This document shows positions 1 to 64,000 of a DNA stretch of 64,000 bases, piece after piece. Each line of letters opens with the position of its first letter. Position 1 is the stretch's first letter. The translations under genes were made by a program, and so were the position numbers. This DNA is from a virus, in the IMG/VR virus record IMGVR_UViG_3300027833_000028, positions 24,599 through 88,598 of that record; one strand, 5' to 3'. The notes beneath the pieces are model-generated. The model searched no databases and was not told the DNA's origin. It was given only the letters and a program-made list of their open reading frames with translations.

Positions 1-2694
1 ACAACTGCAATGGCAGGTAATACTACAACTATCACTGCTCAACAAGCTACAGATATTGTAAATAACAATAAGAAAATAACAGATAGTGGAACACCAGCAG
101 TTTTATCTAATGGTACCACTCCTTCACTAAACTCAGGAATATCAGCTTCAGAAATGAGAAATCTTATTGGGGCAGGTACAGGTAATGGATCATCTAATTT
201 AGTAATTGGGACTACCTCTACAACAGCTAAGGCAGGTAATATAACTACTATTACAGGTGCTCAAGCAACTGCCATAACTGCAAATACTGCTAAGAAAACT
301 GATACAGGAACACCAGCAATTTTGTCTAATGGCACAACACCTACTTTAAATTCAGGTATATCTGCTGCTGAAGTAAGAACCCTTATTGGAGCAGGTACTT
401 CAAGTAGTGCTGGAGTTACAAGAGTAAGAGGTACTGCAAATAGAATATCAGTAACTGCAGGAACAGATCCTATAGTAAATGCAATTACAGGTACAGTAAC
501 TTCTTCTTCTGCTAATTTAGCAACAGGAGCTCAGATACAAACAGCTATTAATTCAGCTGTAACAGGAGTATTAAAGTATAAAGGAACTTGGGATGCTGCT
601 GCAAATAGTCCAGCACTAATAAGTGCAAAGGGAACTGTTGGTGAATATTATATTGTTTCTAAAGCTGGATCAACAAATTTAGATGGAATTACAGATTGGG
701 CAGTTGGTGACTGGGCAGTATTCTCTGATCAAGCTACAGATGCTTGGCAGAAAATAGATAACACTCAAGTAGGTAATGTAACAGGTAGTGGTTCATCAGG
801 TAGAGTAGCATATTGGAATGGCTCATCTAACATTACAAGTGATGCAGGATTAACATTTAATGGCAGTACAAATGCTTTAACGGTTAGTGGTGCGGTAACT
901 TGGAGTGGTGGTAGTTCAGCAGAATCTAATTCTGCATATGATAATACTATTACAGGATTCTCTGATAGTGGATCTTCAACAAAGACTTTAACATTAACAC
1001 AAAGAGATGGTGGTACTTTAACAACATCTTTTAGTGTACCACAAGGAACAATGTCTTCATGGACTATTAAAGAAGGAAATGGAACAGAAAGTACAGCTGT
1101 TACAAATGGTGAAACATTAACAATAGCACAAGGTAGTGGTATACAATCAGAAATGACTTCTACAACTAGTGGAGGTACTATTACTATTACAAATACAGAT
1201 AAAGGTTCTTCTCAAAATATATTTAAAAATGTAACTGATGGTAAATTTACTACTACAGCTAATGTAAATAATGATACTTTAACTATTGTAGGTTGTAAAG
1301 GAACAAATATAGAAATTGATGAAGAAGCACAGACTGTATCTATATGTGCCGATCAGCAAACATTATCCGTAGTAGGACAAACACTTACTATTAGTGATGG
1401 TAATTCTGTAACAATGCCAACTAATACAGGACCGCAGGGTCCTAAAGGTGATCAGGGTATACAAGGTATACAAGGAGTTACAGGTTCCGCTGGTGCCAAG
1501 GGAGATCAAGGTGATCAAGGTATTAGAGGTCTTACCGGAGCTGCAGGAGCTGCCGGTGCCAAAGGTGATACAGGAAGTCAAGGTATACAAGGGATACGAG
1601 GATTAACTGGAGCAGCTGGAGCAGCGGGAGCCAAAGGAGATACTGGAGATAGAGGTCTTCAAGGTATACAAGGAAATCCTGGTGCAGCAGGTGCTAAGGG
1701 AGATACGGGAGCAAGAGGATCTGCGGGTGCTGCTGGTGCAGCCGGAGCAAAAGGGGACACAGGATCACAGGGTGCAAAGGGTGATACTGGATCACAAGGT
1801 CCAGCTGGTCCTAATGGTGGAACATATCACTACACAAATTCAGGTGATAATGCAAGTAAATATAGATTTTGGGGTACTTCATCTACTTATGGTATTGGTA
1901 TGGTGTCCGGTCAATCTTATGGTTATTTAAATGACTATGCTACAGTATTCCAAATGAATAATGATGCAGACCGTGGATGGGTTTGGAAATATGAAGGTCA
2001 GGGAAATAATGATGGTGCTATGTCACTAACAACTTCCGGTAAATTAAAAGTTAAAGGAGTTGTTGATGCTGGTTCTGTGGCTATAGATGGTAATGAAGTA
2101 ATTAATATTAAAGGTGATTGGGTTGGTAATCCCACAGGTTTAACAGGACCTAAAGGAGACACCGGTTCACAAGGTATTCAGGGTATTCAAGGTGCTACAG
2201 GATCTCAGGGTCCGGCTGGTGCTAAAGGTAATACAGGTAGCACTGGTGCTGCCGGTACTAATGGAACTAATGGAAGTAATGGAGCACCGGGTGCAACAGG
2301 TTCCACTGGACCAAAAGGTGCAACTGGATCAGCTGGAGCTACAGGAAGTCAAGGACCACAGGGACCACAAGGTGATAAAGGACCTACAGGTAGTCAAGGA
2401 CCAACCGGAGACAGAGGGCCTCAAGGTTTAACTGGTCCAACAGGGAGCCAAGGCCCGCAGGGAATACAAGGTCCTGCAGGTTCTAAAGGTAATACGGGAG
2501 CTACTGGTGCACAGGGACCTAAAGGAGATCCTGGTCAAGATGGTTCAAGTTTTCCAGTTAAGGTTGATTCTAAAGACAGTTCAATTAAAAGCATGGACTT
2601 TTTTGTTGAAGGACAAAAATTCCCTATTATGCAGATAACACTAGAAGACGGAACACAACTTTGCTTTACTGCAGGAGATTGTCCTAGATTTTAA
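1..2694 (+). CDS. Collagen-like tail fibre protein (5' end outside window)
   Basis: This is a fibre protein, probably at the virion surface and involved in host contact. The frame is open to the first base. The ATG at 10 lies inside a repeat: the sequence around it matches a second copy about 75 codons later, and both copies run into TPA(V/I)LSNGTTP and NSGIS.L.GAGT blocks. The true start is therefore upstream. Counting from position 10, residues ~474-602 and ~709-848 are Gly-X-Y collagen-like repeats rich in GPKGD, GPQG and GAAGAKGD triplets. They flank a ~105-residue non-collagen domain with many aromatic residues. The last ~45 residues form a compact tip with two cysteines (QLCF and GDCPRF). 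Collagen repeats are common in phage fibres, where they form trimeric shafts. The fibre role is secure by type, but the receptor is unknown. Confidence 0.85.
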
Positions 2695-2711
2695 TATTTA
2701 AACTAACTATT

Positions 2712-3161
2712 ATGGCAAGAAAGAAAAAAACATCAACTAAAAAAGCAATTAAAAAACCTACTAAGAAAAGAGTAGTGAAAAAAAAGGTTGTAAAAGAAGT
2801 AGAGGTGCCTGTAGTAAAAGAGTACTTATCTCAAAGATTTTATTTTGATATTGAGTCTTTAGTTACAAATGGTAATTCTTTAATAAAGGAAATAGTATTT
2901 ACTTATACAGGTTCACTAGTTATACCTAAGTCATTAAAATCAACATATGAAAAGAAAAGTGTAACTGTACACGGATCATATATTGTAAAAGATACTGATG
3001 AAGGTGTTGTTACTACAACTGACTATAAACAACTATCAAAATCAGATGTTAAATCATTTTTACAAATGCATTTACGTGATGACTATATTAATGGAATGCA
3101 GGATGTAATTAAGAAAGATTTACTACCTGAAACAAATTTAGTTGTTGATCTTCCTTGGTAG
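2712..3161 (+). CDS. Lys-rich small protein of unknown function
   Basis: This 149-aa protein has a strongly basic first ~35 residues (runs of K, R and T, e.g. KKKTSTKK). The rest is a mixed alpha/beta body with no motif I recognise. It starts 17 nt after the collagen fibre gene and is probably co-transcribed with it. The basic tail could bind nucleic acid or pack against other virion parts, but that is a guess. A candidate promoter for the next gene overlaps its stop codon region. Confidence 0.6.
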   Translation: MARKKKTSTKKAIKKPTKKRVVKKKVVKEVEVPVVKEYLSQRFYFDIESLVTNGNSLIKEIVFTYTGSLVIPKSLKSTYEKKSVTVHGSYIVKDTDEGVVTTTDYKQLSKSDVKSFLQMHLRDDYINGMQDVIKKDLLPETNLVVDLPW

Positions 3162-3184
3162 TTAAAAAATTATTATTATCTTTG
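3155..3184 (+). promoter_or_regulatory. Bacteroidota-type promoter (TTG-N19-TATCTTTG)
   Basis: TTG at 3155-3157 is followed, after a 19-nt spacer, by TATCTTTG at 3177-3184. This is an exact match to the Bacteroidota sigma-factor pattern TTG...TAnnTTTG. It lies 31 nt before the ATG of the 87-aa gene, so it could drive that gene from host RNA polymerase. It has not been tested, and AT-rich sequence produces such matches by chance. Confidence 0.5.
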
Positions 3185-3215
3185 AAAAGTATACAAACAT
3201 TTAAAACCAATTATA

Positions 3216-3479
3216 ATGGCAAAGAAAAGCAAAAAGATTTCTTCAAAGGAATTGACTGAAGTTAAAGAGCTTCAAAATCAAATCAACACACTACTAATGA
3301 ACATTGGTAATGCAGAACTAGTTAAGAATCAATTAGTATCTAAACATTCAGAATTACAAGTTGAATGGAAAACTTTAAGTGAATCATTAGAAACAAAATA
3401 TGGTTCAGTTAATATTAGTCTTGAAGATGGTGCTATATCTGATATTGAAAAAGAAGATGCTTCTCTAGAAAAAGCTTAA
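3216..3479 (+). CDS. Small coiled-coil protein
   Basis: This 87-aa protein has a basic start (MAKKSKKISSKE) followed by ~55 residues of heptad-like helix (ELTEVKELQNQINTLLMNI and onward), which predicts a coiled coil. The C-terminus is acidic. It sits between fibre-type genes and has its own candidate promoter. An assembly or chaperone role is possible for small coiled-coil proteins next to fibres, but nothing in the sequence proves it. Confidence 0.6.
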   Translation: MAKKSKKISSKELTEVKELQNQINTLLMNIGNAELVKNQLVSKHSELQVEWKTLSESLETKYGSVNISLEDGAISDIEKEDASLEKA

Positions 3480-3545
3480 ATCTTATTTCCATAAGTGTTT
3501 GCAAAATTTTTTAAAACTGGCATTAACTTGTTTGGTTTTAAAAAA

Positions 3546-3568
3546 TTTTGTATATTATAAATGTATAG
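3546..3568 (+). promoter_or_regulatory. Recurrent phage promoter-like motif (TTTTGTATATTATAAATG)
   Basis: This lies in the 129-nt gap before the 742-aa gene. It carries the core TTTGTATATTA followed by an ATAG-like end, and the same core recurs upstream of at least five other plus-strand genes. Its TTTG ends 58 nt before the ATG at 3609. The rest of the gap is AT-rich and shows no clear terminator hairpin. Confidence 0.45.
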
Positions 3569-3608
3569 TTTACAATACGGCAGTACATTATAGTAAAATA
3601 AAACATTT

Positions 3609-5837
3609 ATGATTCCAACAAACTCAAGCGGCACCACAAATGGATGTGACAGTATATCTTCTAATTGTGTAATATGGCAAGGACCGGACATTTCATGCAT
3701 AGACTTATGTAATGGGGATTCTATTTCTGAAGTAGTATTTAAATTAGCTACTAAACTGTGTGATCTTATAGAAAGTGGGGTTGAGGCAAACCCTAATTTA
3801 ACAGGGTTAGATTTATCATGTTTAGATTTACCAGGTACTGACCCTACTGAAATTGTACCTGTATTACAGGCTATGGTAGTGCAGATATGTGCTAATGCTG
3901 ACACAACACCAGTTGTTGCACGCCTTACTACTGCTAGCATGCCAATAATGACATTGCAGCAATGTTTAGAATATAACGATGCAAATGGAAATCCTGTAAC
4001 TGAATTACCTTTAGATGAGTATGCTACTCTTATAGCACAACAGGTATGTAGAAATGTTCAGGAAATAATTGACATTAAAGCTCAAATTGCCAATATAACT
4101 TCAAGATTAACTTTAATAGAAAATTGTGTGTTTGTTGGTGGTGTGTGCCAAGTTGGTACATCAGACGAAGTACAAATTATTCCAACTTGTGTTAGTACAG
4201 TTGGACAATTAACAGATGTATCCGTTGTAGTACTGGCACTTGAAAGTGCTTTTTGTGCTTTACGAGATGCTGTAGGTACACCAGCATTAATTAGTAATGC
4301 TGTAGCTCAAACAATAATAACTGGCTCAACATCAATGTTGAGTGTAGAAGGTGCAACATATAATTCAATAGGAGGTTACAATACATCACCTTCAACATTA
4401 GCACAGTCTGTGCAAAATGCATGGGTGGTTATTGATGATATGTATAATGCAATTCAAAGTATACAAACTAATTGCTGCCCAGGCGGGTGTGACTCAGTCA
4501 TATTTGGATATACAACAGCAGTGAGATTAGATACAGTAGGAGTGATAGAAGCAATTAATTTTGATTTTACTAGTTCTTCAATACCTACTGGTTTTAATGA
4601 TACATCAGGACGTTCTTTAATTACACTTACTGATGCAAATGGATCTTCATTGAGTGAAGTAGTAAATGTAGCATCATTACAAAATAATGCATCTGGTATA
4701 CAAATATCTACAGGATCATTAAATGTATTTCAAGACATAAGCATTACAGTTGACTTTGTTGTATCAAATGGAACTGATACATGTGAAACAAGAATAGCAA
4801 GTTTATCAAATGGAATTATACCATGCCCAACCGTGTTAGTGGGAACAGTAACCGGAACAGAAGCTGAATTAAGCTTTTCAAATAATTTAGGAATAACAGC
4901 TCAGTATACTTTAGATTTACTTCAAAGTTCTGTTGTAGTACAATCACATGTATTCAACAATCCAGGAGTAGGCTTATCACATAACTTTACAGGATTGACT
5001 CCTAATACAGCATATCAAGCTAGACTTACAATAGTTATTGATGGGGCTACTAAGGTTTGCCCAATACTAGTAGATGTTGTAACAATTGCTGGTGCAGCAC
5101 CATGTACAGAAGGTATGGATGTAGCATTTGTAATTGATTATACATTTAGTATGAGTGGTATTATAGATGGTGTAAAATCAGGTGTAGCTTCTCTTGTTAG
5201 TACAATAGATACAGCATCAGGATCTAATGACTATAGATTAGCATTAATTACTGCTGATGAAAGAGCTAATCCTTCACCAAAATATTCTTCTTGTGTAGAC
5301 TATACAAGTTTACCAACATCTCAAAAAGTTGCAAATTTAGGCTCAGCAGGAAATTATCAATTTATAACATCATGGGAGCAATTTGGAACTAACAATGGTG
5401 CAACGTTTACAACACAATTAGATAAATTAAATGGAGGGGTAGATGGTACTTGTGTAAATCTTGGAGATGGTAATGGACTTCCTGAACCAACAGATTATGC
5501 ATCTCAGTTAGTTGTAGGGGGTGCTGCATTAAGTGGAACTCTTAGAAGCAATGTAGCTAAGTATGTTATTATTATAACAGATGCTTTACCAGGTGGAACA
5601 TCTGATGCATTTAATGCAACAACATGGTCTGGTATTCAGTCAATGATTGCATTTGCAAATACTAATGGAATTAAATATAATGTATGTGGACCTGGAGTAA
5701 ATTTATCAGGATCAATACCTCCTGTAACAGATCCTATTTTCCCATGGAGAGAATTAGCAACACAAACAGGTGGGGTTTGGAATGCATCTGCTGATGCATC
5801 ACAAATTAGTGCTGATATAATAGCTGGTTGCTCATAA
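3609..5837 (+). CDS. Virion adhesin-like protein with FN3-like and vWA domains
   Basis: This 742-aa protein appears modular. Residues ~10-95 are a cysteine-rich block (CVIWQGPDISCIDLCNGDS, then a helix ending KLCDLIE) that resembles N-terminal adaptor blocks of crAss-like tail-associated proteins. A mostly helical and beta middle follows. Residues ~405-500 look like a fibronectin-III/Ig-type beta sandwich (LTPNTAYQARL). Residues ~505-740 form a vWA domain whose metal-ion site begins D510-x-T512-x-S514, followed by a second motif near ITADERANP and a later IIITDALPGG strand. vWA domains bind proteins through a divalent metal, so an adhesion role is inferred. It precedes the 188-aa cysteine-rich gene by 15 nt, suggesting one transcript. 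The threonine in place of the first MIDAS serine is allowed in this family. Confidence 0.7.
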   Translation: MIPTNSSGTTNGCDSISSNCVIWQGPDISCIDLCNGDSISEVVFKLATKLCDLIESGVEANPNLTGLDLSCLDLPGTDPTEIVPVLQAMVVQICANADTTPVVARLTTASMPIMTLQQCLEYNDANGNPVTELPLDEYATLIAQQVCRNVQEIIDIKAQIANITSRLTLIENCVFVGGVCQVGTSDEVQIIPTCVSTVGQLTDVSVVVLALESAFCALRDAVGTPALISNAVAQTIITGSTSMLSVEGATYNSIGGYNTSPSTLAQSVQNAWVVIDDMYNAIQSIQTNCCPGGCDSVIFGYTTAVRLDTVGVIEAINFDFTSSSIPTGFNDTSGRSLITLTDANGSSLSEVVNVASLQNNASGIQISTGSLNVFQDISITVDFVVSNGTDTCETRIASLSNGIIPCPTVLVGTVTGTEAELSFSNNLGITAQYTLDLLQSSVVVQSHVFNNPGVGLSHNFTGLTPNTAYQARLTIVIDGATKVCPILVDVVTIAGAAPCTEGMDVAFVIDYTFSMSGIIDGVKSGVASLVSTIDTASGSNDYRLALITADERANPSPKYSSCVDYTSLPTSQKVANLGSAGNYQFITSWEQFGTNNGATFTTQLDKLNGGVDGTCVNLGDGNGLPEPTDYASQLVVGGAALSGTLRSNVAKYVIIITDALPGGTSDAFNATTWSGIQSMIAFANTNGIKYNVCGPGVNLSGSIPPVTDPIFPWRELATQTGGVWNASADASQISADIIAGCS

Positions 5838-5852
5838 AATAAAAAATAAAAA

Positions 5853-6419
5853 ATGGCTTGTAATTGTACAAAATGTAGTAATAAATGTAGTTGTGCTGAT
5901 ACAGCATTAACTAATGCATGTACTTATACTGATTGTAGTGTAGGTAGTGAAAGATGTAATGATGTTCAAAGTGCAGCATGTGTAAGCTATACGGGTACAT
6001 CATTTCAAATAGGTGATACTAATAGTAAAATAGTTATAACCTCCGGTGAACGGTTGGATTCTATTATACAAAAGTTTTCTATGATACTATCAAATGGGTT
6101 AGGGGCTTGTACTTCTAATGATGTTCAGCATGATCCATATAATGTATATGCAGGTGTAATAACTAGTAGTACTATTTCAGTATTGTGGAATGGCATATGG
6201 AGTAATAGTACAGGTATTAATATATATACTGCACCTCAAATAGGAGGAGGAAGTAATGTCTGGACGCTACAGAATAGTACACCAATTGTTACTAATGTAA
6301 GTAATTTTACTATAACAAATTTAGTAGCAAGTACAGCATATAAGGTAAAAGTTGTTGATAACGGCAACAGTGCTGCATGCAAACCAATAGAGCTTTTAAT
6401 TTCTACTCTAGCAGCATAA
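5853..6419 (+). CDS. Cys-rich protein with C-terminal FN3-like domain
   Basis: This 188-aa protein has about 12 cysteines in its first 50 residues (CNCTKCSNKCSC and onward). Next is a block CVSYTG...GERLDSIIQKFSMIL, which has the same layout as the adaptor block of the upstream 742-aa protein: a Cys, a short strand, a Gly turn, then a helix. Residues ~88-187 look like a fibronectin-III fold (strand-rich, with NLVASTAYKVKV). It is probably a small virion surface or tail-attachment protein. It ends the transcription unit, since a strong terminator follows. Confidence 0.6.
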   Translation: MACNCTKCSNKCSCADTALTNACTYTDCSVGSERCNDVQSAACVSYTGTSFQIGDTNSKIVITSGERLDSIIQKFSMILSNGLGACTSNDVQHDPYNVYAGVITSSTISVLWNGIWSNSTGINIYTAPQIGGGSNVWTLQNSTPIVTNVSNFTITNLVASTAYKVKVVDNGNSAACKPIELLISTLAA

Positions 6420-6466
6420 AAAAACAACACGTGGTGGTTTGTTGGTTTTCTACTACAAACGTTGGA

Positions 6467-6499
6467 AGAGGCTGGATATATTCCAGTCTCTTTTTTTTT
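6467..6499 (+). terminator. Rho-independent terminator
   Basis: AGAGGCTGGA at 6467-6476 pairs with TCCAGTCTCT at 6482-6491 (10 bp including one G-T) around a 5-nt loop. A run of nine T follows, starting at 6491. It closes the fibre/adhesin block before the phosphoesterase gene. Confidence 0.85.
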
Positions 6500-6501
6500 C
6501 T

Positions 6502-6509
6502 TATCTTTA
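6502..6509 (+). promoter_or_regulatory. Possible -7 box TATCTTTA for the phosphoesterase gene
   Basis: This is one base from the Bacteroidota -7 pattern TAnnTTTG and lies 27 nt before the ATG at 6537, directly after the terminator. No TTG sits at the usual spacing, so support is weak. Confidence 0.25.
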
Positions 6510-6536
6510 CAATAAAAAAATCAAATTATTTAACTT

Positions 6537-7760
6537 ATGGATAATATAAAGCAAAAAGTTCTTGACAGTTTAAAATGGAAAAAGCACCCATCATATTGTG
6601 CTGAAAAACTGAACATTACAGAAAAGCAGTATAAGAAAGTAAAGAAAGAATTATTAGCAGAAAGAAAAAATAAAAAAAAGAAATCAATATTTTTTAGCAA
6701 AGCTGCAGACAATGCACAAATTGCAGAAGCAATTGATTTAGAAAATGGAACTGGAAAGTTATCAGGAACGTTTGATCATGAGCCTAAAAGTGCAGAAGAA
6801 ATAGTTATCTTATTAAAAATAGATACAGATAAATGGAAATTATCTCAGTATTGGAATAAACAAATGGGTGATCACTGGAGAGTTTCAGCATTAGTATCAC
6901 AAATAAAAAATCCAGAAGAAAAACTATTTGAAGACTTACTGAAAAACTGGACTCCCAAAAAATATAAAATATCAAATATACCTTATAAAAATAAATTTAC
7001 TGATGATCCACATTGTGCAGTGATATCTCTACAAGATATTCATTTTGGTAAAGAAGGTAATGATACCATAGATAAAGATTTTGAAGATACAGTTAAGAAC
7101 TTAGTAAGTAGAGCAAATGCTATACATTACATAGAAACCATGTATTTTGTTGTAGGAGGTGATTTAATCAACATGGATACCTTTCAGGGCACAACCACAA
7201 GCGGAACACCTTTAGACAACTGTATGAGCGCTACAGAGGCTTATGTGCAAGCATTTGATGCAATGCATTGGGCTGTAACATATATTAAAGCTCACTGTGA
7301 TAAATTAGTTGTAGTATATGTCCCTGGAAATCATGATAGACTTTCTTCTTTTCATTTAGCTCATGCTCTCTCAAGATCAATAGATTGTGATAAAATAACA
7401 TGGGATGTAAAATATGAAGAAAGAAAGGTTCATGTATGGCATAATAACTTTAATGCATTTGAACATGGTGATAAGCGTAGCAAGAATAATCCTTTAATAT
7501 ATGCATCAGAGTATCCAAAGGCTTGGGGTGACACAACAAATAGAACATTATTTAAAGGTCATATACATACAGATAGAAAGGTTGAATATATGACATCAAA
7601 TGAAACAGCAGGTTTTATAGAAAAGACTTTACCTAGCCTAGGTAAAACAGATTACTATCATTACAGTAACAAATATGTAGGTAACAGACGTTCAGGTAAA
7701 CTAGAAATACAACACCCTACTATGGGTAATATATGTGAATTAACTTACCAAGCATTGTAA
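6537..7760 (+). CDS. Calcineurin-like metallophosphoesterase
   Basis: This 407-aa protein has the complete metal-binding motif set of the metallophosphoesterase fold: D167-x-H169 (QDIHFG), G-G-D209 (VGGDLIN), G-N265-H-D (PGNHD), an HGD motif near residue 310, and G-H342-x-H344 (GHIH). These enzymes use two metals to cleave phosphodiester or phosphomonoester bonds; the DNA-repair nuclease subunit SbcD/Mre11 is one branch. The first ~60 residues resemble a helix-turn-helix followed by a Lys-rich linker, which could bind DNA. The gene sits alone between two intrinsic terminators, next to structural genes. The substrate cannot be read from sequence; a DNA-end nuclease acting in packaging or genome entry is one idea. 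Confidence 0.85.
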   Translation: MDNIKQKVLDSLKWKKHPSYCAEKLNITEKQYKKVKKELLAERKNKKKKSIFFSKAADNAQIAEAIDLENGTGKLSGTFDHEPKSAEEIVILLKIDTDKWKLSQYWNKQMGDHWRVSALVSQIKNPEEKLFEDLLKNWTPKKYKISNIPYKNKFTDDPHCAVISLQDIHFGKEGNDTIDKDFEDTVKNLVSRANAIHYIETMYFVVGGDLINMDTFQGTTTSGTPLDNCMSATEAYVQAFDAMHWAVTYIKAHCDKLVVVYVPGNHDRLSSFHLAHALSRSIDCDKITWDVKYEERKVHVWHNNFNAFEHGDKRSKNNPLIYASEYPKAWGDTTNRTLFKGHIHTDRKVEYMTSNETAGFIEKTLPSLGKTDYYHYSNKYVGNRRSGKLEIQHPTMGNICELTYQAL

Positions 7761-7798
7761 AGACCTTACTTTTAATTTCATTAAGTGGTCTTTTTTTT
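7761..7798 (+). terminator. Rho-independent terminator
   Basis: AGACC at 7761-7765 pairs with GGTCT at 7787-7791, and ACTT at 7768-7771 pairs with AAGT at 7783-7786, with a 2-nt bulge. Eight T follow. It begins immediately after the phosphoesterase stop codon. Confidence 0.8.
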
Positions 7799-7816
7799 GT
7801 AAATTATAAATATAAC
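7796..7816 (+). promoter_or_regulatory. Recurrent promoter-like motif (TTTGTAAATTATAAATATAAC)
   Basis: This is a variant of the TTTGTATATTA motif. It overlaps the T-run of the preceding terminator and ends 3 nt before the ATG at 7820. It would restart transcription for the ring/muzzle operon. The spacing is tight, so a start inside the motif would give an almost leaderless message. Confidence 0.4.
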
Positions 7817-7819
7817 TGT

Positions 7820-8386
7820 ATGATCAACAATTTTAAAAAACCCAATTTAAATGCTCCAAGATATAGAGAGAAAAGACTGGGATTGTTAAATGAACAAACA
7901 ATTAAAGAGTTTAAAGAAAAAAAGCCTTTGTACTCAGATATAGATAACGTTAAATTAAAAAAAATAATTAAATTATATAATGTTAAACTTTGGAATACTG
8001 TAGTAGAAAATAGAGATGGGGTAGAATTACCTGATTCATTAGGTTATTTATTTATTGGAACATGCCCCTCTTCTAAATCTATTAATACAAATTACGCATT
8101 ATCAAAACAATATGGTAAAGTTTTACAAAATAAAAACTGGGAGACAGATGGAAATTTAGGTAAAATATTTTATACAAACTACTCTACAAAGTATAGATTT
8201 AAAAATAGAGAGTTGTGGAGGTTTGTAGCATGCAGAGAGTTTAAAAGAACTGTTGCAAAAACTTACCCTAATAACTGGACAAAGTATTTAGTTATGAAAA
8301 ATAAATATAAGGTGGCTCATCTATATGATGAAAACCCTGAAGAAACCAACAAAGCATTAAAGTATTATAATGAATTTGAAAAATAA
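7820..8386 (+). CDS. crAss-like conserved virion protein (ring/head-tail region)
   Basis: This 188-aa basic protein begins with an NLNAPRYREKR segment and has conserved-looking blocks GVELPDSLGYLFIGTC, TNYSTKYRFKNRELWRF and a final WTKYLVMK. From memory this pattern occurs in crAss-like phages in the small genes ahead of the gp4-like and muzzle genes, and that is exactly its position here. It heads an operon whose next three genes follow with gaps of 5, 10 and 14 nt. The structural role is inferred from order; no enzyme motif is visible. Confidence 0.6.
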   Translation: MINNFKKPNLNAPRYREKRLGLLNEQTIKEFKEKKPLYSDIDNVKLKKIIKLYNVKLWNTVVENRDGVELPDSLGYLFIGTCPSSKSINTNYALSKQYGKVLQNKNWETDGNLGKIFYTNYSTKYRFKNRELWRFVACREFKRTVAKTYPNNWTKYLVMKNKYKVAHLYDENPEETNKALKYYNEFEK

Positions 8387-8391
8387 GAAAC

Positions 8392-9066
8392 ATGGCAACA
8401 ATAGCAGACGTAGTATCTAGAATTAGAGGTCAAGTAAAAGCTGAAGTTCAAGATGCATTTACTACAGATAGATATATTTACAGTCTAATTGAAAAGTATG
8501 CTCAAGTTTTAATGAGAAGGCAAGACTATGCAAATAAATTAATGAAGTTTAATTCAGTATGGAAAACATTACCATATGTAGAATTGATTGACGTAGATAA
8601 AGTAGAAGCACATTGTGCTGGAATACAAAGCGGTTGTACAATAAAACGTACAAAACATAGATTACCTTCAATGTTTGAAGGTTACTGGGGCCCTCTAATA
8701 CGTACCATTAGTTCAATAGATGGTTCACAAGAGTTACAAGGAACCCAACCTGGTACATATACTTCAATGACTAAAACAACATCTTTTAAATATAACAACA
8801 CGTTATATTTTTGGTGGTTAGATGGATATATTTATTGTCCAAATATAGCATGGGATGCAATTAAAGTTGAAGGTGTATTTGATTCAGATATTACAAAATG
8901 GAATTGTGACACAGAAGATGACTGTACACCTAGATATGAACAAGAAATTTACATACCTGAAGCATTGTTTGCTGAAATAGAAAGTCAAGTAATTCAGACT
9001 ATGGTAGGTACATTAAAAATACCATCTGATGATTCAGATAATAAACGTAACCTAGCAAGAACATAA
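8392..9066 (+). CDS. crAss-like ring/connector protein (P22 gp4-like candidate)
   Basis: This 224-aa protein starts with an alpha-helical block (VVSRIRGQVKAEVQDAFTTD, then LIEKYAQVLMRRQDY). A beta-rich middle follows, with several Cys and IKRTKHRLPS, and then WWLDGYIYCPN. This layout matches my memory of the crAss-like tail/head ring proteins related to head-completion proteins such as P22 gp4. Such proteins stack under the portal. The gene order (before the second ring protein and the muzzle) supports this. Identification is by pattern and position, not by alignment. Confidence 0.6.
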   Translation: MATIADVVSRIRGQVKAEVQDAFTTDRYIYSLIEKYAQVLMRRQDYANKLMKFNSVWKTLPYVELIDVDKVEAHCAGIQSGCTIKRTKHRLPSMFEGYWGPLIRTISSIDGSQELQGTQPGTYTSMTKTTSFKYNNTLYFWWLDGYIYCPNIAWDAIKVEGVFDSDITKWNCDTEDDCTPRYEQEIYIPEALFAEIESQVIQTMVGTLKIPSDDSDNKRNLART

Positions 9067-9076
9067 AACAATAACA

Positions 9077-10012
9077 ATGGGAGTATCACAAAAATATAGA
9101 ACATTTAGTCAATTAATGGAAGACGTATCTATTGATTTTTCTAACTATGCGTTAGAAGGAATGATAGAACCTGCTCAATTGATAAAAGTTGCAACCAGAG
9201 TAAACTATGATTTGGGCTTAAAGATTCATAGAACTAAAGAAGTAGTAATAGATATTGAACACGGAAAAGGACAATTACCATTTGACTTTCAATATTTAAA
9301 TTATGCTTTTAAATGCGGAGAATATACAGTTAATAATACAATGCCTTCTGGCACTCATGTAGAAACTTTTAATGATGTACCCTATGTACCAGCGCCAGGT
9401 GAATCAGCACCATGTGAAGATGGGGAAGCATGTAAAGATGTATGTGTTGTTAAAACATGTAATGATACAAATAGTTATCAATTAGTACAAAGAGTTGGGG
9501 CAGGTCAATTTAGAACATTCACAGATTGGACTGAGCTAAGAATTAAAAATGTTAATGATAAAGTTTGCTATTGTCCAAGTCTAGGAGCACAAGCCGTAGA
9601 TATAGCAGAAATTAAAGACGGTTTTTTAATTACAACTTTCCGTACAGGTAAAGTTTATTTGAGTTTTCAAGGAGCAATGGAAAATGCTGTTGGTGATTTA
9701 CTAGTATTAGATCAACCATACTGTAATGAATATTATGAGTATGCACTAAAACAAAGAATATTAGAAAATATGGTTTGGAATGGTGAGAATGTTTCTCAGC
9801 AATTAGGTTTAGTTGAAACAAGATTAAGAGCCGCTAGAAATAATGCATTAAGTTTTGTTAATACACCAGACTTTGCAGAAATGAGAAAGGTATGGACTAT
9901 GAATAGAAGAGCGCAGTATCATAATTATTACAATATGTTTTTAAGTTATGCCCCTGTCAATCCTAGAGTTGTTACAGGACCTTCTACATTAGGATCATCA
10001 ACATCATATTAA
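9077..10012 (+). CDS. crAss-like ring/stabilisation protein
   Basis: This 311-aa protein begins with a helical N-terminus (FSQLMEDVSIDFSNYALEG, IEPAQLIKVATRVNYDLGL) that is characteristic of a crAss-like tail ring or stabilisation protein. A GKGQLPFDFQYLNYAFKC block follows. The middle (residues ~100-165) has many cysteines, and the C-terminal third is helical (EYYEYALKQRILENMVWNGE). It sits directly upstream of the muzzle-type gene, as expected for a protein bridging the portal barrel and the tail hub. The role is inferred from family pattern and order. Confidence 0.6.
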   Translation: MGVSQKYRTFSQLMEDVSIDFSNYALEGMIEPAQLIKVATRVNYDLGLKIHRTKEVVIDIEHGKGQLPFDFQYLNYAFKCGEYTVNNTMPSGTHVETFNDVPYVPAPGESAPCEDGEACKDVCVVKTCNDTNSYQLVQRVGAGQFRTFTDWTELRIKNVNDKVCYCPSLGAQAVDIAEIKDGFLITTFRTGKVYLSFQGAMENAVGDLLVLDQPYCNEYYEYALKQRILENMVWNGENVSQQLGLVETRLRAARNNALSFVNTPDFAEMRKVWTMNRRAQYHNYYNMFLSYAPVNPRVVTGPSTLGSSTSY

Positions 10013-10026
10013 AGAAGTAATATATT

Positions 10027-13000
10027 ATGGCAAAAAAGAAATCTTCTTCACCAAGGGGTACACAGGGTCAAGGATCATCCTCAGTAAATACAAATTCATT
10101 TACAAAAGGAATGAACAAAGATGTTACACCTTCCTTTGAAAGTAAAGAGTCATGGTGGCATGCACGTAATGTAGCAAACAATTCTGAAGATGGAGATTTA
10201 GGAATAATAGGGAATGAGCCATCAAATTTATTGTGTGGTGTTATTCCATATACTGTTATTGGAGCAATACATAGATATGGTGATGAATGGATTATTTATT
10301 CCACGGATAATATAAATTCTGAGATAGGAACTTTTGATGATAGTGAATGTAAGTATACAGCTTTAGTAAATGATCAATGTTTAAATTTTAATAAGAAATT
10401 TTTAATAACAGGTGCATCTAAAGAAAACTTTGACTGTACATGGCAAGTATATTGGGATGATGGAAACAATCCATCTAGAACATTAAATATTGATAAGATT
10501 CCATGGAAACAAGAACAAATTACAGGTCCAGATATTAATGGATCTGATTGTGTTGAGTTTGCAGATATAATACCAAGAACATTAAATTGTGAAAAAATAA
10601 GATTAGCACCGTTAGTAGATACACCTTGTGTTGAAATAACACAATCAGTTGATTCAGGTCAAGTAGCTAATGGAGCATATCAAGCATTTATAGCTTACAC
10701 AGAGAATGAACAAAAAATAGGGGATTACATTGGTATATCTAATATACAAACTATATTTAGTCATTTAGGTACTAATGGTTCATTAGATATATCTGTATCT
10801 AATTTAGATGAAAAGTATGACTATTATGAATTAGTTATATTAAGAAGAAATCAAGGTCAAACATCTGCAAAAAAGATAGGTCTCTACAGCACTCAACAAA
10901 AGCAAATTAATATTGATTATATAGATGAGGCATTGGTTGCTATTGATTTAGTACAAATTCCTTTGATGAGTCCAGCTTATGAAAAGTCTGAATCAATGTT
11001 TGTTGTAAATGATTGGCTTATTAGACAGGGGCCTGTTGAACAATTTGATTTTAATTATCAACCTATAGCAAATGATATAAAAGTGGAATGGGTTACTAAT
11101 TCAGTACCATCTAATTATTATCATAAAGGAGGAAATAAATATAATTTTCTAAGGGATGAACAGTATGCATTTTTTATAAGATGGATATACAATACAGGTG
11201 AAAGATCTTCTTCATATCATATCCCAGGTAGAGCTCCAGAAGTAGTTGATATAGGAGGTGTACCATATAATGAAGATCAACTTTTCAATGGTGCTAATGT
11301 ATTAAATACTATAGATGGTGAAAAACTATTTAAAGTATATAATACTGCTACTGTTGAAAGCACAGCTGTAAGTCAGTTACCTGATGGTTCAACAATAACA
11401 TCAAGAGGTAAAATGGGTTTTTGGGAATCTACAGAAAGATATCCAAATGAACCAGATATTTGGGGTGATCTATGTGGTAAATTTATTAGGCATCATAAAA
11501 TGCCTACTGAGGAAACTGGACCTTCTGTAGCTTTATCAAATACAGGAAATGATTTAATAAATCTTTTAGGTGTTCAATTTAATAATATTGGTAGACCTAA
11601 ATATAATGATGGTACATATATTCCAAATGTAGTAGGTTATGAGTTATTAAAAGGTTCAAGACTAGGAGCTAAATCTATATTAGGAAAAGGCTTGTTTAGA
11701 AACATGCGTAAATATGAAGTACCTAATCCTGAAGACTTAATAGGTAATGGGGTACAGGGATTATATCCTAACCATCCATACAATGATTTAAGACCTGATG
11801 TATATTTTCAGAATGGAACAAATGATAAATTAACAAATGGGTGTGATAAATTTGGTGATTCAATAACTAGGTTTAAACCTTTAGGTTTTGCAGGAATAGT
11901 AAATGGTGAACAATCAGGATATTCTCAATCAGTTTTTACATTTTCATCACCTGACTTAAACTTTACAAAGCCTTTTTTAAATGCATATGAGACACGTTTA
12001 TATGGTCAGATATCAGGTAGGTCATCAGGATACTTTATACCATCAGAAGATCACCCTAAACAAAAAATAATAAGAGGTATTGCTGCATTTGCTGCAGCTA
12101 TAATTGGGTTTGGATATGCAATACATCAATTAAGAGGTACTACTGGTAGAAATGCCACAAGTAATAGTACTAATTTATCTAGTACAACAGTTAAAGGTGA
12201 AGAAATTATAGGTAAAAGACAAGGAGGGGGTGGTGGATTTGTAAGTTTAACGGTACCACCCGGTGTTGCAACAGTAAACTTAAATAATAGAAATGGTGGA
12301 GAGATTTCTGGTGGTGATTTTCAAGGACCATGGGATGATAGGTTTGATGATTATATTGATGCTGCTAGGGACGAGGCTATAAGATCTGGAGAGGATTCCG
12401 GAACTCTAATGAACTCTAGTGGAACAATAGATTTTGCCCCTGAGTCAGGAGCTCAAGGAGGATTTGGTTTAGCTGGTTTAGCTGATTTATATGCTGGTGG
12501 TAGTGCTACAGATAATGCTGAACAAAGAAACGCTGATGATAATGCTGAAGAAGGTGCAATACCAGGTGTTCAAAGTGGTAAAGTAGAAACAAGTAAATTA
12601 AAAGATACTAATATATCAAACTTACCAAGGTTTCTTAGAGTAGTTACAAATATATTAAGCATGCAAACCAACATTGCCATTGCAGGTAATGAAATTATTG
12701 ATGGTTTTTATAACTCAACTGACTTCCGTGATTACATGTGGAAGTACAATTCTGATGGACAATTTACAGATTTTACTCCTGTTAGTAGTGGTTTATGGAG
12801 AATTAAGAATGAAGACTCAAATTATATAGGTTCTTCTTTTCAAACTTTTGATAATGGTAAATATAAAATAAATAATTTATTTAGACCAAGCACAGTTGCT
12901 GTTTCATTAAGTCAAAATATAGATGACCCTACTGTACAAGATAATTCTAGATTTGTGGTAGGAGGTTCAGTTAATGCTGATGGTACTGATAATGTTCATA

Positions 13001-16000
13001 GTGATGATTATTTTATATCACCCGGTAAAGACAATCCACGTAGTTCAAATATATCAGGACATTATGGTGCATTAAAGTTTAACTTTGATAATCAATACGG
13101 TCAACTATCCGGTATAAAACAAATACCTATGAGAGGTTGTGTTGAATTACTAGATCCTGAAAAACCTCTAGCATATTTATATTCTTCTCAACCAATATTT
13201 GCAGGGGATACATTTGTTGGAAGATATACTGAAAAAAATATTATGCCTATATACACTAGGTATTTATTAGGTCAACCTGATGGGTTTACATTTGATTATG
13301 CTTTGTATGTGAATATACCATACCCAAGATATTGGATGAATTCACAAAGGTTTGATATAACTAACTTAGCTAGAGCAATATCAAGTTTAGGTCTCTCAGG
13401 TATATTTGGTGGATGGGATGATATAGTTCCAAATGATTTATACTATCTAGACAGGGGAGAAAACTCATGTAGTGATATGTTTGATGCATCTACATGGAAT
13501 GGTGATGATCCTAATGGCTTCTTTGAAATGAGATATGCATATGGATATACACATACTAATGGTATATTAGATTTTTATACTGAGTCAGATGTAAATTTAG
13601 CTAATAGAGATTGGGAAGATGAACCTAAGAAAAGAATATATGAACCATATGATTACAATGATGTAGATGAATTGTTTCATGCAAAAATTGAGAAGGCAGA
13701 TAACTTTTACAAATATGATGACTCATTAAGCCCAAGCAAGTTTCCTACACAAATGACAAGCTTTGGTTTATTACAACCTTTGGATTATGATCCAATAACA
13801 GCTGAGGAGTGTTTTGTAAATTATCCTAAAAGATTAATATATTCACTACAAGCACAAGAAGAATCTAAGAAAGATTTTTGGAGAGTCTTTTTACAAAATA
13901 ATTATAAAGACTTTAAGAATGATGTTAGTGTAATTAAACCTATAAATAAAAATGGTGCATTAATATTTTTCCCTCATCTATCTCCTCAAATGTTTCAAGG
14001 TCTTGATACATTGAAGACTCAATTAAATACAAAACTTACAATAGGTGATGGAGGATTATTTAGTCAACCATTTCAAAATGTTGCTAATGCAGATTTATCA
14101 AATGAGTATGGCTCATCAGAAAGTTTAAGGGGTGTAATAAATACTCCATTAGGTTTATTTTTTATATCTCAAGCACAAGGTAAAATATTTCAATATGGTG
14201 GTAAAGGTTTAGATCCTATATCTAATCAAGGTATGAAATGGTGGTTTGCAAAATACTTGCCATCTAAATTTATAAAACAATTCCCTAACTCTGAAAAATC
14301 TGTTTGGTCAGATAATCCAGTTGCAGGAGTTGGATGTCATGTTATTTATGATTCAGTAGATGACATAGTATATTTTATGAAAAAGGATTACCAGCTTAAA
14401 CCACAATATATAGCCGGAGCAGAATTTACAAATAGTATAACTAAGCCAGTTACAATTACTTTAGGTACTACACTTATTCCTGTAGATATAGGTGATCCAA
14501 TATATTTTGATGATTGTTCATGGACTGTATCATATGATCCAAAAGCAAAGGCTTGGATATCTTTTCATGATTGGCATCCAGGCTTAGCATTACCTAGCAT
14601 TAATCATTTCTTTACAACTAATCAATTTGAAGATTTAGATAATCCACAGTGTCCACCAGGTTATACATTTAATCCAGTAAATGGTTTATGTGAAATAAGT
14701 ATAAACGAAACAGAATTATCAGAAGTAACTATAGATAATGTTGCAGCTACTGTTACAGGTGGAGCAACGAATTGTTTATTAGATATTGTTATTGCAATGG
14801 ATGTATCAGGAAGTACTACACCAGCTGGTCCTCCACAATATATTCCTATGCAGTTTATTGGAGGAAATCAAGTTCCCGGTACAGGAGTCATGGGAGATAC
14901 ACAAAACTCAACTGCACAACTACGTTGGTTAGATGTATTTATGAATAGCCCTGAAGTAACAACCGCATTGGCTGCAGGCACAATGCAAATAGGTACTACA
15001 ATGTGGGCAGACAATAGCACTCAACTACTTCAGGGAACAGTAAGTATGAGTAATACAGCAACAGGTGCATCACTATGTAATCTGTATACTGCAGCTTGGC
15101 CTGGTGGTGGGGGTACTGATGCTGATAATGCTATTTTTGGTTCTGGGGGAATTAATAATCCTTTAGGAGGTAATGGAGGGTTAGCAATGCTAAACAATAA
15201 AGCTGCCTCTAGCTTAAGTGCAAGTTACCCAGCAAGAACACAAGACCCTAGTTTTAAGCAAATTTTAATTGTTGTTACAGATGGAACAGGAGGAGATCAA
15301 GCAACTCAAAATCCAAACGGTACACCTCAATATCAATCACCTCTGATTAATTCAGGTACACAGCCAAATCCTAATACTGGTAATTGGGCATCTGGAGCAA
15401 ATCAATCAGCATTGATAGATTTGCAAGATAGTCAGAAGCAAGAAATTTATGCTGTTTATTGTGGATCAACTGATCCAGTACCAGGTACTTCTGCATTATT
15501 AGATAGTATTAGTAATTCAACATATAATGTTGGTATTGGACCGGGCCCAAATCAATATGCAATGGCAGCTAATAATAATAATTCATTGCTGCTTTCAGCA
15601 ACAGCAATAGCTGGTGATGTTTGTTCTACACCTTTTGTATGTGAATGCCCTACAGGTTACACACTAGTTTACCCTGACCCAACTACATCAACATATAGTT
15701 CAGCTACTGGTACATGTACTGATGATCCAGTTGAAAGACCTATATGTAGAAAAGTAGAATGTGAATGTCCACCAGCTACAGTACCTGGAACAGTTATAAC
15801 AGAGCTAGGAACTTGTCCAGACAGTGCACCATTGATTTATCAAATTGGTGATCCTAATTTTGTACAAACTGATCCTGCTCAATGTAATTACTTTTATTAC
15901 GTAAGTACACAAGCTAATTATGTATATGGTGGTATTTGGAGGCATAATGTACGTTGTGATTCATTTGCTAATTATTATACTACAGATTACCCATGGGAGA

Positions 16001-16545
16001 TTGATTTAATTTCTAACACTGGCCAATCAGTAAACACAGTAAGAAGCTTTGAATACCAATTAGAAACTTATGTATATAAAGGAGATCCACAATACAACAT
16101 GTGTGGTGGTGATAAGTGGGAGGATTTAGATTTTAATTTTGATGCTTCCATTATATATAACAATGATCAGGTTTCAGGTTTATTAGTGTTAAATCCACAA
16201 CCTGTAAATAACCCTTGGAATAATTTAACTTATCCAATAGTAAATCTAAATAGTATAGATGTATTAGTATCTAAAGTAGAACACAAATTTAGGTTTAATC
16301 AGTTTTGGGATATAACTAATGATAGAGGAGAATTTACAAATGTTGAGCAATCAATATTTAATACAGAGTCTAATGGTTATATTAGACCATTAAATACTCT
16401 TAATTTAAATTATCAAAAATCACCTACACAACGTAAAAAGTTTAGACACTATTCTAATAATTTAATTTTACGTAGGAATGTATCAGGAAACAGAAAGATG
16501 TTATTGAGATTAAATAATACTAAACTTTTACTATCACAAAGATAA
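10027..16545 (+). CDS. Tail muzzle / gp10-like hub protein with C-terminal vWA domain
   Basis: This 2172-aa protein is probably the large tail hub that closes the crAss-like tail. The N-terminus has the gp10/muzzle signature: FTKGMNKDVTPSF, a WHARNV block, GIIGNEPSN and an NPSRTLNIDK block, all consistent with beta-propeller repeats. An insertion at residues ~685-870 includes a hydrophobic AAFAAAIIGFGYAI segment and Gly/Asn-rich linkers. Near residues 1575-1870 lies a vWA domain with a textbook metal site, D1592-V-S1594-G-S1596. Cysteine-rich segments (CECPTGY, CECPPAT) precede and follow. The last ~250 residues return to a hub-like beta pattern. P22 gp10 is about 470 aa, so this is several times longer. 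The stop overlaps the next start as TAATG. Confidence 0.72.
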   Translation: MAKKKSSSPRGTQGQGSSSVNTNSFTKGMNKDVTPSFESKESWWHARNVANNSEDGDLGIIGNEPSNLLCGVIPYTVIGAIHRYGDEWIIYSTDNINSEIGTFDDSECKYTALVNDQCLNFNKKFLITGASKENFDCTWQVYWDDGNNPSRTLNIDKIPWKQEQITGPDINGSDCVEFADIIPRTLNCEKIRLAPLVDTPCVEITQSVDSGQVANGAYQAFIAYTENEQKIGDYIGISNIQTIFSHLGTNGSLDISVSNLDEKYDYYELVILRRNQGQTSAKKIGLYSTQQKQINIDYIDEALVAIDLVQIPLMSPAYEKSESMFVVNDWLIRQGPVEQFDFNYQPIANDIKVEWVTNSVPSNYYHKGGNKYNFLRDEQYAFFIRWIYNTGERSSSYHIPGRAPEVVDIGGVPYNEDQLFNGANVLNTIDGEKLFKVYNTATVESTAVSQLPDGSTITSRGKMGFWESTERYPNEPDIWGDLCGKFIRHHKMPTEETGPSVALSNTGNDLINLLGVQFNNIGRPKYNDGTYIPNVVGYELLKGSRLGAKSILGKGLFRNMRKYEVPNPEDLIGNGVQGLYPNHPYNDLRPDVYFQNGTNDKLTNGCDKFGDSITRFKPLGFAGIVNGEQSGYSQSVFTFSSPDLNFTKPFLNAYETRLYGQISGRSSGYFIPSEDHPKQKIIRGIAAFAAAIIGFGYAIHQLRGTTGRNATSNSTNLSSTTVKGEEIIGKRQGGGGGFVSLTVPPGVATVNLNNRNGGEISGGDFQGPWDDRFDDYIDAARDEAIRSGEDSGTLMNSSGTIDFAPESGAQGGFGLAGLADLYAGGSATDNAEQRNADDNAEEGAIPGVQSGKVETSKLKDTNISNLPRFLRVVTNILSMQTNIAIAGNEIIDGFYNSTDFRDYMWKYNSDGQFTDFTPVSSGLWRIKNEDSNYIGSSFQTFDNGKYKINNLFRPSTVAVSLSQNIDDPTVQDNSRFVVGGSVNADGTDNVHSDDYFISPGKDNPRSSNISGHYGALKFNFDNQYGQLSGIKQIPMRGCVELLDPEKPLAYLYSSQPIFAGDTFVGRYTEKNIMPIYTRYLLGQPDGFTFDYALYVNIPYPRYWMNSQRFDITNLARAISSLGLSGIFGGWDDIVPNDLYYLDRGENSCSDMFDASTWNGDDPNGFFEMRYAYGYTHTNGILDFYTESDVNLANRDWEDEPKKRIYEPYDYNDVDELFHAKIEKADNFYKYDDSLSPSKFPTQMTSFGLLQPLDYDPITAEECFVNYPKRLIYSLQAQEESKKDFWRVFLQNNYKDFKNDVSVIKPINKNGALIFFPHLSPQMFQGLDTLKTQLNTKLTIGDGGLFSQPFQNVANADLSNEYGSSESLRGVINTPLGLFFISQAQGKIFQYGGKGLDPISNQGMKWWFAKYLPSKFIKQFPNSEKSVWSDNPVAGVGCHVIYDSVDDIVYFMKKDYQLKPQYIAGAEFTNSITKPVTITLGTTLIPVDIGDPIYFDDCSWTVSYDPKAKAWISFHDWHPGLALPSINHFFTTNQFEDLDNPQCPPGYTFNPVNGLCEISINETELSEVTIDNVAATVTGGATNCLLDIVIAMDVSGSTTPAGPPQYIPMQFIGGNQVPGTGVMGDTQNSTAQLRWLDVFMNSPEVTTALAAGTMQIGTTMWADNSTQLLQGTVSMSNTATGASLCNLYTAAWPGGGGTDADNAIFGSGGINNPLGGNGGLAMLNNKAASSLSASYPARTQDPSFKQILIVVTDGTGGDQATQNPNGTPQYQSPLINSGTQPNPNTGNWASGANQSALIDLQDSQKQEIYAVYCGSTDPVPGTSALLDSISNSTYNVGIGPGPNQYAMAANNNNSLLLSATAIAGDVCSTPFVCECPTGYTLVYPDPTTSTYSSATGTCTDDPVERPICRKVECECPPATVPGTVITELGTCPDSAPLIYQIGDPNFVQTDPAQCNYFYYVSTQANYVYGGIWRHNVRCDSFANYYTTDYPWEIDLISNTGQSVNTVRSFEYQLETYVYKGDPQYNMCGGDKWEDLDFNFDASIIYNNDQVSGLLVLNPQPVNNPWNNLTYPIVNLNSIDVLVSKVEHKFRFNQFWDITNDRGEFTNVEQSIFNTESNGYIRPLNTLNLNYQKSPTQRKKFRHYSNNLILRRNVSGNRKMLLRLNNTKLLLSQR

Positions 16546-19500
16546 TGGCACATAAAAAAAGCACAGGACTTAAAGGAGGACCAAATGAATATATAACAGA
16601 TATATCTGAATTTGTTTCTATAGAAGGATATAAAAGAAATAGTCCTGATGTAAACAATCCGTACAACATTATTGAGTCAGGTAATATTACTATGGAAGGT
16701 GTAGACTTTCCTGTTAGGGGATATGGTAATAATGGTATGGTTCAGGATATGATACCAGGGGTAGAAAATTATGATTATGGTAATGCAGACTATGTTGTTG
16801 AAGTACCAATAGCAAAACGTGGTGGTGGATTACTAGACAAAACCATGAAGTGCAACAGCTGTAGTTGGGAATGGAAAGCTGCTGATGGTGGATCTGATAT
16901 AGACACATGTCACAAATGTGGAGGCAAAGCTTTACCAAAAGCCCAAAATGCAGGAGAAACAGGTAATGCTGTAGTATTTGTAGAATCACCTACAAGAGAT
17001 AAACATACATATGATCTTTATGATACTTCAAAGAAAAACTTACCTGCTGAATTATTACAATTTAAAGAAGACTTTAATTTTGGTGAGAGTATGCTTCAAG
17101 GTCTTTATGGTGATATGTCAAAAGAAAAACTTGATAATAAATATTTAAAGTTTTTAAATGGATTATATAAGGATTTATATAATCAAGAACGTCAATCTGA
17201 CATAGATGGTGAAGCTTCGGATCAAATACATGCACAACGAATGCAAGTTTATAAAGTTATACAAGGTGAAGAAAAGAAAATTGATCAGAAGTATGAAGAA
17301 GAGATTGACCTTTATGGTCAAATGGTAAACCTTGGTCAGGAAAGTTTTAATAATAGTGAGTTGAATCCAAGGACTATATCAATGGATTCTACGTTTTACA
17401 AAGAAGCGGAGAATCTTAAAAAAGTTTATGCAAGGCTACATCCAAATTCTAATGTTGATATAGTTCCTATATATGATAACCCTGATTTAGTGAGAGATAA
17501 AGTTGCTGGGTTAAATCCAAATGATTCAATGTATTTTTTTGGTCATAGTGGAGATAGGATGGGTGGTATACCAAATGAAGAAATAGCAACTATTTTAGGA
17601 GGCTCTAAAGCAGAGAATTGTTATTTGGGTACTTGTGAATTAGAAGGGCAAGAACTACAACCATTTCAAGAAGCTCTACAAGGAAAGAATCTTCAATATA
17701 GACCTGCAGGTTCTTGGTGGGGAGTAAACCCAAGTGGAAGTTCAATAGAAGATGCTATGTGGTCTAGAGTTACTAAAGATTGGTCAGACCCTCTTGGTAC
17801 AGGACGAACTGCAACAGTAGTAAAACCTAAATTAGGAAAAGATTATAATAAAGAACAAGACGGTGGACAACCCACACAACCTGAAACATGGCAAGATACA
17901 ATTAACTATATTGATCAAGAAAAATTAAAAAGAGCAATTGCTCAGGCAGAAAGTTTAAATGGTAAACTTATGAAAAACCCTGACTCAACTGCTTCTGGAT
18001 TATATGGTCAACGTTTTTCAGAATTACAAAAGGGTAAATTATATGATGGCACAAGAGATGAGTTTATAGCTGATTTAGATGCACAGAATAGGATGTTTGA
18101 TGTTAGACTTAATGAAGGTTTTAAATCAAATAAGACTACACCTTTATTAAAGGACGCATATGATTTAATGAATGAGTATAAACCTCAGATTGAAAACTTT
18201 GATTTCTCTTATGAGGACATTATATCTTTATCTAATTTTTTAGGCAGACAAGGTGCAAGAGAGTATTTAGGAAATGTAATTAGAGATGGTAAAACTTTAC
18301 AAGATGTATATCCTAAGTTATATGGAGACTCTGTTGAGCAAGCAAATAAAACACCTGAAGAATATTTAAATATAACAAGAGGGTATTATAAACAATATGC
18401 TGGTGAAATAAATGAAGTTGTTCAAGACAACACAAGAGTTGCTCCACGTATTATTAGAGACTTACCTGACTTAGGATTTCAACCTCAAAGTCCATTGCAA
18501 CAATTTTTAATTGATGCTGAGTCAGAATTAGATTTATTAAATATAAATAATAGAACAGTAGCTCAAGATAATACTGCTGTTACCAGACGGTTTGAACCAC
18601 CAATTAATATTGGCGATAGCAGAGCAATAGTTGATTATGACCAAATTGTAGGTGATATCCGTCAAGAAAATGATTTAGAAGAGTCATTATATGATAGTCC
18701 TGCATTGATTGCAGAGTTTATTAGGAAATCAAATGAGTATGCATCAGGGTGGAAAGATATGACAGATGCATCTGATGCAGAAGTAAGAGATCTACAAAAT
18801 GTTTTATTAGGTAAAGGTTATGGTATTGGACCAACAGGTGCTGATGGTGATTATGGAACAAAAACATTAGCAGCTCATAGAGCTATGGTAGATGATACAA
18901 ATCTAAATCCATCAGCAATATCAAGATATTATAATAAATTTAATTTAGATAATAAACAAGAAGTAATGGGTATTCAGAAAATTCTTGTTGATAAAGGATT
19001 TTTAGCTCCTACATTAATTGGTAAACAGTCAACTAGTATTGATGGCAAATTTGGTAATCAAACTAAAGATGCATTGGATGCATTTAATACAGAGAATGCT
19101 GAAGATGATCCTCAAGCTCTTGTTTTTGATTATATACCAAGTACATTAGAAGAGCCTAGATGTGCGGCAGGTATGTGTCAGATATTAGAAGGAAACCAAG
19201 TTTTAACAGATGCACTGGGTGTTAAGTTTAAAGATGCTTGGGACATATTTGAAAATATGACTGAGTCTAAAAACAGTGATAGTATATTTAATATATATGA
19301 TGATAAAGCATTTGATAATGTTAGTTCAGTAGAAGATTTAAAAAGAATTACAAAAAAAGTAAAAAGAAAAAAACAAACAACAGAGAGTGATTATGAAATT
19401 GGAGATATTGTAGGTTTGTACTGGGATGGTTCATCTCATCATAATGAAACATTAAGTTCAAAAACACATAATACTCATAGTGGTTTTGTGTCAGATATAG

Positions 19501-20672
19501 TTGATGGTGTACCTATTATAACTCATAATGTAAATGGTAATGTTAGACAACAACCTTATAATGAATTGGTAACAGCATGGATTAGAAGACCTAATGAAAA
19601 CTTAGATATCAAATCTCAATATAATGTAGATGGTATTGAAGAGATGCAATTTGACTCAAGTGGAATTCAAAATTTAGCTTTTAGATATTCTGGAACTGAT
19701 GTTGATGATAAAGTTGTATATGAGGGAGAAAGACTTGAGCAACTTGAAAATATATTTAAAAGAGTACAATTTAATGCTAATAAAATACCAAAAATATTAA
19801 ATTCTTCTGTAGATAGTAAATGGTTAGAGTCAACTGTAGTTGGTATAACTGGAGTTGAGACAGGAGTTGGGAAAACTGTTCCAAGAACTGTAGAAGATTA
19901 TGGTAGACTTAGAAACTTGGTGTATGATGCTAAGGGTAAAAAAGATGAAGATGTTTCATTGGGTATTGGTAAAACTAAATTTAATTCATTAGATAGTTTT
20001 GCAAAAGAATATTTTGACATAAAGTCTGTAGATGATTTAGCAGAAGACAATAAAGGTATTGATGCAGTTACATATATGATTACAAAAAATTATGAACTCT
20101 TTAAAGATTATTCTAAGACATATCCTCAATTAGGTTTAACAGAAACGGATATAAGAAATATGACTATATTATCATACAACCAAGGAGCCAGTAGATTATT
20201 AAAAACTGGACGTGTAGATGATAATAGAAGTGCACAAGAAGAGGTAGATGCTTTAAGAGAACTATATGATGCTACTTTACTGGACATTAGTTCAACTAAT
20301 TATAAACATGTACCTCTTGTAGCTGATGCTGCTTTTAAAGTAGGTCAAATGATACCAGAATTTTTGCCTGGATCTGTAAGACCATCTGATTCCTATATTA
20401 AAAAAGTAAATCAATATAGAGCAGATGTATTTCCAGAAACATTTGCTTCTGTAGAAGAAGATATTTCCCCTTTTGAGATGTCATCTATGGCGCAGGGAGG
20501 TGAGTATGGTGTATATAATAATTATATATCCGGTAAATATGATGGTACCAGTAGAGAAAAGGGTGCTATGGAATTATATGACAAATTAAATAGAAAGCAT
20601 TATCAAGAAGCAAAACAAACAGGTATGAGTGTTCCTAATTACATTATGAGTCAACTTATAAAAGATTCTTAA
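16545..20672 (+). CDS. Multidomain muralytic virion protein with zinc ribbon and caspase-like segment
   Basis: This 1375-aa protein probably opens the cell wall during entry. In order: a zinc ribbon (C103-x2-C106, C122-x2-C125); a segment with H334 (YFFGHSGD) and C364 (YLGTCE), each after a hydrophobic strand as in clan CD (caspase/gingipain-fold) peptidases; a lysozyme/transglycosylase-like start (E469 in AQAESLNG, then STASGLYGQ); two peptidoglycan-binding-1-like repeats at ~745-785 and ~805-850 (DGDYGTKT and DGKFGNQT); an NlpC/P60-like amidase candidate (C873 or C878, H978, H994); and a second transglycosylase-like part (E1105 in GVETGVGKT, then YNQGAS). The wall-degrading role is well supported by several domains together. 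The caspase-like segment is a motif-level guess; it could be another Cys hydrolase or inactive. Confidence 0.7.
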   Translation: MAHKKSTGLKGGPNEYITDISEFVSIEGYKRNSPDVNNPYNIIESGNITMEGVDFPVRGYGNNGMVQDMIPGVENYDYGNADYVVEVPIAKRGGGLLDKTMKCNSCSWEWKAADGGSDIDTCHKCGGKALPKAQNAGETGNAVVFVESPTRDKHTYDLYDTSKKNLPAELLQFKEDFNFGESMLQGLYGDMSKEKLDNKYLKFLNGLYKDLYNQERQSDIDGEASDQIHAQRMQVYKVIQGEEKKIDQKYEEEIDLYGQMVNLGQESFNNSELNPRTISMDSTFYKEAENLKKVYARLHPNSNVDIVPIYDNPDLVRDKVAGLNPNDSMYFFGHSGDRMGGIPNEEIATILGGSKAENCYLGTCELEGQELQPFQEALQGKNLQYRPAGSWWGVNPSGSSIEDAMWSRVTKDWSDPLGTGRTATVVKPKLGKDYNKEQDGGQPTQPETWQDTINYIDQEKLKRAIAQAESLNGKLMKNPDSTASGLYGQRFSELQKGKLYDGTRDEFIADLDAQNRMFDVRLNEGFKSNKTTPLLKDAYDLMNEYKPQIENFDFSYEDIISLSNFLGRQGAREYLGNVIRDGKTLQDVYPKLYGDSVEQANKTPEEYLNITRGYYKQYAGEINEVVQDNTRVAPRIIRDLPDLGFQPQSPLQQFLIDAESELDLLNINNRTVAQDNTAVTRRFEPPINIGDSRAIVDYDQIVGDIRQENDLEESLYDSPALIAEFIRKSNEYASGWKDMTDASDAEVRDLQNVLLGKGYGIGPTGADGDYGTKTLAAHRAMVDDTNLNPSAISRYYNKFNLDNKQEVMGIQKILVDKGFLAPTLIGKQSTSIDGKFGNQTKDALDAFNTENAEDDPQALVFDYIPSTLEEPRCAAGMCQILEGNQVLTDALGVKFKDAWDIFENMTESKNSDSIFNIYDDKAFDNVSSVEDLKRITKKVKRKKQTTESDYEIGDIVGLYWDGSSHHNETLSSKTHNTHSGFVSDIVDGVPIITHNVNGNVRQQPYNELVTAWIRRPNENLDIKSQYNVDGIEEMQFDSSGIQNLAFRYSGTDVDDKVVYEGERLEQLENIFKRVQFNANKIPKILNSSVDSKWLESTVVGITGVETGVGKTVPRTVEDYGRLRNLVYDAKGKKDEDVSLGIGKTKFNSLDSFAKEYFDIKSVDDLAEDNKGIDAVTYMITKNYELFKDYSKTYPQLGLTETDIRNMTILSYNQGASRLLKTGRVDDNRSAQEEVDALRELYDATLLDISSTNYKHVPLVADAAFKVGQMIPEFLPGSVRPSDSYIKKVNQYRADVFPETFASVEEDISPFEMSSMAQGGEYGVYNNYISGKYDGTSREKGAMELYDKLNRKHYQEAKQTGMSVPNYIMSQLIKDS

Positions 20673-20702
20673 ACCCTAAAGATTAGTGAATCTCCTTAAT
20701 TA

Positions 20703-20725
20703 TTTGTATATTAATAATATAATAT
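20703..20725 (+). promoter_or_regulatory. Recurrent promoter-like motif (TTTGTATATTAATAATATAA)
   Basis: TTTGTATATTA at 20703-20713 is followed by an AT-rich tail, 26 nt before the GTG start of the next gene. It lies in the only sizeable gap (60 nt) between the muralytic gene and the cargo operon. A 5-bp hairpin (AGATT/AATCT at 20680-20693) before it lacks a T-run and is not a convincing terminator. Confidence 0.45.
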
Positions 20726-20732
20726 TATCAAC

Positions 20733-23700
20733 GTGGATTTAAACAAAAAAAGTGTAAAACAACAAGGTGGTGCTATGATACCTCAACAACCAGGCATGCA
20801 ACAACAGCCGCAAGTTGATCCTCAAGTTATGCAAATAACTGAGGTATTTTCTCAATCTATGGGACAAGGTAAAGAACCACAAGAAATAGTAATGGGTTTA
20901 ATGGAACAGCAGGTTGATCAAAACCTTATAGGCCAAGCTCTTATGACTATGGGATATGAGCAAGAAATGGTAGTGCAATTATTTAAACAAATTGCAGAAT
21001 CACAAAGACCTCAATCACCAAGTCCACAAGAGATAACAAATAATCCACAACAGTTAGCTAGAGCAGAAGAAATGCAAAAAGAAGCTCCAGCTATGAATAT
21101 GAATATTGATCCTATTGATATGGCTAAATCTGGTATAGAAATTAAACCAGAAAACAAAGGTAAGTTTACAGCATGGGCTAAATCACGTGGTATGAGCGTT
21201 AAGGAGGCTGCTAACAAGGTTATGGCAAATCCTAAGAGATACCCTCCATCTGTAGTAAAGATGGCTAATTTTGCAAAGAACGCAGCTGGATTTAAAAAAC
21301 AACCCGGTGGTGCAGTAACTCAAAATGATACTAATGATATTGAAATTCAAATAGCACTACTGCAACAACAAGCTGCAATTGCAAAAGCACAAGCAGAGCA
21401 TGCTGCTAAAATGGAGTTGTTAGAAGATCCATCAATGTCTAGAACTATAACTCCAGAAAGAAAGATAGAGATGGAGGAAATAGGTAAACTTGATGCTATT
21501 AATGAGTCAATGTATAGAACCCTAACTCCACAAAGACAATTTGAACAGGACTACATAAACTACACAGAAAAAAATGGTCCAATATCCGTCCAAGATTATA
21601 GTAAACTAACTGGTATGGATGCGTCAATGTATAGAACTATAACTCCTGAAAGACAACTTGAAGATGATATTATAAAAAAACAAGGTGGTGAATTTAAACC
21701 ACACTTTATGTACAAAGGTAAAAGAAAGATAAGAGCTAAAGATTTGGCTACCCACCTTAGACTGAAGAAAGCTGGTTATAATCATAAAGCTCCAAAGGCC
21801 CAAACTGGTGGAGAAGGTATGTATGATACACCTATGTCAGATAGAACACCGGGTGCATATGCACCAAAAATGTATACAGGTGGTAATGTTCCAATTGGTT
21901 TTAATCCAGATCCAAAAGTACAAGCTGAATTAGAAAAGAAGTTTGGTGATAATCCTATGGCTAATCAACTTAATGATTTTTTAAAACTAACAGCAAACGG
22001 TAAACAAAATAAATTAATAGATCAAAAGGATAATGGTTATGTGGCACCAAACCCAATGTATTTTAATCCAGCAATGTTTGGAGATATGGATGTTAATGTT
22101 GCAGATATTATAAATACTACATCTAGCGTTGTTGGTGACTTGTTTGGGGAAGAAGGATCAATTTCAAACTTTGGTGAGAACAGCGCAAATGATAAATTAA
22201 GAAAGCTTACCAATTCATCTTATGATGTTAAAGCAGATTTATCTCCAGAAAATCAACAAGCATTTCAAGATTATGTTACGCAATTTAAATATGAAAATCC
22301 TGAAAAAGATATACTAGGTAATCTAGTAGAGGAATCAGAAAAAATTGCAAGTGAAATTTCTACAGAAAACATTGATCTAAAAGATCCTCAAATATTAAAA
22401 TTTCTTAAGATGTCTACTAAGAACATGTCTAAGAAAGGTCAAGAATTATATGATCAACTCAAACTTAAATTTTTTCCAGATGGTGTACCTGATGTAGAAG
22501 TTGAAGAGACTGAAGAAGTTACAGAAGAAGGTACTACTAATGTTAAATATGGAGGTTCTCCTTTCTTACCAAAGGCACAGTTTAATATTCCAGACTTTAT
22601 GTATGGCAAACAAGATGCTGAGTATGATATGACCGGTGGAGGTTTTAATCCTTACACAGATGATTTAGGTGAGTTTATGAGTAATGCTGGTCAAACTAAT
22701 TATAGGGAAGATACTGAATTAGTAGATAGAGCTGCTATTGATGCAGGTACATATGGTAATAGAACACAGGACCCAACACAATCATCTGCACCACTAGATA
22801 CTGAATATGACAAAGATGGAGATGGAATACCAGATATGATAGATATTGATGGTGGTAATGGAACAGGTGAAGGATTTCCAGGTACAGCAGGAAGCCCATC
22901 TGCAGATGAATTAAGAAGTAGGATAAATAAACCTACAGTAAAAAGAAATAGAAATCCTTTGGCTGCAGCAGAAAACATGTTTAACACAGCAGGTGCTGGG
23001 GTTTTTGCTGATATATCTAATGGTATTTATCAAGGTACTAGAATAGCAAATGATATAGGTGATGCTAAAAGAGCAAGACAAGCTGAGTATGATTTAAAAA
23101 CTGTAGATACCATAGCTGATAATACATATGGTGTTATGACAGATATGAATTTTAAACGTGGTAAAGGTGAGTTAGTAAATCCAGGTGGTTTTGGTAGTGA
23201 AGGTGATAGAACTACTGGACTATACATGGATACAGCTAAAGAAGGTGGAGGTGTAAATAATGCAGGATTTAAAGCATTACCCCCAGCAGTACAACAAAAA
23301 ATATTAAAATCCTTACAGGTTGGAGGAGGTGCAGGAGGCACAGCAGCTATTGATACAGCTGCAATTCTAAAAGGTTTACCATATGATTTTATGTCTACAA
23401 GTATGGGCAAGCAGCTTTTAAATGTACAACCAGATACAGCAACTGATATTATGGATGTATATCGTAAAGCTCAAAACATTAGTAGCTTAAGTGATGGTCT
23501 TGATTTCTTTACATCTGTAAGTAAAAAGGACATTAAAAATGTAATGAATGAGTCAGGTATAGATAAATACACTGTTAGAGATTATGTGAAAAACCAAGAT
23601 TTTTATAATGATGCTAGTTGGGCAACCCAACAAGCTATAAAACTAGCAATGAAAACTAAAGGTTTAAAACAAGGTGGGGAAACAGTAAACGTAGATTCAA

Positions 23701-23750
23701 GAATGTTGGCAAAATTAATTGCAGCCGGAGCTGATATAGAAAAATTATAA
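20733..23750 (+). CDS. Virion structural/cargo protein, Gln-rich, with RTxTPxR repeats
   Basis: This 1005-aa protein is read from a GTG start. That choice keeps the N-terminal LNKKSVKQQGGAM, a form typical of such phage proteins; an ATG at 20775 is the alternative. The first ~110 residues are Gln/Met/Pro-rich. Residues ~150-185 hold the block NKGKFTAWAKSRGMSVKEAA, which I associate with marine phage virion proteins. Three copies of a SMxRTxTPxRxxE repeat begin near residues 233, 258 and 297. A calcium-loop-like DKDGDGIPD sits at D693-D701. Lys/Gln-x-Gly-Gly pairs recur, with (L/A)PKAQ tags nearby. It is followed after 2 nt by the 998-aa gene. It is probably packaged in the capsid or tail; the exact role is unknown. 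Confidence 0.6.
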   Translation: MDLNKKSVKQQGGAMIPQQPGMQQQPQVDPQVMQITEVFSQSMGQGKEPQEIVMGLMEQQVDQNLIGQALMTMGYEQEMVVQLFKQIAESQRPQSPSPQEITNNPQQLARAEEMQKEAPAMNMNIDPIDMAKSGIEIKPENKGKFTAWAKSRGMSVKEAANKVMANPKRYPPSVVKMANFAKNAAGFKKQPGGAVTQNDTNDIEIQIALLQQQAAIAKAQAEHAAKMELLEDPSMSRTITPERKIEMEEIGKLDAINESMYRTLTPQRQFEQDYINYTEKNGPISVQDYSKLTGMDASMYRTITPERQLEDDIIKKQGGEFKPHFMYKGKRKIRAKDLATHLRLKKAGYNHKAPKAQTGGEGMYDTPMSDRTPGAYAPKMYTGGNVPIGFNPDPKVQAELEKKFGDNPMANQLNDFLKLTANGKQNKLIDQKDNGYVAPNPMYFNPAMFGDMDVNVADIINTTSSVVGDLFGEEGSISNFGENSANDKLRKLTNSSYDVKADLSPENQQAFQDYVTQFKYENPEKDILGNLVEESEKIASEISTENIDLKDPQILKFLKMSTKNMSKKGQELYDQLKLKFFPDGVPDVEVEETEEVTEEGTTNVKYGGSPFLPKAQFNIPDFMYGKQDAEYDMTGGGFNPYTDDLGEFMSNAGQTNYREDTELVDRAAIDAGTYGNRTQDPTQSSAPLDTEYDKDGDGIPDMIDIDGGNGTGEGFPGTAGSPSADELRSRINKPTVKRNRNPLAAAENMFNTAGAGVFADISNGIYQGTRIANDIGDAKRARQAEYDLKTVDTIADNTYGVMTDMNFKRGKGELVNPGGFGSEGDRTTGLYMDTAKEGGGVNNAGFKALPPAVQQKILKSLQVGGGAGGTAAIDTAAILKGLPYDFMSTSMGKQLLNVQPDTATDIMDVYRKAQNISSLSDGLDFFTSVSKKDIKNVMNESGIDKYTVRDYVKNQDFYNDASWATQQAIKLAMKTKGLKQGGETVNVDSRMLAKLIAAGADIEKL

Positions 23751-23752
23751 TT

Positions 23753-26749
23753 ATGGCAAAAATTAAAATAAATAAATTACCTGAAGGTTTTAGTATCCGC
23801 AACGGAGAAGTTGTTGAAGATACAAAGTCCATGCAAGAAGGTGGTATGACAACGGGTGATCAAGCTGATTATGGCTTAGTTACAACTCCACAGGCATATT
23901 ATGGTGATACTAATTTTAACAATTCAAGAGACGAATCTGTTAGATATAGTTTATCAAGTGTACCTAGAGAAGATGCTAATTTAGAAGCAGAAGGTGGAGA
24001 AACAGTATTAACTGATTTAAATGATGATGGTACTTTTGGTTTATATGACATTGTAGGACCAAGACATGGTAGCGGTGGTGTACCAATGTTTTTACCTGAG
24101 CAATCTTTTGTTTTTTCTGACACACGTAAATTAAAATTATCAAAAGATGAAATGTCAGAATTTGGTATGGGCGGAAGTAGAAAAACGCCAGCTAAAGTTT
24201 CTAAGAAATTTGGTTTGCAAGATTACTATGGGGAATTAAACTCACAGTATTCTGATGATATATCTGCCACTAGTGCAGAATTAATGTTAAAGAAAAATAT
24301 GAATGATCTTTCTAGATTAGCATTTATGCAAGAAGCAAAGAAAGAATTTTCTGATGGTGTACCATTAGCATCTCATCCATATTTAGTTTCTATAGGAGAG
24401 GACCCAATAGAGTTTACAGCTAAGATAGAAGAAATATCTAGAAAAGAAGCAGAAGCAAAAGCATTACAAGCTTTGCCACTAGAGCAACAGCAACAGTTAA
24501 TGATGATGCAGCAAATGATGGCTCAACAAGAACAGCAACAAGGTATGCAACAACAAGGTATGCCTGCACCAATGGATGCATTTATGCCTCCAGCAGGTGA
24601 ACCAGGCTTAGCTATGGAAAATAATGCTATGTTAGATACTGCTAGATTTGGTACAGAGCTGGGAGATTTTATACAGAAAGCACAAGAAGGTAATGGTGAG
24701 AAAAAAGAAACTTATACTTTAAATAGACAACCAGCTACTAGAGCAGAATATTATGATTATATGATTAGACATAATATGCATAGAAATTTTGATGGTTCTG
24801 TTCAGCCAAAATTTTTAGATCAGTTAACTGCAGGAGAAAAATATTTATATGGTAAAGCATTAACTAAGATTGATGATTATGATCCAATGAGCATAACAGA
24901 ATCTAATGACGGTGATCTCTCACTTACTGAAGAAGAATTTGCTGTACAGTTTCCTGAAGATGTAGAAGGTTTTGTAGGTCCTACACAAACTAATGTAGAA
25001 AAAGCACAAAACAATCAGGTTTCTAAAACAGAGATGCCAGTAACTAAGAAAGAAACTGATAAAGTTGAGGATAATAAAAATCCATTTAAAGCAGGTACTG
25101 CGGATGCTATAGAGTTTGATCAAAATATTATGGATGGTTATAGCCCTGTTGTAGTAAAAAACGAGAGTGGTAAAAGTATAATTAGGTTTATTAAACCTGC
25201 GTCAGATGAAAGAAAAGATACAAGACAAAGTAGAACTAAAGGAGAAATTTCTGAAGGTGATATAGTAGGTACTGGTAATAGGACAGATGTATACACAGAT
25301 GAGGTACAGGAACAACAAAAGATAACAGATGCATCTGGAATAGCATCTTTTATACCTGGTATGTATGATTTAGCAAAACTACCTGATGAACAGCTTGGAG
25401 CTGATGAATTTGGCTATGGTTCATCATTATTTTCTAGTGAAGAAGCAGAAGAAGATTTCATGTATAGAAATCAATCTATTGTTGATGAGTTAGGACCTGA
25501 GTGGAAGTACAATTATCCAAAATCTGATAAAAAAGGTTATGATAAAAACTGGAGAGATTTCCAAAATAAATATGAGGAGAAAAGAAGAGATTACTTTAAA
25601 AAGAAAGGTCTTCCATATATACCATATTTCTTTAATGATGAATCTTTAAAGCAAGCTTTTGCTGATAGTCCAGAAACCTATGATAAAGACGGTGATGGTA
25701 AAATAGATGCGGAATGGAAAAAAAGAAAGTTTGATGGAATGAGAGGTGGTTATACTGCCAATGCTCCAGGTTTTGATATTGACTATAGTCCGGAAGATAT
25801 AAGAGAGATGTCATTACCAGAAGAAACACCAACAATAAAAACACCTGGGGTAAAAGAGTATGATGGTTACCCAGCACAATGGTGGGCTCAAGACATTAAT
25901 AATCTTAATACTGTTGGGGCTATAAAGGATACTTTACGTTTACCATATGCTCCTGAACTAGAGGATCAAAAAATTGATTATGTACTTGATGATTATACAG
26001 GAAGAGTAAATGCTAATACATCAGCATTAAATACTATGGCAGGTGCATTAGGTGCATATGGACCACAAGCTCTTGCAAGAAGTAATGTATTTGGAAAAAC
26101 ATTAGATGCTAATGCTAAAGCAATTAATCAAGTAAATAGCAATAATGTTAGAACAATGAATCAAGTTGCTACAATGCAACCTCAGTTAAACATGAAAGTT
26201 GATATGACTAACAATGCTACTAATAAGCAATTGTATGATGACACAATAACAGCACTACAACAAAAAGATAATTTTACTAACTGGAGAACAGGTAAGTACA
26301 ATGAATTATTTAATGCTGGATTAACTAATTTAGCTAATACATATAACTTAAATACAATTAATCCTAATATGAATGTCAATCCAAATCAATTTGGTATGAT
26401 TGAATTTACCGAAGATGGTAGAAAATTATATAAAGATGGAGATACTGATATAGCATTACAAAGAGCACAACAATTTCAAAGAGCTCAGCGGTTGATTGGA
26501 GAAGATAGTGATGGTAAACAAAGACCTGTAACAAAAGAATATTTAGAATTTTTGTATCCTAATAGTGCAACAACAAAAACAAGTAGGGCTAACCAAACTA
26601 GAGGACAATATGATCTGGAAAACAATGGTTTGCCTCCTGGCTATCAACAACCAATTGCACAATCAAAAATGGGTAGTGAAAAGAAAAAAGACAAAACCAG
26701 TTTATCAAAGTGGGCAGTGCCGTTTTACACAGGTAAGATAGGTATGTAA
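23753..26749 (+). CDS. crAss-like virion cargo/structural protein
   Basis: This 998-aa protein starts with KLPEGFSIRNGEVVE and then has EAEGGETVLTDLNDDGTFGL, GPRHGSGGVPMFLPEQSFVFSD and a KTPAKVSKKFGL block. From memory this set is shared by crAss-like cargo or tail proteins. Residues ~243-275 are a Gln/Met-rich low-complexity stretch. An EF-hand-like loop, DKDGDGKIDAEW, starts at D644. The C-terminal ~250 residues are helical with many Asn, Gln and Ala. No enzyme motif is visible. The gene lies 2 nt after the 1005-aa gene, and the two are surely co-expressed. Confidence 0.6.
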   Translation: MAKIKINKLPEGFSIRNGEVVEDTKSMQEGGMTTGDQADYGLVTTPQAYYGDTNFNNSRDESVRYSLSSVPREDANLEAEGGETVLTDLNDDGTFGLYDIVGPRHGSGGVPMFLPEQSFVFSDTRKLKLSKDEMSEFGMGGSRKTPAKVSKKFGLQDYYGELNSQYSDDISATSAELMLKKNMNDLSRLAFMQEAKKEFSDGVPLASHPYLVSIGEDPIEFTAKIEEISRKEAEAKALQALPLEQQQQLMMMQQMMAQQEQQQGMQQQGMPAPMDAFMPPAGEPGLAMENNAMLDTARFGTELGDFIQKAQEGNGEKKETYTLNRQPATRAEYYDYMIRHNMHRNFDGSVQPKFLDQLTAGEKYLYGKALTKIDDYDPMSITESNDGDLSLTEEEFAVQFPEDVEGFVGPTQTNVEKAQNNQVSKTEMPVTKKETDKVEDNKNPFKAGTADAIEFDQNIMDGYSPVVVKNESGKSIIRFIKPASDERKDTRQSRTKGEISEGDIVGTGNRTDVYTDEVQEQQKITDASGIASFIPGMYDLAKLPDEQLGADEFGYGSSLFSSEEAEEDFMYRNQSIVDELGPEWKYNYPKSDKKGYDKNWRDFQNKYEEKRRDYFKKKGLPYIPYFFNDESLKQAFADSPETYDKDGDGKIDAEWKKRKFDGMRGGYTANAPGFDIDYSPEDIREMSLPEETPTIKTPGVKEYDGYPAQWWAQDINNLNTVGAIKDTLRLPYAPELEDQKIDYVLDDYTGRVNANTSALNTMAGALGAYGPQALARSNVFGKTLDANAKAINQVNSNNVRTMNQVATMQPQLNMKVDMTNNATNKQLYDDTITALQQKDNFTNWRTGKYNELFNAGLTNLANTYNLNTINPNMNVNPNQFGMIEFTEDGRKLYKDGDTDIALQRAQQFQRAQRLIGEDSDGKQRPVTKEYLEFLYPNSATTKTSRANQTRGQYDLENNGLPPGYQQPIAQSKMGSEKKKDKTSLSKWAVPFYTGKIGM

Positions 26750-26773
26750 ACCTAAAGGGTTTATACAAAACAC

Positions 26774-26796
26774 TTTGTAAACTTATATAATTATAT
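26774..26796 (+). promoter_or_regulatory. Promoter-like motif variant (TTTGTAAACTTATATAATTA)
   Basis: This is a diverged copy of the TTTGTATATTA motif, with its TTTG 31 nt before the ATG at 26809. It is preceded by a 6-bp hairpin at 26747-26763 (TAAACC/GGTTTA) that overlaps the stop codon and lacks a T-run. It probably provides fresh transcription for the large cargo genes. Confidence 0.35.
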
Positions 26797-26808
26797 TAAT
26801 TTTACATT

Positions 26809-29800
26809 ATGGCAACATACATAAAAGGAGCAGATACATATTTACCGGATATTAAGCCGTTCACACCGGATTATAAATTCTTGTCTGCAGTTTTGGAGAC
26901 AAGACAAGATAAGTATGATACTAATTTTAAGGCTACCAATGACTTATATAACAAGGTAGTCTATGCTGATTTGTCTAGGAATGATACTAAAGAAAGAAGA
27001 GATCAGTATGCAGAACAAATAGCACCACAGATAGAAAAAATATCTGGTATGGATTTATCATTAGCTCAAAATGTTAATGCAGCTAAGGATGTCTTTGCAC
27101 CATTTTATGAAGATGATATAACTGTAAAAGATGTTGTATATACATCTAGGTATAGAGAAGAAATGAAGACAGCAAATCTATTGCTTAATTCACCAGATAG
27201 AACTGTACAAGCAACATACTGGAAGACTGGTGAGAGAGCAATGCAATATCAAATGGATGCATTTATAAATGCAGATCCTGATAAAGCATTACAAATGGGT
27301 TTACCTAAATATGTACCAGATGCAAATTTGTTTGAAATGAGTCAACAGATGTTGGAAAACATGGATCCTCCTTTAAAGATGAAGAGAGATAGGTTTGCCA
27401 AAAAAGCTAATCCAAAGTTTAACCCTAATAAACCTGTATCAGAAACTAATCAAAGAGAGATTGCAAATTCTGATTGGATTATTACAGAACAAAATGGTGC
27501 TCAAGTAACTGGTGCTGCATTACAGCAGATCAGAAATAGACTTATGGAAGCTCCAAGAGTACAAGCTGCATATCAAACAGAAGCATATGTTAAAGGTATG
27601 GATTGGGCAACGCAAGCTGTGAACGAAGGTAGAGCTGCTAACTTAGAACAAGGACAAGAACTTTGGGCTTCTGAAACAATAAGAAGGCTTGATAAAATTA
27701 ATGAATTAAGAATGGCTCAAGACATGCAGGCTTTATCTAAAGCAGAAAAAGCAAATGTTTCATGGGCAAATTATAAAGGTGCTAATGGTATTATAGAAGG
27801 GTCACAACTTGATCAAGCTAATACAGAACAACTTTCAAGAACTGAACAATTTAAAGCAGCTTTAGAAGCTAAAAAAAGAATTAGAGAAGAAGCAGCATTA
27901 CCTAGTAAGACGCTGGGTAATACTTTGAATAAAGCATATAGTATGCTAATGCAGAATAATATCATGGCTGACATGAGAGAGTCTGCACAAGCATGGAGCG
28001 CAAGAGATTATGAGTATGAAATGCGTGAAAATAAATATGCTCTTCAAGACAAACAATTTAAAATGGACATGAGTAAGATTAGAGCTAATGCATCAAATGC
28101 TCTTAATCTAGAAAAAGTTAAACAAAAAAATAGAGTTGATCTTAAACTATTAGAAAATGAATTAGAAGGATCTAGATCAAATAGCCCACTTGGGGATGCT
28201 GTGTCAAGTGCTTATACTACCCTTGGGGATGGAAATACAATTGATTTAGCAACTGATAAAAAAAATAAGATTACCGAAAATCCTGATATGATTCAAAGAA
28301 CCAAGGATCAGTTTACTGAAGCAGATGGTAAATTAGCAGCAACTCAGGTTAATGATATTGTTAATATGATGTCATTAATGAATCCTAGAGGTGACAACTC
28401 AAGCCAAGATCAAACGTATGGTATTCAAGTAACTGGAGAGAATGGTGAGTTAAAAGAATTTAGAGGGTCAATAGAACAGATAAAAACAAAACTATTAGAG
28501 CAATCTACAAATGATGAAGGTGTCTCTACAGGTTATAAAAACAGAGATTTAATAGCTAAAATATATTCTGATAAGAATACAGAGTTTACTAACACAAGAC
28601 AACAAGCATTAGATAATCCAAATATGGTATTATCAAGAGACCAAAGAACTTCTTATGATCAGCTCTATGAAAAGATGAATGGTATAAATGGTACTAACAC
28701 TCAAGTAAAAGGTGTAGAGCAATTTGTACAAACAGCATATAATAAATTTGAGGAAGCTAATAATGTTACAACTGCTAGTGTAAAAAAAGAAGAGAAGCAT
28801 GTTAGAAACTTAATGGACAATGGTAATTTCCCAAATATTTTTAAAGACGGTATACCTTTAAATAAAGAAGAATACATTAACATGGTAAAGGAAGGTATTA
28901 AAGATGGTAAAATTACTAATGTTAATTTAGATTGGAAAGTAGATACTGGAACTAATAATAAAGATTATATGATTCAAGCTACAGAGACAGAATATACTGA
29001 AAACTATGCAACCACAGTATACTTAAGAAATCCAGACGGTTCTCCGAAAATGATTCTTGATGAGAAAGCAGTTAATGATGAAGCAGGAATGGTTTATGAC
29101 GCACTTAAAAAAGGATTAAACAAAAGACTTACTGGTCAACAAGATTCTAATGTTAATTCAGGAGATTTTAATTCTGCTAGATATGGAATCAACGGGAGCT
29201 TTACAGATGTAGTCAGTAATCCTACGTACAACTATTCTATTAATCCTTTAGTAAACAATCCTGACAATGAACAGGAAATGGCTAATATGATTAATCAAGT
29301 TAAATCTTTACAAGCTACCAACACACCTTATGGATTAGGAGTTGGAAGGTTAAATAAAGACTCAGAGTTGTTAAGCAAAAATGCTTTAGCATCAAAGGTT
29401 TATAATTTATGGTTAGAAGATTTAAATACTTGGATTAATAATCCTAAAAGATCTAACACAGATGCAATAGCACCTATTGGTGTTTTAGCATATATGCCAG
29501 TCTATGATAAAGCAAATGTAGGAGATAAAACTCATGCAGGTTATGAACTTAAGTTTAGTCAAGAGTGGCTTGCATCAAAAGTTAAAGGACCAAAAGATGC
29601 AGAGTATGGTGCATTAACTAAAGAAGATTTAAAAAAATTAAAAGGTGTAGGTGAAAATAATAATGACAGTGGTATATTTTTAGTTTTTGATCAGAGTCAA
29701 GATTTAAATGTTAAAGCAAAAAAGAATGATTATTATTCTTCAACAGAAATAGATATTCTTGGTGGTGATGATAGCAACTATCATGATTATTCAGTACCTA

Positions 29801-30081
29801 ATGATAATGGTATAACTAATACAGCTGACTATAGAGTTATTAAAAATGGGACTGGAAATTACATGCTTGATTATTCAGTTAATTATTATAATCCTTATGA
29901 TCCAAATGCTGAAAATTATAGTGAATATACAACTGACACAGGCACAGTTCAAATGGATTTTAGAAATGGCTTAATGGGAATTGATCAACAGATGATAAAT
30001 CTGCAAGCTCAGTATCAAGAAATTAGAAGAAATAACCAGGCCTTAAGAGAAAAAGATCAGGCTATTTACGGTAAAAAATAA
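26809..30081 (+). CDS. crAss-like cargo protein
   Basis: This 1090-aa protein begins ATYIKGADTYLPDIKPFTPD and continues with a helical block (VLETRQDKYDTNF, YADLSRNDTKERRDQYAEQI, SGMDLSLAQNV). From memory this start is characteristic of crAss-like cargo proteins encoded just before the virion RNA polymerase. The body is helical, Gln/Asn-rich and without membrane segments. Residues ~345-470 are likely coiled coil. No catalytic motif is seen. It probably packs inside the particle with the polymerase and is ejected with it. It is 11 nt upstream of the polymerase gene. Confidence 0.65.
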   Translation: MATYIKGADTYLPDIKPFTPDYKFLSAVLETRQDKYDTNFKATNDLYNKVVYADLSRNDTKERRDQYAEQIAPQIEKISGMDLSLAQNVNAAKDVFAPFYEDDITVKDVVYTSRYREEMKTANLLLNSPDRTVQATYWKTGERAMQYQMDAFINADPDKALQMGLPKYVPDANLFEMSQQMLENMDPPLKMKRDRFAKKANPKFNPNKPVSETNQREIANSDWIITEQNGAQVTGAALQQIRNRLMEAPRVQAAYQTEAYVKGMDWATQAVNEGRAANLEQGQELWASETIRRLDKINELRMAQDMQALSKAEKANVSWANYKGANGIIEGSQLDQANTEQLSRTEQFKAALEAKKRIREEAALPSKTLGNTLNKAYSMLMQNNIMADMRESAQAWSARDYEYEMRENKYALQDKQFKMDMSKIRANASNALNLEKVKQKNRVDLKLLENELEGSRSNSPLGDAVSSAYTTLGDGNTIDLATDKKNKITENPDMIQRTKDQFTEADGKLAATQVNDIVNMMSLMNPRGDNSSQDQTYGIQVTGENGELKEFRGSIEQIKTKLLEQSTNDEGVSTGYKNRDLIAKIYSDKNTEFTNTRQQALDNPNMVLSRDQRTSYDQLYEKMNGINGTNTQVKGVEQFVQTAYNKFEEANNVTTASVKKEEKHVRNLMDNGNFPNIFKDGIPLNKEEYINMVKEGIKDGKITNVNLDWKVDTGTNNKDYMIQATETEYTENYATTVYLRNPDGSPKMILDEKAVNDEAGMVYDALKKGLNKRLTGQQDSNVNSGDFNSARYGINGSFTDVVSNPTYNYSINPLVNNPDNEQEMANMINQVKSLQATNTPYGLGVGRLNKDSELLSKNALASKVYNLWLEDLNTWINNPKRSNTDAIAPIGVLAYMPVYDKANVGDKTHAGYELKFSQEWLASKVKGPKDAEYGALTKEDLKKLKGVGENNNDSGIFLVFDQSQDLNVKAKKNDYYSSTEIDILGGDDSNYHDYSVPNDNGITNTADYRVIKNGTGNYMLDYSVNYYNPYDPNAENYSEYTTDTGTVQMDFRNGLMGIDQQMINLQAQYQEIRRNNQALREKDQAIYGKK

Positions 30082-30092
30082 ATCATAAGTAA

Positions 30093-33000
30093 ATGGAAAA
30101 CGAATCAAAAACACCATTACAAGAACTCAACCAAGCATCTTTAAGACCTGCCCCAAGTGTAATACCTGACGGGCAGTTCCGCTTTGAGCCTATTGAAGAG
30201 TTGTTTGAAACCCCAGAGGAAAAGTTTAATGATTATGCTATGAGTGGTAATTTAGCTGCTGATGATATATCTGGAGTTAATTTAGTGAAGTCTGATATAG
30301 ATAAATATGGTATTGGAGCTATGGCTAGTTTGGGTATAGCTGATCCTGGTACTGCTACTGATACATATAATCCAATAAAACAAAATAGACCTGATAGTAA
30401 TGAGAATACCTTTTCAATGACGAAGAGGTTACTAACTTTAGATGACACACCTGTGTCAGAGAAAAAGGTTGCCCCTGCATTTTCAGGCATGAGGCAAACT
30501 CAATTTATGAGGTATTACGAACATCCTGAATTTAATAACTTAGGATATTCTCCATATGCAAATATGGAAAACTACTATAATGAAAACTCAACTATTTATG
30601 ATGACATGGCTAGGATGAGAGGAAACTGGTGGTCATTAGTTGGTACTGGTCTTGATTCTGTATATGGATCTATGTTTAGTGGAGGAGATTTTTTAGAACC
30701 TGATCTTGAATCTGCTACTGCATTTGAAGACAAGATGGGAATCATGAGTTCTACAAGAGGTGGTTTTGGAGGCTTTGTAAATAACCTAGCAGCTAACTCT
30801 GCTTACACGGGAGGTATACTTATTTCTATAGCAGCTGAAGAATTGATATTAGCTGGAGTAACTGCTTTGTCTGGAGGTACAGCAGCACCAGTTACTATTG
30901 CTAAGACAGGTGCAAATGTTGTTAAAGGTGCTAAAGCAATTTTTAGCTTTACTAAAATGTTTGAAAAAACAAGAAAGATATTATCAAAAGCTAAAGAGAT
31001 TGAAACTGCTAGAGATTTTTGGGTTGCCGCTAATGGTGGTAGAAAGATGGTTGCTGGTGCATTAAAAAAAGGATTTACCCCAAACACTTATAAAGCATTT
31101 AAAGAAATAAAGACTGCAAAAAATGCAGGTCAAAATATGTCTAATCTTGCCAAAATGAATTTAAAGTTTGGTGGATTTTATAGAGATATGAGAGCTGTTA
31201 ATTTAGCTGCGTCAGAGGCTAAGCTTGAAGCAGGTATGGCATACAACCAAGTCTTGAAGAATGGTATGAATAATTATTCTGCTGCTAATGGAGGCAAGAG
31301 TGTTGATGAATATGAAATGTCAAGAATTAGTAATGCGGCTAATAAAGCAGCATTTAAAACTATGATTGCTAATGCTCCTTTAATATATGCAAGCAACTGG
31401 CTTGTTCTTGGTAATGCATTAGGTGGATTTCAAAGAGGTGTTCAAAATACATTAGGTTCTGCTTTTGGAAAAGGCATTACTAAAAATGTAATTAATACAG
31501 CAGGTAAAAAAGTTGTTGATGCTGCGGGTAAAGTAATTAAAAATCCTTTTAAATATTTAGGAGGAAAAGAAGCAGGGTTCTTAGGACTCAAAAGATTAGG
31601 TGCAAAAATTAAAGCTGCTGGTGGTTGGAAAAGTGTGGCTGGTAGTGGTAGTATAGTTATGTTAGATTACTTTGCTGCAAATGTTGCAGAAGGTATACAA
31701 GAAGTTTCTCAAGAAGCAATTTCTGCAGCAACTGTTGGATACTATACAGAAATACTACAGAACCCAGCACAAGGTGGAGTTGCTTTGCAAAATCAAATGA
31801 TACTATCAGCAATGGGAGATCAGTTTTCTTCTGAAGGTGCTGGTGTATTTATGTCTGGTTTTTTAATGGGTGGTCTTGTACAACCTGTTCAATCAGTTTT
31901 TATGCAAGGTGTACCTTCTGTATTTAAGTATGGATTACAGGAAGCAGGTATAGGTCTAGCCACAAAGAAACAAAAGGAAACCTACGCTGAGTTTAGAAAA
32001 ACAAAGGACGAGATGATAGAGAGAATTGTTGACTCCTATAATAAATCTTGGAATAGTCAGGCTATAGATCCTTCTGAACTTTTTGATGTAAATAGATTAA
32101 ACTTCATGGTTCAGAAAGAGATGGCTGAAAAAATGAAAGATAGTACTTACAGACAAGATTTCTTTGGATTTAAAGATGCAGCAGATAATGCTAAGTTTCA
32201 GCAGTTCTATACTATGTTTGAAACTAATGGTACACAAAACTTTAGAAATCAACTACAAGGATTTTTAGAAATGTCTGATACTGAAATGATTGAGGCCTTT
32301 CCTGGAGTATCTAAGAAAGATCAAAAAGATGGTAAGTTAAGACAACGTATAAATGACACTATTATCCAGATGGATAAAATGGAAGAGAATTATAATAAAC
32401 TTAAAGATAAATTTATTAATCCATTTGATGAAACAAAATATAACCGCAAGACACAAGAGAAAGAATACATTAATGAGTTAGTAAATAGAGCAGGGTATGA
32501 TCATGCACGTTATTTATATATGTTTACTAATCAAGGATTCATGTCTGCTGTAGAAAGAGCAGATGGAATATACAGTAAACTTCAAGCAGAACCATTATTT
32601 CAAAAAATGGCTGCTAGTGATATTACTACTTTGCTTGACCCAGCATCAATAGAAAGAGAGATAATTATTCTTGAACAAGAAATTGAAGCCTTTGAAGGAA
32701 CCCCAGAAGGAGCAGCAACAGCAGCATCACCTAAAAAGGAAAAAATAAATAGACTTAAAGCTATTCAAAAGATTGTTAATGATCCTAAAAATAGATTTAA
32801 GAACGGAACATTTAAAAGAAACAAGGCACTTAAAGACAGTTTAAGGTCAGAGTTTAAAAACTATGTAAGATTCCTAGCAAAGAATGAAGGTTCTTTTATT
32901 AATGAAGATAATATTGATTCTGCATTAACTGATATTGTAGACTACTATGCTTTAAACAATAGAGCTAAGGTGTATGATAAGGCAATTGAGTTCATGAATA

Positions 33001-36000
33001 ACCCTGAGAAATTTGCTGAAATGGTAGCTAGATCTCAAGCTCTATCTAAAAATAGATTAGATGGCAGAATTAAAGAAACAAAAGCTGCATTAGAAAAATA
33101 CACAGATATTATTTTAGCAAATCAATTAGTAAATGATTTAACTAAAGATCCAATTGGAGCTTATGCTGATGAAGGGCAAATGGCATTGTTTTTACAAACA
33201 GGAGATTCACGCTTTTTAATAAACTTCTATGATGAAAATGGAGAGATAATTGAAGGTGTTCATGATGTTAAGTATAAAATGATACAAAGACTTATTGAGG
33301 TATATAACTCTACTAGGTCTGATCAAACAACTGAAAAGGATTTAACAGAAGATCAAAAAGAAGATGCTAAAGTTAATGATGTAGAAAATCAAAAGTCTGA
33401 TATTGAAATGATGCTTGAGAATGCAGGTATTGAATTATCTGTTGATACAATAACTATAAGCCCATATCTAGATGAGGTCTTAAGAAACGCATATAGAAAG
33501 TATAAAGCAAGAATGGCTGCCTCTGGTAAGCCCAGCTTATCTGCACAAGAATGGAAAAGTACTGCTGAGGCATTAGATTTAAAAAATGTTTTTAATGCTA
33601 TTAAACAAGTATGGGCAGCTGGTGCAATGACACAAAACCCTGCTGGAGAAACTTTATTTACAAGTCCTATAGAGCAATCACTTGTTGACTCTGATACAGG
33701 ATTTAAAGAATTTTTATCTACACCTAAACAGCAATTGTTAGCAGAGAACCCATTAATTACTTCAATATTAAATCAAACAACTATTACACTAGATGATATA
33801 TTTGAGCAACCAAACGTTGCTGATAATACAGAAGTAGCTGGAGGAGTAGATCCTGTTGGTGAAGGTGTAGTTGCTGATCTATATAAACGAGAAGTAAAAA
33901 CATCCGGAGAAGAAACAATTATAATCTATGAGTTACTTGATAAAAAAGGAAATAAATTATCTCCTGAAATATTAGATTTTGTAGATGAACAATTTGATTC
34001 ATTAAGAGGAACATTTAATGAGTCTCAGGCTACTGAAGCATATGAAGCTTTAAAAGCTATTGATTCACAAGCACCAGATTCAACACCGTTTGAGTTTGAT
34101 GGTGTTGACGGTTTGTTTTATGGAATGACTATTTACAAAGGAAGTGAAAAGTATATTATAATTCAAAAGCCTAACAAATCAAAAACATTTGGTAAGAATC
34201 AAAAGCTTAGAGTAATTAAAGCATCTAATAATGTAGGACCAATATCTGAAAGAAAATTTGAGTACATAAAACAAGGTGAGTTTTCAAATGTATTTACTCA
34301 AGAAGAAATAACAATGGATGTATTGGATGACACTGTTAGTAAATTAGATGTCAACTCATTACTTAGTCCTTATGCACATGCAAATAGAGCAGATACAAAA
34401 GGTATGTCTGAAGATGCAATAGCATCAATGATGACATCACAAAATGCTGAAGGTAAGGAAAGATTAAAAATTATATTAAAGGAATTAACTACTGAGGAAA
34501 GAGAACAGTTAGAATTTGTTGTATATGCAAATCCTAGCCCAACAACTGTAAATGATTATGTTATACGTAATATGTCAGGTGTTGAATATAAATCAGCTAA
34601 TCCTCTTATAAAAAGATATTCTAGTGAATATGTTATTGGTATTAGAATAAACAATACAGTAACTCAAGAAAGAATAAATGCAAAATTAATTGAACAGAAG
34701 GTTGATCCAAGTGATTCACCAGATGGAATTTTTGCATATATGAATAATGCTTCATTCTTAATTAAAGATCAATTGACAGGAGCTGATGTAGATCCTAGAA
34801 CAATGAACTTAAGACAAGCTCAAAATGTAATGTATAGTGCGTTTGGAAAAACCATTACTACAGAAGAGCAGTTAAAAGAAATACAAAAAGCATTTATTCT
34901 AAATTCTATAATTACTACAACATTTAACAATCTTGGTGTAGATGGAGAGAAGCAATTCTTTGGTATTAATGATCTACCTTTTAATATTGATTTAAATCAG
35001 AAAGGTGGTAGAACAGTATATAGCAATGGTAATCCTGTGTTTATAGAAGCTCTTGACTATCAATATGCTGATGAAAATAATAACTACTTTGTGTTTGATT
35101 TAAAGTATGACAAAGGAGTTGGTGGAAGAATATATAACTATAGTTCAACTGCAGAGGATAGTGTTGCTTTAGAAAAACAAATTCTCCTTCAATTAGAAAA
35201 GCAAGGTATTAATAAAGATACTATGCTAGCTGGTAAAGACAGATATTTAGCTGCAGTAAAGTTACCCAATGGGCAGTATAGATTGGTTAATCTTAAAGCT
35301 GTATCATATACAAAAATAGAACGTGATGCACTTTTTGTTGAAATAATTGACAAGTCCAAAGAGATTCAAAAGATTAAAGATGCTGCCAAAAGACAAGCTG
35401 CAGCATTTAAATATAATGAGGAACTGCAAGAAAAACTTTTCCTAAGTAGTGCACGAGGGAATCAAATTGAATTAAACATTGGTGAAGACGGTAGCATATA
35501 CTTATCACTTGACAGAACTGTTGGAGAAGAAAATGAAAAGATTGCTAATGAAGGAATTGATACCGATGTAGTTAATTCAGATACAGATGCTGTTAAGATT
35601 ATAGAAGGTTTATTTACTAAGTATAATAGTAATGAGGCAGTAAATGATTATGATGCAAAAATAAGAGATAAGAATATAAGAAAGTCTTTTCCAACTGGAG
35701 CTCCTACTCAAGATATTATTGATAAGAGTACAACTGAGGTTGCTATACAGGTTGCAACGGACAATTCATTAGTGCTTTCTGCTGAGGCAGATGCAATAAA
35801 TGCACAGAGAGCTGTTGCATTTGCTAGCATTAAACCTAAAAATGAAGACAGAAGAGTTGAAGATGAGGCAGCTTTACCTGAGATAGCAGAAGAAGCTGAG
35901 GATAGTACTGCAGACATGTCAGATGATGAGATACAAAAAAGGGTTGATAATGACTTTAATAGTAATCCATTAGGCATTGAGCATATAATCAATAAGGAAC

Positions 36001-39000
36001 TTAGAGGTGAAGAACTTAATGATGCAGAAAAGAAAATGATGAATAACCCTGTTATTGCTAACGGGGTAAACATACGTGTTAGTTTAGCAGGTGGTAGAGG
36101 AAGTCTAGTACCTGAAGGAAAAACAAAAGAAACCTCATTAGATAAAGAAAAAGCAAAACTAAAAGCACTTAGAGATAAATTAATAGAAGGTAAAAAAGGT
36201 GTAGATAAAATTGATGCTTTAGATAAAAGTCCTGAGTATCAAAAACAATTAGCATTAGTAAAGAAGCTTTCTAAAACAGCAAACAAATTAGTTGAAGCAA
36301 CTACAGAAACAGAAAGAATAGAAGACTATAATGAATTTCTTGACTGGGCTAATGAATCATTACCATCTATAATTGGTATTGAAGATATTTTAACATTGGC
36401 TGATAACGGTATTAGCAAAGGCTACAAAAGAGTTGGTGCATTTGTATTAGATATCCATCAAGTAGCTGGGGGTGTCAGTGTAAACGGAACTGTTTATGTT
36501 GGGGCAAACAATCCATTTAAATATCATGAGGCTTTTCATGGTGTGTTTAGAATGTTACTTACACAAGAACAAATAGATAGATACAGAAAGTTTGCTAAGA
36601 TAGAACTAAAAGCAAAATATGGCTCTCAATATAAAACAGAGCTAGAAAAATTTAGAACTTCTGCTAAGCAATATGAAGACATGTCTGATCTTGAATTAGA
36701 AAATGAATTTGCAGAAGAATACATGGCAGATGAATTTGAAGCATTTAAAAAAGATCCTAGAAGTTCAAAAACCAATACAGAAATAAAATCATTTTTTACT
36801 AAGATAATAGAATGGATTAAAGGTGTGCTAGGTAAATACACATCTAATGAACTTCTAACATTATATGAAAATATTGATGCTGGTAAGTTTAAGAGTGCAA
36901 CATTACAACAAAATGAATTTACTTCTTTAGCAGGAATAACTGTTGCTAATGCTTTAGTAAGACATGATGTAGTATCTAAAGATGAAGATGTATCAGGTTT
37001 CTTATATTTAGATTCTGATGTAGTAGATCCTTTAATTAGATCTATGGCAGGTATGTTTATAACTAAGGTTAATAAAATAGAAGAAGCAACTTATAATCCT
37101 AATGATGTTTATAATGACTTGTCTAGAGACTTTAGAGTCTTATTAGATCCAGATGACCCAAGCAATAAAATCTTAGGGCCTGGTAAAGTTAAACAACTTC
37201 AAGAATTAGAAGATGCATTTACTAATTACCCAGAAGATATTAAGAAAGAAGTTTTTGGTTTAATTAATATTATATCAGATCAAGATTCACAAAATGAATT
37301 AAATTCAGAAATTGAAGAGGACGGAACAGGAGTAAGAAAAGCAGATGAATTTGATAAAGATGCATCTGAGATAGGTGGATTTAATTCATTGGCTCAGAAG
37401 GTGAGAGCATATATTGCTACAACAACAATGGTAGGTGTTGACTTTTTTGGTAAGACTGAATTAAAAGATGGTGTGCCTTTGATTGTACCTGTCAAATTTA
37501 ATGAAGCATATAACGGATTATTAAAAGCTGTTTCAAACATAAGTGATCCTATAGTAATGCTAAGAAGGATGTATACATATTCAAGGTTAAATCCTAATAT
37601 GTCTTCTGTAGTTGATAAGCTATTTAATGATGCAAACTTAGACCTTGATACCTTGGCTTCTGATACACCATTTATAAATGTATCTAATCCAAACCTATTA
37701 CAATCAATGCTTAAAGGTTTTGAAAACTATAAGGTAGATTATTTATTCAATGAAAGAGATGGTGCAGGAAACATACTAATATACACCGCATCTGAAAGAG
37801 ATGATATAAATGCTCAACTAGACGAATGGTCTCAAGCATATATATTTAAAAGAAAACAAATGAACCTTGATGCTTCAGGTAGCAGGATAGAGGATTTACT
37901 TGGTCTGGTTAAGAACATGGAGAATATACTTGGATCAAAAACCAAGAACAAATCAAACGAAGCAACTCAAAAACTTGCAGTAGAGCATTCAGAAAAATTA
38001 TTTGAATTAACTGGGATAAGATTAAGTCCAATGTTTCTTAACTACAGTTACGTTAAAACATTTGACTACAGTAAACTAGATGCTGAGCAAAAGATATTAT
38101 ATAACTCATATTCTATAGAGCCAATATCAGAACAGTTCTTAGTTACTTTGTATGATCTTATGTATAAGGATTCTAATATATTTTCTAAGAAGTCTGATGG
38201 TATGGCTTCTAGACTTACCTATATCAGTTTAAGTAACGCTGCGCTTGATGAGTCTATTGGAGCATCTTCTTTTATTAATCCTAATGGAGATTTGGTTTAT
38301 GGACATCAACTACCAACTTATCATTTAAAAGCGGTAGCACAATTAAACAACTCAAATATATTAGATAAATTTTCTGCTGATAAATATTTAGATAGAAATT
38401 ATTTATTAAATAATGTAGCATTTCTAAATTTATCTGATCAAGGTAGAATTAAAGTAACTAGAATAGCAGGTAGTAAAATAAAATCTGTTGTTTCTACTGA
38501 TCTAAACAATGATGCTCAAGAAGATATATTAAATACATCTTTGAATGATAGTAGATCTACACAAAGCTTTGGTGAGTTTACTCCTCAAGAGTTTGCTGTA
38601 TCTTTAATTAATAATTACGTTGCTAACTTTAACAGAAGAAGTGGTAAGAATGATATGGTAGATGGTGTTGGACAAATACCTACAGCAACAGCACCTGTAT
38701 TCTTACGAGTTATGGAAGCTGCTAATACAGGAGACTTAGTTAGTCTGCCTATAATTAAAGCGGTAACAATGAAAGGTGATAATGTTGAATTAACACCTCA
38801 ACTTGTAAATGCATTTATAAATAGAATAGCATCAGAGTTTGAAAGAATAAACAGAGAAGCTATAGCCTTTGAAGAATTTGGAGATAATATTGCAGGTTAT
38901 AATGATTCTATGCAAGGCAGAGCATTTAGTTTTGTAAACACAGGTTTGTTATTAGATCCTCTTACTCAGCAAACATTAGCTAATGTAGCTATCACAGCAG

Positions 39001-42000
39001 GTAAGGCTAAACAAGAAATGACATTTGAACAAGGAGTTAAGTTAGCATTGGGTATATCTACTTCAGGTATAAGAGCCGAAGTGGAAAATGGATTAAATGA
39101 AGCATTTGCAGGATTTGATGCAATGCTTAATAAACTTCAAGTAAAGAATAATTTATCTACTCAAGTTAGACAAGGATTAACAATAGGTGAAGGGGTGGCT
39201 AGAACTATGGTTGATATAGCCGGTTCTCAGTTAAACTTAAATACTAATGAATCACATAACTTACAACAGATATTTTTTAATAACTGGATTAACGCAGCAT
39301 CAATTAATGATCTTTTATTAGGAGATCAAGCAGTCTCTTTACAAAGTATGATTGATAAAGTTAAAAGAGCTAAGCTAAATAATTCTGCATATTACAGTGC
39401 ATCTAGTTTACTTGTTGCACCTGAACTTGGAATTACTCATGCTAGTACAAACTTTGACATGTATGCTTTTGATGAGATTCAAGAGGTATCTTCTTTAACA
39501 GGAAATAATATTGATAGTGCAGATGCGCAAGCATACATAACAACTAAAGGTTCAAGGTATGCAACCTTTGCTTTTGGTAGACTGAGTCCATCTATGGCTG
39601 GCATGTATGATACATTAGATAGAGGAGAAGCTCCAACGAGTGATGATGTTTTTGGTACTAGTGAAAACCCAATTGGTTTTGCTAAAAAACAAGATTTAAT
39701 AAACTCTAAGAAATATGTTTATATGGATGGTAAGACTGCCATCAAAATGTCTGTTACTGTTTTAACTAAAGAGTACACGTCTAATTATAATGCTGCATTG
39801 GGCAAGTGGGAAGCTAAACCTACAATGAAACAACTTCATTATTTGCGTGAGCAGATGGAGGCCAATGAAGATGCAAATAATAATTTTGCTATGGCGGCTC
39901 CATTATCTGCTGTAAAGATGATGAAGAGTAACATAAACAAATTGAATGATGACTTTAGTGGTTTTGACACAAGTCAAAATTTAACATCTACTAATTTAAG
40001 AACTGAGTATTTAGGTTTACAAGTTGTTCAACCATCTAATAAGATGGAGATAACTGACATGACTCAGATTAAAGATATAATTACATCTGAACAAGATGAC
40101 CTTGTTGAAATTCCTGGAATGGGTTTAAATGAAAAGGGTCAGGTAATGAGAGTTGGAGATGTCAGAAGATTATATAATGAAGCTATATCAAAAAGGGTTA
40201 CATTAAAATATAAAAACAAAAGAAATTTAATATTTACTTTTGACACTGCATTAGATGAATTTAAATTATCTAAAAAGAAAGGTGCTATAACTCCAAATCT
40301 TGCAGCATTTTTAAATTATGCACAGGGTTCTCTAAAAGCATCTGGCTCAGCATCAAACTTGTTAGAGTTTTTTGCAACTGAAGGTGGAGAGCAAAAGTAT
40401 AATCTTAACAATCCTTTTACAGCTAAAAAATATGAGCAATTGTTTCTTTCATATTTTAGTAAAGGAACACTAAGAGAGAAAATCCCTGGTACTTCTTTAG
40501 CTTTAGTATCATCATTTGGTACTAGATACTATAGAATGGTATATGAAGTTAAGAACGGTATACCTGTAAGATCAGAAATAATAAGACAGACACAATGGAA
40601 AGGTGGAGATGCAGTTGAAACTATGCCTGGTGATGGAGTATATCCAAATGGACAAGTTGTTATAGATGTATTGAGAACAGGTCTTATGGATTACACAGAT
40701 CCTACTGATCCATCTACATCAACAGGTGAAAGGTATAGTGAGGTTGTTATGCCAGCTATGGATAAAAACGTAATGGATTTAATAGCCAACACTGATGCTA
40801 AAATACCTGATGCTATATCTAAAATGTTTGGTGTACGTATACCAACACAAGATAAACACTCAGCGGTAAATATGAAAGTTGTTGATTTCATGCCTGCATA
40901 CTATGGTTCATCTGCTATATTCCCTAAAGAATTAGTTGAGGTATCAGGAGCAGATTTTGATATAGATAAAGTGTATGCTAAAATTAAAGAGTACTATTTA
41001 GATAGCAAAAATAACTTTGTTGCTTATGGTAAAGGAGATCCATATACTGAATATGTATTGAATATAAATAAACTAACTGCCAAAGAAGGTACTACGTATA
41101 ATTCTGCAGCTAAATTATTTAATAATGATGAGATAGCAATTAGATTGGAGAATTCATTAACACCTTCAGAAATGAACAGACTGACTGATCCAGATGGTGC
41201 TAACCGATTTACTGAAGATTCTTTAAGAGCAGCATTAGTTCTGGGTCTTCCATCAACTAAAGCTAAGTTTGATAAGTATGTTAAGAAACATGGTACACCA
41301 AATGAAGCTATATTAAACAATGATATTTTAGATTACAATTATGCTCTTGCAGGTAACACAGGAATGACTGGAACTGAATTGAGCATGCAAGAAAACAAAA
41401 GTGATTTGCCTATTGCATACCAAGCAGCAGACATAGAAGTATTAAAAACTGCGTTTGATGAGCTTGTTAATAATGAGAATATACAACTGTTTAAAGACAG
41501 ACAAGATTCACCTATAGATATAGATACATTGACGGGTATGATACAATCATTTGAGGCAAACAAGGGCTCTGCAATTGGAGCAGTTGTTTTACCAAATGCA
41601 TATTTGAATTTACTTACTGAATACAAAATTGAATTATTTAAAGAAGTTAGAATAGGAAATAATAAATATCCTGGGTTTGGAGGTAAGTTAATAAACGGTG
41701 AGAGAAAGCAAGATATAATATCTTCTTTAGTTACAATGGAAACAGATAATGCTAAAGAAAGATTTATTGCCAAGTTGGGATTAAACAGACATGCTGTAGG
41801 TATGGCTGCTAATATGACATCATTAGGAATACCTTTAAAAACAACTCTTCTTTTATTGAACTCTGCAGAAGTAAGAGATCTATATAATCTTTCTATGAAC
41901 AAAAAGGATAAGATGGATCCGGGGTTAGATGATTTATTAGAAAGAAGAATTGGTTCATTAGATGCTAATATAAAAGCTGAGGCAGATAGAACAGGCAAGA

Positions 42001-43892
42001 AAACTAAATTTGTTAGTGTAACTGATGAATTATTAGAAAGTGCTGTAGATAGTACAGCTGCACTGTCTGATAACCAAAGAATTCAAATCTTATATTTATT
42101 TAATAGAATTAATAAAATAAAAAAATGGTCAGCAAAAATGAGACCTGCAGTTACTTTATCTCAAGGGTTACCTAAAGATGTTCCTACAATTAAGAAAAAT
42201 ATAAAAGATCTTCAAGATTTATTTGGGCCTTTTGCTCAAGCAGATGTGAATGCTATTTTTAAAAGTAAAACTTGGCAGAGTAATAACCTTAAAATATTTT
42301 CTCAAATTTATCAAGAGCTATTACCAAACACTCTTTTAACAATGTCTCCAGAATTTGGTAAGATGTTAGATCCTGTATTAGAAAATTTAGATACTGATAG
42401 TGATGGATTTACATTTGAGTCTCAAGCACAAGTAGAACAAGATTTGCTTTCCTATCTTACAATTAAAAGTTACCAGCATTTATTAAACAATAGTTCAAGT
42501 AATGCTGCACCCGTAACAAATAATTTAATTTATCCAGGACCAATTAATACAACAGATTTATCTATTGTAAAAATGATTAGAGATGAAAAATTAAGAAGGT
42601 CAGAAAACAATGAAGAATCAAATTTCTTTTTAGATTCATTTGTTGGTACAGAATATGCAAATGACCAAGGGAATAATACAGGTTTAAACATAGCTACTTC
42701 AAATACATGGAGAAGATTGAATGCAGCAAATATGATTGACCTGCAAACATCTTTTGCTAAACTATACGGAGGGCTTGAAACAAGAGATTTAGCAGTATCC
42801 ATTCTACATTACATGATGATAAAAGATGGATTACAATTAAAGTATGGTAGTTTAATGAAAGCAATGAGTCCTTTTGTTATTGAAAAGTATCTTAACAATG
42901 TAAATACAGTTGAGCTAGCATTAAAACAAGTTGTTCCTTATGAAAAAGCATTTGGTTTAAGTTATGAAGATTTGGCAAATGAATTTAAAGAAGGTTATTT
43001 ACAATCTAATCCAGTAGGTCCATTGCTTAATAACTATGAAGTAGGTGACCTTAGAAATGGAACAGGTATATTAAACATAATTGAAGATTTTGATGCAGTC
43101 AAAAATGAATTTGTAATTATGGATGGTGCTTATGGAGAAGCTAAAACACCAAAAGATTATGTTAGGTTAGCTATACCAGGGAAAGTAGTTAGCTATAGAT
43201 TATTTAAACTAGACAATTTAAATGAGAAAACAGCAACATATAAAGAAGTTGCATCAATGGGATCTAATCAACAGTTTGCAGCTGGTTTTGTTGGTGGACC
43301 AAGATTAACTTACAAACAAACAAGGAGTACTAAAACTAATAATGATGTTGCAGGTGTTGCACCATCTGCACCAGCACAACAAACTAGTGAGTCAGCTGGT
43401 GCAAGTGTTGGTACTGATGCTAAAGCTACACAAGAAAAACAAGATGTGTTAAGAACTCCAGGAGCAATTGTTGAAGTCACAAACAAAAGTGTTGTTGTAA
43501 AAGAAGATCCTGATGCACCTGCAGTTAATATAGCTGACCCAGCAAAAGCACTAGAAGCCTTGTCTAAGTTAACTGCAAGTGGTACCTTTGACGAAGCAGC
43601 TAATGCCAATATTGAAAACAATTCTCAGCAGTTAGATGCTCCAACTGATGAACAACAAAGTGAAGCTGATATTTTAAAAGAAGATCTTAAACAATCAGAA
43701 GAAGTTGCTGAAGCTGAAAAATTAGAAGATTGGTGGGAAGCTAATGTATCAGGTAATACAGAAGCAGAAAATAAAATGAAAGAGCAAGGTATGGCATCAT
43801 TGGAAGATGCACTACTTATATATGGTGATTTATTTTCACAAACCACGTTGGGAGAACAAGAATTAATAGAAAGACTTAAATGTTTTTTATAA
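30093..43892 (+). CDS. Giant virion RNA polymerase polyprotein with zincin domain
   Basis: This 4599-aa protein is the largest gene here. The polymerase call rests on the motif D3621-F-D3623-I-D3625, preceded by SGA and by a block with RIPTQDKHS and VVDFMP. It matches the DxDxD metal-binding site of the single-chain, two-barrel RNA polymerase of crAss-like phages such as Cellulophaga phi14:2 gp66. K3275 (SAVKMM) and K3317 (PSNKME) are candidates for the conserved lysines of the other barrel. Upstream, H2145-E-A-F-H2149 with a following ENEFAEE (E2205-E2209) forms a complete zincin protease motif. Residues ~240-275 are hydrophobic and could meet membrane. The C-terminal ~200 residues are low-complexity and acidic. 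In the studied relative the enzyme is injected and transcribes early genes. This protein is about twice as long as that enzyme, so it looks like a fusion or polyprotein that the zincin may process (inference). Confidence 0.82.
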   Translation: MENESKTPLQELNQASLRPAPSVIPDGQFRFEPIEELFETPEEKFNDYAMSGNLAADDISGVNLVKSDIDKYGIGAMASLGIADPGTATDTYNPIKQNRPDSNENTFSMTKRLLTLDDTPVSEKKVAPAFSGMRQTQFMRYYEHPEFNNLGYSPYANMENYYNENSTIYDDMARMRGNWWSLVGTGLDSVYGSMFSGGDFLEPDLESATAFEDKMGIMSSTRGGFGGFVNNLAANSAYTGGILISIAAEELILAGVTALSGGTAAPVTIAKTGANVVKGAKAIFSFTKMFEKTRKILSKAKEIETARDFWVAANGGRKMVAGALKKGFTPNTYKAFKEIKTAKNAGQNMSNLAKMNLKFGGFYRDMRAVNLAASEAKLEAGMAYNQVLKNGMNNYSAANGGKSVDEYEMSRISNAANKAAFKTMIANAPLIYASNWLVLGNALGGFQRGVQNTLGSAFGKGITKNVINTAGKKVVDAAGKVIKNPFKYLGGKEAGFLGLKRLGAKIKAAGGWKSVAGSGSIVMLDYFAANVAEGIQEVSQEAISAATVGYYTEILQNPAQGGVALQNQMILSAMGDQFSSEGAGVFMSGFLMGGLVQPVQSVFMQGVPSVFKYGLQEAGIGLATKKQKETYAEFRKTKDEMIERIVDSYNKSWNSQAIDPSELFDVNRLNFMVQKEMAEKMKDSTYRQDFFGFKDAADNAKFQQFYTMFETNGTQNFRNQLQGFLEMSDTEMIEAFPGVSKKDQKDGKLRQRINDTIIQMDKMEENYNKLKDKFINPFDETKYNRKTQEKEYINELVNRAGYDHARYLYMFTNQGFMSAVERADGIYSKLQAEPLFQKMAASDITTLLDPASIEREIIILEQEIEAFEGTPEGAATAASPKKEKINRLKAIQKIVNDPKNRFKNGTFKRNKALKDSLRSEFKNYVRFLAKNEGSFINEDNIDSALTDIVDYYALNNRAKVYDKAIEFMNNPEKFAEMVARSQALSKNRLDGRIKETKAALEKYTDIILANQLVNDLTKDPIGAYADEGQMALFLQTGDSRFLINFYDENGEIIEGVHDVKYKMIQRLIEVYNSTRSDQTTEKDLTEDQKEDAKVNDVENQKSDIEMMLENAGIELSVDTITISPYLDEVLRNAYRKYKARMAASGKPSLSAQEWKSTAEALDLKNVFNAIKQVWAAGAMTQNPAGETLFTSPIEQSLVDSDTGFKEFLSTPKQQLLAENPLITSILNQTTITLDDIFEQPNVADNTEVAGGVDPVGEGVVADLYKREVKTSGEETIIIYELLDKKGNKLSPEILDFVDEQFDSLRGTFNESQATEAYEALKAIDSQAPDSTPFEFDGVDGLFYGMTIYKGSEKYIIIQKPNKSKTFGKNQKLRVIKASNNVGPISERKFEYIKQGEFSNVFTQEEITMDVLDDTVSKLDVNSLLSPYAHANRADTKGMSEDAIASMMTSQNAEGKERLKIILKELTTEEREQLEFVVYANPSPTTVNDYVIRNMSGVEYKSANPLIKRYSSEYVIGIRINNTVTQERINAKLIEQKVDPSDSPDGIFAYMNNASFLIKDQLTGADVDPRTMNLRQAQNVMYSAFGKTITTEEQLKEIQKAFILNSIITTTFNNLGVDGEKQFFGINDLPFNIDLNQKGGRTVYSNGNPVFIEALDYQYADENNNYFVFDLKYDKGVGGRIYNYSSTAEDSVALEKQILLQLEKQGINKDTMLAGKDRYLAAVKLPNGQYRLVNLKAVSYTKIERDALFVEIIDKSKEIQKIKDAAKRQAAAFKYNEELQEKLFLSSARGNQIELNIGEDGSIYLSLDRTVGEENEKIANEGIDTDVVNSDTDAVKIIEGLFTKYNSNEAVNDYDAKIRDKNIRKSFPTGAPTQDIIDKSTTEVAIQVATDNSLVLSAEADAINAQRAVAFASIKPKNEDRRVEDEAALPEIAEEAEDSTADMSDDEIQKRVDNDFNSNPLGIEHIINKELRGEELNDAEKKMMNNPVIANGVNIRVSLAGGRGSLVPEGKTKETSLDKEKAKLKALRDKLIEGKKGVDKIDALDKSPEYQKQLALVKKLSKTANKLVEATTETERIEDYNEFLDWANESLPSIIGIEDILTLADNGISKGYKRVGAFVLDIHQVAGGVSVNGTVYVGANNPFKYHEAFHGVFRMLLTQEQIDRYRKFAKIELKAKYGSQYKTELEKFRTSAKQYEDMSDLELENEFAEEYMADEFEAFKKDPRSSKTNTEIKSFFTKIIEWIKGVLGKYTSNELLTLYENIDAGKFKSATLQQNEFTSLAGITVANALVRHDVVSKDEDVSGFLYLDSDVVDPLIRSMAGMFITKVNKIEEATYNPNDVYNDLSRDFRVLLDPDDPSNKILGPGKVKQLQELEDAFTNYPEDIKKEVFGLINIISDQDSQNELNSEIEEDGTGVRKADEFDKDASEIGGFNSLAQKVRAYIATTTMVGVDFFGKTELKDGVPLIVPVKFNEAYNGLLKAVSNISDPIVMLRRMYTYSRLNPNMSSVVDKLFNDANLDLDTLASDTPFINVSNPNLLQSMLKGFENYKVDYLFNERDGAGNILIYTASERDDINAQLDEWSQAYIFKRKQMNLDASGSRIEDLLGLVKNMENILGSKTKNKSNEATQKLAVEHSEKLFELTGIRLSPMFLNYSYVKTFDYSKLDAEQKILYNSYSIEPISEQFLVTLYDLMYKDSNIFSKKSDGMASRLTYISLSNAALDESIGASSFINPNGDLVYGHQLPTYHLKAVAQLNNSNILDKFSADKYLDRNYLLNNVAFLNLSDQGRIKVTRIAGSKIKSVVSTDLNNDAQEDILNTSLNDSRSTQSFGEFTPQEFAVSLINNYVANFNRRSGKNDMVDGVGQIPTATAPVFLRVMEAANTGDLVSLPIIKAVTMKGDNVELTPQLVNAFINRIASEFERINREAIAFEEFGDNIAGYNDSMQGRAFSFVNTGLLLDPLTQQTLANVAITAGKAKQEMTFEQGVKLALGISTSGIRAEVENGLNEAFAGFDAMLNKLQVKNNLSTQVRQGLTIGEGVARTMVDIAGSQLNLNTNESHNLQQIFFNNWINAASINDLLLGDQAVSLQSMIDKVKRAKLNNSAYYSASSLLVAPELGITHASTNFDMYAFDEIQEVSSLTGNNIDSADAQAYITTKGSRYATFAFGRLSPSMAGMYDTLDRGEAPTSDDVFGTSENPIGFAKKQDLINSKKYVYMDGKTAIKMSVTVLTKEYTSNYNAALGKWEAKPTMKQLHYLREQMEANEDANNNFAMAAPLSAVKMMKSNINKLNDDFSGFDTSQNLTSTNLRTEYLGLQVVQPSNKMEITDMTQIKDIITSEQDDLVEIPGMGLNEKGQVMRVGDVRRLYNEAISKRVTLKYKNKRNLIFTFDTALDEFKLSKKKGAITPNLAAFLNYAQGSLKASGSASNLLEFFATEGGEQKYNLNNPFTAKKYEQLFLSYFSKGTLREKIPGTSLALVSSFGTRYYRMVYEVKNGIPVRSEIIRQTQWKGGDAVETMPGDGVYPNGQVVIDVLRTGLMDYTDPTDPSTSTGERYSEVVMPAMDKNVMDLIANTDAKIPDAISKMFGVRIPTQDKHSAVNMKVVDFMPAYYGSSAIFPKELVEVSGADFDIDKVYAKIKEYYLDSKNNFVAYGKGDPYTEYVLNINKLTAKEGTTYNSAAKLFNNDEIAIRLENSLTPSEMNRLTDPDGANRFTEDSLRAALVLGLPSTKAKFDKYVKKHGTPNEAILNNDILDYNYALAGNTGMTGTELSMQENKSDLPIAYQAADIEVLKTAFDELVNNENIQLFKDRQDSPIDIDTLTGMIQSFEANKGSAIGAVVLPNAYLNLLTEYKIELFKEVRIGNNKYPGFGGKLINGERKQDIISSLVTMETDNAKERFIAKLGLNRHAVGMAANMTSLGIPLKTTLLLLNSAEVRDLYNLSMNKKDKMDPGLDDLLERRIGSLDANIKAEADRTGKKTKFVSVTDELLESAVDSTAALSDNQRIQILYLFNRINKIKKWSAKMRPAVTLSQGLPKDVPTIKKNIKDLQDLFGPFAQADVNAIFKSKTWQSNNLKIFSQIYQELLPNTLLTMSPEFGKMLDPVLENLDTDSDGFTFESQAQVEQDLLSYLTIKSYQHLLNNSSSNAAPVTNNLIYPGPINTTDLSIVKMIRDEKLRRSENNEESNFFLDSFVGTEYANDQGNNTGLNIATSNTWRRLNAANMIDLQTSFAKLYGGLETRDLAVSILHYMMIKDGLQLKYGSLMKAMSPFVIEKYLNNVNTVELALKQVVPYEKAFGLSYEDLANEFKEGYLQSNPVGPLLNNYEVGDLRNGTGILNIIEDFDAVKNEFVIMDGAYGEAKTPKDYVRLAIPGKVVSYRLFKLDNLNEKTATYKEVASMGSNQQFAAGFVGGPRLTYKQTRSTKTNNDVAGVAPSAPAQQTSESAGASVGTDAKATQEKQDVLRTPGAIVEVTNKSVVVKEDPDAPAVNIADPAKALEALSKLTASGTFDEAANANIENNSQQLDAPTDEQQSEADILKEDLKQSEEVAEAEKLEDWWEANVSGNTEAENKMKEQGMASLEDALLIYGDLFSQTTLGEQELIERLKCFL

Positions 43893-43906
43893 TAAAAAAA
43901 TAAGAG

Positions 43907-46900
43907 ATGGCTAAATGTTATAATAGAAATGATGCTGCATATCTAGCATTAAAAGATATTTATAAAACTGATCTAAAAACTTCTCAGGTAATTAGTAATT
44001 GGCAAGAAGCAAATGATTCTGACATTTTTCCAAGTGCTGTACAGGCTAAGTCAATGGTTTCTGATCAAGAGATTGTTTTTAGTTTAAAGCAAAAAGAATT
44101 TGGTCAAGCAGTTTTAGATAATGTAAGACGTGAAAAAATAGGTAGCAGGCTAGCTGGTCAATTTTTAATTAATAACTCTAATCCTGAGACATTATTATAT
44201 GATGAATCCTTTCTTGAAAATAATCTGAAAAGGTTCTATAGATATTTAGAAATAAATAATATAGATGAATCATCATTTAAAGTAACAAGAACAAATCAAA
44301 GCTATAAGATTGAACCAATCAATAGTGCATTTGGTAGAAGAGACATTTTAGAAAAGTCAAGATCATGGGATACTAATAGATCAAGAGCTGTAGTAATGCA
44401 TCTTAAAAGAATGTTTCCACAGGTAAATGTAAAAATGTTATCTGTAGCAGAAGCTAGAATATTACATGAATCCCTACCAAAGTATAATAAAAAAGATGTT
44501 GGTTTTGACAACGTAAAATCTTTCTATTACAATGGCACAGCATATCTGATTAAAGGTAGAGTAACTGATGAAATAGCAATTGAAGAAATGTTGCATCCTT
44601 TTATAGATGCAATAAAAATGGAAAATGAAGAACTGTTTAATAATTTATTAGATGAAGCAGTAACTAACTTTCCTGAATTATCTGAGGAAATTAAAGATGC
44701 ATACAATAATCAATCTAGAAACTTCAGTGAAACTGAAAGGGACTTAGAAATTGTAACGCAAGCTTTAGCCAGACACTTCAAAAAAGAATATGAGACAACT
44801 CCTACCAAAGGATTTTTAGATAAGATTGCTGAATTATTAGAATGGTTTAAAAGTGTTATAGAAAATTTAAGTGAATACTTAACAGGTAAACAATTACCAG
44901 TATCAGCAATTAAAGCTACTACATCTATGAGTGATATAGCTAAGTTATTGAATACAGAAGGTATACAGTTTAAATTAGAGAAGAGAGTCAACGGTAATGT
45001 AAGGTATAACTTAACTAAGCAAAAGGCTAAAGAATTAAAGGCTGCAAGAGCTGAAGCCAATAATGTACAAAAGCCAATATTAGATCAACTATATAATCTT
45101 GCTCAACTTGCAGATCAAGAAATACATCAATTTTCTGTATCTGAAAAGAATGCTGCAGCTGGTGATACACTTGTGGTTTTGAATGAGGAAGATCATGTAT
45201 ACTATAATCCTAATAAAACTAAAGATATATACACCTCAGCTACAACAGCTATTAAAGGAACATTACCTGAAGATAAACAAATAGCACATAAGATTAATTT
45301 GGATATTGGTAATGAAATAGATACTCTTTTAGAAGGTGTTATTGGTGGTTTATCATTTGATGCATCATTTAAAAATTTAACAACTGACAATGTATCCAAA
45401 GAAAAAGCAAAAGAAGTTTTTGATACGTTGGATACTATAATACAAAACTTTAAAGATCAAGGGTCTATTGTTTTATCACAAGTAGTATTGTTTGATGAAG
45501 CAACAAAGATAGCCGGTATGGCTGATATATTTATTATAGATGAATATGGGAGAGTGCAAATTCTAGATTTAAAAACAAGTAAGAACAATCTAGATGATGT
45601 AAATGATGATGGCATTAGAAAATATAAAGTTAAATATCCTTTAGCAGCTGATAGTAAACTTATACAATATGGTGTCACAGAACTAAATACAGAAGCTCAA
45701 CATAATTTACAAGTTGCTTTGTATAGAAGAATGATTGAGAACATGGGCTATGAGGTATCTTATCATGAATGGTCTATGGCAACTATTCACTTTAATGTTG
45801 GAATAGAAGGTTACGGAGTTGATCAGGTTTTTAACGGTGAAGTAAACTATGACAGAATATATGCACACCCTATCTCAACTCAATTAGATAAGGTAAACAA
45901 GTTAATACCCATATCTAAAAACTCTGCTAAACAAGAATCATTGTCCAAAAAGCAACGTGATGCTTATAATAAAATTTGGAATGGTAAAGATCAAACAACT
46001 GAAACCACAGAGCAAGATAAAACTGATGCAGAAAATTTTACTGAATATAATATTGCTGCTGGTTTACTAGAAGACTACATGGGTAAGCTTATTGCTAAAA
46101 GAGATTTAATCCCTTTAGTAAAGAATAGTATTTATATCCAGTCTACTCAGAAAAAAGAGATTGATCAAATTTCAAAAACTATAGCATACATTGCAATAGC
46201 CTTATCTGAAGATGCGGGTCAACAGTCTGTTGTTTTATCTGAGGTATTACAAGATGCTCTAGCACAAATAAAAGAGTTTAGATCTTTTATGGAAGATCCT
46301 AACAATATAACAAAGCCAGAATATTTATCATATGCACTACACTTTGAAAAATATCTAGAAACATTTAAAGGTCTTTATGAATTGACAGATCTGGTTGGGT
46401 TAAACAACACACAGAAAAATTTAATTTTATCTTTACAAACACAACTAAATGCATTAAGAGGATCCAAGGGAAGTAGAGGTATAGTTGATGATGCGTTATA
46501 TGATTACGTACAAGAGCAAGTAAGAACAAAGTCTAGTAATAACTACGGAGGAGAAGGAAGTTACTTTACCAAAGAAGATTTAGACTTAGTAATGGAGTTT
46601 GCACAAGATATAGATGGTGTTGAATACCAAACTAGAGATATGGATACTTCAGGTGATGTAATGTTATCTGTTATGGCTAAAATAAGAAAGATACAAACTC
46701 AGAAACTTTTAGATAAGGTTGCTCAAAGAGAAGACATAATTAGAAGTCTTGCTCAAAAACTTGTCAAGCTTAATCCAGGGGTACCTTTAAATGAGCTCTA
46801 TGACTTTATGTTAGAGTTTGTTGATGTTGACGGAGTTAAAACCTTTAGTGGTAATTATGTAACAGCAATAGGTAATAAATATAATATAAAGCAAGATCAA

Positions 46901-49678
46901 CTAAGATCTGTATTGAGTGATAATGAGGGTACTTGGTATCAATATAGACCGGTATTTAATTTAGATGATGCAATGAAGACACCTCAAGGTAGAGCAGATT
47001 TAAAGTATAATCAAGACCTAGCAGATAAAAAAGCAGCATACAGTCAGTTCTTTAGAGCAGAAGCAAAAGATGATGAAGGTAGGCTTATAGATGGTATGTA
47101 TCACAAATATACACAGGAGTTTAAAGATGTAAGATCCAGATATGAAATGTGGAATCCTGGTGGTAGTACATCTGAGACAGGATACTGGAAAAGAAAAGCA
47201 GGTATTCCACAAGCTGATTGGATTACATACCGTGCTAGATACTATGATAGAATTCCTTATACAAAAGCCAATAGAGTTAACGGTGTAGCAGATGGAACTA
47301 TTCAAATTAAAGAAAATAGTTTTGATGTTCCTAAAGTTGAGAATAGAGAAGTGGTATTAGAACCACGTAATGGTGATAGTATGTCAAACCCTAAGTACAA
47401 TTCAATAATGGATCCTACTAAGACTGATGCACTTTCTATAGCACAAAGGGAATTTTATAAGATGTATGTTGATATGTATGAAAAGGATCTACTTAAAAAA
47501 ATCCCAATTGGTGTAGCAGCAGACATGCTGGGTAGAGCTCCTTTAGTAATGAATAGATTACTTGATCAAGTAAGTAGAAAGGGTACTACATATAGTAAGC
47601 TCTATGCTAAAGCTGTAAGGTCTAAAGCATTTAATATGTTTAAGACAACTCAACAACAAAAGAATATACAAGTAGATAACCAAGGGTATATAATAAATCA
47701 ACTTCCAATTTACTATACAGGAAGGCCAAGAACAGATGAAGAAAGAGAAAGTGTTCAAAGAGATATTGATGTACTAAAAGAAAAGTACAAGAGTAATAAA
47801 ATAACTAGAGACGAGTATAAAGATAAGGTTGCAATTCTCAATGGTAAAATGGCTAAGATAATGGCTACTCCAGCATTAGGTCAAATAGATACTGATATGG
47901 CATCTAGCTTATTAAAGTTTAGTGCTATGGCAGAAAACTTTGAAACAATGGGTCAAATAGATGATACTCTAAATGCTTTTGTAAAGGTAATAGAAAACAG
48001 AACTTATAGCCCTGCCCCAACAACAGGCCTAACTTTATTGAGTAGAGGAAAAGATAAGATTATAAGTAATGTTGGAACTAAAGCAAACCGAACAGAGCAG
48101 CAAAAAAATGTTGTAAGAAGAGCAAAGAAGTTTATGTCTATGATTCATTATGATAATGAATTAGTAACTAAAGGAGCTTTTGATAAAATAGCAGATGGTA
48201 TAATTCAGTTTTCTTCTTTGTCTTATGTAGCATTTAATCCATTTGGTAACTTTAATAACTACTTAATAGGTAGATTAAATAACAACGTAGAATCTTTAGG
48301 AGGTAGATTTTATTCTAATAGTGCATTTAAAAGAGCAACTTGGGAATTTAATAAGAGAGCATTGCCGGCATTAGTTCAAAGAACAGCACATGGTGGTGCA
48401 GAAGATTTACTTGACGTAGTAACATTAGGAGTTATACCTGGCTTAGCTAAGGCAGATTATAATAAAAAACTACCTAACAATAAATATGAAGGCTTTGTAG
48501 ATTCATATAGAATGATGGATAGTATGACAGACATACGTGAACAATCTTCAGCAACTGATGATGGAAAAAGTTGGTTCCAAAGAGCTACTGAATGGGGTTA
48601 TATAATGCAAGATGCTGCTGAATATAATTCACAGACTAAAGTAGGAATGGCTATATTAATGGATTATATGATTGAAGATGATAATGGAAATTCATTGTCA
48701 TTATTTGATGCTATGGATTTTGATACTAAGTCCCATAAAAATGTTATGAAAGAAGGTTATCATATCTTAGTTAAGAAAGATGGTACAAAGGTGGAATGGT
48801 CAGATGACATGAGGTATGAAATAAGAAATGAAATTAGAGAAGTTAACAAGCAAATTCATGGTAACTATGCTAAAGAAGATAGGATGGTTTTACAGTCTCA
48901 TACTTTAGGAGCCCTTGCAGTTCAATTTAAAAAGTGGGTTGCTCCTGCAATTAGAGCAAGATACCAAAGAGAATACTTTGATCAAAACTTAGGTTGGATG
49001 GAAGGTAGGTATAAATCTGCTTTGAGTTTTATAAACTATGCAATGAGAGAAGTGTTTGTTAATCAAAACCTTCATTTTAAAACAATGGGTAAAGATTATA
49101 TGGATGCCCAAGTAAACTATTACAGTAAAGAAAAATATGGTGTAGAAAGAAAATATGGTGAAGGTGGTAACATGGATCAAAGAGCAAAAAATAAATTGTT
49201 TGGCTTTTATAGATCTATGGGTGAACTAGGTATAATGTTTAGTGTGATGTTTGTGTCAATGTTATTTGATAGAATTCTAAGAGGTGATGATGATGATAGT
49301 GATTTTGAAAAAAGACTTAAGAACTTAACAAGATATCAAGCAGATAGAGCTTATAAAGAATTAGTATTATTTATGCCTTCTTTTGCTGGTGCAAAACAAA
49401 TTGACCAAATGGCAAACTCACCTATTGCTTCAGCTAGATCTGTAACAGAAATGTCTGAGTTTTTGGAAATGTTTATTGTTGGAAATGCTAGATATGGCCT
49501 ATCAAAAGTAACTGGAAATGAAGAAGAGTTTTTATCAAACTCATCATATGTATATCAGAGAGGTGATAGAAAAGGTGAATTTAAAGTTCATAAAAACTTC
49601 AGGGATGTGTTTCCAATAGTCTATTCAATTCAAAAATGGAAGTCATATATTAAAAATGCTGATTTCTATATTAAATAA
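43907..49678 (+). CDS. Large virion protein with degenerate zincin and PD-(D/E)XK nuclease motif
   Basis: This 1923-aa protein probably travels with the polymerase. Residues ~215-345 repeat the layout of the polymerase zincin. The motif reads E226-E-M-L-H230 instead of HExxH, followed by an acidic helix and then FLDKIAELLEWFKSVIENL, which parallels FFTKIIEWIKGVLGKY in the neighbour. The first zinc ligand is lost, so it is probably inactive. Residues ~425-610 carry a RecB/Cas4-type nuclease pattern: YTSATTAIKG, M-A-D540, then I-L-D554-L-K556-T, and Q602-V-A-L-Y606. The rest is helical. A hydrophobic LGIMFSVMFVSMLF (~1767-1780) could insert in membrane. The gene follows the polymerase by 14 nt. 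Possible jobs are processing host or entering DNA, or forming an ejection conduit. Confidence 0.68.
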   Translation: MAKCYNRNDAAYLALKDIYKTDLKTSQVISNWQEANDSDIFPSAVQAKSMVSDQEIVFSLKQKEFGQAVLDNVRREKIGSRLAGQFLINNSNPETLLYDESFLENNLKRFYRYLEINNIDESSFKVTRTNQSYKIEPINSAFGRRDILEKSRSWDTNRSRAVVMHLKRMFPQVNVKMLSVAEARILHESLPKYNKKDVGFDNVKSFYYNGTAYLIKGRVTDEIAIEEMLHPFIDAIKMENEELFNNLLDEAVTNFPELSEEIKDAYNNQSRNFSETERDLEIVTQALARHFKKEYETTPTKGFLDKIAELLEWFKSVIENLSEYLTGKQLPVSAIKATTSMSDIAKLLNTEGIQFKLEKRVNGNVRYNLTKQKAKELKAARAEANNVQKPILDQLYNLAQLADQEIHQFSVSEKNAAAGDTLVVLNEEDHVYYNPNKTKDIYTSATTAIKGTLPEDKQIAHKINLDIGNEIDTLLEGVIGGLSFDASFKNLTTDNVSKEKAKEVFDTLDTIIQNFKDQGSIVLSQVVLFDEATKIAGMADIFIIDEYGRVQILDLKTSKNNLDDVNDDGIRKYKVKYPLAADSKLIQYGVTELNTEAQHNLQVALYRRMIENMGYEVSYHEWSMATIHFNVGIEGYGVDQVFNGEVNYDRIYAHPISTQLDKVNKLIPISKNSAKQESLSKKQRDAYNKIWNGKDQTTETTEQDKTDAENFTEYNIAAGLLEDYMGKLIAKRDLIPLVKNSIYIQSTQKKEIDQISKTIAYIAIALSEDAGQQSVVLSEVLQDALAQIKEFRSFMEDPNNITKPEYLSYALHFEKYLETFKGLYELTDLVGLNNTQKNLILSLQTQLNALRGSKGSRGIVDDALYDYVQEQVRTKSSNNYGGEGSYFTKEDLDLVMEFAQDIDGVEYQTRDMDTSGDVMLSVMAKIRKIQTQKLLDKVAQREDIIRSLAQKLVKLNPGVPLNELYDFMLEFVDVDGVKTFSGNYVTAIGNKYNIKQDQLRSVLSDNEGTWYQYRPVFNLDDAMKTPQGRADLKYNQDLADKKAAYSQFFRAEAKDDEGRLIDGMYHKYTQEFKDVRSRYEMWNPGGSTSETGYWKRKAGIPQADWITYRARYYDRIPYTKANRVNGVADGTIQIKENSFDVPKVENREVVLEPRNGDSMSNPKYNSIMDPTKTDALSIAQREFYKMYVDMYEKDLLKKIPIGVAADMLGRAPLVMNRLLDQVSRKGTTYSKLYAKAVRSKAFNMFKTTQQQKNIQVDNQGYIINQLPIYYTGRPRTDEERESVQRDIDVLKEKYKSNKITRDEYKDKVAILNGKMAKIMATPALGQIDTDMASSLLKFSAMAENFETMGQIDDTLNAFVKVIENRTYSPAPTTGLTLLSRGKDKIISNVGTKANRTEQQKNVVRRAKKFMSMIHYDNELVTKGAFDKIADGIIQFSSLSYVAFNPFGNFNNYLIGRLNNNVESLGGRFYSNSAFKRATWEFNKRALPALVQRTAHGGAEDLLDVVTLGVIPGLAKADYNKKLPNNKYEGFVDSYRMMDSMTDIREQSSATDDGKSWFQRATEWGYIMQDAAEYNSQTKVGMAILMDYMIEDDNGNSLSLFDAMDFDTKSHKNVMKEGYHILVKKDGTKVEWSDDMRYEIRNEIREVNKQIHGNYAKEDRMVLQSHTLGALAVQFKKWVAPAIRARYQREYFDQNLGWMEGRYKSALSFINYAMREVFVNQNLHFKTMGKDYMDAQVNYYSKEKYGVERKYGEGGNMDQRAKNKLFGFYRSMGELGIMFSVMFVSMLFDRILRGDDDDSDFEKRLKNLTRYQADRAYKELVLFMPSFAGAKQIDQMANSPIASARSVTEMSEFLEMFIVGNARYGLSKVTGNEEEFLSNSSYVYQRGDRKGEFKVHKNFRDVFPIVYSIQKWKSYIKNADFYIK

Positions 49679-49730
49679 AATATCAGTTTTTGCTTGTTAA
49701 ATCACGGAATTTGTGTGATATATACATTAA

Positions 49731-49752
49731 AAAAGTGTATATTATTATATAG
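49731..49752 (+). promoter_or_regulatory. Promoter-like motif (GTGTATATTATTATATAGG)
   Basis: It closely matches the motif at 53681-53700, sharing GTATATTATT and ATATAG, although the TTTG is replaced by AGTG. It lies 26 nt before the ATG at 49778, which supports that ATG over an earlier in-frame one at 49694 and would drive the lysis pair. Confidence 0.45.
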
Positions 49753-49777
49753 GATACAAAGACATCTGAGAATAACT

Positions 49778-50179
49778 ATGAAAAATATATTGACAGTATT
49801 AGCAGTAATAATCCTAACGTTCTCATCTTGTGGTACATATAATATATCTACAAGCTATAAGATTAAAAGTATTTTGACAATAACAGAAAAAGGTGACACT
49901 CTTGCGGTGCCTGTTAGAGACTTTAAGTTTAGAATTCTTGATAATAGAATAAGAGAATTTATAAACCGTGATACTTATAGATACCAATACAGAGGAAACT
50001 GGCAGAACTGGACTTGGAATTATCACAGTGTTCCAAATGTTAATGTTAGACAAACATACAGTCCACCTGTAATGCATACAAGACCAGTAACAACACCAAT
50101 AATTAAACCAGTAAAGCCAATTAATGTTGTTACTCCTATAAGAGTACAAAAGAAAATTAAATTTAACAATGACAACTAA
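49778..50179 (+). CDS. Small lipoprotein, candidate outer-membrane spanin
   Basis: This 133-aa protein has a lipoprotein signal: MKN, a hydrophobic stretch (ILTVLAVIILT), then the lipobox-like FSSC with Cys at residue 18. An upstream in-frame ATG (49694) would add 28 residues with no signal logic and would start before the promoter-like motif, so the later ATG is preferred. The C-terminal third is rich in Pro, Val and Thr and ends basic. Its 3' end overlaps the holin start by 11 nt. A Pro-rich lipoprotein beside a holin fits an Rz1-like spanin. Superinfection exclusion is an alternative. Confidence 0.6.
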   Translation: MKNILTVLAVIILTFSSCGTYNISTSYKIKSILTITEKGDTLAVPVRDFKFRILDNRIREFINRDTYRYQYRGNWQNWTWNYHSVPNVNVRQTYSPPVMHTRPVTTPIIKPVKPINVVTPIRVQKKIKFNNDN

Positions 50180-50582
50180 ACTACTTATAGTGAGCATAAC
50201 AGCATTCTGCACGTACTTATGTACGTACTTTTTTGATTTATCAATGGAAAACATGGAACAATACCTGGCGGTTTGTTCAGTATTATGGTTAGATGGAATC
50301 TTTGGGGTTTGGGCAGGCTGTAAAAGAGAAGGATTTAAAACATATAAAGCCTTAAGAATAACAAAGAACACCTTTACATGGCTGGCAATTCTAACAGTCT
50401 TACTTATGATAGAAAAAGGTTTTGATGGAACAGGCTGGCTATCAGAAGTAATTGTAGTTCCCTTTATGGTACTTCAAATTATAAGTGCCTTAAAGAATGC
50501 ATCAATGGCAGGTCTGATAAAAACAGATGAGCTTAACAAAATCCTAGATAGAATTGACAATCATAAGGGATTAAGAAAATAA
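50169..50582 (+). CDS. Holin, phage holin-4-like
   Basis: This 137-aa membrane protein has three hydrophobic segments: LLIVSITAFCTYLCTYFF; LAVCSVLWLDGIFGVWAG; and TWLAILTVLLMI running into WLSEVIVVPFMVLQIISAL. A DGIFGVWAGCKREGFKTYKA block lies between the second and third. The Asp-Gly near the end of the second segment followed by a basic turn and a Thr/Ser-Lys region resembles the toxin-secretion/phage lysis holin family. Holins make timed holes in the inner membrane for lysis. It overlaps the lipoprotein gene and converges on the minus-strand genes with only a 3-nt gap and no visible terminator. Confidence 0.7.
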   Translation: MTTKLLIVSITAFCTYLCTYFFDLSMENMEQYLAVCSVLWLDGIFGVWAGCKREGFKTYKALRITKNTFTWLAILTVLLMIEKGFDGTGWLSEVIVVPFMVLQIISALKNASMAGLIKTDELNKILDRIDNHKGLRK

Positions 50583-50585
50583 ACC

Positions 50586-50849
50586 TTATTCCATCAGTGT
50601 TTGAATAAAGTGCACTGTCCAAGCAATCAAACCATTTATATTAAGAACAACCAAATTCCATTGCTTACGTGATGATGTTTGTATTACTACACATATAAAA
50701 CCCATTATAAATAAACCAGGATGCAATGTCCATTGACCTGCTATCAAAAAGCCTGCACCCATATAACCTATACGGGATGCAACTTTCTGATATGATGTAA
50801 GCTTATTTGTATAAGCTAATAATTTAAGTATTTTTTCTTTAACCTTCAC
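50586..50849 (-). CDS. Small three-helix membrane protein of unknown function
   Basis: This 87-aa protein has a basic N-terminus followed by three predicted membrane segments (IGYMGAGFLIAGQW, HPGLFIMGFICVVIQ, LVVLNINGLIAWTVHFI). I have seen similar small proteins in marine phages but know no function. Its start overlaps the end of nrdA by 11 nt, so it is the last gene of the nrdB-nrdA transcript. Confidence 0.6.
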   Translation of the reverse strand: MKVKEKILKLLAYTNKLTSYQKVASRIGYMGAGFLIAGQWTLHPGLFIMGFICVVIQTSSRKQWNLVVLNINGLIAWTVHFIQTLME

Positions 50850-52464
50850 AACTTGAACATTCTAATATATTACGTGCAAAATCCTGAGCACTGCTTTTAC
50901 TAAACTGATAATACAAAGTCTTTACACCTTCTTCCCAAGCATACATATATAACTTATTTATATCTTTAGCTGAGACAGATGGATCTATCATTAAATTTAA
51001 TGACTGAGACTGGTCAATATACTTTTGCCTTTGAGCTGCTTGTAATACAATCTCTTTAGGAGATATCTCAACAAATGATTTAAATACTGCTTTACTAGGG
51101 AAGTCTAAGTGTTGTACACTACCATCTTTCTTTAAGATAGACTTCCAAGTTTTGTCATTGTTTAGACCATACTTCTCAAGTTCCTCTTCTAAAAATGGGT
51201 TTCTGTAAATAGTCTTAGACTTAGCAAGATCCTTAATAAAGTAGTTAGACTTGATAGGCTCTATACCCATAGACACAGCTCCGTGAATAAACGAACTTGA
51301 TTTAGTAGGTGCAATGGCCATTAAAGTTGTATTAGCATAACCATCCCTAATTGAATTGTATCCATGTTCTGTATGTAACTTTCTTGATGCTATTTCACTT
51401 CTGTCTTTAAGAGTTCTGAATATTTCACTGTTTAAACCTTTAGCTTGTAGTGAGTCAAACTCAAGAAGCTTTGATTGAAACAATGAATGGTAACCCATAA
51501 CACCTAGACCAACAGCTCTGTGATTTTTTGCAAAATTATATGCTCTCTTCATACCGGGCATTGTTTCCGCCTTAATAATAAACTCATCCATTACTGCATT
51601 AAGAAAATACACATATGTTTCTACAGCATCTGTTTCTTTAATCTCATCCCAGTGTAACAGGTTGATAGATCCTAAGCAACAAACAAAAGAATTATAACTG
51701 TCTGTAGGTAATTGTATTTCAGAACATAGATTTGAAGCGGTGACCTCCAATCCTAACTCTTTATAAGGAGAATTGTTATTAGAATTATCTTTAAACATTA
51801 TGTATGGAAAACCAATCTCACTTCTGTTTTGAATAATCTTGGCCCAAACTTTACGTTTACTTTTATCTCCTGCTTTCATTTCTTCCATCCAAGCATCTGT
51901 AACTGTAACACCATATTGAAGGTTCTGAATAGGATTACCATCTGTCCCAATATCTAAGAACTCTAAGATATCTGCATGCTCAACAGGTAAATACACTGCA
52001 CATGCTCCACGTCTTGCTTCAGATTGTTTACATACATCTACTACAGTATCATATATCTTAGCATAATGAATTGGTCCATCTGCAAATCCTCCTGTAGAAA
52101 TAGGAGCACCTCTTTCTCTAATGTTTCCTAAGTAAGCTGAAGTTCCACCTCCATACTTAGACATCATTCCAATTTCACGGCCAGCATTTAATATACTGTC
52201 CAAGTTGTCATCTACATTAGATCCGTAACAACTGATAGGTAATCCTTTTGCTTTACCAAAGTTAATCCACACTGGAGTTGACAAAGAGTAATACCCTTTG
52301 GCCATGTAGTGTTCAAACTTTTCTGCAAATCCTTTTATATTCAAATACTTTTCTGCTTTAATAGCAATGTCTTTGATTCTTTGTTCCGGGGTCTCTGTAA
52401 TGTAACCCCTTGATAAAAATGTGCGGCTATCTTCATTCAGCCAGTAATAGTTATTATATTCCAT
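50839..52464 (-). CDS. nrdA: Ribonucleotide reductase class I, alpha subunit
   Basis: NrdA reduces ribonucleoside diphosphates to deoxy forms, supplying DNA precursors, using a radical passed from NrdB. All key residues are visible in this 541-aa protein: C79 (PISCYG) and C263 (CCLGSINL) for the redox pair; N245, C247 and E249 (NLCSE) in the active site; Y518-Y519 for radical transfer; and the C-terminal C536-x2-C539 pair that is re-reduced by thioredoxin or glutaredoxin. It is much shorter than the ~760-aa E. coli protein and starts close to the catalytic barrel, so it lacks an N-terminal ATP-cone and the dATP inhibition that goes with it. It lies 12 nt downstream of nrdB on the same transcript. 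Confidence 0.95.
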   Translation of the reverse strand: MEYNNYYWLNEDSRTFLSRGYITETPEQRIKDIAIKAEKYLNIKGFAEKFEHYMAKGYYSLSTPVWINFGKAKGLPISCYGSNVDDNLDSILNAGREIGMMSKYGGGTSAYLGNIRERGAPISTGGFADGPIHYAKIYDTVVDVCKQSEARRGACAVYLPVEHADILEFLDIGTDGNPIQNLQYGVTVTDAWMEEMKAGDKSKRKVWAKIIQNRSEIGFPYIMFKDNSNNNSPYKELGLEVTASNLCSEIQLPTDSYNSFVCCLGSINLLHWDEIKETDAVETYVYFLNAVMDEFIIKAETMPGMKRAYNFAKNHRAVGLGVMGYHSLFQSKLLEFDSLQAKGLNSEIFRTLKDRSEIASRKLHTEHGYNSIRDGYANTTLMAIAPTKSSSFIHGAVSMGIEPIKSNYFIKDLAKSKTIYRNPFLEEELEKYGLNNDKTWKSILKKDGSVQHLDFPSKAVFKSFVEISPKEIVLQAAQRQKYIDQSQSLNLMIDPSVSAKDINKLYMYAWEEGVKTLYYQFSKSSAQDFARNILECSSCEG

Positions 52465-52476
52465 AATTAGTTGATT

Positions 52477-53457
52477 TTAAAATAAGTCATCTTCTGTGAT
52501 GCTCTTACTCTTCTTGTTGTAATCTACACTCTTCTTGTAAAAGAAGTCTCCTTCTTTGGTGCCTGTAATCTCTATGTCAAACCATTCAGTAGACTTTAAT
52601 AGTTCTGAGTCAACATCAAATATTGATTTCATACCTATCTTTTCTAAAGAATTATTAAATCTGTTCTTTATAAAGTTCTGAATAGTTTCCTTAGATAGAA
52701 ACTTTAGCTCTCCTTTTTCAAAGATCCAATCTAGTATACCACACTCAGCAGTATAAGCTTTCTTACAAGCAGAATAGATAAGTTCTTCAAACTCTTTATC
52801 AAACCACTCAGGATTTTCTTTCTTAATGATGTTGATAATCTCAGCTCCAAAGTTACCGTGTATCTCTTCTTCCTTACTGGTAGCTTCTACAACATTAGAT
52901 ATACCTTTAAAGACATTCTTTTCTTTGTTAAAACTCATCATAATTAAGAACTGACTAAACAAGCTTACATGCTCTATGAACAAAGAGAATAATAGTACAG
53001 ATTTAGTATACATTTTGTTATCTCTAGAACGTGTACCATCCAGGTACTTCTTTAAATATTTAAGTCTACCTTCTATTGCAGGTACTTCTACAACTGATTG
53101 AAATTCTTTTTCTAACCCTAGTATCCTAAGTAATCTAGCATAAGCATCTTTGTGCCTTACTTCTGACTCAGCAAAAGTAAAGCCTACATCACCTACTTCT
53201 GTGATAGGCATTCTCTTATATAGATCTCCCCAAAAAGTTTTAACGTTAACTTCTATTTGTGCAATAGCAAGCATTGTTTTTTTAATAACATCTTTTTCTT
53301 CATTTGATATAGTGACTTTAAAGTCTTGTATGTCTTCTGTAAAATTGAATTCTGTATCAATCCAATATGAGTGTCTTATGGCATCTTTATATGCTAATAG
53401 TTGTGGATACTCATAAGGTAGTATATTTACTCTGGGTTTGAAGATGTTTTTATTCAT
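52477..53457 (-). CDS. nrdB: Ribonucleotide reductase class I, beta subunit
   Basis: NrdB houses the metal centre and the tyrosyl radical. In this 326-aa protein the ligands are E99 and H102 (ESEVRH), E162 (FIEHVS), and E197 and H200 (EEEIH). E69 (AQIEV) is the likely sixth ligand where E. coli has Asp84. The radical tyrosine is Y106 (KDAY), four residues after H102 as usual. The C-terminus ends acidic and aromatic (ITEDDLF), the usual docking tail for NrdA. It is the first gene of the minus-strand operon nrdB-nrdA-membrane protein. Its leader holds a terminator-like hairpin. Confidence 0.95.
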   Translation of the reverse strand: MNKNIFKPRVNILPYEYPQLLAYKDAIRHSYWIDTEFNFTEDIQDFKVTISNEEKDVIKKTMLAIAQIEVNVKTFWGDLYKRMPITEVGDVGFTFAESEVRHKDAYARLLRILGLEKEFQSVVEVPAIEGRLKYLKKYLDGTRSRDNKMYTKSVLLFSLFIEHVSLFSQFLIMMSFNKEKNVFKGISNVVEATSKEEEIHGNFGAEIINIIKKENPEWFDKEFEELIYSACKKAYTAECGILDWIFEKGELKFLSKETIQNFIKNRFNNSLEKIGMKSIFDVDSELLKSTEWFDIEITGTKEGDFFYKKSVDYNKKSKSITEDDLF

Positions 53458-53477
53458 AAAAATATGTGTTAAGGATT

Positions 53478-53512
53478 AAAAAGCCCCATTCTCTATTTAA
53501 AAGAATGCGGCT
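53478..53512 (-). terminator. Terminator-like hairpin in the nrdB leader (possible attenuator)
   Basis: On the minus strand AGCCGCATTCT pairs with AGAATGGGGCT (10 of 11 pairs) around a 9-nt loop, followed by TTTTT. It lies 20 nt before the nrdB ATG, and no minus-strand gene precedes it. It would therefore cut or limit nrdB transcription rather than end another gene. Confidence 0.5.
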
Positions 53513-53605
53513 ACTAGATGTATTTAATTTACTAAATGTAACTGAGATATAAAAGAGAACTATCACTTTTTATATGCTATTATATTTATTTTAACTAAGT
53601 TAAAA

Positions 53606-53625
53606 TTTGTATATTGTTATCAGCA
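53606..53625 (+). promoter_or_regulatory. Promoter-like motif (TTTGTATATTGTTATCAG)
   Basis: This is a plus-strand copy of the recurrent core, preceded by AAAA as at 53677. It is 112 nt before the 86-aa gene and 75 nt upstream of a second copy. It could be a tandem promoter or a control site. Confidence 0.4.
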
Positions 53626-53632
53626 AGCAACA

Positions 53633-53640
53633 CAAAGATA
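53633..53640 (-). promoter_or_regulatory. Minus-strand -7 box TATCTTTG for nrdB
   Basis: This is an exact match to the Bacteroidota -7 pattern on the minus strand, facing nrdB and about 175 nt before its ATG. No TTG lies at the standard spacing. Its first two bases are also the last two bases of an 18-bp palindrome. Confidence 0.4.
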
Positions 53641-53656
53641 AGATTTTAAAATCTTA
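53639..53656. promoter_or_regulatory. 18-bp perfect palindrome, candidate operator
   Basis: TAAGATTTTAAAATCTTA reads the same on both strands. It sits in the divergent region between nrdB and the small-gene operon and occupies the spacer of the minus-strand promoter candidate. That is a usual place for a dimeric repressor site. An 11-base part (GATTTTAAAAT) recurs near the nrdA start. Confidence 0.45.
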
Positions 53657-53680
53657 ATCAGTTGGTTAAGTGACACAAAA

Positions 53681-53700
53681 TTTGTATATTATTCATATAG
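53681..53700 (+). promoter_or_regulatory. Recurrent promoter-like motif (TTTGTATATTATTCATATAG)
   Basis: This is the clearest copy of the motif, 20 nt before the ATG at 53721. It overlaps any longer reading of that gene starting at 53670, so the later ATG is preferred. Confidence 0.5.
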
Positions 53701-53720
53701 TACTTTTAAAAAACAAATTT

Positions 53721-53981
53721 ATGTTTAAAAAAATTATACATGTTATTTGGACATATAGCCTGCAAGACTCTTGGAGAGCTATTTGGTCAAAGACTACAAT
53801 AGATGAAAAAGCTGAAGCAACTTTACTAGAAATAGTAAAACGTTATAAGTTAACAGCAGATGAATTATCTGACGTAGGGCGAGCAATTAAAGAAGTTGGT
53901 AATCAGTTAGGTCATGTACCTAAAGCTGTTGCAGGTAAAACAAGAAAGAGAAAATCTAAAAAAAAGGAAATAAAGCAATGA
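53721..53981 (+). CDS. Small basic protein of unknown function
   Basis: This 86-aa protein starts at the ATG (MFKKIIHVIW) just after the promoter-like motif rather than at an upstream ATG inside it. It has a short hydrophobic N-terminus, a helical middle (LTADELSDVGRAIKEVGNQ) and a very Lys-rich end (RKRKSKKKE). It is the first gene of a run of small genes; its stop overlaps the next start as ATGA. I do not recognise it. Confidence 0.6.
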   Translation: MFKKIIHVIWTYSLQDSWRAIWSKTTIDEKAEATLLEIVKRYKLTADELSDVGRAIKEVGNQLGHVPKAVAGKTRKRKSKKKEIKQ

Positions 53982-54079
53982 GACAAATTTGTTTATTTAT
54001 TCAATGGATATCAAAAGGTAAAGTCTGTTTAGGACATTGCCGTCAAGGACTTTGTAACAAAACCAAAAGCAAAATATAA
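53978..54079 (+). CDS. 33-aa Cys-containing micro-ORF
   Basis: The reading is MRQICLFIQWISKGKVCLGH, then CRQGLCNKTKSKI. Four cysteines are spaced CLGHCRQGLC plus one at residue 5. It overlaps the upstream stop (ATGA) and the downstream start (TAATG), so the coupled arrangement rather than length supports it as a gene. A small zinc-binding or membrane-edge peptide is possible. Confidence 0.45.
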   Translation: MRQICLFIQWISKGKVCLGHCRQGLCNKTKSKI

Positions 54080-54225
54080 TGGACAACTGGGCACTAGAAA
54101 TAGCATTTCATTGGCCTCATGATAGACTAGCCCTAGGCTGGGAATTTATAAGACCAGATGGTGAATATGATTATACAACTATAAAACTATATTTATTCTT
54201 TGTAACATTTACATTGGATATTTAA
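54079..54225 (+). CDS. Small conserved-type phage protein (48 aa)
   Basis: The gene starts in a TAATG overlap and encodes 48 residues: MDNWALEIAFHWPHDRLALG, then WEFIRPDGEYDYTTIKLYLF and FVTFTLDI. The pattern of a short strand, HWPHDR, LGWEFI.PD..Y.Y.T, and a hydrophobic tail recalls small proteins in many marine phages. The function is unknown. Dense aromatic residues suggest a compact beta protein. Confidence 0.55.
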   Translation: MDNWALEIAFHWPHDRLALGWEFIRPDGEYDYTTIKLYLFFVTFTLDI

Positions 54226-54237
54226 AATTAAAATAAG

Positions 54238-54456
54238 ATGGCAAAGAAAGGATTGTGTTTACCCAAAGGTAAAATGTCAAGGCAAAAAAGTAAAATGCTT
54301 ATGAGAACCGGTGGTGAATTAGAGGACATGATGCAAGGCTCTTACACAGAAAAAATGCGTAAGGGTGGTGATGCAGAAAGAATCACAACTAATAGCAAAG
54401 GAGAAAGCAAAAAACAAAAATATAAATTAGGTGGTTGGACCCACTCTGGTAAATAG
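54238..54456 (+). CDS. Small basic Gly-Gly-containing protein
   Basis: This 72-aa Lys-rich protein has three [KR]-x-Gly-Gly sites (MRTGGELED, MRKGGDAER, YKLGGWTHS). The same type of site recurs in the cargo proteins and in the 76-aa protein downstream. The start is MAKKG after an A-rich leader. No known domain. It is probably a virion-associated or assembly protein, by location. Confidence 0.55.
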   Translation: MAKKGLCLPKGKMSRQKSKMLMRTGGELEDMMQGSYTEKMRKGGDAERITTNSKGESKKQKYKLGGWTHSGK

Positions 54457-54459
54457 CAT

Positions 54460-55788
54460 ATGAACATTTTAACTGACATATTAAGTTTAATTAGACAAGG
54501 TAAGTATTCTAAACTAGCTGAAAAGAATGACGTGCTTGTATTAGGTAAATGGAATGAACAACCGGATATGACTGGTGTTGCATCTCCTATACCTTATAAA
54601 GCAGTTAAATTAATTAAAATATCAGACTTTAAAGTTGAAGCTGCATCTTGTACTTATAAGAATGTACCTGATGTACCTGTAGGAGATACAGGATCTATAT
54701 TTCAAAATAAAGCAGTTGATCCTGACACAGGTGAATGTACTGTTAGTTTCCGTACATTAAAATCACTAAGTCCTAATTTAACTTTAGCTGTTTCAGCAGA
54801 TGATAATTATATAGAAATAACAACAGAGGGTGAACCAAATCTTGCAGCTAATGTAGGAAGTGGTGCTCAAGTATGGAAAGATAAAGTTGGTGAGACACTA
54901 AACTTTAGAAGTATAGTACAAGGAAGTAATATAAGTGTAGCTCAAAGTATAAATGAAATAAAACTTAGCGTTCCTGCAGGTGCAGGTTTAAGTCTAACTA
55001 CAACTGGAACATCTGGAGCGGCAACATTAAGCAGTGGTGTTTTAAATATCCCTAACTATACAACAGGCGGTGGTGGTGGTGCAGACTTTCTTGTTAATGG
55101 TGACTCAGGATCTGCACAAACAGTTGTTAATGGTGATACTTTAACAATAGAAGGTGGAACGGGAATAGGAACAGTAGGAACAGGTGGACCTAAAGTAGTT
55201 GTCAATTTAAGTGACACGGCAGTAATACCGGGACCATATACAAATACAAACCTTACTGTTGATCAACAAGGAAGAATAACAGCTGCTAGTAATGGATCTA
55301 AAGCAAGTTTTTCAGTATATGATGAAGTAGGAGGACCTGGTTTTACTGTTGATGATGGTGATACTGTTTTAATGTTTAGCAGCCCTACAATTGCAGCAAT
55401 AACAGGTGTACCAGTTGGTAGTCCACCCAATCCTAATTCTATTACTATGGGTTTAACTTGGGATAATCATGTTTCTCTTCTTACTCAATCAGGAACTTCT
55501 GCTCCTACAATGATTATGCTTTTAGATAATGGAGTTTCACCTATTACTTGGACTTATGTAGCCTTTGGAACATATCAAGCTACTTTTTCTACTGCTTTAT
55601 CAGATATAAATAAAGTAAGTTTTGAAATACAAAATAAGTTTAGCGGTAATGGAACTATTCCATATGTAGCAAATATAGTAAATACAACTACAACAGGATT
55701 TACAGTAAAAACTTTTAGAATAGATACGGGTGAAGCAGTAGACAATGTACTAGAAAATACAGCACTTGAAATTAAAACATACGAATAA
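54460..55788 (+). CDS. Tail fibre protein 1
   Basis: This 442-aa protein begins MNILTDILSLIRQGKY, the same kind of short amphipathic N-terminus as the two fibres downstream, and probably the part that docks on the virion. The body has many Gly, Thr and Ser and beta repeats. Residues ~245-275 include TAVIPGPYTNTNLTVDQQGR, a module repeated in fibre 2. The C-terminal ~150 residues are a distinct beta domain, probably for receptor binding. The stop overlaps the holin-like start (TAATG). Confidence 0.72.
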   Translation: MNILTDILSLIRQGKYSKLAEKNDVLVLGKWNEQPDMTGVASPIPYKAVKLIKISDFKVEAASCTYKNVPDVPVGDTGSIFQNKAVDPDTGECTVSFRTLKSLSPNLTLAVSADDNYIEITTEGEPNLAANVGSGAQVWKDKVGETLNFRSIVQGSNISVAQSINEIKLSVPAGAGLSLTTTGTSGAATLSSGVLNIPNYTTGGGGGADFLVNGDSGSAQTVVNGDTLTIEGGTGIGTVGTGGPKVVVNLSDTAVIPGPYTNTNLTVDQQGRITAASNGSKASFSVYDEVGGPGFTVDDGDTVLMFSSPTIAAITGVPVGSPPNPNSITMGLTWDNHVSLLTQSGTSAPTMIMLLDNGVSPITWTYVAFGTYQATFSTALSDINKVSFEIQNKFSGNGTIPYVANIVNTTTTGFTVKTFRIDTGEAVDNVLENTALEIKTYE

Positions 55789-56210
55789 TGCCAAACTTTA
55801 TAACAAAATTATTTTCAAGCGGTGCAACTAAATTAGTTGAAGGAATAGGTGGTGTCTTAGATGAGCTTATTACATCTAAAGATGAAAAGCTTGCTGCTGA
55901 ATTAAAAATAAAAGAGTTGATAGCCAGACATGAAGTTGAAATGGAAACAGAAATAACTTCAAGGTGGGCCTCAGACATGAATTCAGATTCATGGCTCAGC
56001 AAAAATGTGAGACCTATGGTTCTTGTATTCTTAGTTGTATCAACAGTAATATTAGTATTTATAGACGCTGGAGTTATAGATTTTATAGTAGAAGACAAGT
56101 GGGTTGATTTATTACAGTTAGTTTTAATAACAGTAATTGGTGCCTATTTTGGTGGAAGATCAATGGAAAAAGTAAATAATAACAAAAAAAACAGAAAAGA
56201 TGAAAAATAG
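55788..56210 (+). CDS. Holin-like protein of the GTA/3TM type
   Basis: This 140-aa protein has a helical, charged first half (KDEKLAAELKIKELIARHEVE) followed by SRWASDMNSDSWLSKNVRP. Then come two to three membrane segments (MVLVFLVVSTVILVFIDAGV; LLQLVLITVIGAYFGGRS). The SDSWLSKNVRP block just before the first membrane segment and the YFGGRSxEK end are typical of the '3TM holin' family first noted in gene transfer agents. It is a second holin-type gene, ~5 kb from the first. It overlaps the next gene by 11 nt. Confidence 0.75.
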   Translation: MPNFITKLFSSGATKLVEGIGGVLDELITSKDEKLAAELKIKELIARHEVEMETEITSRWASDMNSDSWLSKNVRPMVLVFLVVSTVILVFIDAGVIDFIVEDKWVDLLQLVLITVIGAYFGGRSMEKVNNNKKNRKDEK

Positions 56211-56430
56211 ACAATATGGAAAGGGTGGTACTATGGGTGACGGTGATGCGTTTGTACCAACAAATAGAATGAAAATGGACGTGTACTCTAATAACGGTGG
56301 CCTTACGGGTTATATGGCTGGTGGTGATGTTACTAATGTATATGACAGTTTACCAAACGAAAGTGATAATCAACTTGTCAGAGAATTAAGACAGGGTGGT
56401 AGTAGTAGTAAAAAATATAAAAAGAAATAA
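56200..56430 (+). CDS. Small Gly-Gly-rich protein
   Basis: This 76-aa protein has four Gly-Gly sites (YGKGGTM, NNGGLTG, MAGGDVT, RQGGSSS) and a basic C-terminus. It is of the same style as the 72-aa protein at 54238 and the GG sites in the cargo proteins. No known domain. It lies in the fibre/holin block, so a virion or assembly role is inferred. Confidence 0.5.
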   Translation: MKNRQYGKGGTMGDGDAFVPTNRMKMDVYSNNGGLTGYMAGGDVTNVYDSLPNESDNQLVRELRQGGSSSKKYKKK

Positions 56431-56432
56431 TC

Positions 56433-56666
56433 ATGGGCAAGAAAATATCATTCCCTATGCAGGGAGAAAACTATAAGAGAGCAACAACCAATGGGGTTTT
56501 TAATCCTACAACTATTCCACAAGCATTGCAAAGTGCTAAGAATAAAGCAATTGTTGCAGCTAGAATAAAGACAGCTAAAAAAACAAATTTGAATCCACCA
56601 CAAAAGTCTACTAGAGCAGCTGAGCCTGTTCAATCAGAGGCTTTTAAAAATGGGTACTGTAAATAG
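56433..56666 (+). CDS. Small basic protein of unknown function
   Basis: This 77-aa protein starts MGKKISFPMQGENYKRA and has a helical Ala/Lys middle (TIPQALQSAKNKAIVAARIK). It starts 2 nt after the previous gene and stops 15 nt before fibre 2. No motif recognised. Confidence 0.5.
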   Translation: MGKKISFPMQGENYKRATTNGVFNPTTIPQALQSAKNKAIVAARIKTAKKTNLNPPQKSTRAAEPVQSEAFKNGYCK

Positions 56667-56681
56667 ATAAAATAAAAAACA

Positions 56682-59630
56682 ATGGGCTCATTACTTCAAG
56701 ATGTATTAGGATTATTTTCTAAGAAAAAATTCACACAACCTGTTCCTTACGTACCAAGTAAGGATGACTATTTTGTATTATCTACAAAAGCAGAAAGTTC
56801 ATTAAATGTAATGGCCTACTTGCCAAAGGTTGAACAAACTTTAATCTCAGCTAAAGAATTTGCTGATGCCATAGTAGTAGGTACTAATACTACATATGAT
56901 TATGGTAGTGCACAAGATGGAAACAATGTTGATTTAATACTTACAGGATCTGATGCTACTATAGATATAGTAAAGCTTCTTCCTGGTACTAATATTACTT
57001 TAGCCGATGATGGCTCTAATAATATTACTATAAGTAGTACAGATCAATTTGTTGGAACTGTTACTAGTGTAGACGCTGCTACTAATGGAAATGCAATTGC
57101 AGTCTCTGGAGGTCCTATCACAACTGCTGGTGTTCTTACATTTAATTACTTAGGTAATTCAACTCAGTATGTTAATGGTGCTGGAGACTTAGAAACTTTC
57201 CCAGATTTATTTACTAATTGGAAAATTAATGACGGCTTTGCAACAGGTAGTGTTACTGACGGTGAAGTAGTTCAATTTCTAGGTGGTAATAAAATAGCTA
57301 CATCACTTACATTAGCAGGAGGTAATCCAGAAAAATTAACTATTACTCACCTTGATACAACTAGAGTAGATACAGCATCATCTGAATCACCTGCATTTGG
57401 TACTTCATTTGAGGTTGTTGACAAAATAATTCAAGATGCAACTGGGCATCCTGTACAGGTAAACTTTAAAACAGTAACTCTACCAACACCTGCAGCAGCA
57501 AGTAATACTACATATGATTTAGGTGGTCAAGCAAGCGGTGCTGGTGGTGTAAACTATTCTATAGATTTAAGTGGATCAGACGGCTCATTAGATAAAGTAA
57601 TTCTTGAAGCTGGTAATAACATTACATTAACAGATTTAGGAGCTCCTGGTGTAAAGATTGATGCGGTTGTTCCAGCATTCCCAACTCATGTAACATCTGT
57701 AAATAGTTTGTCTGGTGCACTCAATCTAGTTCAAGGTGCTAATATTACAATATTTGATGATGGAGTAAATAATATAACTATATCTGCGTCAGGTGGATCT
57801 GGTTCTGTTACTAGCGTTGGTTTATCAGCACCTTCAGCGTTTACTGTTTCAGGATCACCTGTAACAGGCGCTGGTACTTTAACATTTACAGGTGCAGGAA
57901 CAACGTCACAATACATAGATGGTACAGGGTCACTACAATCATTCCCTTCTGTAGGAACAGGAACTGTGACTGACTTTGGATGTGATGTAACTCCAGGTAT
58001 AGCAAATTCAATAGTACCTTCTGTAGCAAATTCAACTACCACACCTTTCTTAACTTTAAATTTTCAAGGGGTACCAGCTCAATATGTTAGAGGTGATGGT
58101 GCATTAGAAACATTCCCTGTTATTCCTGCAGCAGTACCAGTGATGACATCTACGGTAACTGGAACAGGTAAACTATGGGATGATACAGTACAGGCAGTAG
58201 CAGCTCAGGCAGTATCAACTACAATAGATAGAACATATGGTGTTCAATTTAATTCAGACCAACAATTAGTTGTAAATGTACCTTGGGCGAGTGGTAGTTC
58301 TGATGATGTGAAATTTAAAATAGACGCAGCAGATACTCAAGCAGGATATTGGTTTGATAAAGTAACTATTGGTAGTGGTTTATCACAATCAGTTAATACA
58401 GATGGAAGCGGTGTTAAAACTACAACTATAAGTGCAGTATCAGTTAATACAGTAAATAGTATTAAGGTAGGAAGCAATACTGAGTCAGGAGCGTTTGAGT
58501 TTGTTGGTCCTGGTGTTAGTATGGTATCAGGCAACCCTAGTGTTATAACCTTTGCAAGTGTATTAACTATAGGAGCAACAACAGCTGGTGATGCATTAGA
58601 TGTTGCAGTAGCAAATGACAGTAGTAATACAGGAGATAGTACTTTAGACTTTACATGGGCAGGCTTGTCTACAGACTACATAGATGGACAAGGTAATCTA
58701 CAAGCATTTCCATCTGTTCCAAGTGTAGTAACAATGACATCATCCGTTCTTGGTATTGGTAAATTGTTTAGTGATGTTGTACAAGCACAAACAGCTCAGG
58801 CAGTAAGTAATGTTGAAAAAAAGACTTACGGTGTACAATTTAATTCTAGCAATCAACTAGTTGTAAACGTGCCTTGGACAGATACTTATACTGGTTGGTT
58901 ACTTGGTGGTGATTTAGGTGCTTCTGAATCTATTGAAAGTGGAAACACAGCAAAGATTGCAGGAGGAGTTGCCTTAACAACTACAGTAACTGCAACAGAT
59001 ACATTAACAATTGACTTAGATAATACAGCTGTATCACCGGGTGCATATACTAATGCAGACATTACAGTAGATCAGCAAGGTAGAATTATTGCTGCTGCTA
59101 GTGGAACTGGAGGATCTGCTTCAGTTGTAGGAACTAATGGTATTACTGCTAATACTGCAGGAGGAGTTGCTACTGTAGAAGTTGATTATCTTGGTACAGA
59201 TAATATTGTTCTTACTGCTCAACAAGCACTTGGCAACGAACCTACTCCAGGAGAAGATCATATTTTATATAATGATGCTAAGACTAATACAGTACAGAAA
59301 GTTTTAATTGAAAATCTATTTGATTCAGGACCAATAGCTAAAACTATATTTTCAGTATTAGATACGGGAACAACAAATGGTATAGTAAAACAAATTGCTG
59401 GTACTTGGAATGGTTTACAAGTAACACCGGGTACCCCTGGTGTTTATGCTGTATCATGGGGAACTCCTTTTCCAACTACAAATTATATTGTTCAGCTTAC
59501 AACTGAAGGATCACCGGGTAATGATGCAGTATATATTACTGAAAAAACAGTTAGTGGTTTTACATTACAATCAACAAATACTGCAGGAGGAAAAATTAAT
59601 ATATTAATCAACGTTGCTATATTTAATTAA
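56682..59630 (+). CDS. Tail fibre protein 2 with internal repeats
   Basis: This 982-aa fibre begins MGSLLQDVLGLFSKKKF, a likely virion-docking peptide. It is built of repeats. Four copies of a QY(V/I)xGxGxLxxFP unit occur near 57165, 57907, 58080 and 58674. Two ~50-residue copies of T(S)xVxGxGKLxxDxVQAxxAQAVS...YGVQFNSxxQLVVNVPW begin near residues 486 and 684. Near residue 785 is TAVSPGAYTNADITVDQQGR, shared with fibre 1. The last ~75 residues are a compact C-terminal domain. The fold should be beta-rich; the receptor is unknown. Confidence 0.75.
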   Translation: MGSLLQDVLGLFSKKKFTQPVPYVPSKDDYFVLSTKAESSLNVMAYLPKVEQTLISAKEFADAIVVGTNTTYDYGSAQDGNNVDLILTGSDATIDIVKLLPGTNITLADDGSNNITISSTDQFVGTVTSVDAATNGNAIAVSGGPITTAGVLTFNYLGNSTQYVNGAGDLETFPDLFTNWKINDGFATGSVTDGEVVQFLGGNKIATSLTLAGGNPEKLTITHLDTTRVDTASSESPAFGTSFEVVDKIIQDATGHPVQVNFKTVTLPTPAAASNTTYDLGGQASGAGGVNYSIDLSGSDGSLDKVILEAGNNITLTDLGAPGVKIDAVVPAFPTHVTSVNSLSGALNLVQGANITIFDDGVNNITISASGGSGSVTSVGLSAPSAFTVSGSPVTGAGTLTFTGAGTTSQYIDGTGSLQSFPSVGTGTVTDFGCDVTPGIANSIVPSVANSTTTPFLTLNFQGVPAQYVRGDGALETFPVIPAAVPVMTSTVTGTGKLWDDTVQAVAAQAVSTTIDRTYGVQFNSDQQLVVNVPWASGSSDDVKFKIDAADTQAGYWFDKVTIGSGLSQSVNTDGSGVKTTTISAVSVNTVNSIKVGSNTESGAFEFVGPGVSMVSGNPSVITFASVLTIGATTAGDALDVAVANDSSNTGDSTLDFTWAGLSTDYIDGQGNLQAFPSVPSVVTMTSSVLGIGKLFSDVVQAQTAQAVSNVEKKTYGVQFNSSNQLVVNVPWTDTYTGWLLGGDLGASESIESGNTAKIAGGVALTTTVTATDTLTIDLDNTAVSPGAYTNADITVDQQGRIIAAASGTGGSASVVGTNGITANTAGGVATVEVDYLGTDNIVLTAQQALGNEPTPGEDHILYNDAKTNTVQKVLIENLFDSGPIAKTIFSVLDTGTTNGIVKQIAGTWNGLQVTPGTPGVYAVSWGTPFPTTNYIVQLTTEGSPGNDAVYITEKTVSGFTLQSTNTAGGKINILINVAIFN

Positions 59631-59658
59631 TATAACATAAATATTAAAAAAAAAGAAC

Positions 59659-62600
59659 ATGAGTGTTTATATACAAGAAGTCTTAGGGCTATTAAAGAGG
59701 AATAAAAAGAAAAAGAAACTAGACAAAATGAGAGATCATTTTGAGTTTGGTAAGCTTTATCATAACAGCACGCTGAATACAGGTGCGGTTTATAATCCTA
59801 AGATGGAACCTTTTGTAGTAAAATGGGGAGATCTTGTTTGTGAAGCAACAGAAAATTTAACTAGAACAAAACCGGGAGAAGGAAATCTTGGTTTTGTTCC
59901 TGTATACACAACACCTGAAGGTTCTTGTGCATGGGATACTTTAATGGATTCTATCATAACACAAAATGCTATAGGTGATACTATAAATATAGCAGGAGAT
60001 TTATATGTAGAAGGTACCATAACAACTCCTACTCTTACTGAAGACCGTATAGTTATAGTTGGGCCTGGTGGAGTATTAGAAGATGATGCTAACTTTACTA
60101 TGGATGGTGTTACTTTTACTGCATTGGTAAATGTGCAGCACGGTAATGTTGTAGCATCTCCCGGTGTTCCAACAACAACTACAACTCTTAACTCAAATAT
60201 TATACTTAATGGACCCATTACTGATTCACAAGGAAATTTAGGTCAACTATCTCAAGTACTTGTAGGTTTAGCTGACGGAAGAGTAGTATGGTCTGATGAT
60301 GATGTTGTTGAAGCTTTAACTTATGGAAGCTTATGGCAGGGTAATATAAATGACTTAAAGCAAGAATTACCTATAGGAACTGTAGATCAGATTCTTATTT
60401 CTGATGGAATAACTTTTTCTTGGGAAGATAATCCTGCAGCAATTGTAGGTGAAGTTTGTGATATATATAGAATACCATTATGGACACCTAATGCTAATAC
60501 ATTGGGTTGTTCTTTATTAATACAAGATGGTGATTCAGGTACCCCGGCTAGTAAGATTACTAATGACGGTAAACTACAGCAAACAAAAGAATTATTTTTA
60601 GATACAGTAGCACAAGATGATACTCTTACTGAAGTATTAGTAAGAGACACGGGTTCATCTAATGAAGTTAAATTTAGAGATGTATCTACAATTGTACCTG
60701 CAGTAGGTTTTGATACTCTTCCAATGAGTCAAACAGCTGATTGGGATCAATCATCAGGATTTAGAAATGCTTTTGTATATTTAAATGACACAGTTGCTGC
60801 TTCTTATAGAATTATAAAAGGAATGACACCGTTAGAAGATGGTATGACAGGAGTAGTTATAGCAGAAAATGCTAAACTAGGAACTCTTCTCCCTGATGGT
60901 GCAATTAGATTTGGTAATTGGAGTAATGGTTTAACAAATGTAACTAATAGAGTTTCATGGTACGAACCAACAATATCACAGCTTGGATACAAAACTAGTG
61001 ACTTACTATACGGTGAGTCAATCAAAATAAAATATCATTACTATGATGTTAATGCAGGAAGCTCTATTTTATATTGGGAGTCATGCTGTAAACTTTATTC
61101 AAATAATACTTGCCCTGTAACATCAGGAGCATCATATGTTATAGATGAAGATACAAGTTTAACTAACACAATGGTTGTCATTGATGATGGTTACGGTGGA
61201 TATGGAAATCTTTTTCAATTAGTGGGTGCACCACCTGCTAATGGAACATTCGTATTTGATACAAGTACTGGTTCATTTACTTTTACTCCAGATGCAAATT
61301 GGTTTGGTACTACAAGTTTTCAGTTTACTGTTTTTGATGGTTACTGTACATCTAATGTATCTACTATACTAATAGTAGTAAATAATGTAGTTGATCCACC
61401 ATTGTGGACATCTACTGATCCTGTAACTGCAGGAACTTATCCTAATTTAACAGGTAATGATACATGGACATACTCATGGACTACTAATGATCCTGATACA
61501 GCATGTGCTGATTTAGATTATACAATAACAGTTGATGGAGTAGAAATATTTCCAGCAGCGGGATCAAGTTGGTTATCTTTTGTAGACAATAATGATTGTA
61601 CAGGAACTTTATCCGGTACTTATCCAGCAGCAGGAGGAAATTTTGTAGTTCAAATGATTGTTGAAGATCAAGATGGTGGTGCAGACACACAAACATTTAC
61701 AATTGGTGGTCTAGCAGTAACTAAAGATACTTACTTTGTTACTTGGCATGACACTTCAGGATCTATGAATTCTACAATTTTTGAAACAGCACAAATATCA
61801 AGTGTTCCTATTTTTTATGGACAATCAAATGGACAAGGTACAGGTACAACTACATTATTTATGGATCCTGCGCAAAATGCAACAGGTCTTGTTAGTATTC
61901 CAGCTGGAACTACTTCACGAAGTTATCTATTAGTTAGAGCAGGTATGACTGTAACAGGAACTGGAATTCCAGCTAATACTATAGTTGGTACTGCTAACAT
62001 TGGAAGTAATCAAATGGGTTTAGTAAATGCAACATCTGGTCTTCCGGTAGTACAAACCACTAATCTGGGTAATGTAATCACATTTTCATTAACTGATGCA
62101 ATGATACTTGCAGATTATCAAGATCCTAATAACTTAAGAAACCTATTACAAGATTTCTATGCTGTAGGTCTAACTTTAGCACAGGAAATTGCTGGAGGTA
62201 TTACACCTAATCCAGTTACTAATGGTCAAGACATGTATAATTCTCATCTTTATTGGGGTCATTCTGGAGCAGAAAGACAGATTGATATGATGAACAATAG
62301 AGGTCAAGGTACAACAATAGGACCTGGTGGATATTTCCCAGATGCACAAAACTTAATGTTCTTGTGTTTTGCAGATGAATCTAATAATTATGGTCTTGTC
62401 GGTACAGGTAATGGGACATGGGCAGATAGACAGAATTCTATGGTTACTAATATTAATACAGATGTTAACTCAGTTGTAAACTTTATTAATACAGTTGAAG
62501 CAGCAGCAGGTAATAATTCAATATATAGATCTACTTTCTTCCAAGTAAATGGTAGTACTCCAGATTTAGTACCACTAGTTGGTGATGGAGGAAATGCAGG

Positions 62601-62838
62601 TACAGACGGAGGAGGTTTATTACCATTTGGTATTAACGGTTCAGAATTCACACCTCCTGCTGCAACATTTGCAGGATATAGTTCAGCACAATTCCAACAA
62701 GTAACAGCTTGGTCATCAGGTGCACCTATACGTTTAAGATGGAGAAGTGATTTAAATAATAACCCACCAACTCCATCTGCTTACTGGTATGGTCAAATTA
62801 GAACTGCATTAATCAATCATGGTTATACAGGCCTATAA
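59659..62838 (+). CDS. Tail fibre protein 3 with Ig/cadherin-like and vWA domains
   Basis: This 1059-aa protein starts MSVYIQEVLGLLKRNKKKKK, related in form to the other fibre N-termini. A middle beta region follows. Residues ~495-575 look like a cadherin/Ig-type repeat (SYVIDEDTSL...NGTFVFDTSTGSFTFTPDANW, then FTVFDGY). A second beta sandwich covers ~580-690. A vWA-like domain opens at residue ~690, with D698-T-S700-G-S702-M as the metal site and a ~130-residue insertion. Together these suggest adhesion to a surface protein or polysaccharide. It is the last gene of the late block, and a strong terminator follows. Confidence 0.72.
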   Translation: MSVYIQEVLGLLKRNKKKKKLDKMRDHFEFGKLYHNSTLNTGAVYNPKMEPFVVKWGDLVCEATENLTRTKPGEGNLGFVPVYTTPEGSCAWDTLMDSIITQNAIGDTINIAGDLYVEGTITTPTLTEDRIVIVGPGGVLEDDANFTMDGVTFTALVNVQHGNVVASPGVPTTTTTLNSNIILNGPITDSQGNLGQLSQVLVGLADGRVVWSDDDVVEALTYGSLWQGNINDLKQELPIGTVDQILISDGITFSWEDNPAAIVGEVCDIYRIPLWTPNANTLGCSLLIQDGDSGTPASKITNDGKLQQTKELFLDTVAQDDTLTEVLVRDTGSSNEVKFRDVSTIVPAVGFDTLPMSQTADWDQSSGFRNAFVYLNDTVAASYRIIKGMTPLEDGMTGVVIAENAKLGTLLPDGAIRFGNWSNGLTNVTNRVSWYEPTISQLGYKTSDLLYGESIKIKYHYYDVNAGSSILYWESCCKLYSNNTCPVTSGASYVIDEDTSLTNTMVVIDDGYGGYGNLFQLVGAPPANGTFVFDTSTGSFTFTPDANWFGTTSFQFTVFDGYCTSNVSTILIVVNNVVDPPLWTSTDPVTAGTYPNLTGNDTWTYSWTTNDPDTACADLDYTITVDGVEIFPAAGSSWLSFVDNNDCTGTLSGTYPAAGGNFVVQMIVEDQDGGADTQTFTIGGLAVTKDTYFVTWHDTSGSMNSTIFETAQISSVPIFYGQSNGQGTGTTTLFMDPAQNATGLVSIPAGTTSRSYLLVRAGMTVTGTGIPANTIVGTANIGSNQMGLVNATSGLPVVQTTNLGNVITFSLTDAMILADYQDPNNLRNLLQDFYAVGLTLAQEIAGGITPNPVTNGQDMYNSHLYWGHSGAERQIDMMNNRGQGTTIGPGGYFPDAQNLMFLCFADESNNYGLVGTGNGTWADRQNSMVTNINTDVNSVVNFINTVEAAAGNNSIYRSTFFQVNGSTPDLVPLVGDGGNAGTDGGGLLPFGINGSEFTPPAATFAGYSSAQFQQVTAWSSGAPIRLRWRSDLNNNPPTPSAYWYGQIRTALINHGYTGL

Positions 62839-62844
62839 CTAAAA

Positions 62845-62877
62845 GGGCCCGGTTAATTCCGGGCCTATTTATTTTTT
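62845..62877 (+). terminator. Intrinsic terminator, probably two-way
   Basis: GGCCCGG (62846-62852) pairs perfectly with CCGGGCC (62859-62865) around TTAATT. A T-rich stretch follows on the plus strand, and on the minus strand the stem is followed by CTTTTAG. It separates the fibre genes from the converging minus-strand genes. Confidence 0.85.
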
Positions 62878-63159
62878 GTTATTTTCTATTTCCTTTTGTA
62901 AGCATGCAAGTGCACGCCAGGCAACTTTTGCTGTATGACGTATTCCGTCATCATCAACTGTTCCAGCATCAATAAGATGTCTAGCTAATGCATCAAAGTC
63001 ATCATTAGACTTATCACGATCCCAATGTAATGGTTTATCTGGATGGTGCTGTTTGTTTCCCTGCAGTGATACACGAGCTATTTCCATAATAGCATCCGGG
63101 AAGTATCTTAATACACCAGTAAATACTGGAGTAGCTTTTCTAGTTTCAGCTTTTTTCAT
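62869..63159 (-). CDS. DUF5664 / dATP-dGTP diphosphohydrolase N-domain-like protein
   Basis: In this 96-aa protein, the pattern FTGVLRYFPDAIMEIARVS, then LQGNKQHHPDKPLHW, RHL.DAGTVDDDG.RH and AWRALA.L matches my memory of DUF5664. That family is also described as the N-terminal domain of dATP/dGTP diphosphohydrolases; the MazZ enzyme of 2-aminoadenine phages is one example. Such proteins hydrolyse purine dNTPs. The acidic DDDG and the RH pairs could be metal and phosphate contacts. It is the last gene of the minus-strand run, with 4-nt overlaps to its neighbours. The enzymatic activity is inferred, not shown. Confidence 0.6.
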   Translation of the reverse strand: MKKAETRKATPVFTGVLRYFPDAIMEIARVSLQGNKQHHPDKPLHWDRDKSNDDFDALARHLIDAGTVDDDGIRHTAKVAWRALACLQKEIENNKK

Positions 63160-63359
63160 TTCTTTTTTCTTTTTCTTCTTTCAGCCATAACATCTTCAAT
63201 CTTTCTAACTTCATATGCTCCACAAGGACCATCAGCAGCACGAGATGTTGCTTTCCTATTAGTTCTTTGCCAACTATATGTTTGACTATCTTCATCACAG
63301 GGTATAAATTTAATACCAAGTTTAGAATATTTTTCTATTCTTTTATCTTTTTTTTTCAT
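63156..63359 (-). CDS. Small Lys/Arg-rich protein of unknown function
   Basis: This 67-aa protein is very basic at both ends (MKKKDKRIEKYSK and RRKRKKK) with two cysteines in the middle. It overlaps the genes on both sides by 4 nt (ATGA type), so it is part of one transcript. No known domain. Confidence 0.5.
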   Translation of the reverse strand: MKKKDKRIEKYSKLGIKFIPCDEDSQTYSWQRTNRKATSRAADGPCGAYEVRKIEDVMAERRKRKKK

Positions 63360-63547
63360 TTGTTTTTATTTTTACGATAGTCCATGATGAAGCCTATTGC
63401 TACGAGCAGGTTTAATCCCATGCTAGCAATAATTTCATGCACATCTTTATATGTATTTATTGATAAGTGAACATGGCCTATAACCCAAAAAGGTATAGCC
63501 ATCTGCTGACTATACCATATTAAAGCAAACTCTAGAAATTTCTTCAT
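63356..63547 (-). CDS. Small membrane protein of unknown function
   Basis: Read from the ATG at 63547 (MKKFLEFALIWYSQQMAIPF), this gives 63 aa. An upstream ATG at 63589 would add 14 residues and place the start inside a predicted hairpin; the later ATG has an A-rich leader. Two hydrophobic segments (FLEFALIWYS..MAIPFWVIG and SMGLNLLVAIGFIM) precede a basic end. The function is unknown. Confidence 0.5.
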   Translation of the reverse strand: MKKFLEFALIWYSQQMAIPFWVIGHVHLSINTYKDVHEIIASMGLNLLVAIGFIMDYRKNKNK

Positions 63548-63574
63548 GTGTTTTTCTTTTGTAGGGTGATTAAA

Positions 63575-63609
63575 GGAGCCAGAGCCCAAGAATGCGTAAC
63601 TCAGGCCCC
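63575..63609 (-). promoter_or_regulatory. Leader hairpin before the 63-aa gene
   Basis: On the minus strand GGGGCCTGAG pairs with CTCTGGCTCC (9 of 10 pairs, one G-U) around a 15-nt loop, followed by TTTAAT. It ends 27 nt before the ATG. The loop contains CGCATTCTT, a 9-mer also found in the nrdB leader hairpin. It could be an attenuator, an RNA processing site or the terminator of the DUF932-like gene upstream. Confidence 0.4.
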
Positions 63610-63692
63610 AGTTGGTTATCTCCTATTCATTTTATTCTTACTACTAATGTAGAGAAAAAATATAGCTAATATAATTACAACGTATATCCTCA

Positions 63693-64000
63693 CTAATCTA
63701 AAAATACATTTTCAATTAATTGTGTATCAGTTATATCTTCATCAACTTCAACAACTTTATTTACAGGATCAGAAATAACAATTACCTTTTCTGATAACGT
63801 TGTTTCTTTATTAAGTGTTGGTTTAGAACTACTTAAGCATTCTGCAACAATAAAGTCATGAAAGTTTTGACTGTCTTGTAACCAGTACCGTGGATGTGCT
63901 TTCTTTAATGCATGTGTAACATGATTGTAAAAAGTCCAACAGGTATTTGATTCTGTCCCATAATGAAATGATGGTTTAGCTAGCTCAGCTTTAATAATAG
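63693..64000 (-). CDS. C-terminal part of a DUF932-like phage protein (5' end outside window)
   Basis: An open minus-strand frame runs from the right edge to a TAG at 63693 (102 codons). It contains KPSFHYGTESNTCWTFYNHV, THALKKAHPRYWLQDSQNFH and then an acidic, variable tail. The nTxWxxYNxxTxAxK pattern with a later fHdfi block resembles the C-terminus of DUF932-family phage proteins, which are common beside replication genes. The biochemical role of that family is unclear. Between this stop and the hairpin (63610-63692) I see no gene. Confidence 0.55.
   Translation of the reverse strand, partial: IIKAELAKPSFHYGTESNTCWTFYNHVTHALKKAHPRYWLQDSQNFHDFIVAECLSSSKPTLNKETTLSEKVIVISDPVNKVVEVDEDITDTQLIENVFLD

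Follow-up and report, generated by a model that had tools for sequence, protein, structure and literature searches.

Crassviruses are among the commonest human gut viruses, and the RNA polymerase of one of them, phage phi14:2, is known from the literature to be carried in the virion and to transcribe early genes. This polymerase (gp66; structure 6VR4) belongs to a block of large cargo modules, here denoted A (zincin cargo protein), B (catalytic virion RNA polymerase) and C (RNAP-associated protein), which are distributed among genes in several ways. In Steigviridae such as crAss001 and phi14:2, the three modules are all separate. In Intestiviridae, B is fused with C and A stands apart, and in a few contigs A, B and C make up one protein of 5200-5600 aa. 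Separate A and B genes occur in related gut and marine phages, among them crAss001 (gp47 and gp50), p-crAssphage, crAss002, R. jaberico and two of the loci compiled here (L074 and L079). The crAss001 gene for gp47, which carries a zincin at its C-end (HEAFH 185 residues before the C-terminus), and the gene for the polymerase gp50 lie on opposite strands; gp47, gp49 and gp50 have all been detected in virions by mass spectrometry (PMC10172136). In p-crAssphage, KP06_gp45 is already annotated as ‘RNAP associated protein fused to zincin protease’, and the adjacent KP06_gp44 as ‘RNAP catalytic subunit fused to unknown RNAP subunit’.

We analyzed a window of 64 000 nucleotides (the whole stretch of DNA under study), which comes from an 88.6-kb virus record. 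Its capsid protein matches Crass_capsid (PF23898, E=1e-30) and its ring protein matches CrAss_Ring_2 (PF25702, E=1e-18). Judging by these signature proteins, the genome is that of a crassvirus (Crassvirales). The window also encodes a 1375-aa tail-region protein with a peptidoglycan-binding domain (PF01471; 16545-20672). A preliminary description had singled out an ORF for a 4599-aa protein, and the reading frame is indeed continuous, its translation being free of stops (Table 1). The same single-ORF state is found in dozens of independent contigs, which excludes an assembly error as its origin. Searches of Pfam and PHROGs with the 4599-aa protein gave zero matches. Comparisons were made with 38 relatives drawn from independent contigs, mutually <92% identical and 16-79% identical to the window protein. 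Scans of viral contigs with the p-crAssphage and R. jaberico polymerases as queries yielded zero loci.

Table 1. Positions of the cargo proteins, their modules and candidate functional sites in the window
Feature	Coordinates	Strand	Basis or remark
Fused cargo protein A+B, 4599 aa (zincin cargo protein + catalytic virion RNA polymerase)	30093..43892	+	
Module A (residues 1-2275), corresponding to crAss001 gp47 / p-crAssphage KP06_gp45	30093..36917	+	hhalign
Zincin domain, residues 2083-2269	36339..36899	+	homology to crAss001 gp47, invariant motif, partial AF2 model
HEAFH, residues 2145-2149, candidate zinc site	36525..36539	+	both H and the E identical in all 38 relatives
E2208-E2209, candidate third zinc ligand	36714..36719	+	100% invariant; helix modelled after the HExxH helix
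Possible linker where A and B are fused, residues 2245-2286	36825..36950	+	low pLDDT, adjacent split-gene boundary
Module B, residues 2280-4599, crAss-type virion RNA polymerase	36930..43889	+	profile match, hhalign
Modelled polymerase core, residues 2960-4150	38970..42542	+	AF2, Foldseek
DFDID, residues 3621-3625, catalytic metal site	40953..40967	+	invariant in alignments A2 and A3
Cys4597, the one cysteine in the 4599-aa protein; putative coupler	43881..43883	+	conserved 37/37
Module C, 1923-aa RNAP-associated protein	43907..49678	+	assigned by position only (as crAss001 gp49, phi14:2 gp65)
Cys4, the one cysteine in module C; putative partner of Cys4597	43916..43918	+	
Three cysteine-free proteins (1005, 998 and 1090 aa), probable further ejected cargo	20733..30081	+	

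Fusion of a zincin protein and a two-barrel RNA polymerase

For the profile of residues 2275-4599, the phi14:2 virion polymerase 6VR4 is the sole confident match of solved structure (hmmsearch, E=3.9e-25), and the match runs in two collinear blocks. Module B also aligns with crAss001 gp50 (E=3.5e-25) and with phi14:2 gp66 (E=5e-22) in hhalign. The AF2 model of residues 2960-4150 (pLDDT 81, pTM 0.80) has 6VR4 as its best Foldseek match (E=4.2e-27, TMq 0.60), followed by the RNAi polymerase QDE-1. Profile and predicted fold together identify module B as a crAss-type two-barrel RNA polymerase. The preliminary description had staked its proposal on such a fold near residues 3200-3700, where the model contains it, and on a crAss-like metal site, DFDID, which is found at 3621-3625 and is invariant in alignments A2 and A3. 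A second DxDxD, at 4100, fits a chance occurrence (1.4 expected). We also considered an N4-like vRNAP, i.e. a T7-like single-subunit polymerase, which is ruled out by the two-barrel nature of the window polymerase. In three other loci (L107, L108 and L193), the polymerase ORF is interrupted mid-way and the break lacks cysteines, as expected of an intron or an inserted gene with a rejoined product.

The part preceding the polymerase corresponds to module A along its length. Residues 407-775 align with the N-terminal part of a gp47-type A protein (cr85_1, E 5e-7) and residues 2083-2269 with the C-end of crAss001 gp47 (2103-2293, E 5e-9 to 1e-10; both by hhalign). Over most of residues 2245-2286, the AF2 pLDDT is <50, and this stretch is possibly a flexible linker. 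The gene boundary of split relatives falls beside it: in L074 and L079, A ends ~135 residues past HExxH and B begins within a few bases. The hhalign placements and this boundary indicate that the ORF is a natural fusion of the whole of A with the whole of B. Gene fusion also accounts for a protein twice as long as gp66, which at 2180 aa is about half the length, as had been noted. In the zincin-polymerase fusion, the parts are known and their arrangement is new.

Other arrangements were seen as well. Two loci, L207 (5520 aa) and L208 (5472 aa), and the partial sequences L204-L206, L210 and L213-L215 represent A-B-C fusions with zero cysteine and a degenerate YWEAFRR motif. The 5220-aa ORF of L231, likewise with zero cysteines, is a second lineage in which all three modules are fused. 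In L122 and L128, the N-terminal part of the B ORF is a module-C-like sequence, placing C before B, and a further C-type gene follows.

The zincin domain and self-processing

HEAFH at 2145-2149 is the sole HExxH of the 4599-aa protein (0.006 expected from composition). H2145, E2146, H2149 and the pair E2208-E2209 never vary across the 38 relatives, in agreement with the complete zincin motif with downstream glutamates that had been described; the distance to DFDID, given as ~1475 residues, is 1476. The sheet part of the AF2 zincin model has pLDDT <50, and a Foldseek search with this poorly modelled sheet gave zero matches, while the zincin profile matches Pro-Pro endopeptidase weakly (E=0.5). 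With its intact and conserved active site the zincin looks like an active enzyme. In most phages it adjoins a polymerase joint, either at the C-end of A or, in the phi14:2 group, at the N-end of C. In that group (gp65 at L085:7998-12263; L157-L190), motifs of the HEFGH and HEVVH types lie near the N-end of module C and are absent from A. Judging by this placement, the domain has switched sides of the polymerase.

The preliminary description had interpreted the protein as probably a self-processing polyprotein. The joining of a two-barrel polymerase to a conserved zincin stands; the role assigned to the protease, that of cutting out mature pieces, is not supported. If the protein did process itself, the zincin would cut the chain near 2245-2300 at assembly or ejection, releasing gp47-like and gp66-like pieces. 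The invariant active site agrees with such processing, as do the low-confidence, possibly flexible residues directly after the zincin, the fact that in most phages the domain borders a joint of B, and phage P1 DdrB, a processed protein that bears such a domain (PMC5512222). However, the presence of the protease is not tied to the fused state, since crAss001, p-crAssphage, crAss002 and others keep it at the C-end of a separate A protein. Moreover, the clade L204-L215, in which A, B and C form one chain, has YWEAFRR where others read YHEAFHG, so the zinc-binding histidines are lost and the zincin is probably catalytically dead in this fully fused clade. In the other fully fused lineage (L231), HESAH is retained and lies in module C near the B/C border. 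The N4 vRNAP, a 383-kDa single chain (PMC12633501) that also has a zincin, is packaged unprocessed (PMC5512222). The retention of the zincin in unfused proteins, its loss of function in L204-L215 and the uncut N4 vRNAP leave self-processing unsupported, and cleavage would undo the linkage implied by the cysteine pattern described below. Our search of the crassvirus literature on metalloproteases and zincins found nothing on processing. We consider self-processing unlikely, although cleavage at some stage may occur, for example after ejection, as the zincin usually adjoins a polymerase joint and residues 2245-2286 could be a flexible linker.

Another role can be envisaged in which the chain stays intact and the zincin acts after ejection as an effector on the host envelope or host proteins. 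Conservation irrespective of fusion and a precedent in polyvalent proteins (PMC5512222) speak for it, whereas no substrate is known and the domain appears dead in one clade. We hold this idea tentatively, at slightly less than even odds; it is compatible with the coupling of modules proposed below.

Cysteines at the facing ends of cargo proteins

Five neighbouring proteins of the window, 9615 residues in all, contain only two cysteines, C4597 of the fused protein and C4 of the next one, which face each other across the gene boundary. Three of the five (20733-30081) have 0 cysteines in 3093 residues, in contrast to the virion protein at 10027-16545 (2172 aa), which has 30. Ejected cargo in general may be recognizable by its lack of cysteine.

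We asked how general this pattern is within Crassvirales, using ORF calls by first ATG. In non-redundant loci, a cysteine lies ≤10 aa from the end at 312/322 termini that form joints between separate proteins and at 5/163 outer ends, a raw comparison that gives no probability as the relatives are not independent. At the joints, the C-end of A has it in 44/45 cases with A on the same strand and in 12/12 with A on the opposite strand, the N-end of B in 57/61, the C-end of B in 102/104, and the N-end in 97 of the 100 separate C proteins; in distant loci, the A and C roles were assigned by order and length, with homology checked in part. Outer ends with cysteine amount to 0/36 for the N-end of A, 2/95 for the C-end of C, 0/14 for the C-end of B-C fusions and 3/18 for the N-end of A-B fusions. 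Separate A proteins terminate in cysteine (..NTIC, ..LRCNS, ..SFSCM, ..KIVC), separate B proteins start with MxC and have a cysteine at the C-end, and separate C proteins start with MxC. Internal cysteines make up 0.01% of A, 0.06% of B and 0.04% of C, compared with 1.07% of the other ORFs in these loci.

Most often, A, B and C together contain two cysteines for each open joint: loci without a joint have 0 cysteines in 4/4 cases (full fusions of ~5500 aa), those with one joint have 2 in 36/52 and those with two joints have 4 in 25/33. Exactly one cysteine is present in 36 of 39 A-B fusions, whose lengths range over 3684-4755 residues, and it is aligned at the C-end; none of the 39 relatives counted has a cysteine at the A-B fusion junction.

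Shared ancestry was taken into account with a tree of the polymerase core, on which the A/B state changes at least nine times and the B/C state at least four times. Among informative independent contrasts, 4-6 of 6 for A/B agree with the cysteine rule and none is opposed, and 4/4 agree for B/C. The A/B result weakens (4.7 in the same and 0.2 in the opposite direction, of 7) when three ambiguous cases are assigned to the fused state. Newly made joints behave alike. Where A is split upstream of the zincin (L198 and L199), where an extra module is present (L197) and where C is split (L059), cysteines stand on both sides of the new joint. An extra 754-aa protein between B and C (L232:13816-16077) has just two cysteines, at 3 and 752, which is what an inserted part of the chain should have.

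Exceptions are a fusion-sized protein that still has an N-terminal cysteine (L112), an A protein without a C-terminal one (L194), and the human-gut Intestiviridae with a few others, which have extra internal cysteines (11 in the p-crAssphage locus, 18 in cr8_1). Several apparent exceptions disappeared on re-examination. In L088 and L134, the MSC/MASC start is internal, with the first ATG upstream; in L122 and L128, the N-terminal part matches module C rather than A; and in L118 and L232, the extra part sits between B and C. A nucleotide artefact of operon junctions is rejected, since the C-end cysteine of A is invariably present when A lies on the opposite strand; TGT and TGC are both used. 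An origin from split inteins or native ligation was also rejected: no intein halves were seen, and the N-end cysteine of B is at 3-7, not at 1.

A proposed coupler and comparison with known systems

Judging by where the terminal cysteines occur, selection may favour linkage of the parts, which reverses the question raised by the preliminary description: seemingly, the pieces are to be kept together. We propose that A, B and C travel as one train whose joints are made either by fusion or by a terminal pair of cysteines, with the zincin being unnecessary for making the pieces; we assign this a probability of about 0.6. As to the chemistry, we lean, by a little, toward virtually cysteine-free modules whose terminal disulfides link them head to tail, open in the cytoplasm and are interchangeable with gene fusion. 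The analysis shows the fusion, the polymerase fold, the conservation of the active site and the cysteine rule; from these we infer a covalent bond, its timing, its redox release and an ordered ejection. The three modules would be packaged in the head as one train and ejected in a fixed order through the narrow tail. Between separate neighbours, the lone C-end cysteine of the first would couple with the lone near-N-end cysteine of the second, most likely by a disulfide that forms in the periplasm or the virion and is reduced on reaching the host cytoplasm; between fused neighbours, which lack both cysteines, a peptide bond would take the place of the coupler. The window has one joint of each kind: A is fused to B, and the pair C4597/C4 would connect AB with C. 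A difficulty is the reducing state of the bacterial cytoplasm, together with the anaerobic life of many hosts; the disulfides could then form only at a late stage, in the periplasm or the virion. Opening of the disulfide in the reducing cytoplasm would free the polymerase. Having no other cysteines would keep the cargo from forming wrong joints as it is threaded, partly unfolded, through the tail; partial unfolding on passage is inferred in the crAss001 structure paper (PMC10172136). For the zincin, candidate targets would be a host envelope protein, another host protein or a late release cut.

Homotypic pairing or metal binding would also be compatible with the sequences. Alternatively, the terminal cysteines might serve as handles by which another partner (portal or capsid) packages or anchors the cargo, or as zinc clips. 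This would suit proteins that are all cargo, but it sits poorly with fully fused chains devoid of any cysteine and with the restriction of cysteines to facing ends, newly made joints included; we regard it as quite unlikely. A packaging tag was disfavoured likewise, as full fusions are cysteine-free. Homotypic disulfides, giving A-A, B-B and C-C dimers, would be permitted by the several copies of each protein that virions can contain (for example, 6 of each; PMC10172136). They would, however, leave unexplained both the facing-end restriction and the repeated gain or loss of fusion at exactly these ends (at least nine and at least four times), and we consider them very improbable.

The coupling by terminal cysteine pairs appears to be new for phage cargo modules, as no precedent for a cysteine coupler was found in the open-access papers searched. 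If true, it provides a rule, readable from sequence, that predicts which cargo proteins share one chain. It would also define the cargo set (cysteine-free proteins) and explain the varying ‘fused subunit’ annotations. It bears on how proteins of 1000-5000 residues pass a channel <50 Å wide in the right order.

Known systems share individual features with the window. The N4 vRNAP (gp50) and polyvalent proteins are also giant ejected chains combining an RNA polymerase with a HExxH domain (PMC5512222, PMC12633501), but the N4 polymerase is T7-like, of unrelated fold, and lies N-terminal of the HExxH domain. In P23-45 gp96, as in the window protein, a two-barrel virion polymerase is joined to a second giant virion protein (PMC10770324); the partner there is a tape measure protein, and gp96 is not known to have a zincin or to follow a cysteine rule. 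Among crassviruses, p-crAssphage KP06_gp44 and other Intestiviridae proteins also unite two modules of the same block, yet there B is fused with C and A is separate, whereas in the window A is fused with B and C is separate. Module A resembles crAss001 gp47 and p-crAssphage KP06_gp45 in carrying its zincin C-terminally (in those proteins, 185-215 residues before the end), but they are separate proteins ending in cysteine (..LRCNS and ..SFSCM). Module B has the same DFDID as phi14:2 gp66 (6VR4), a collinear two-block profile match to it and the same predicted two-barrel fold. However, gp66 is a separate 2180-aa protein with cysteines near both ends (MAC..., ...QECK), whereas in the window the polymerase is fused behind the zincin protein and has a cysteine only at the C-end.
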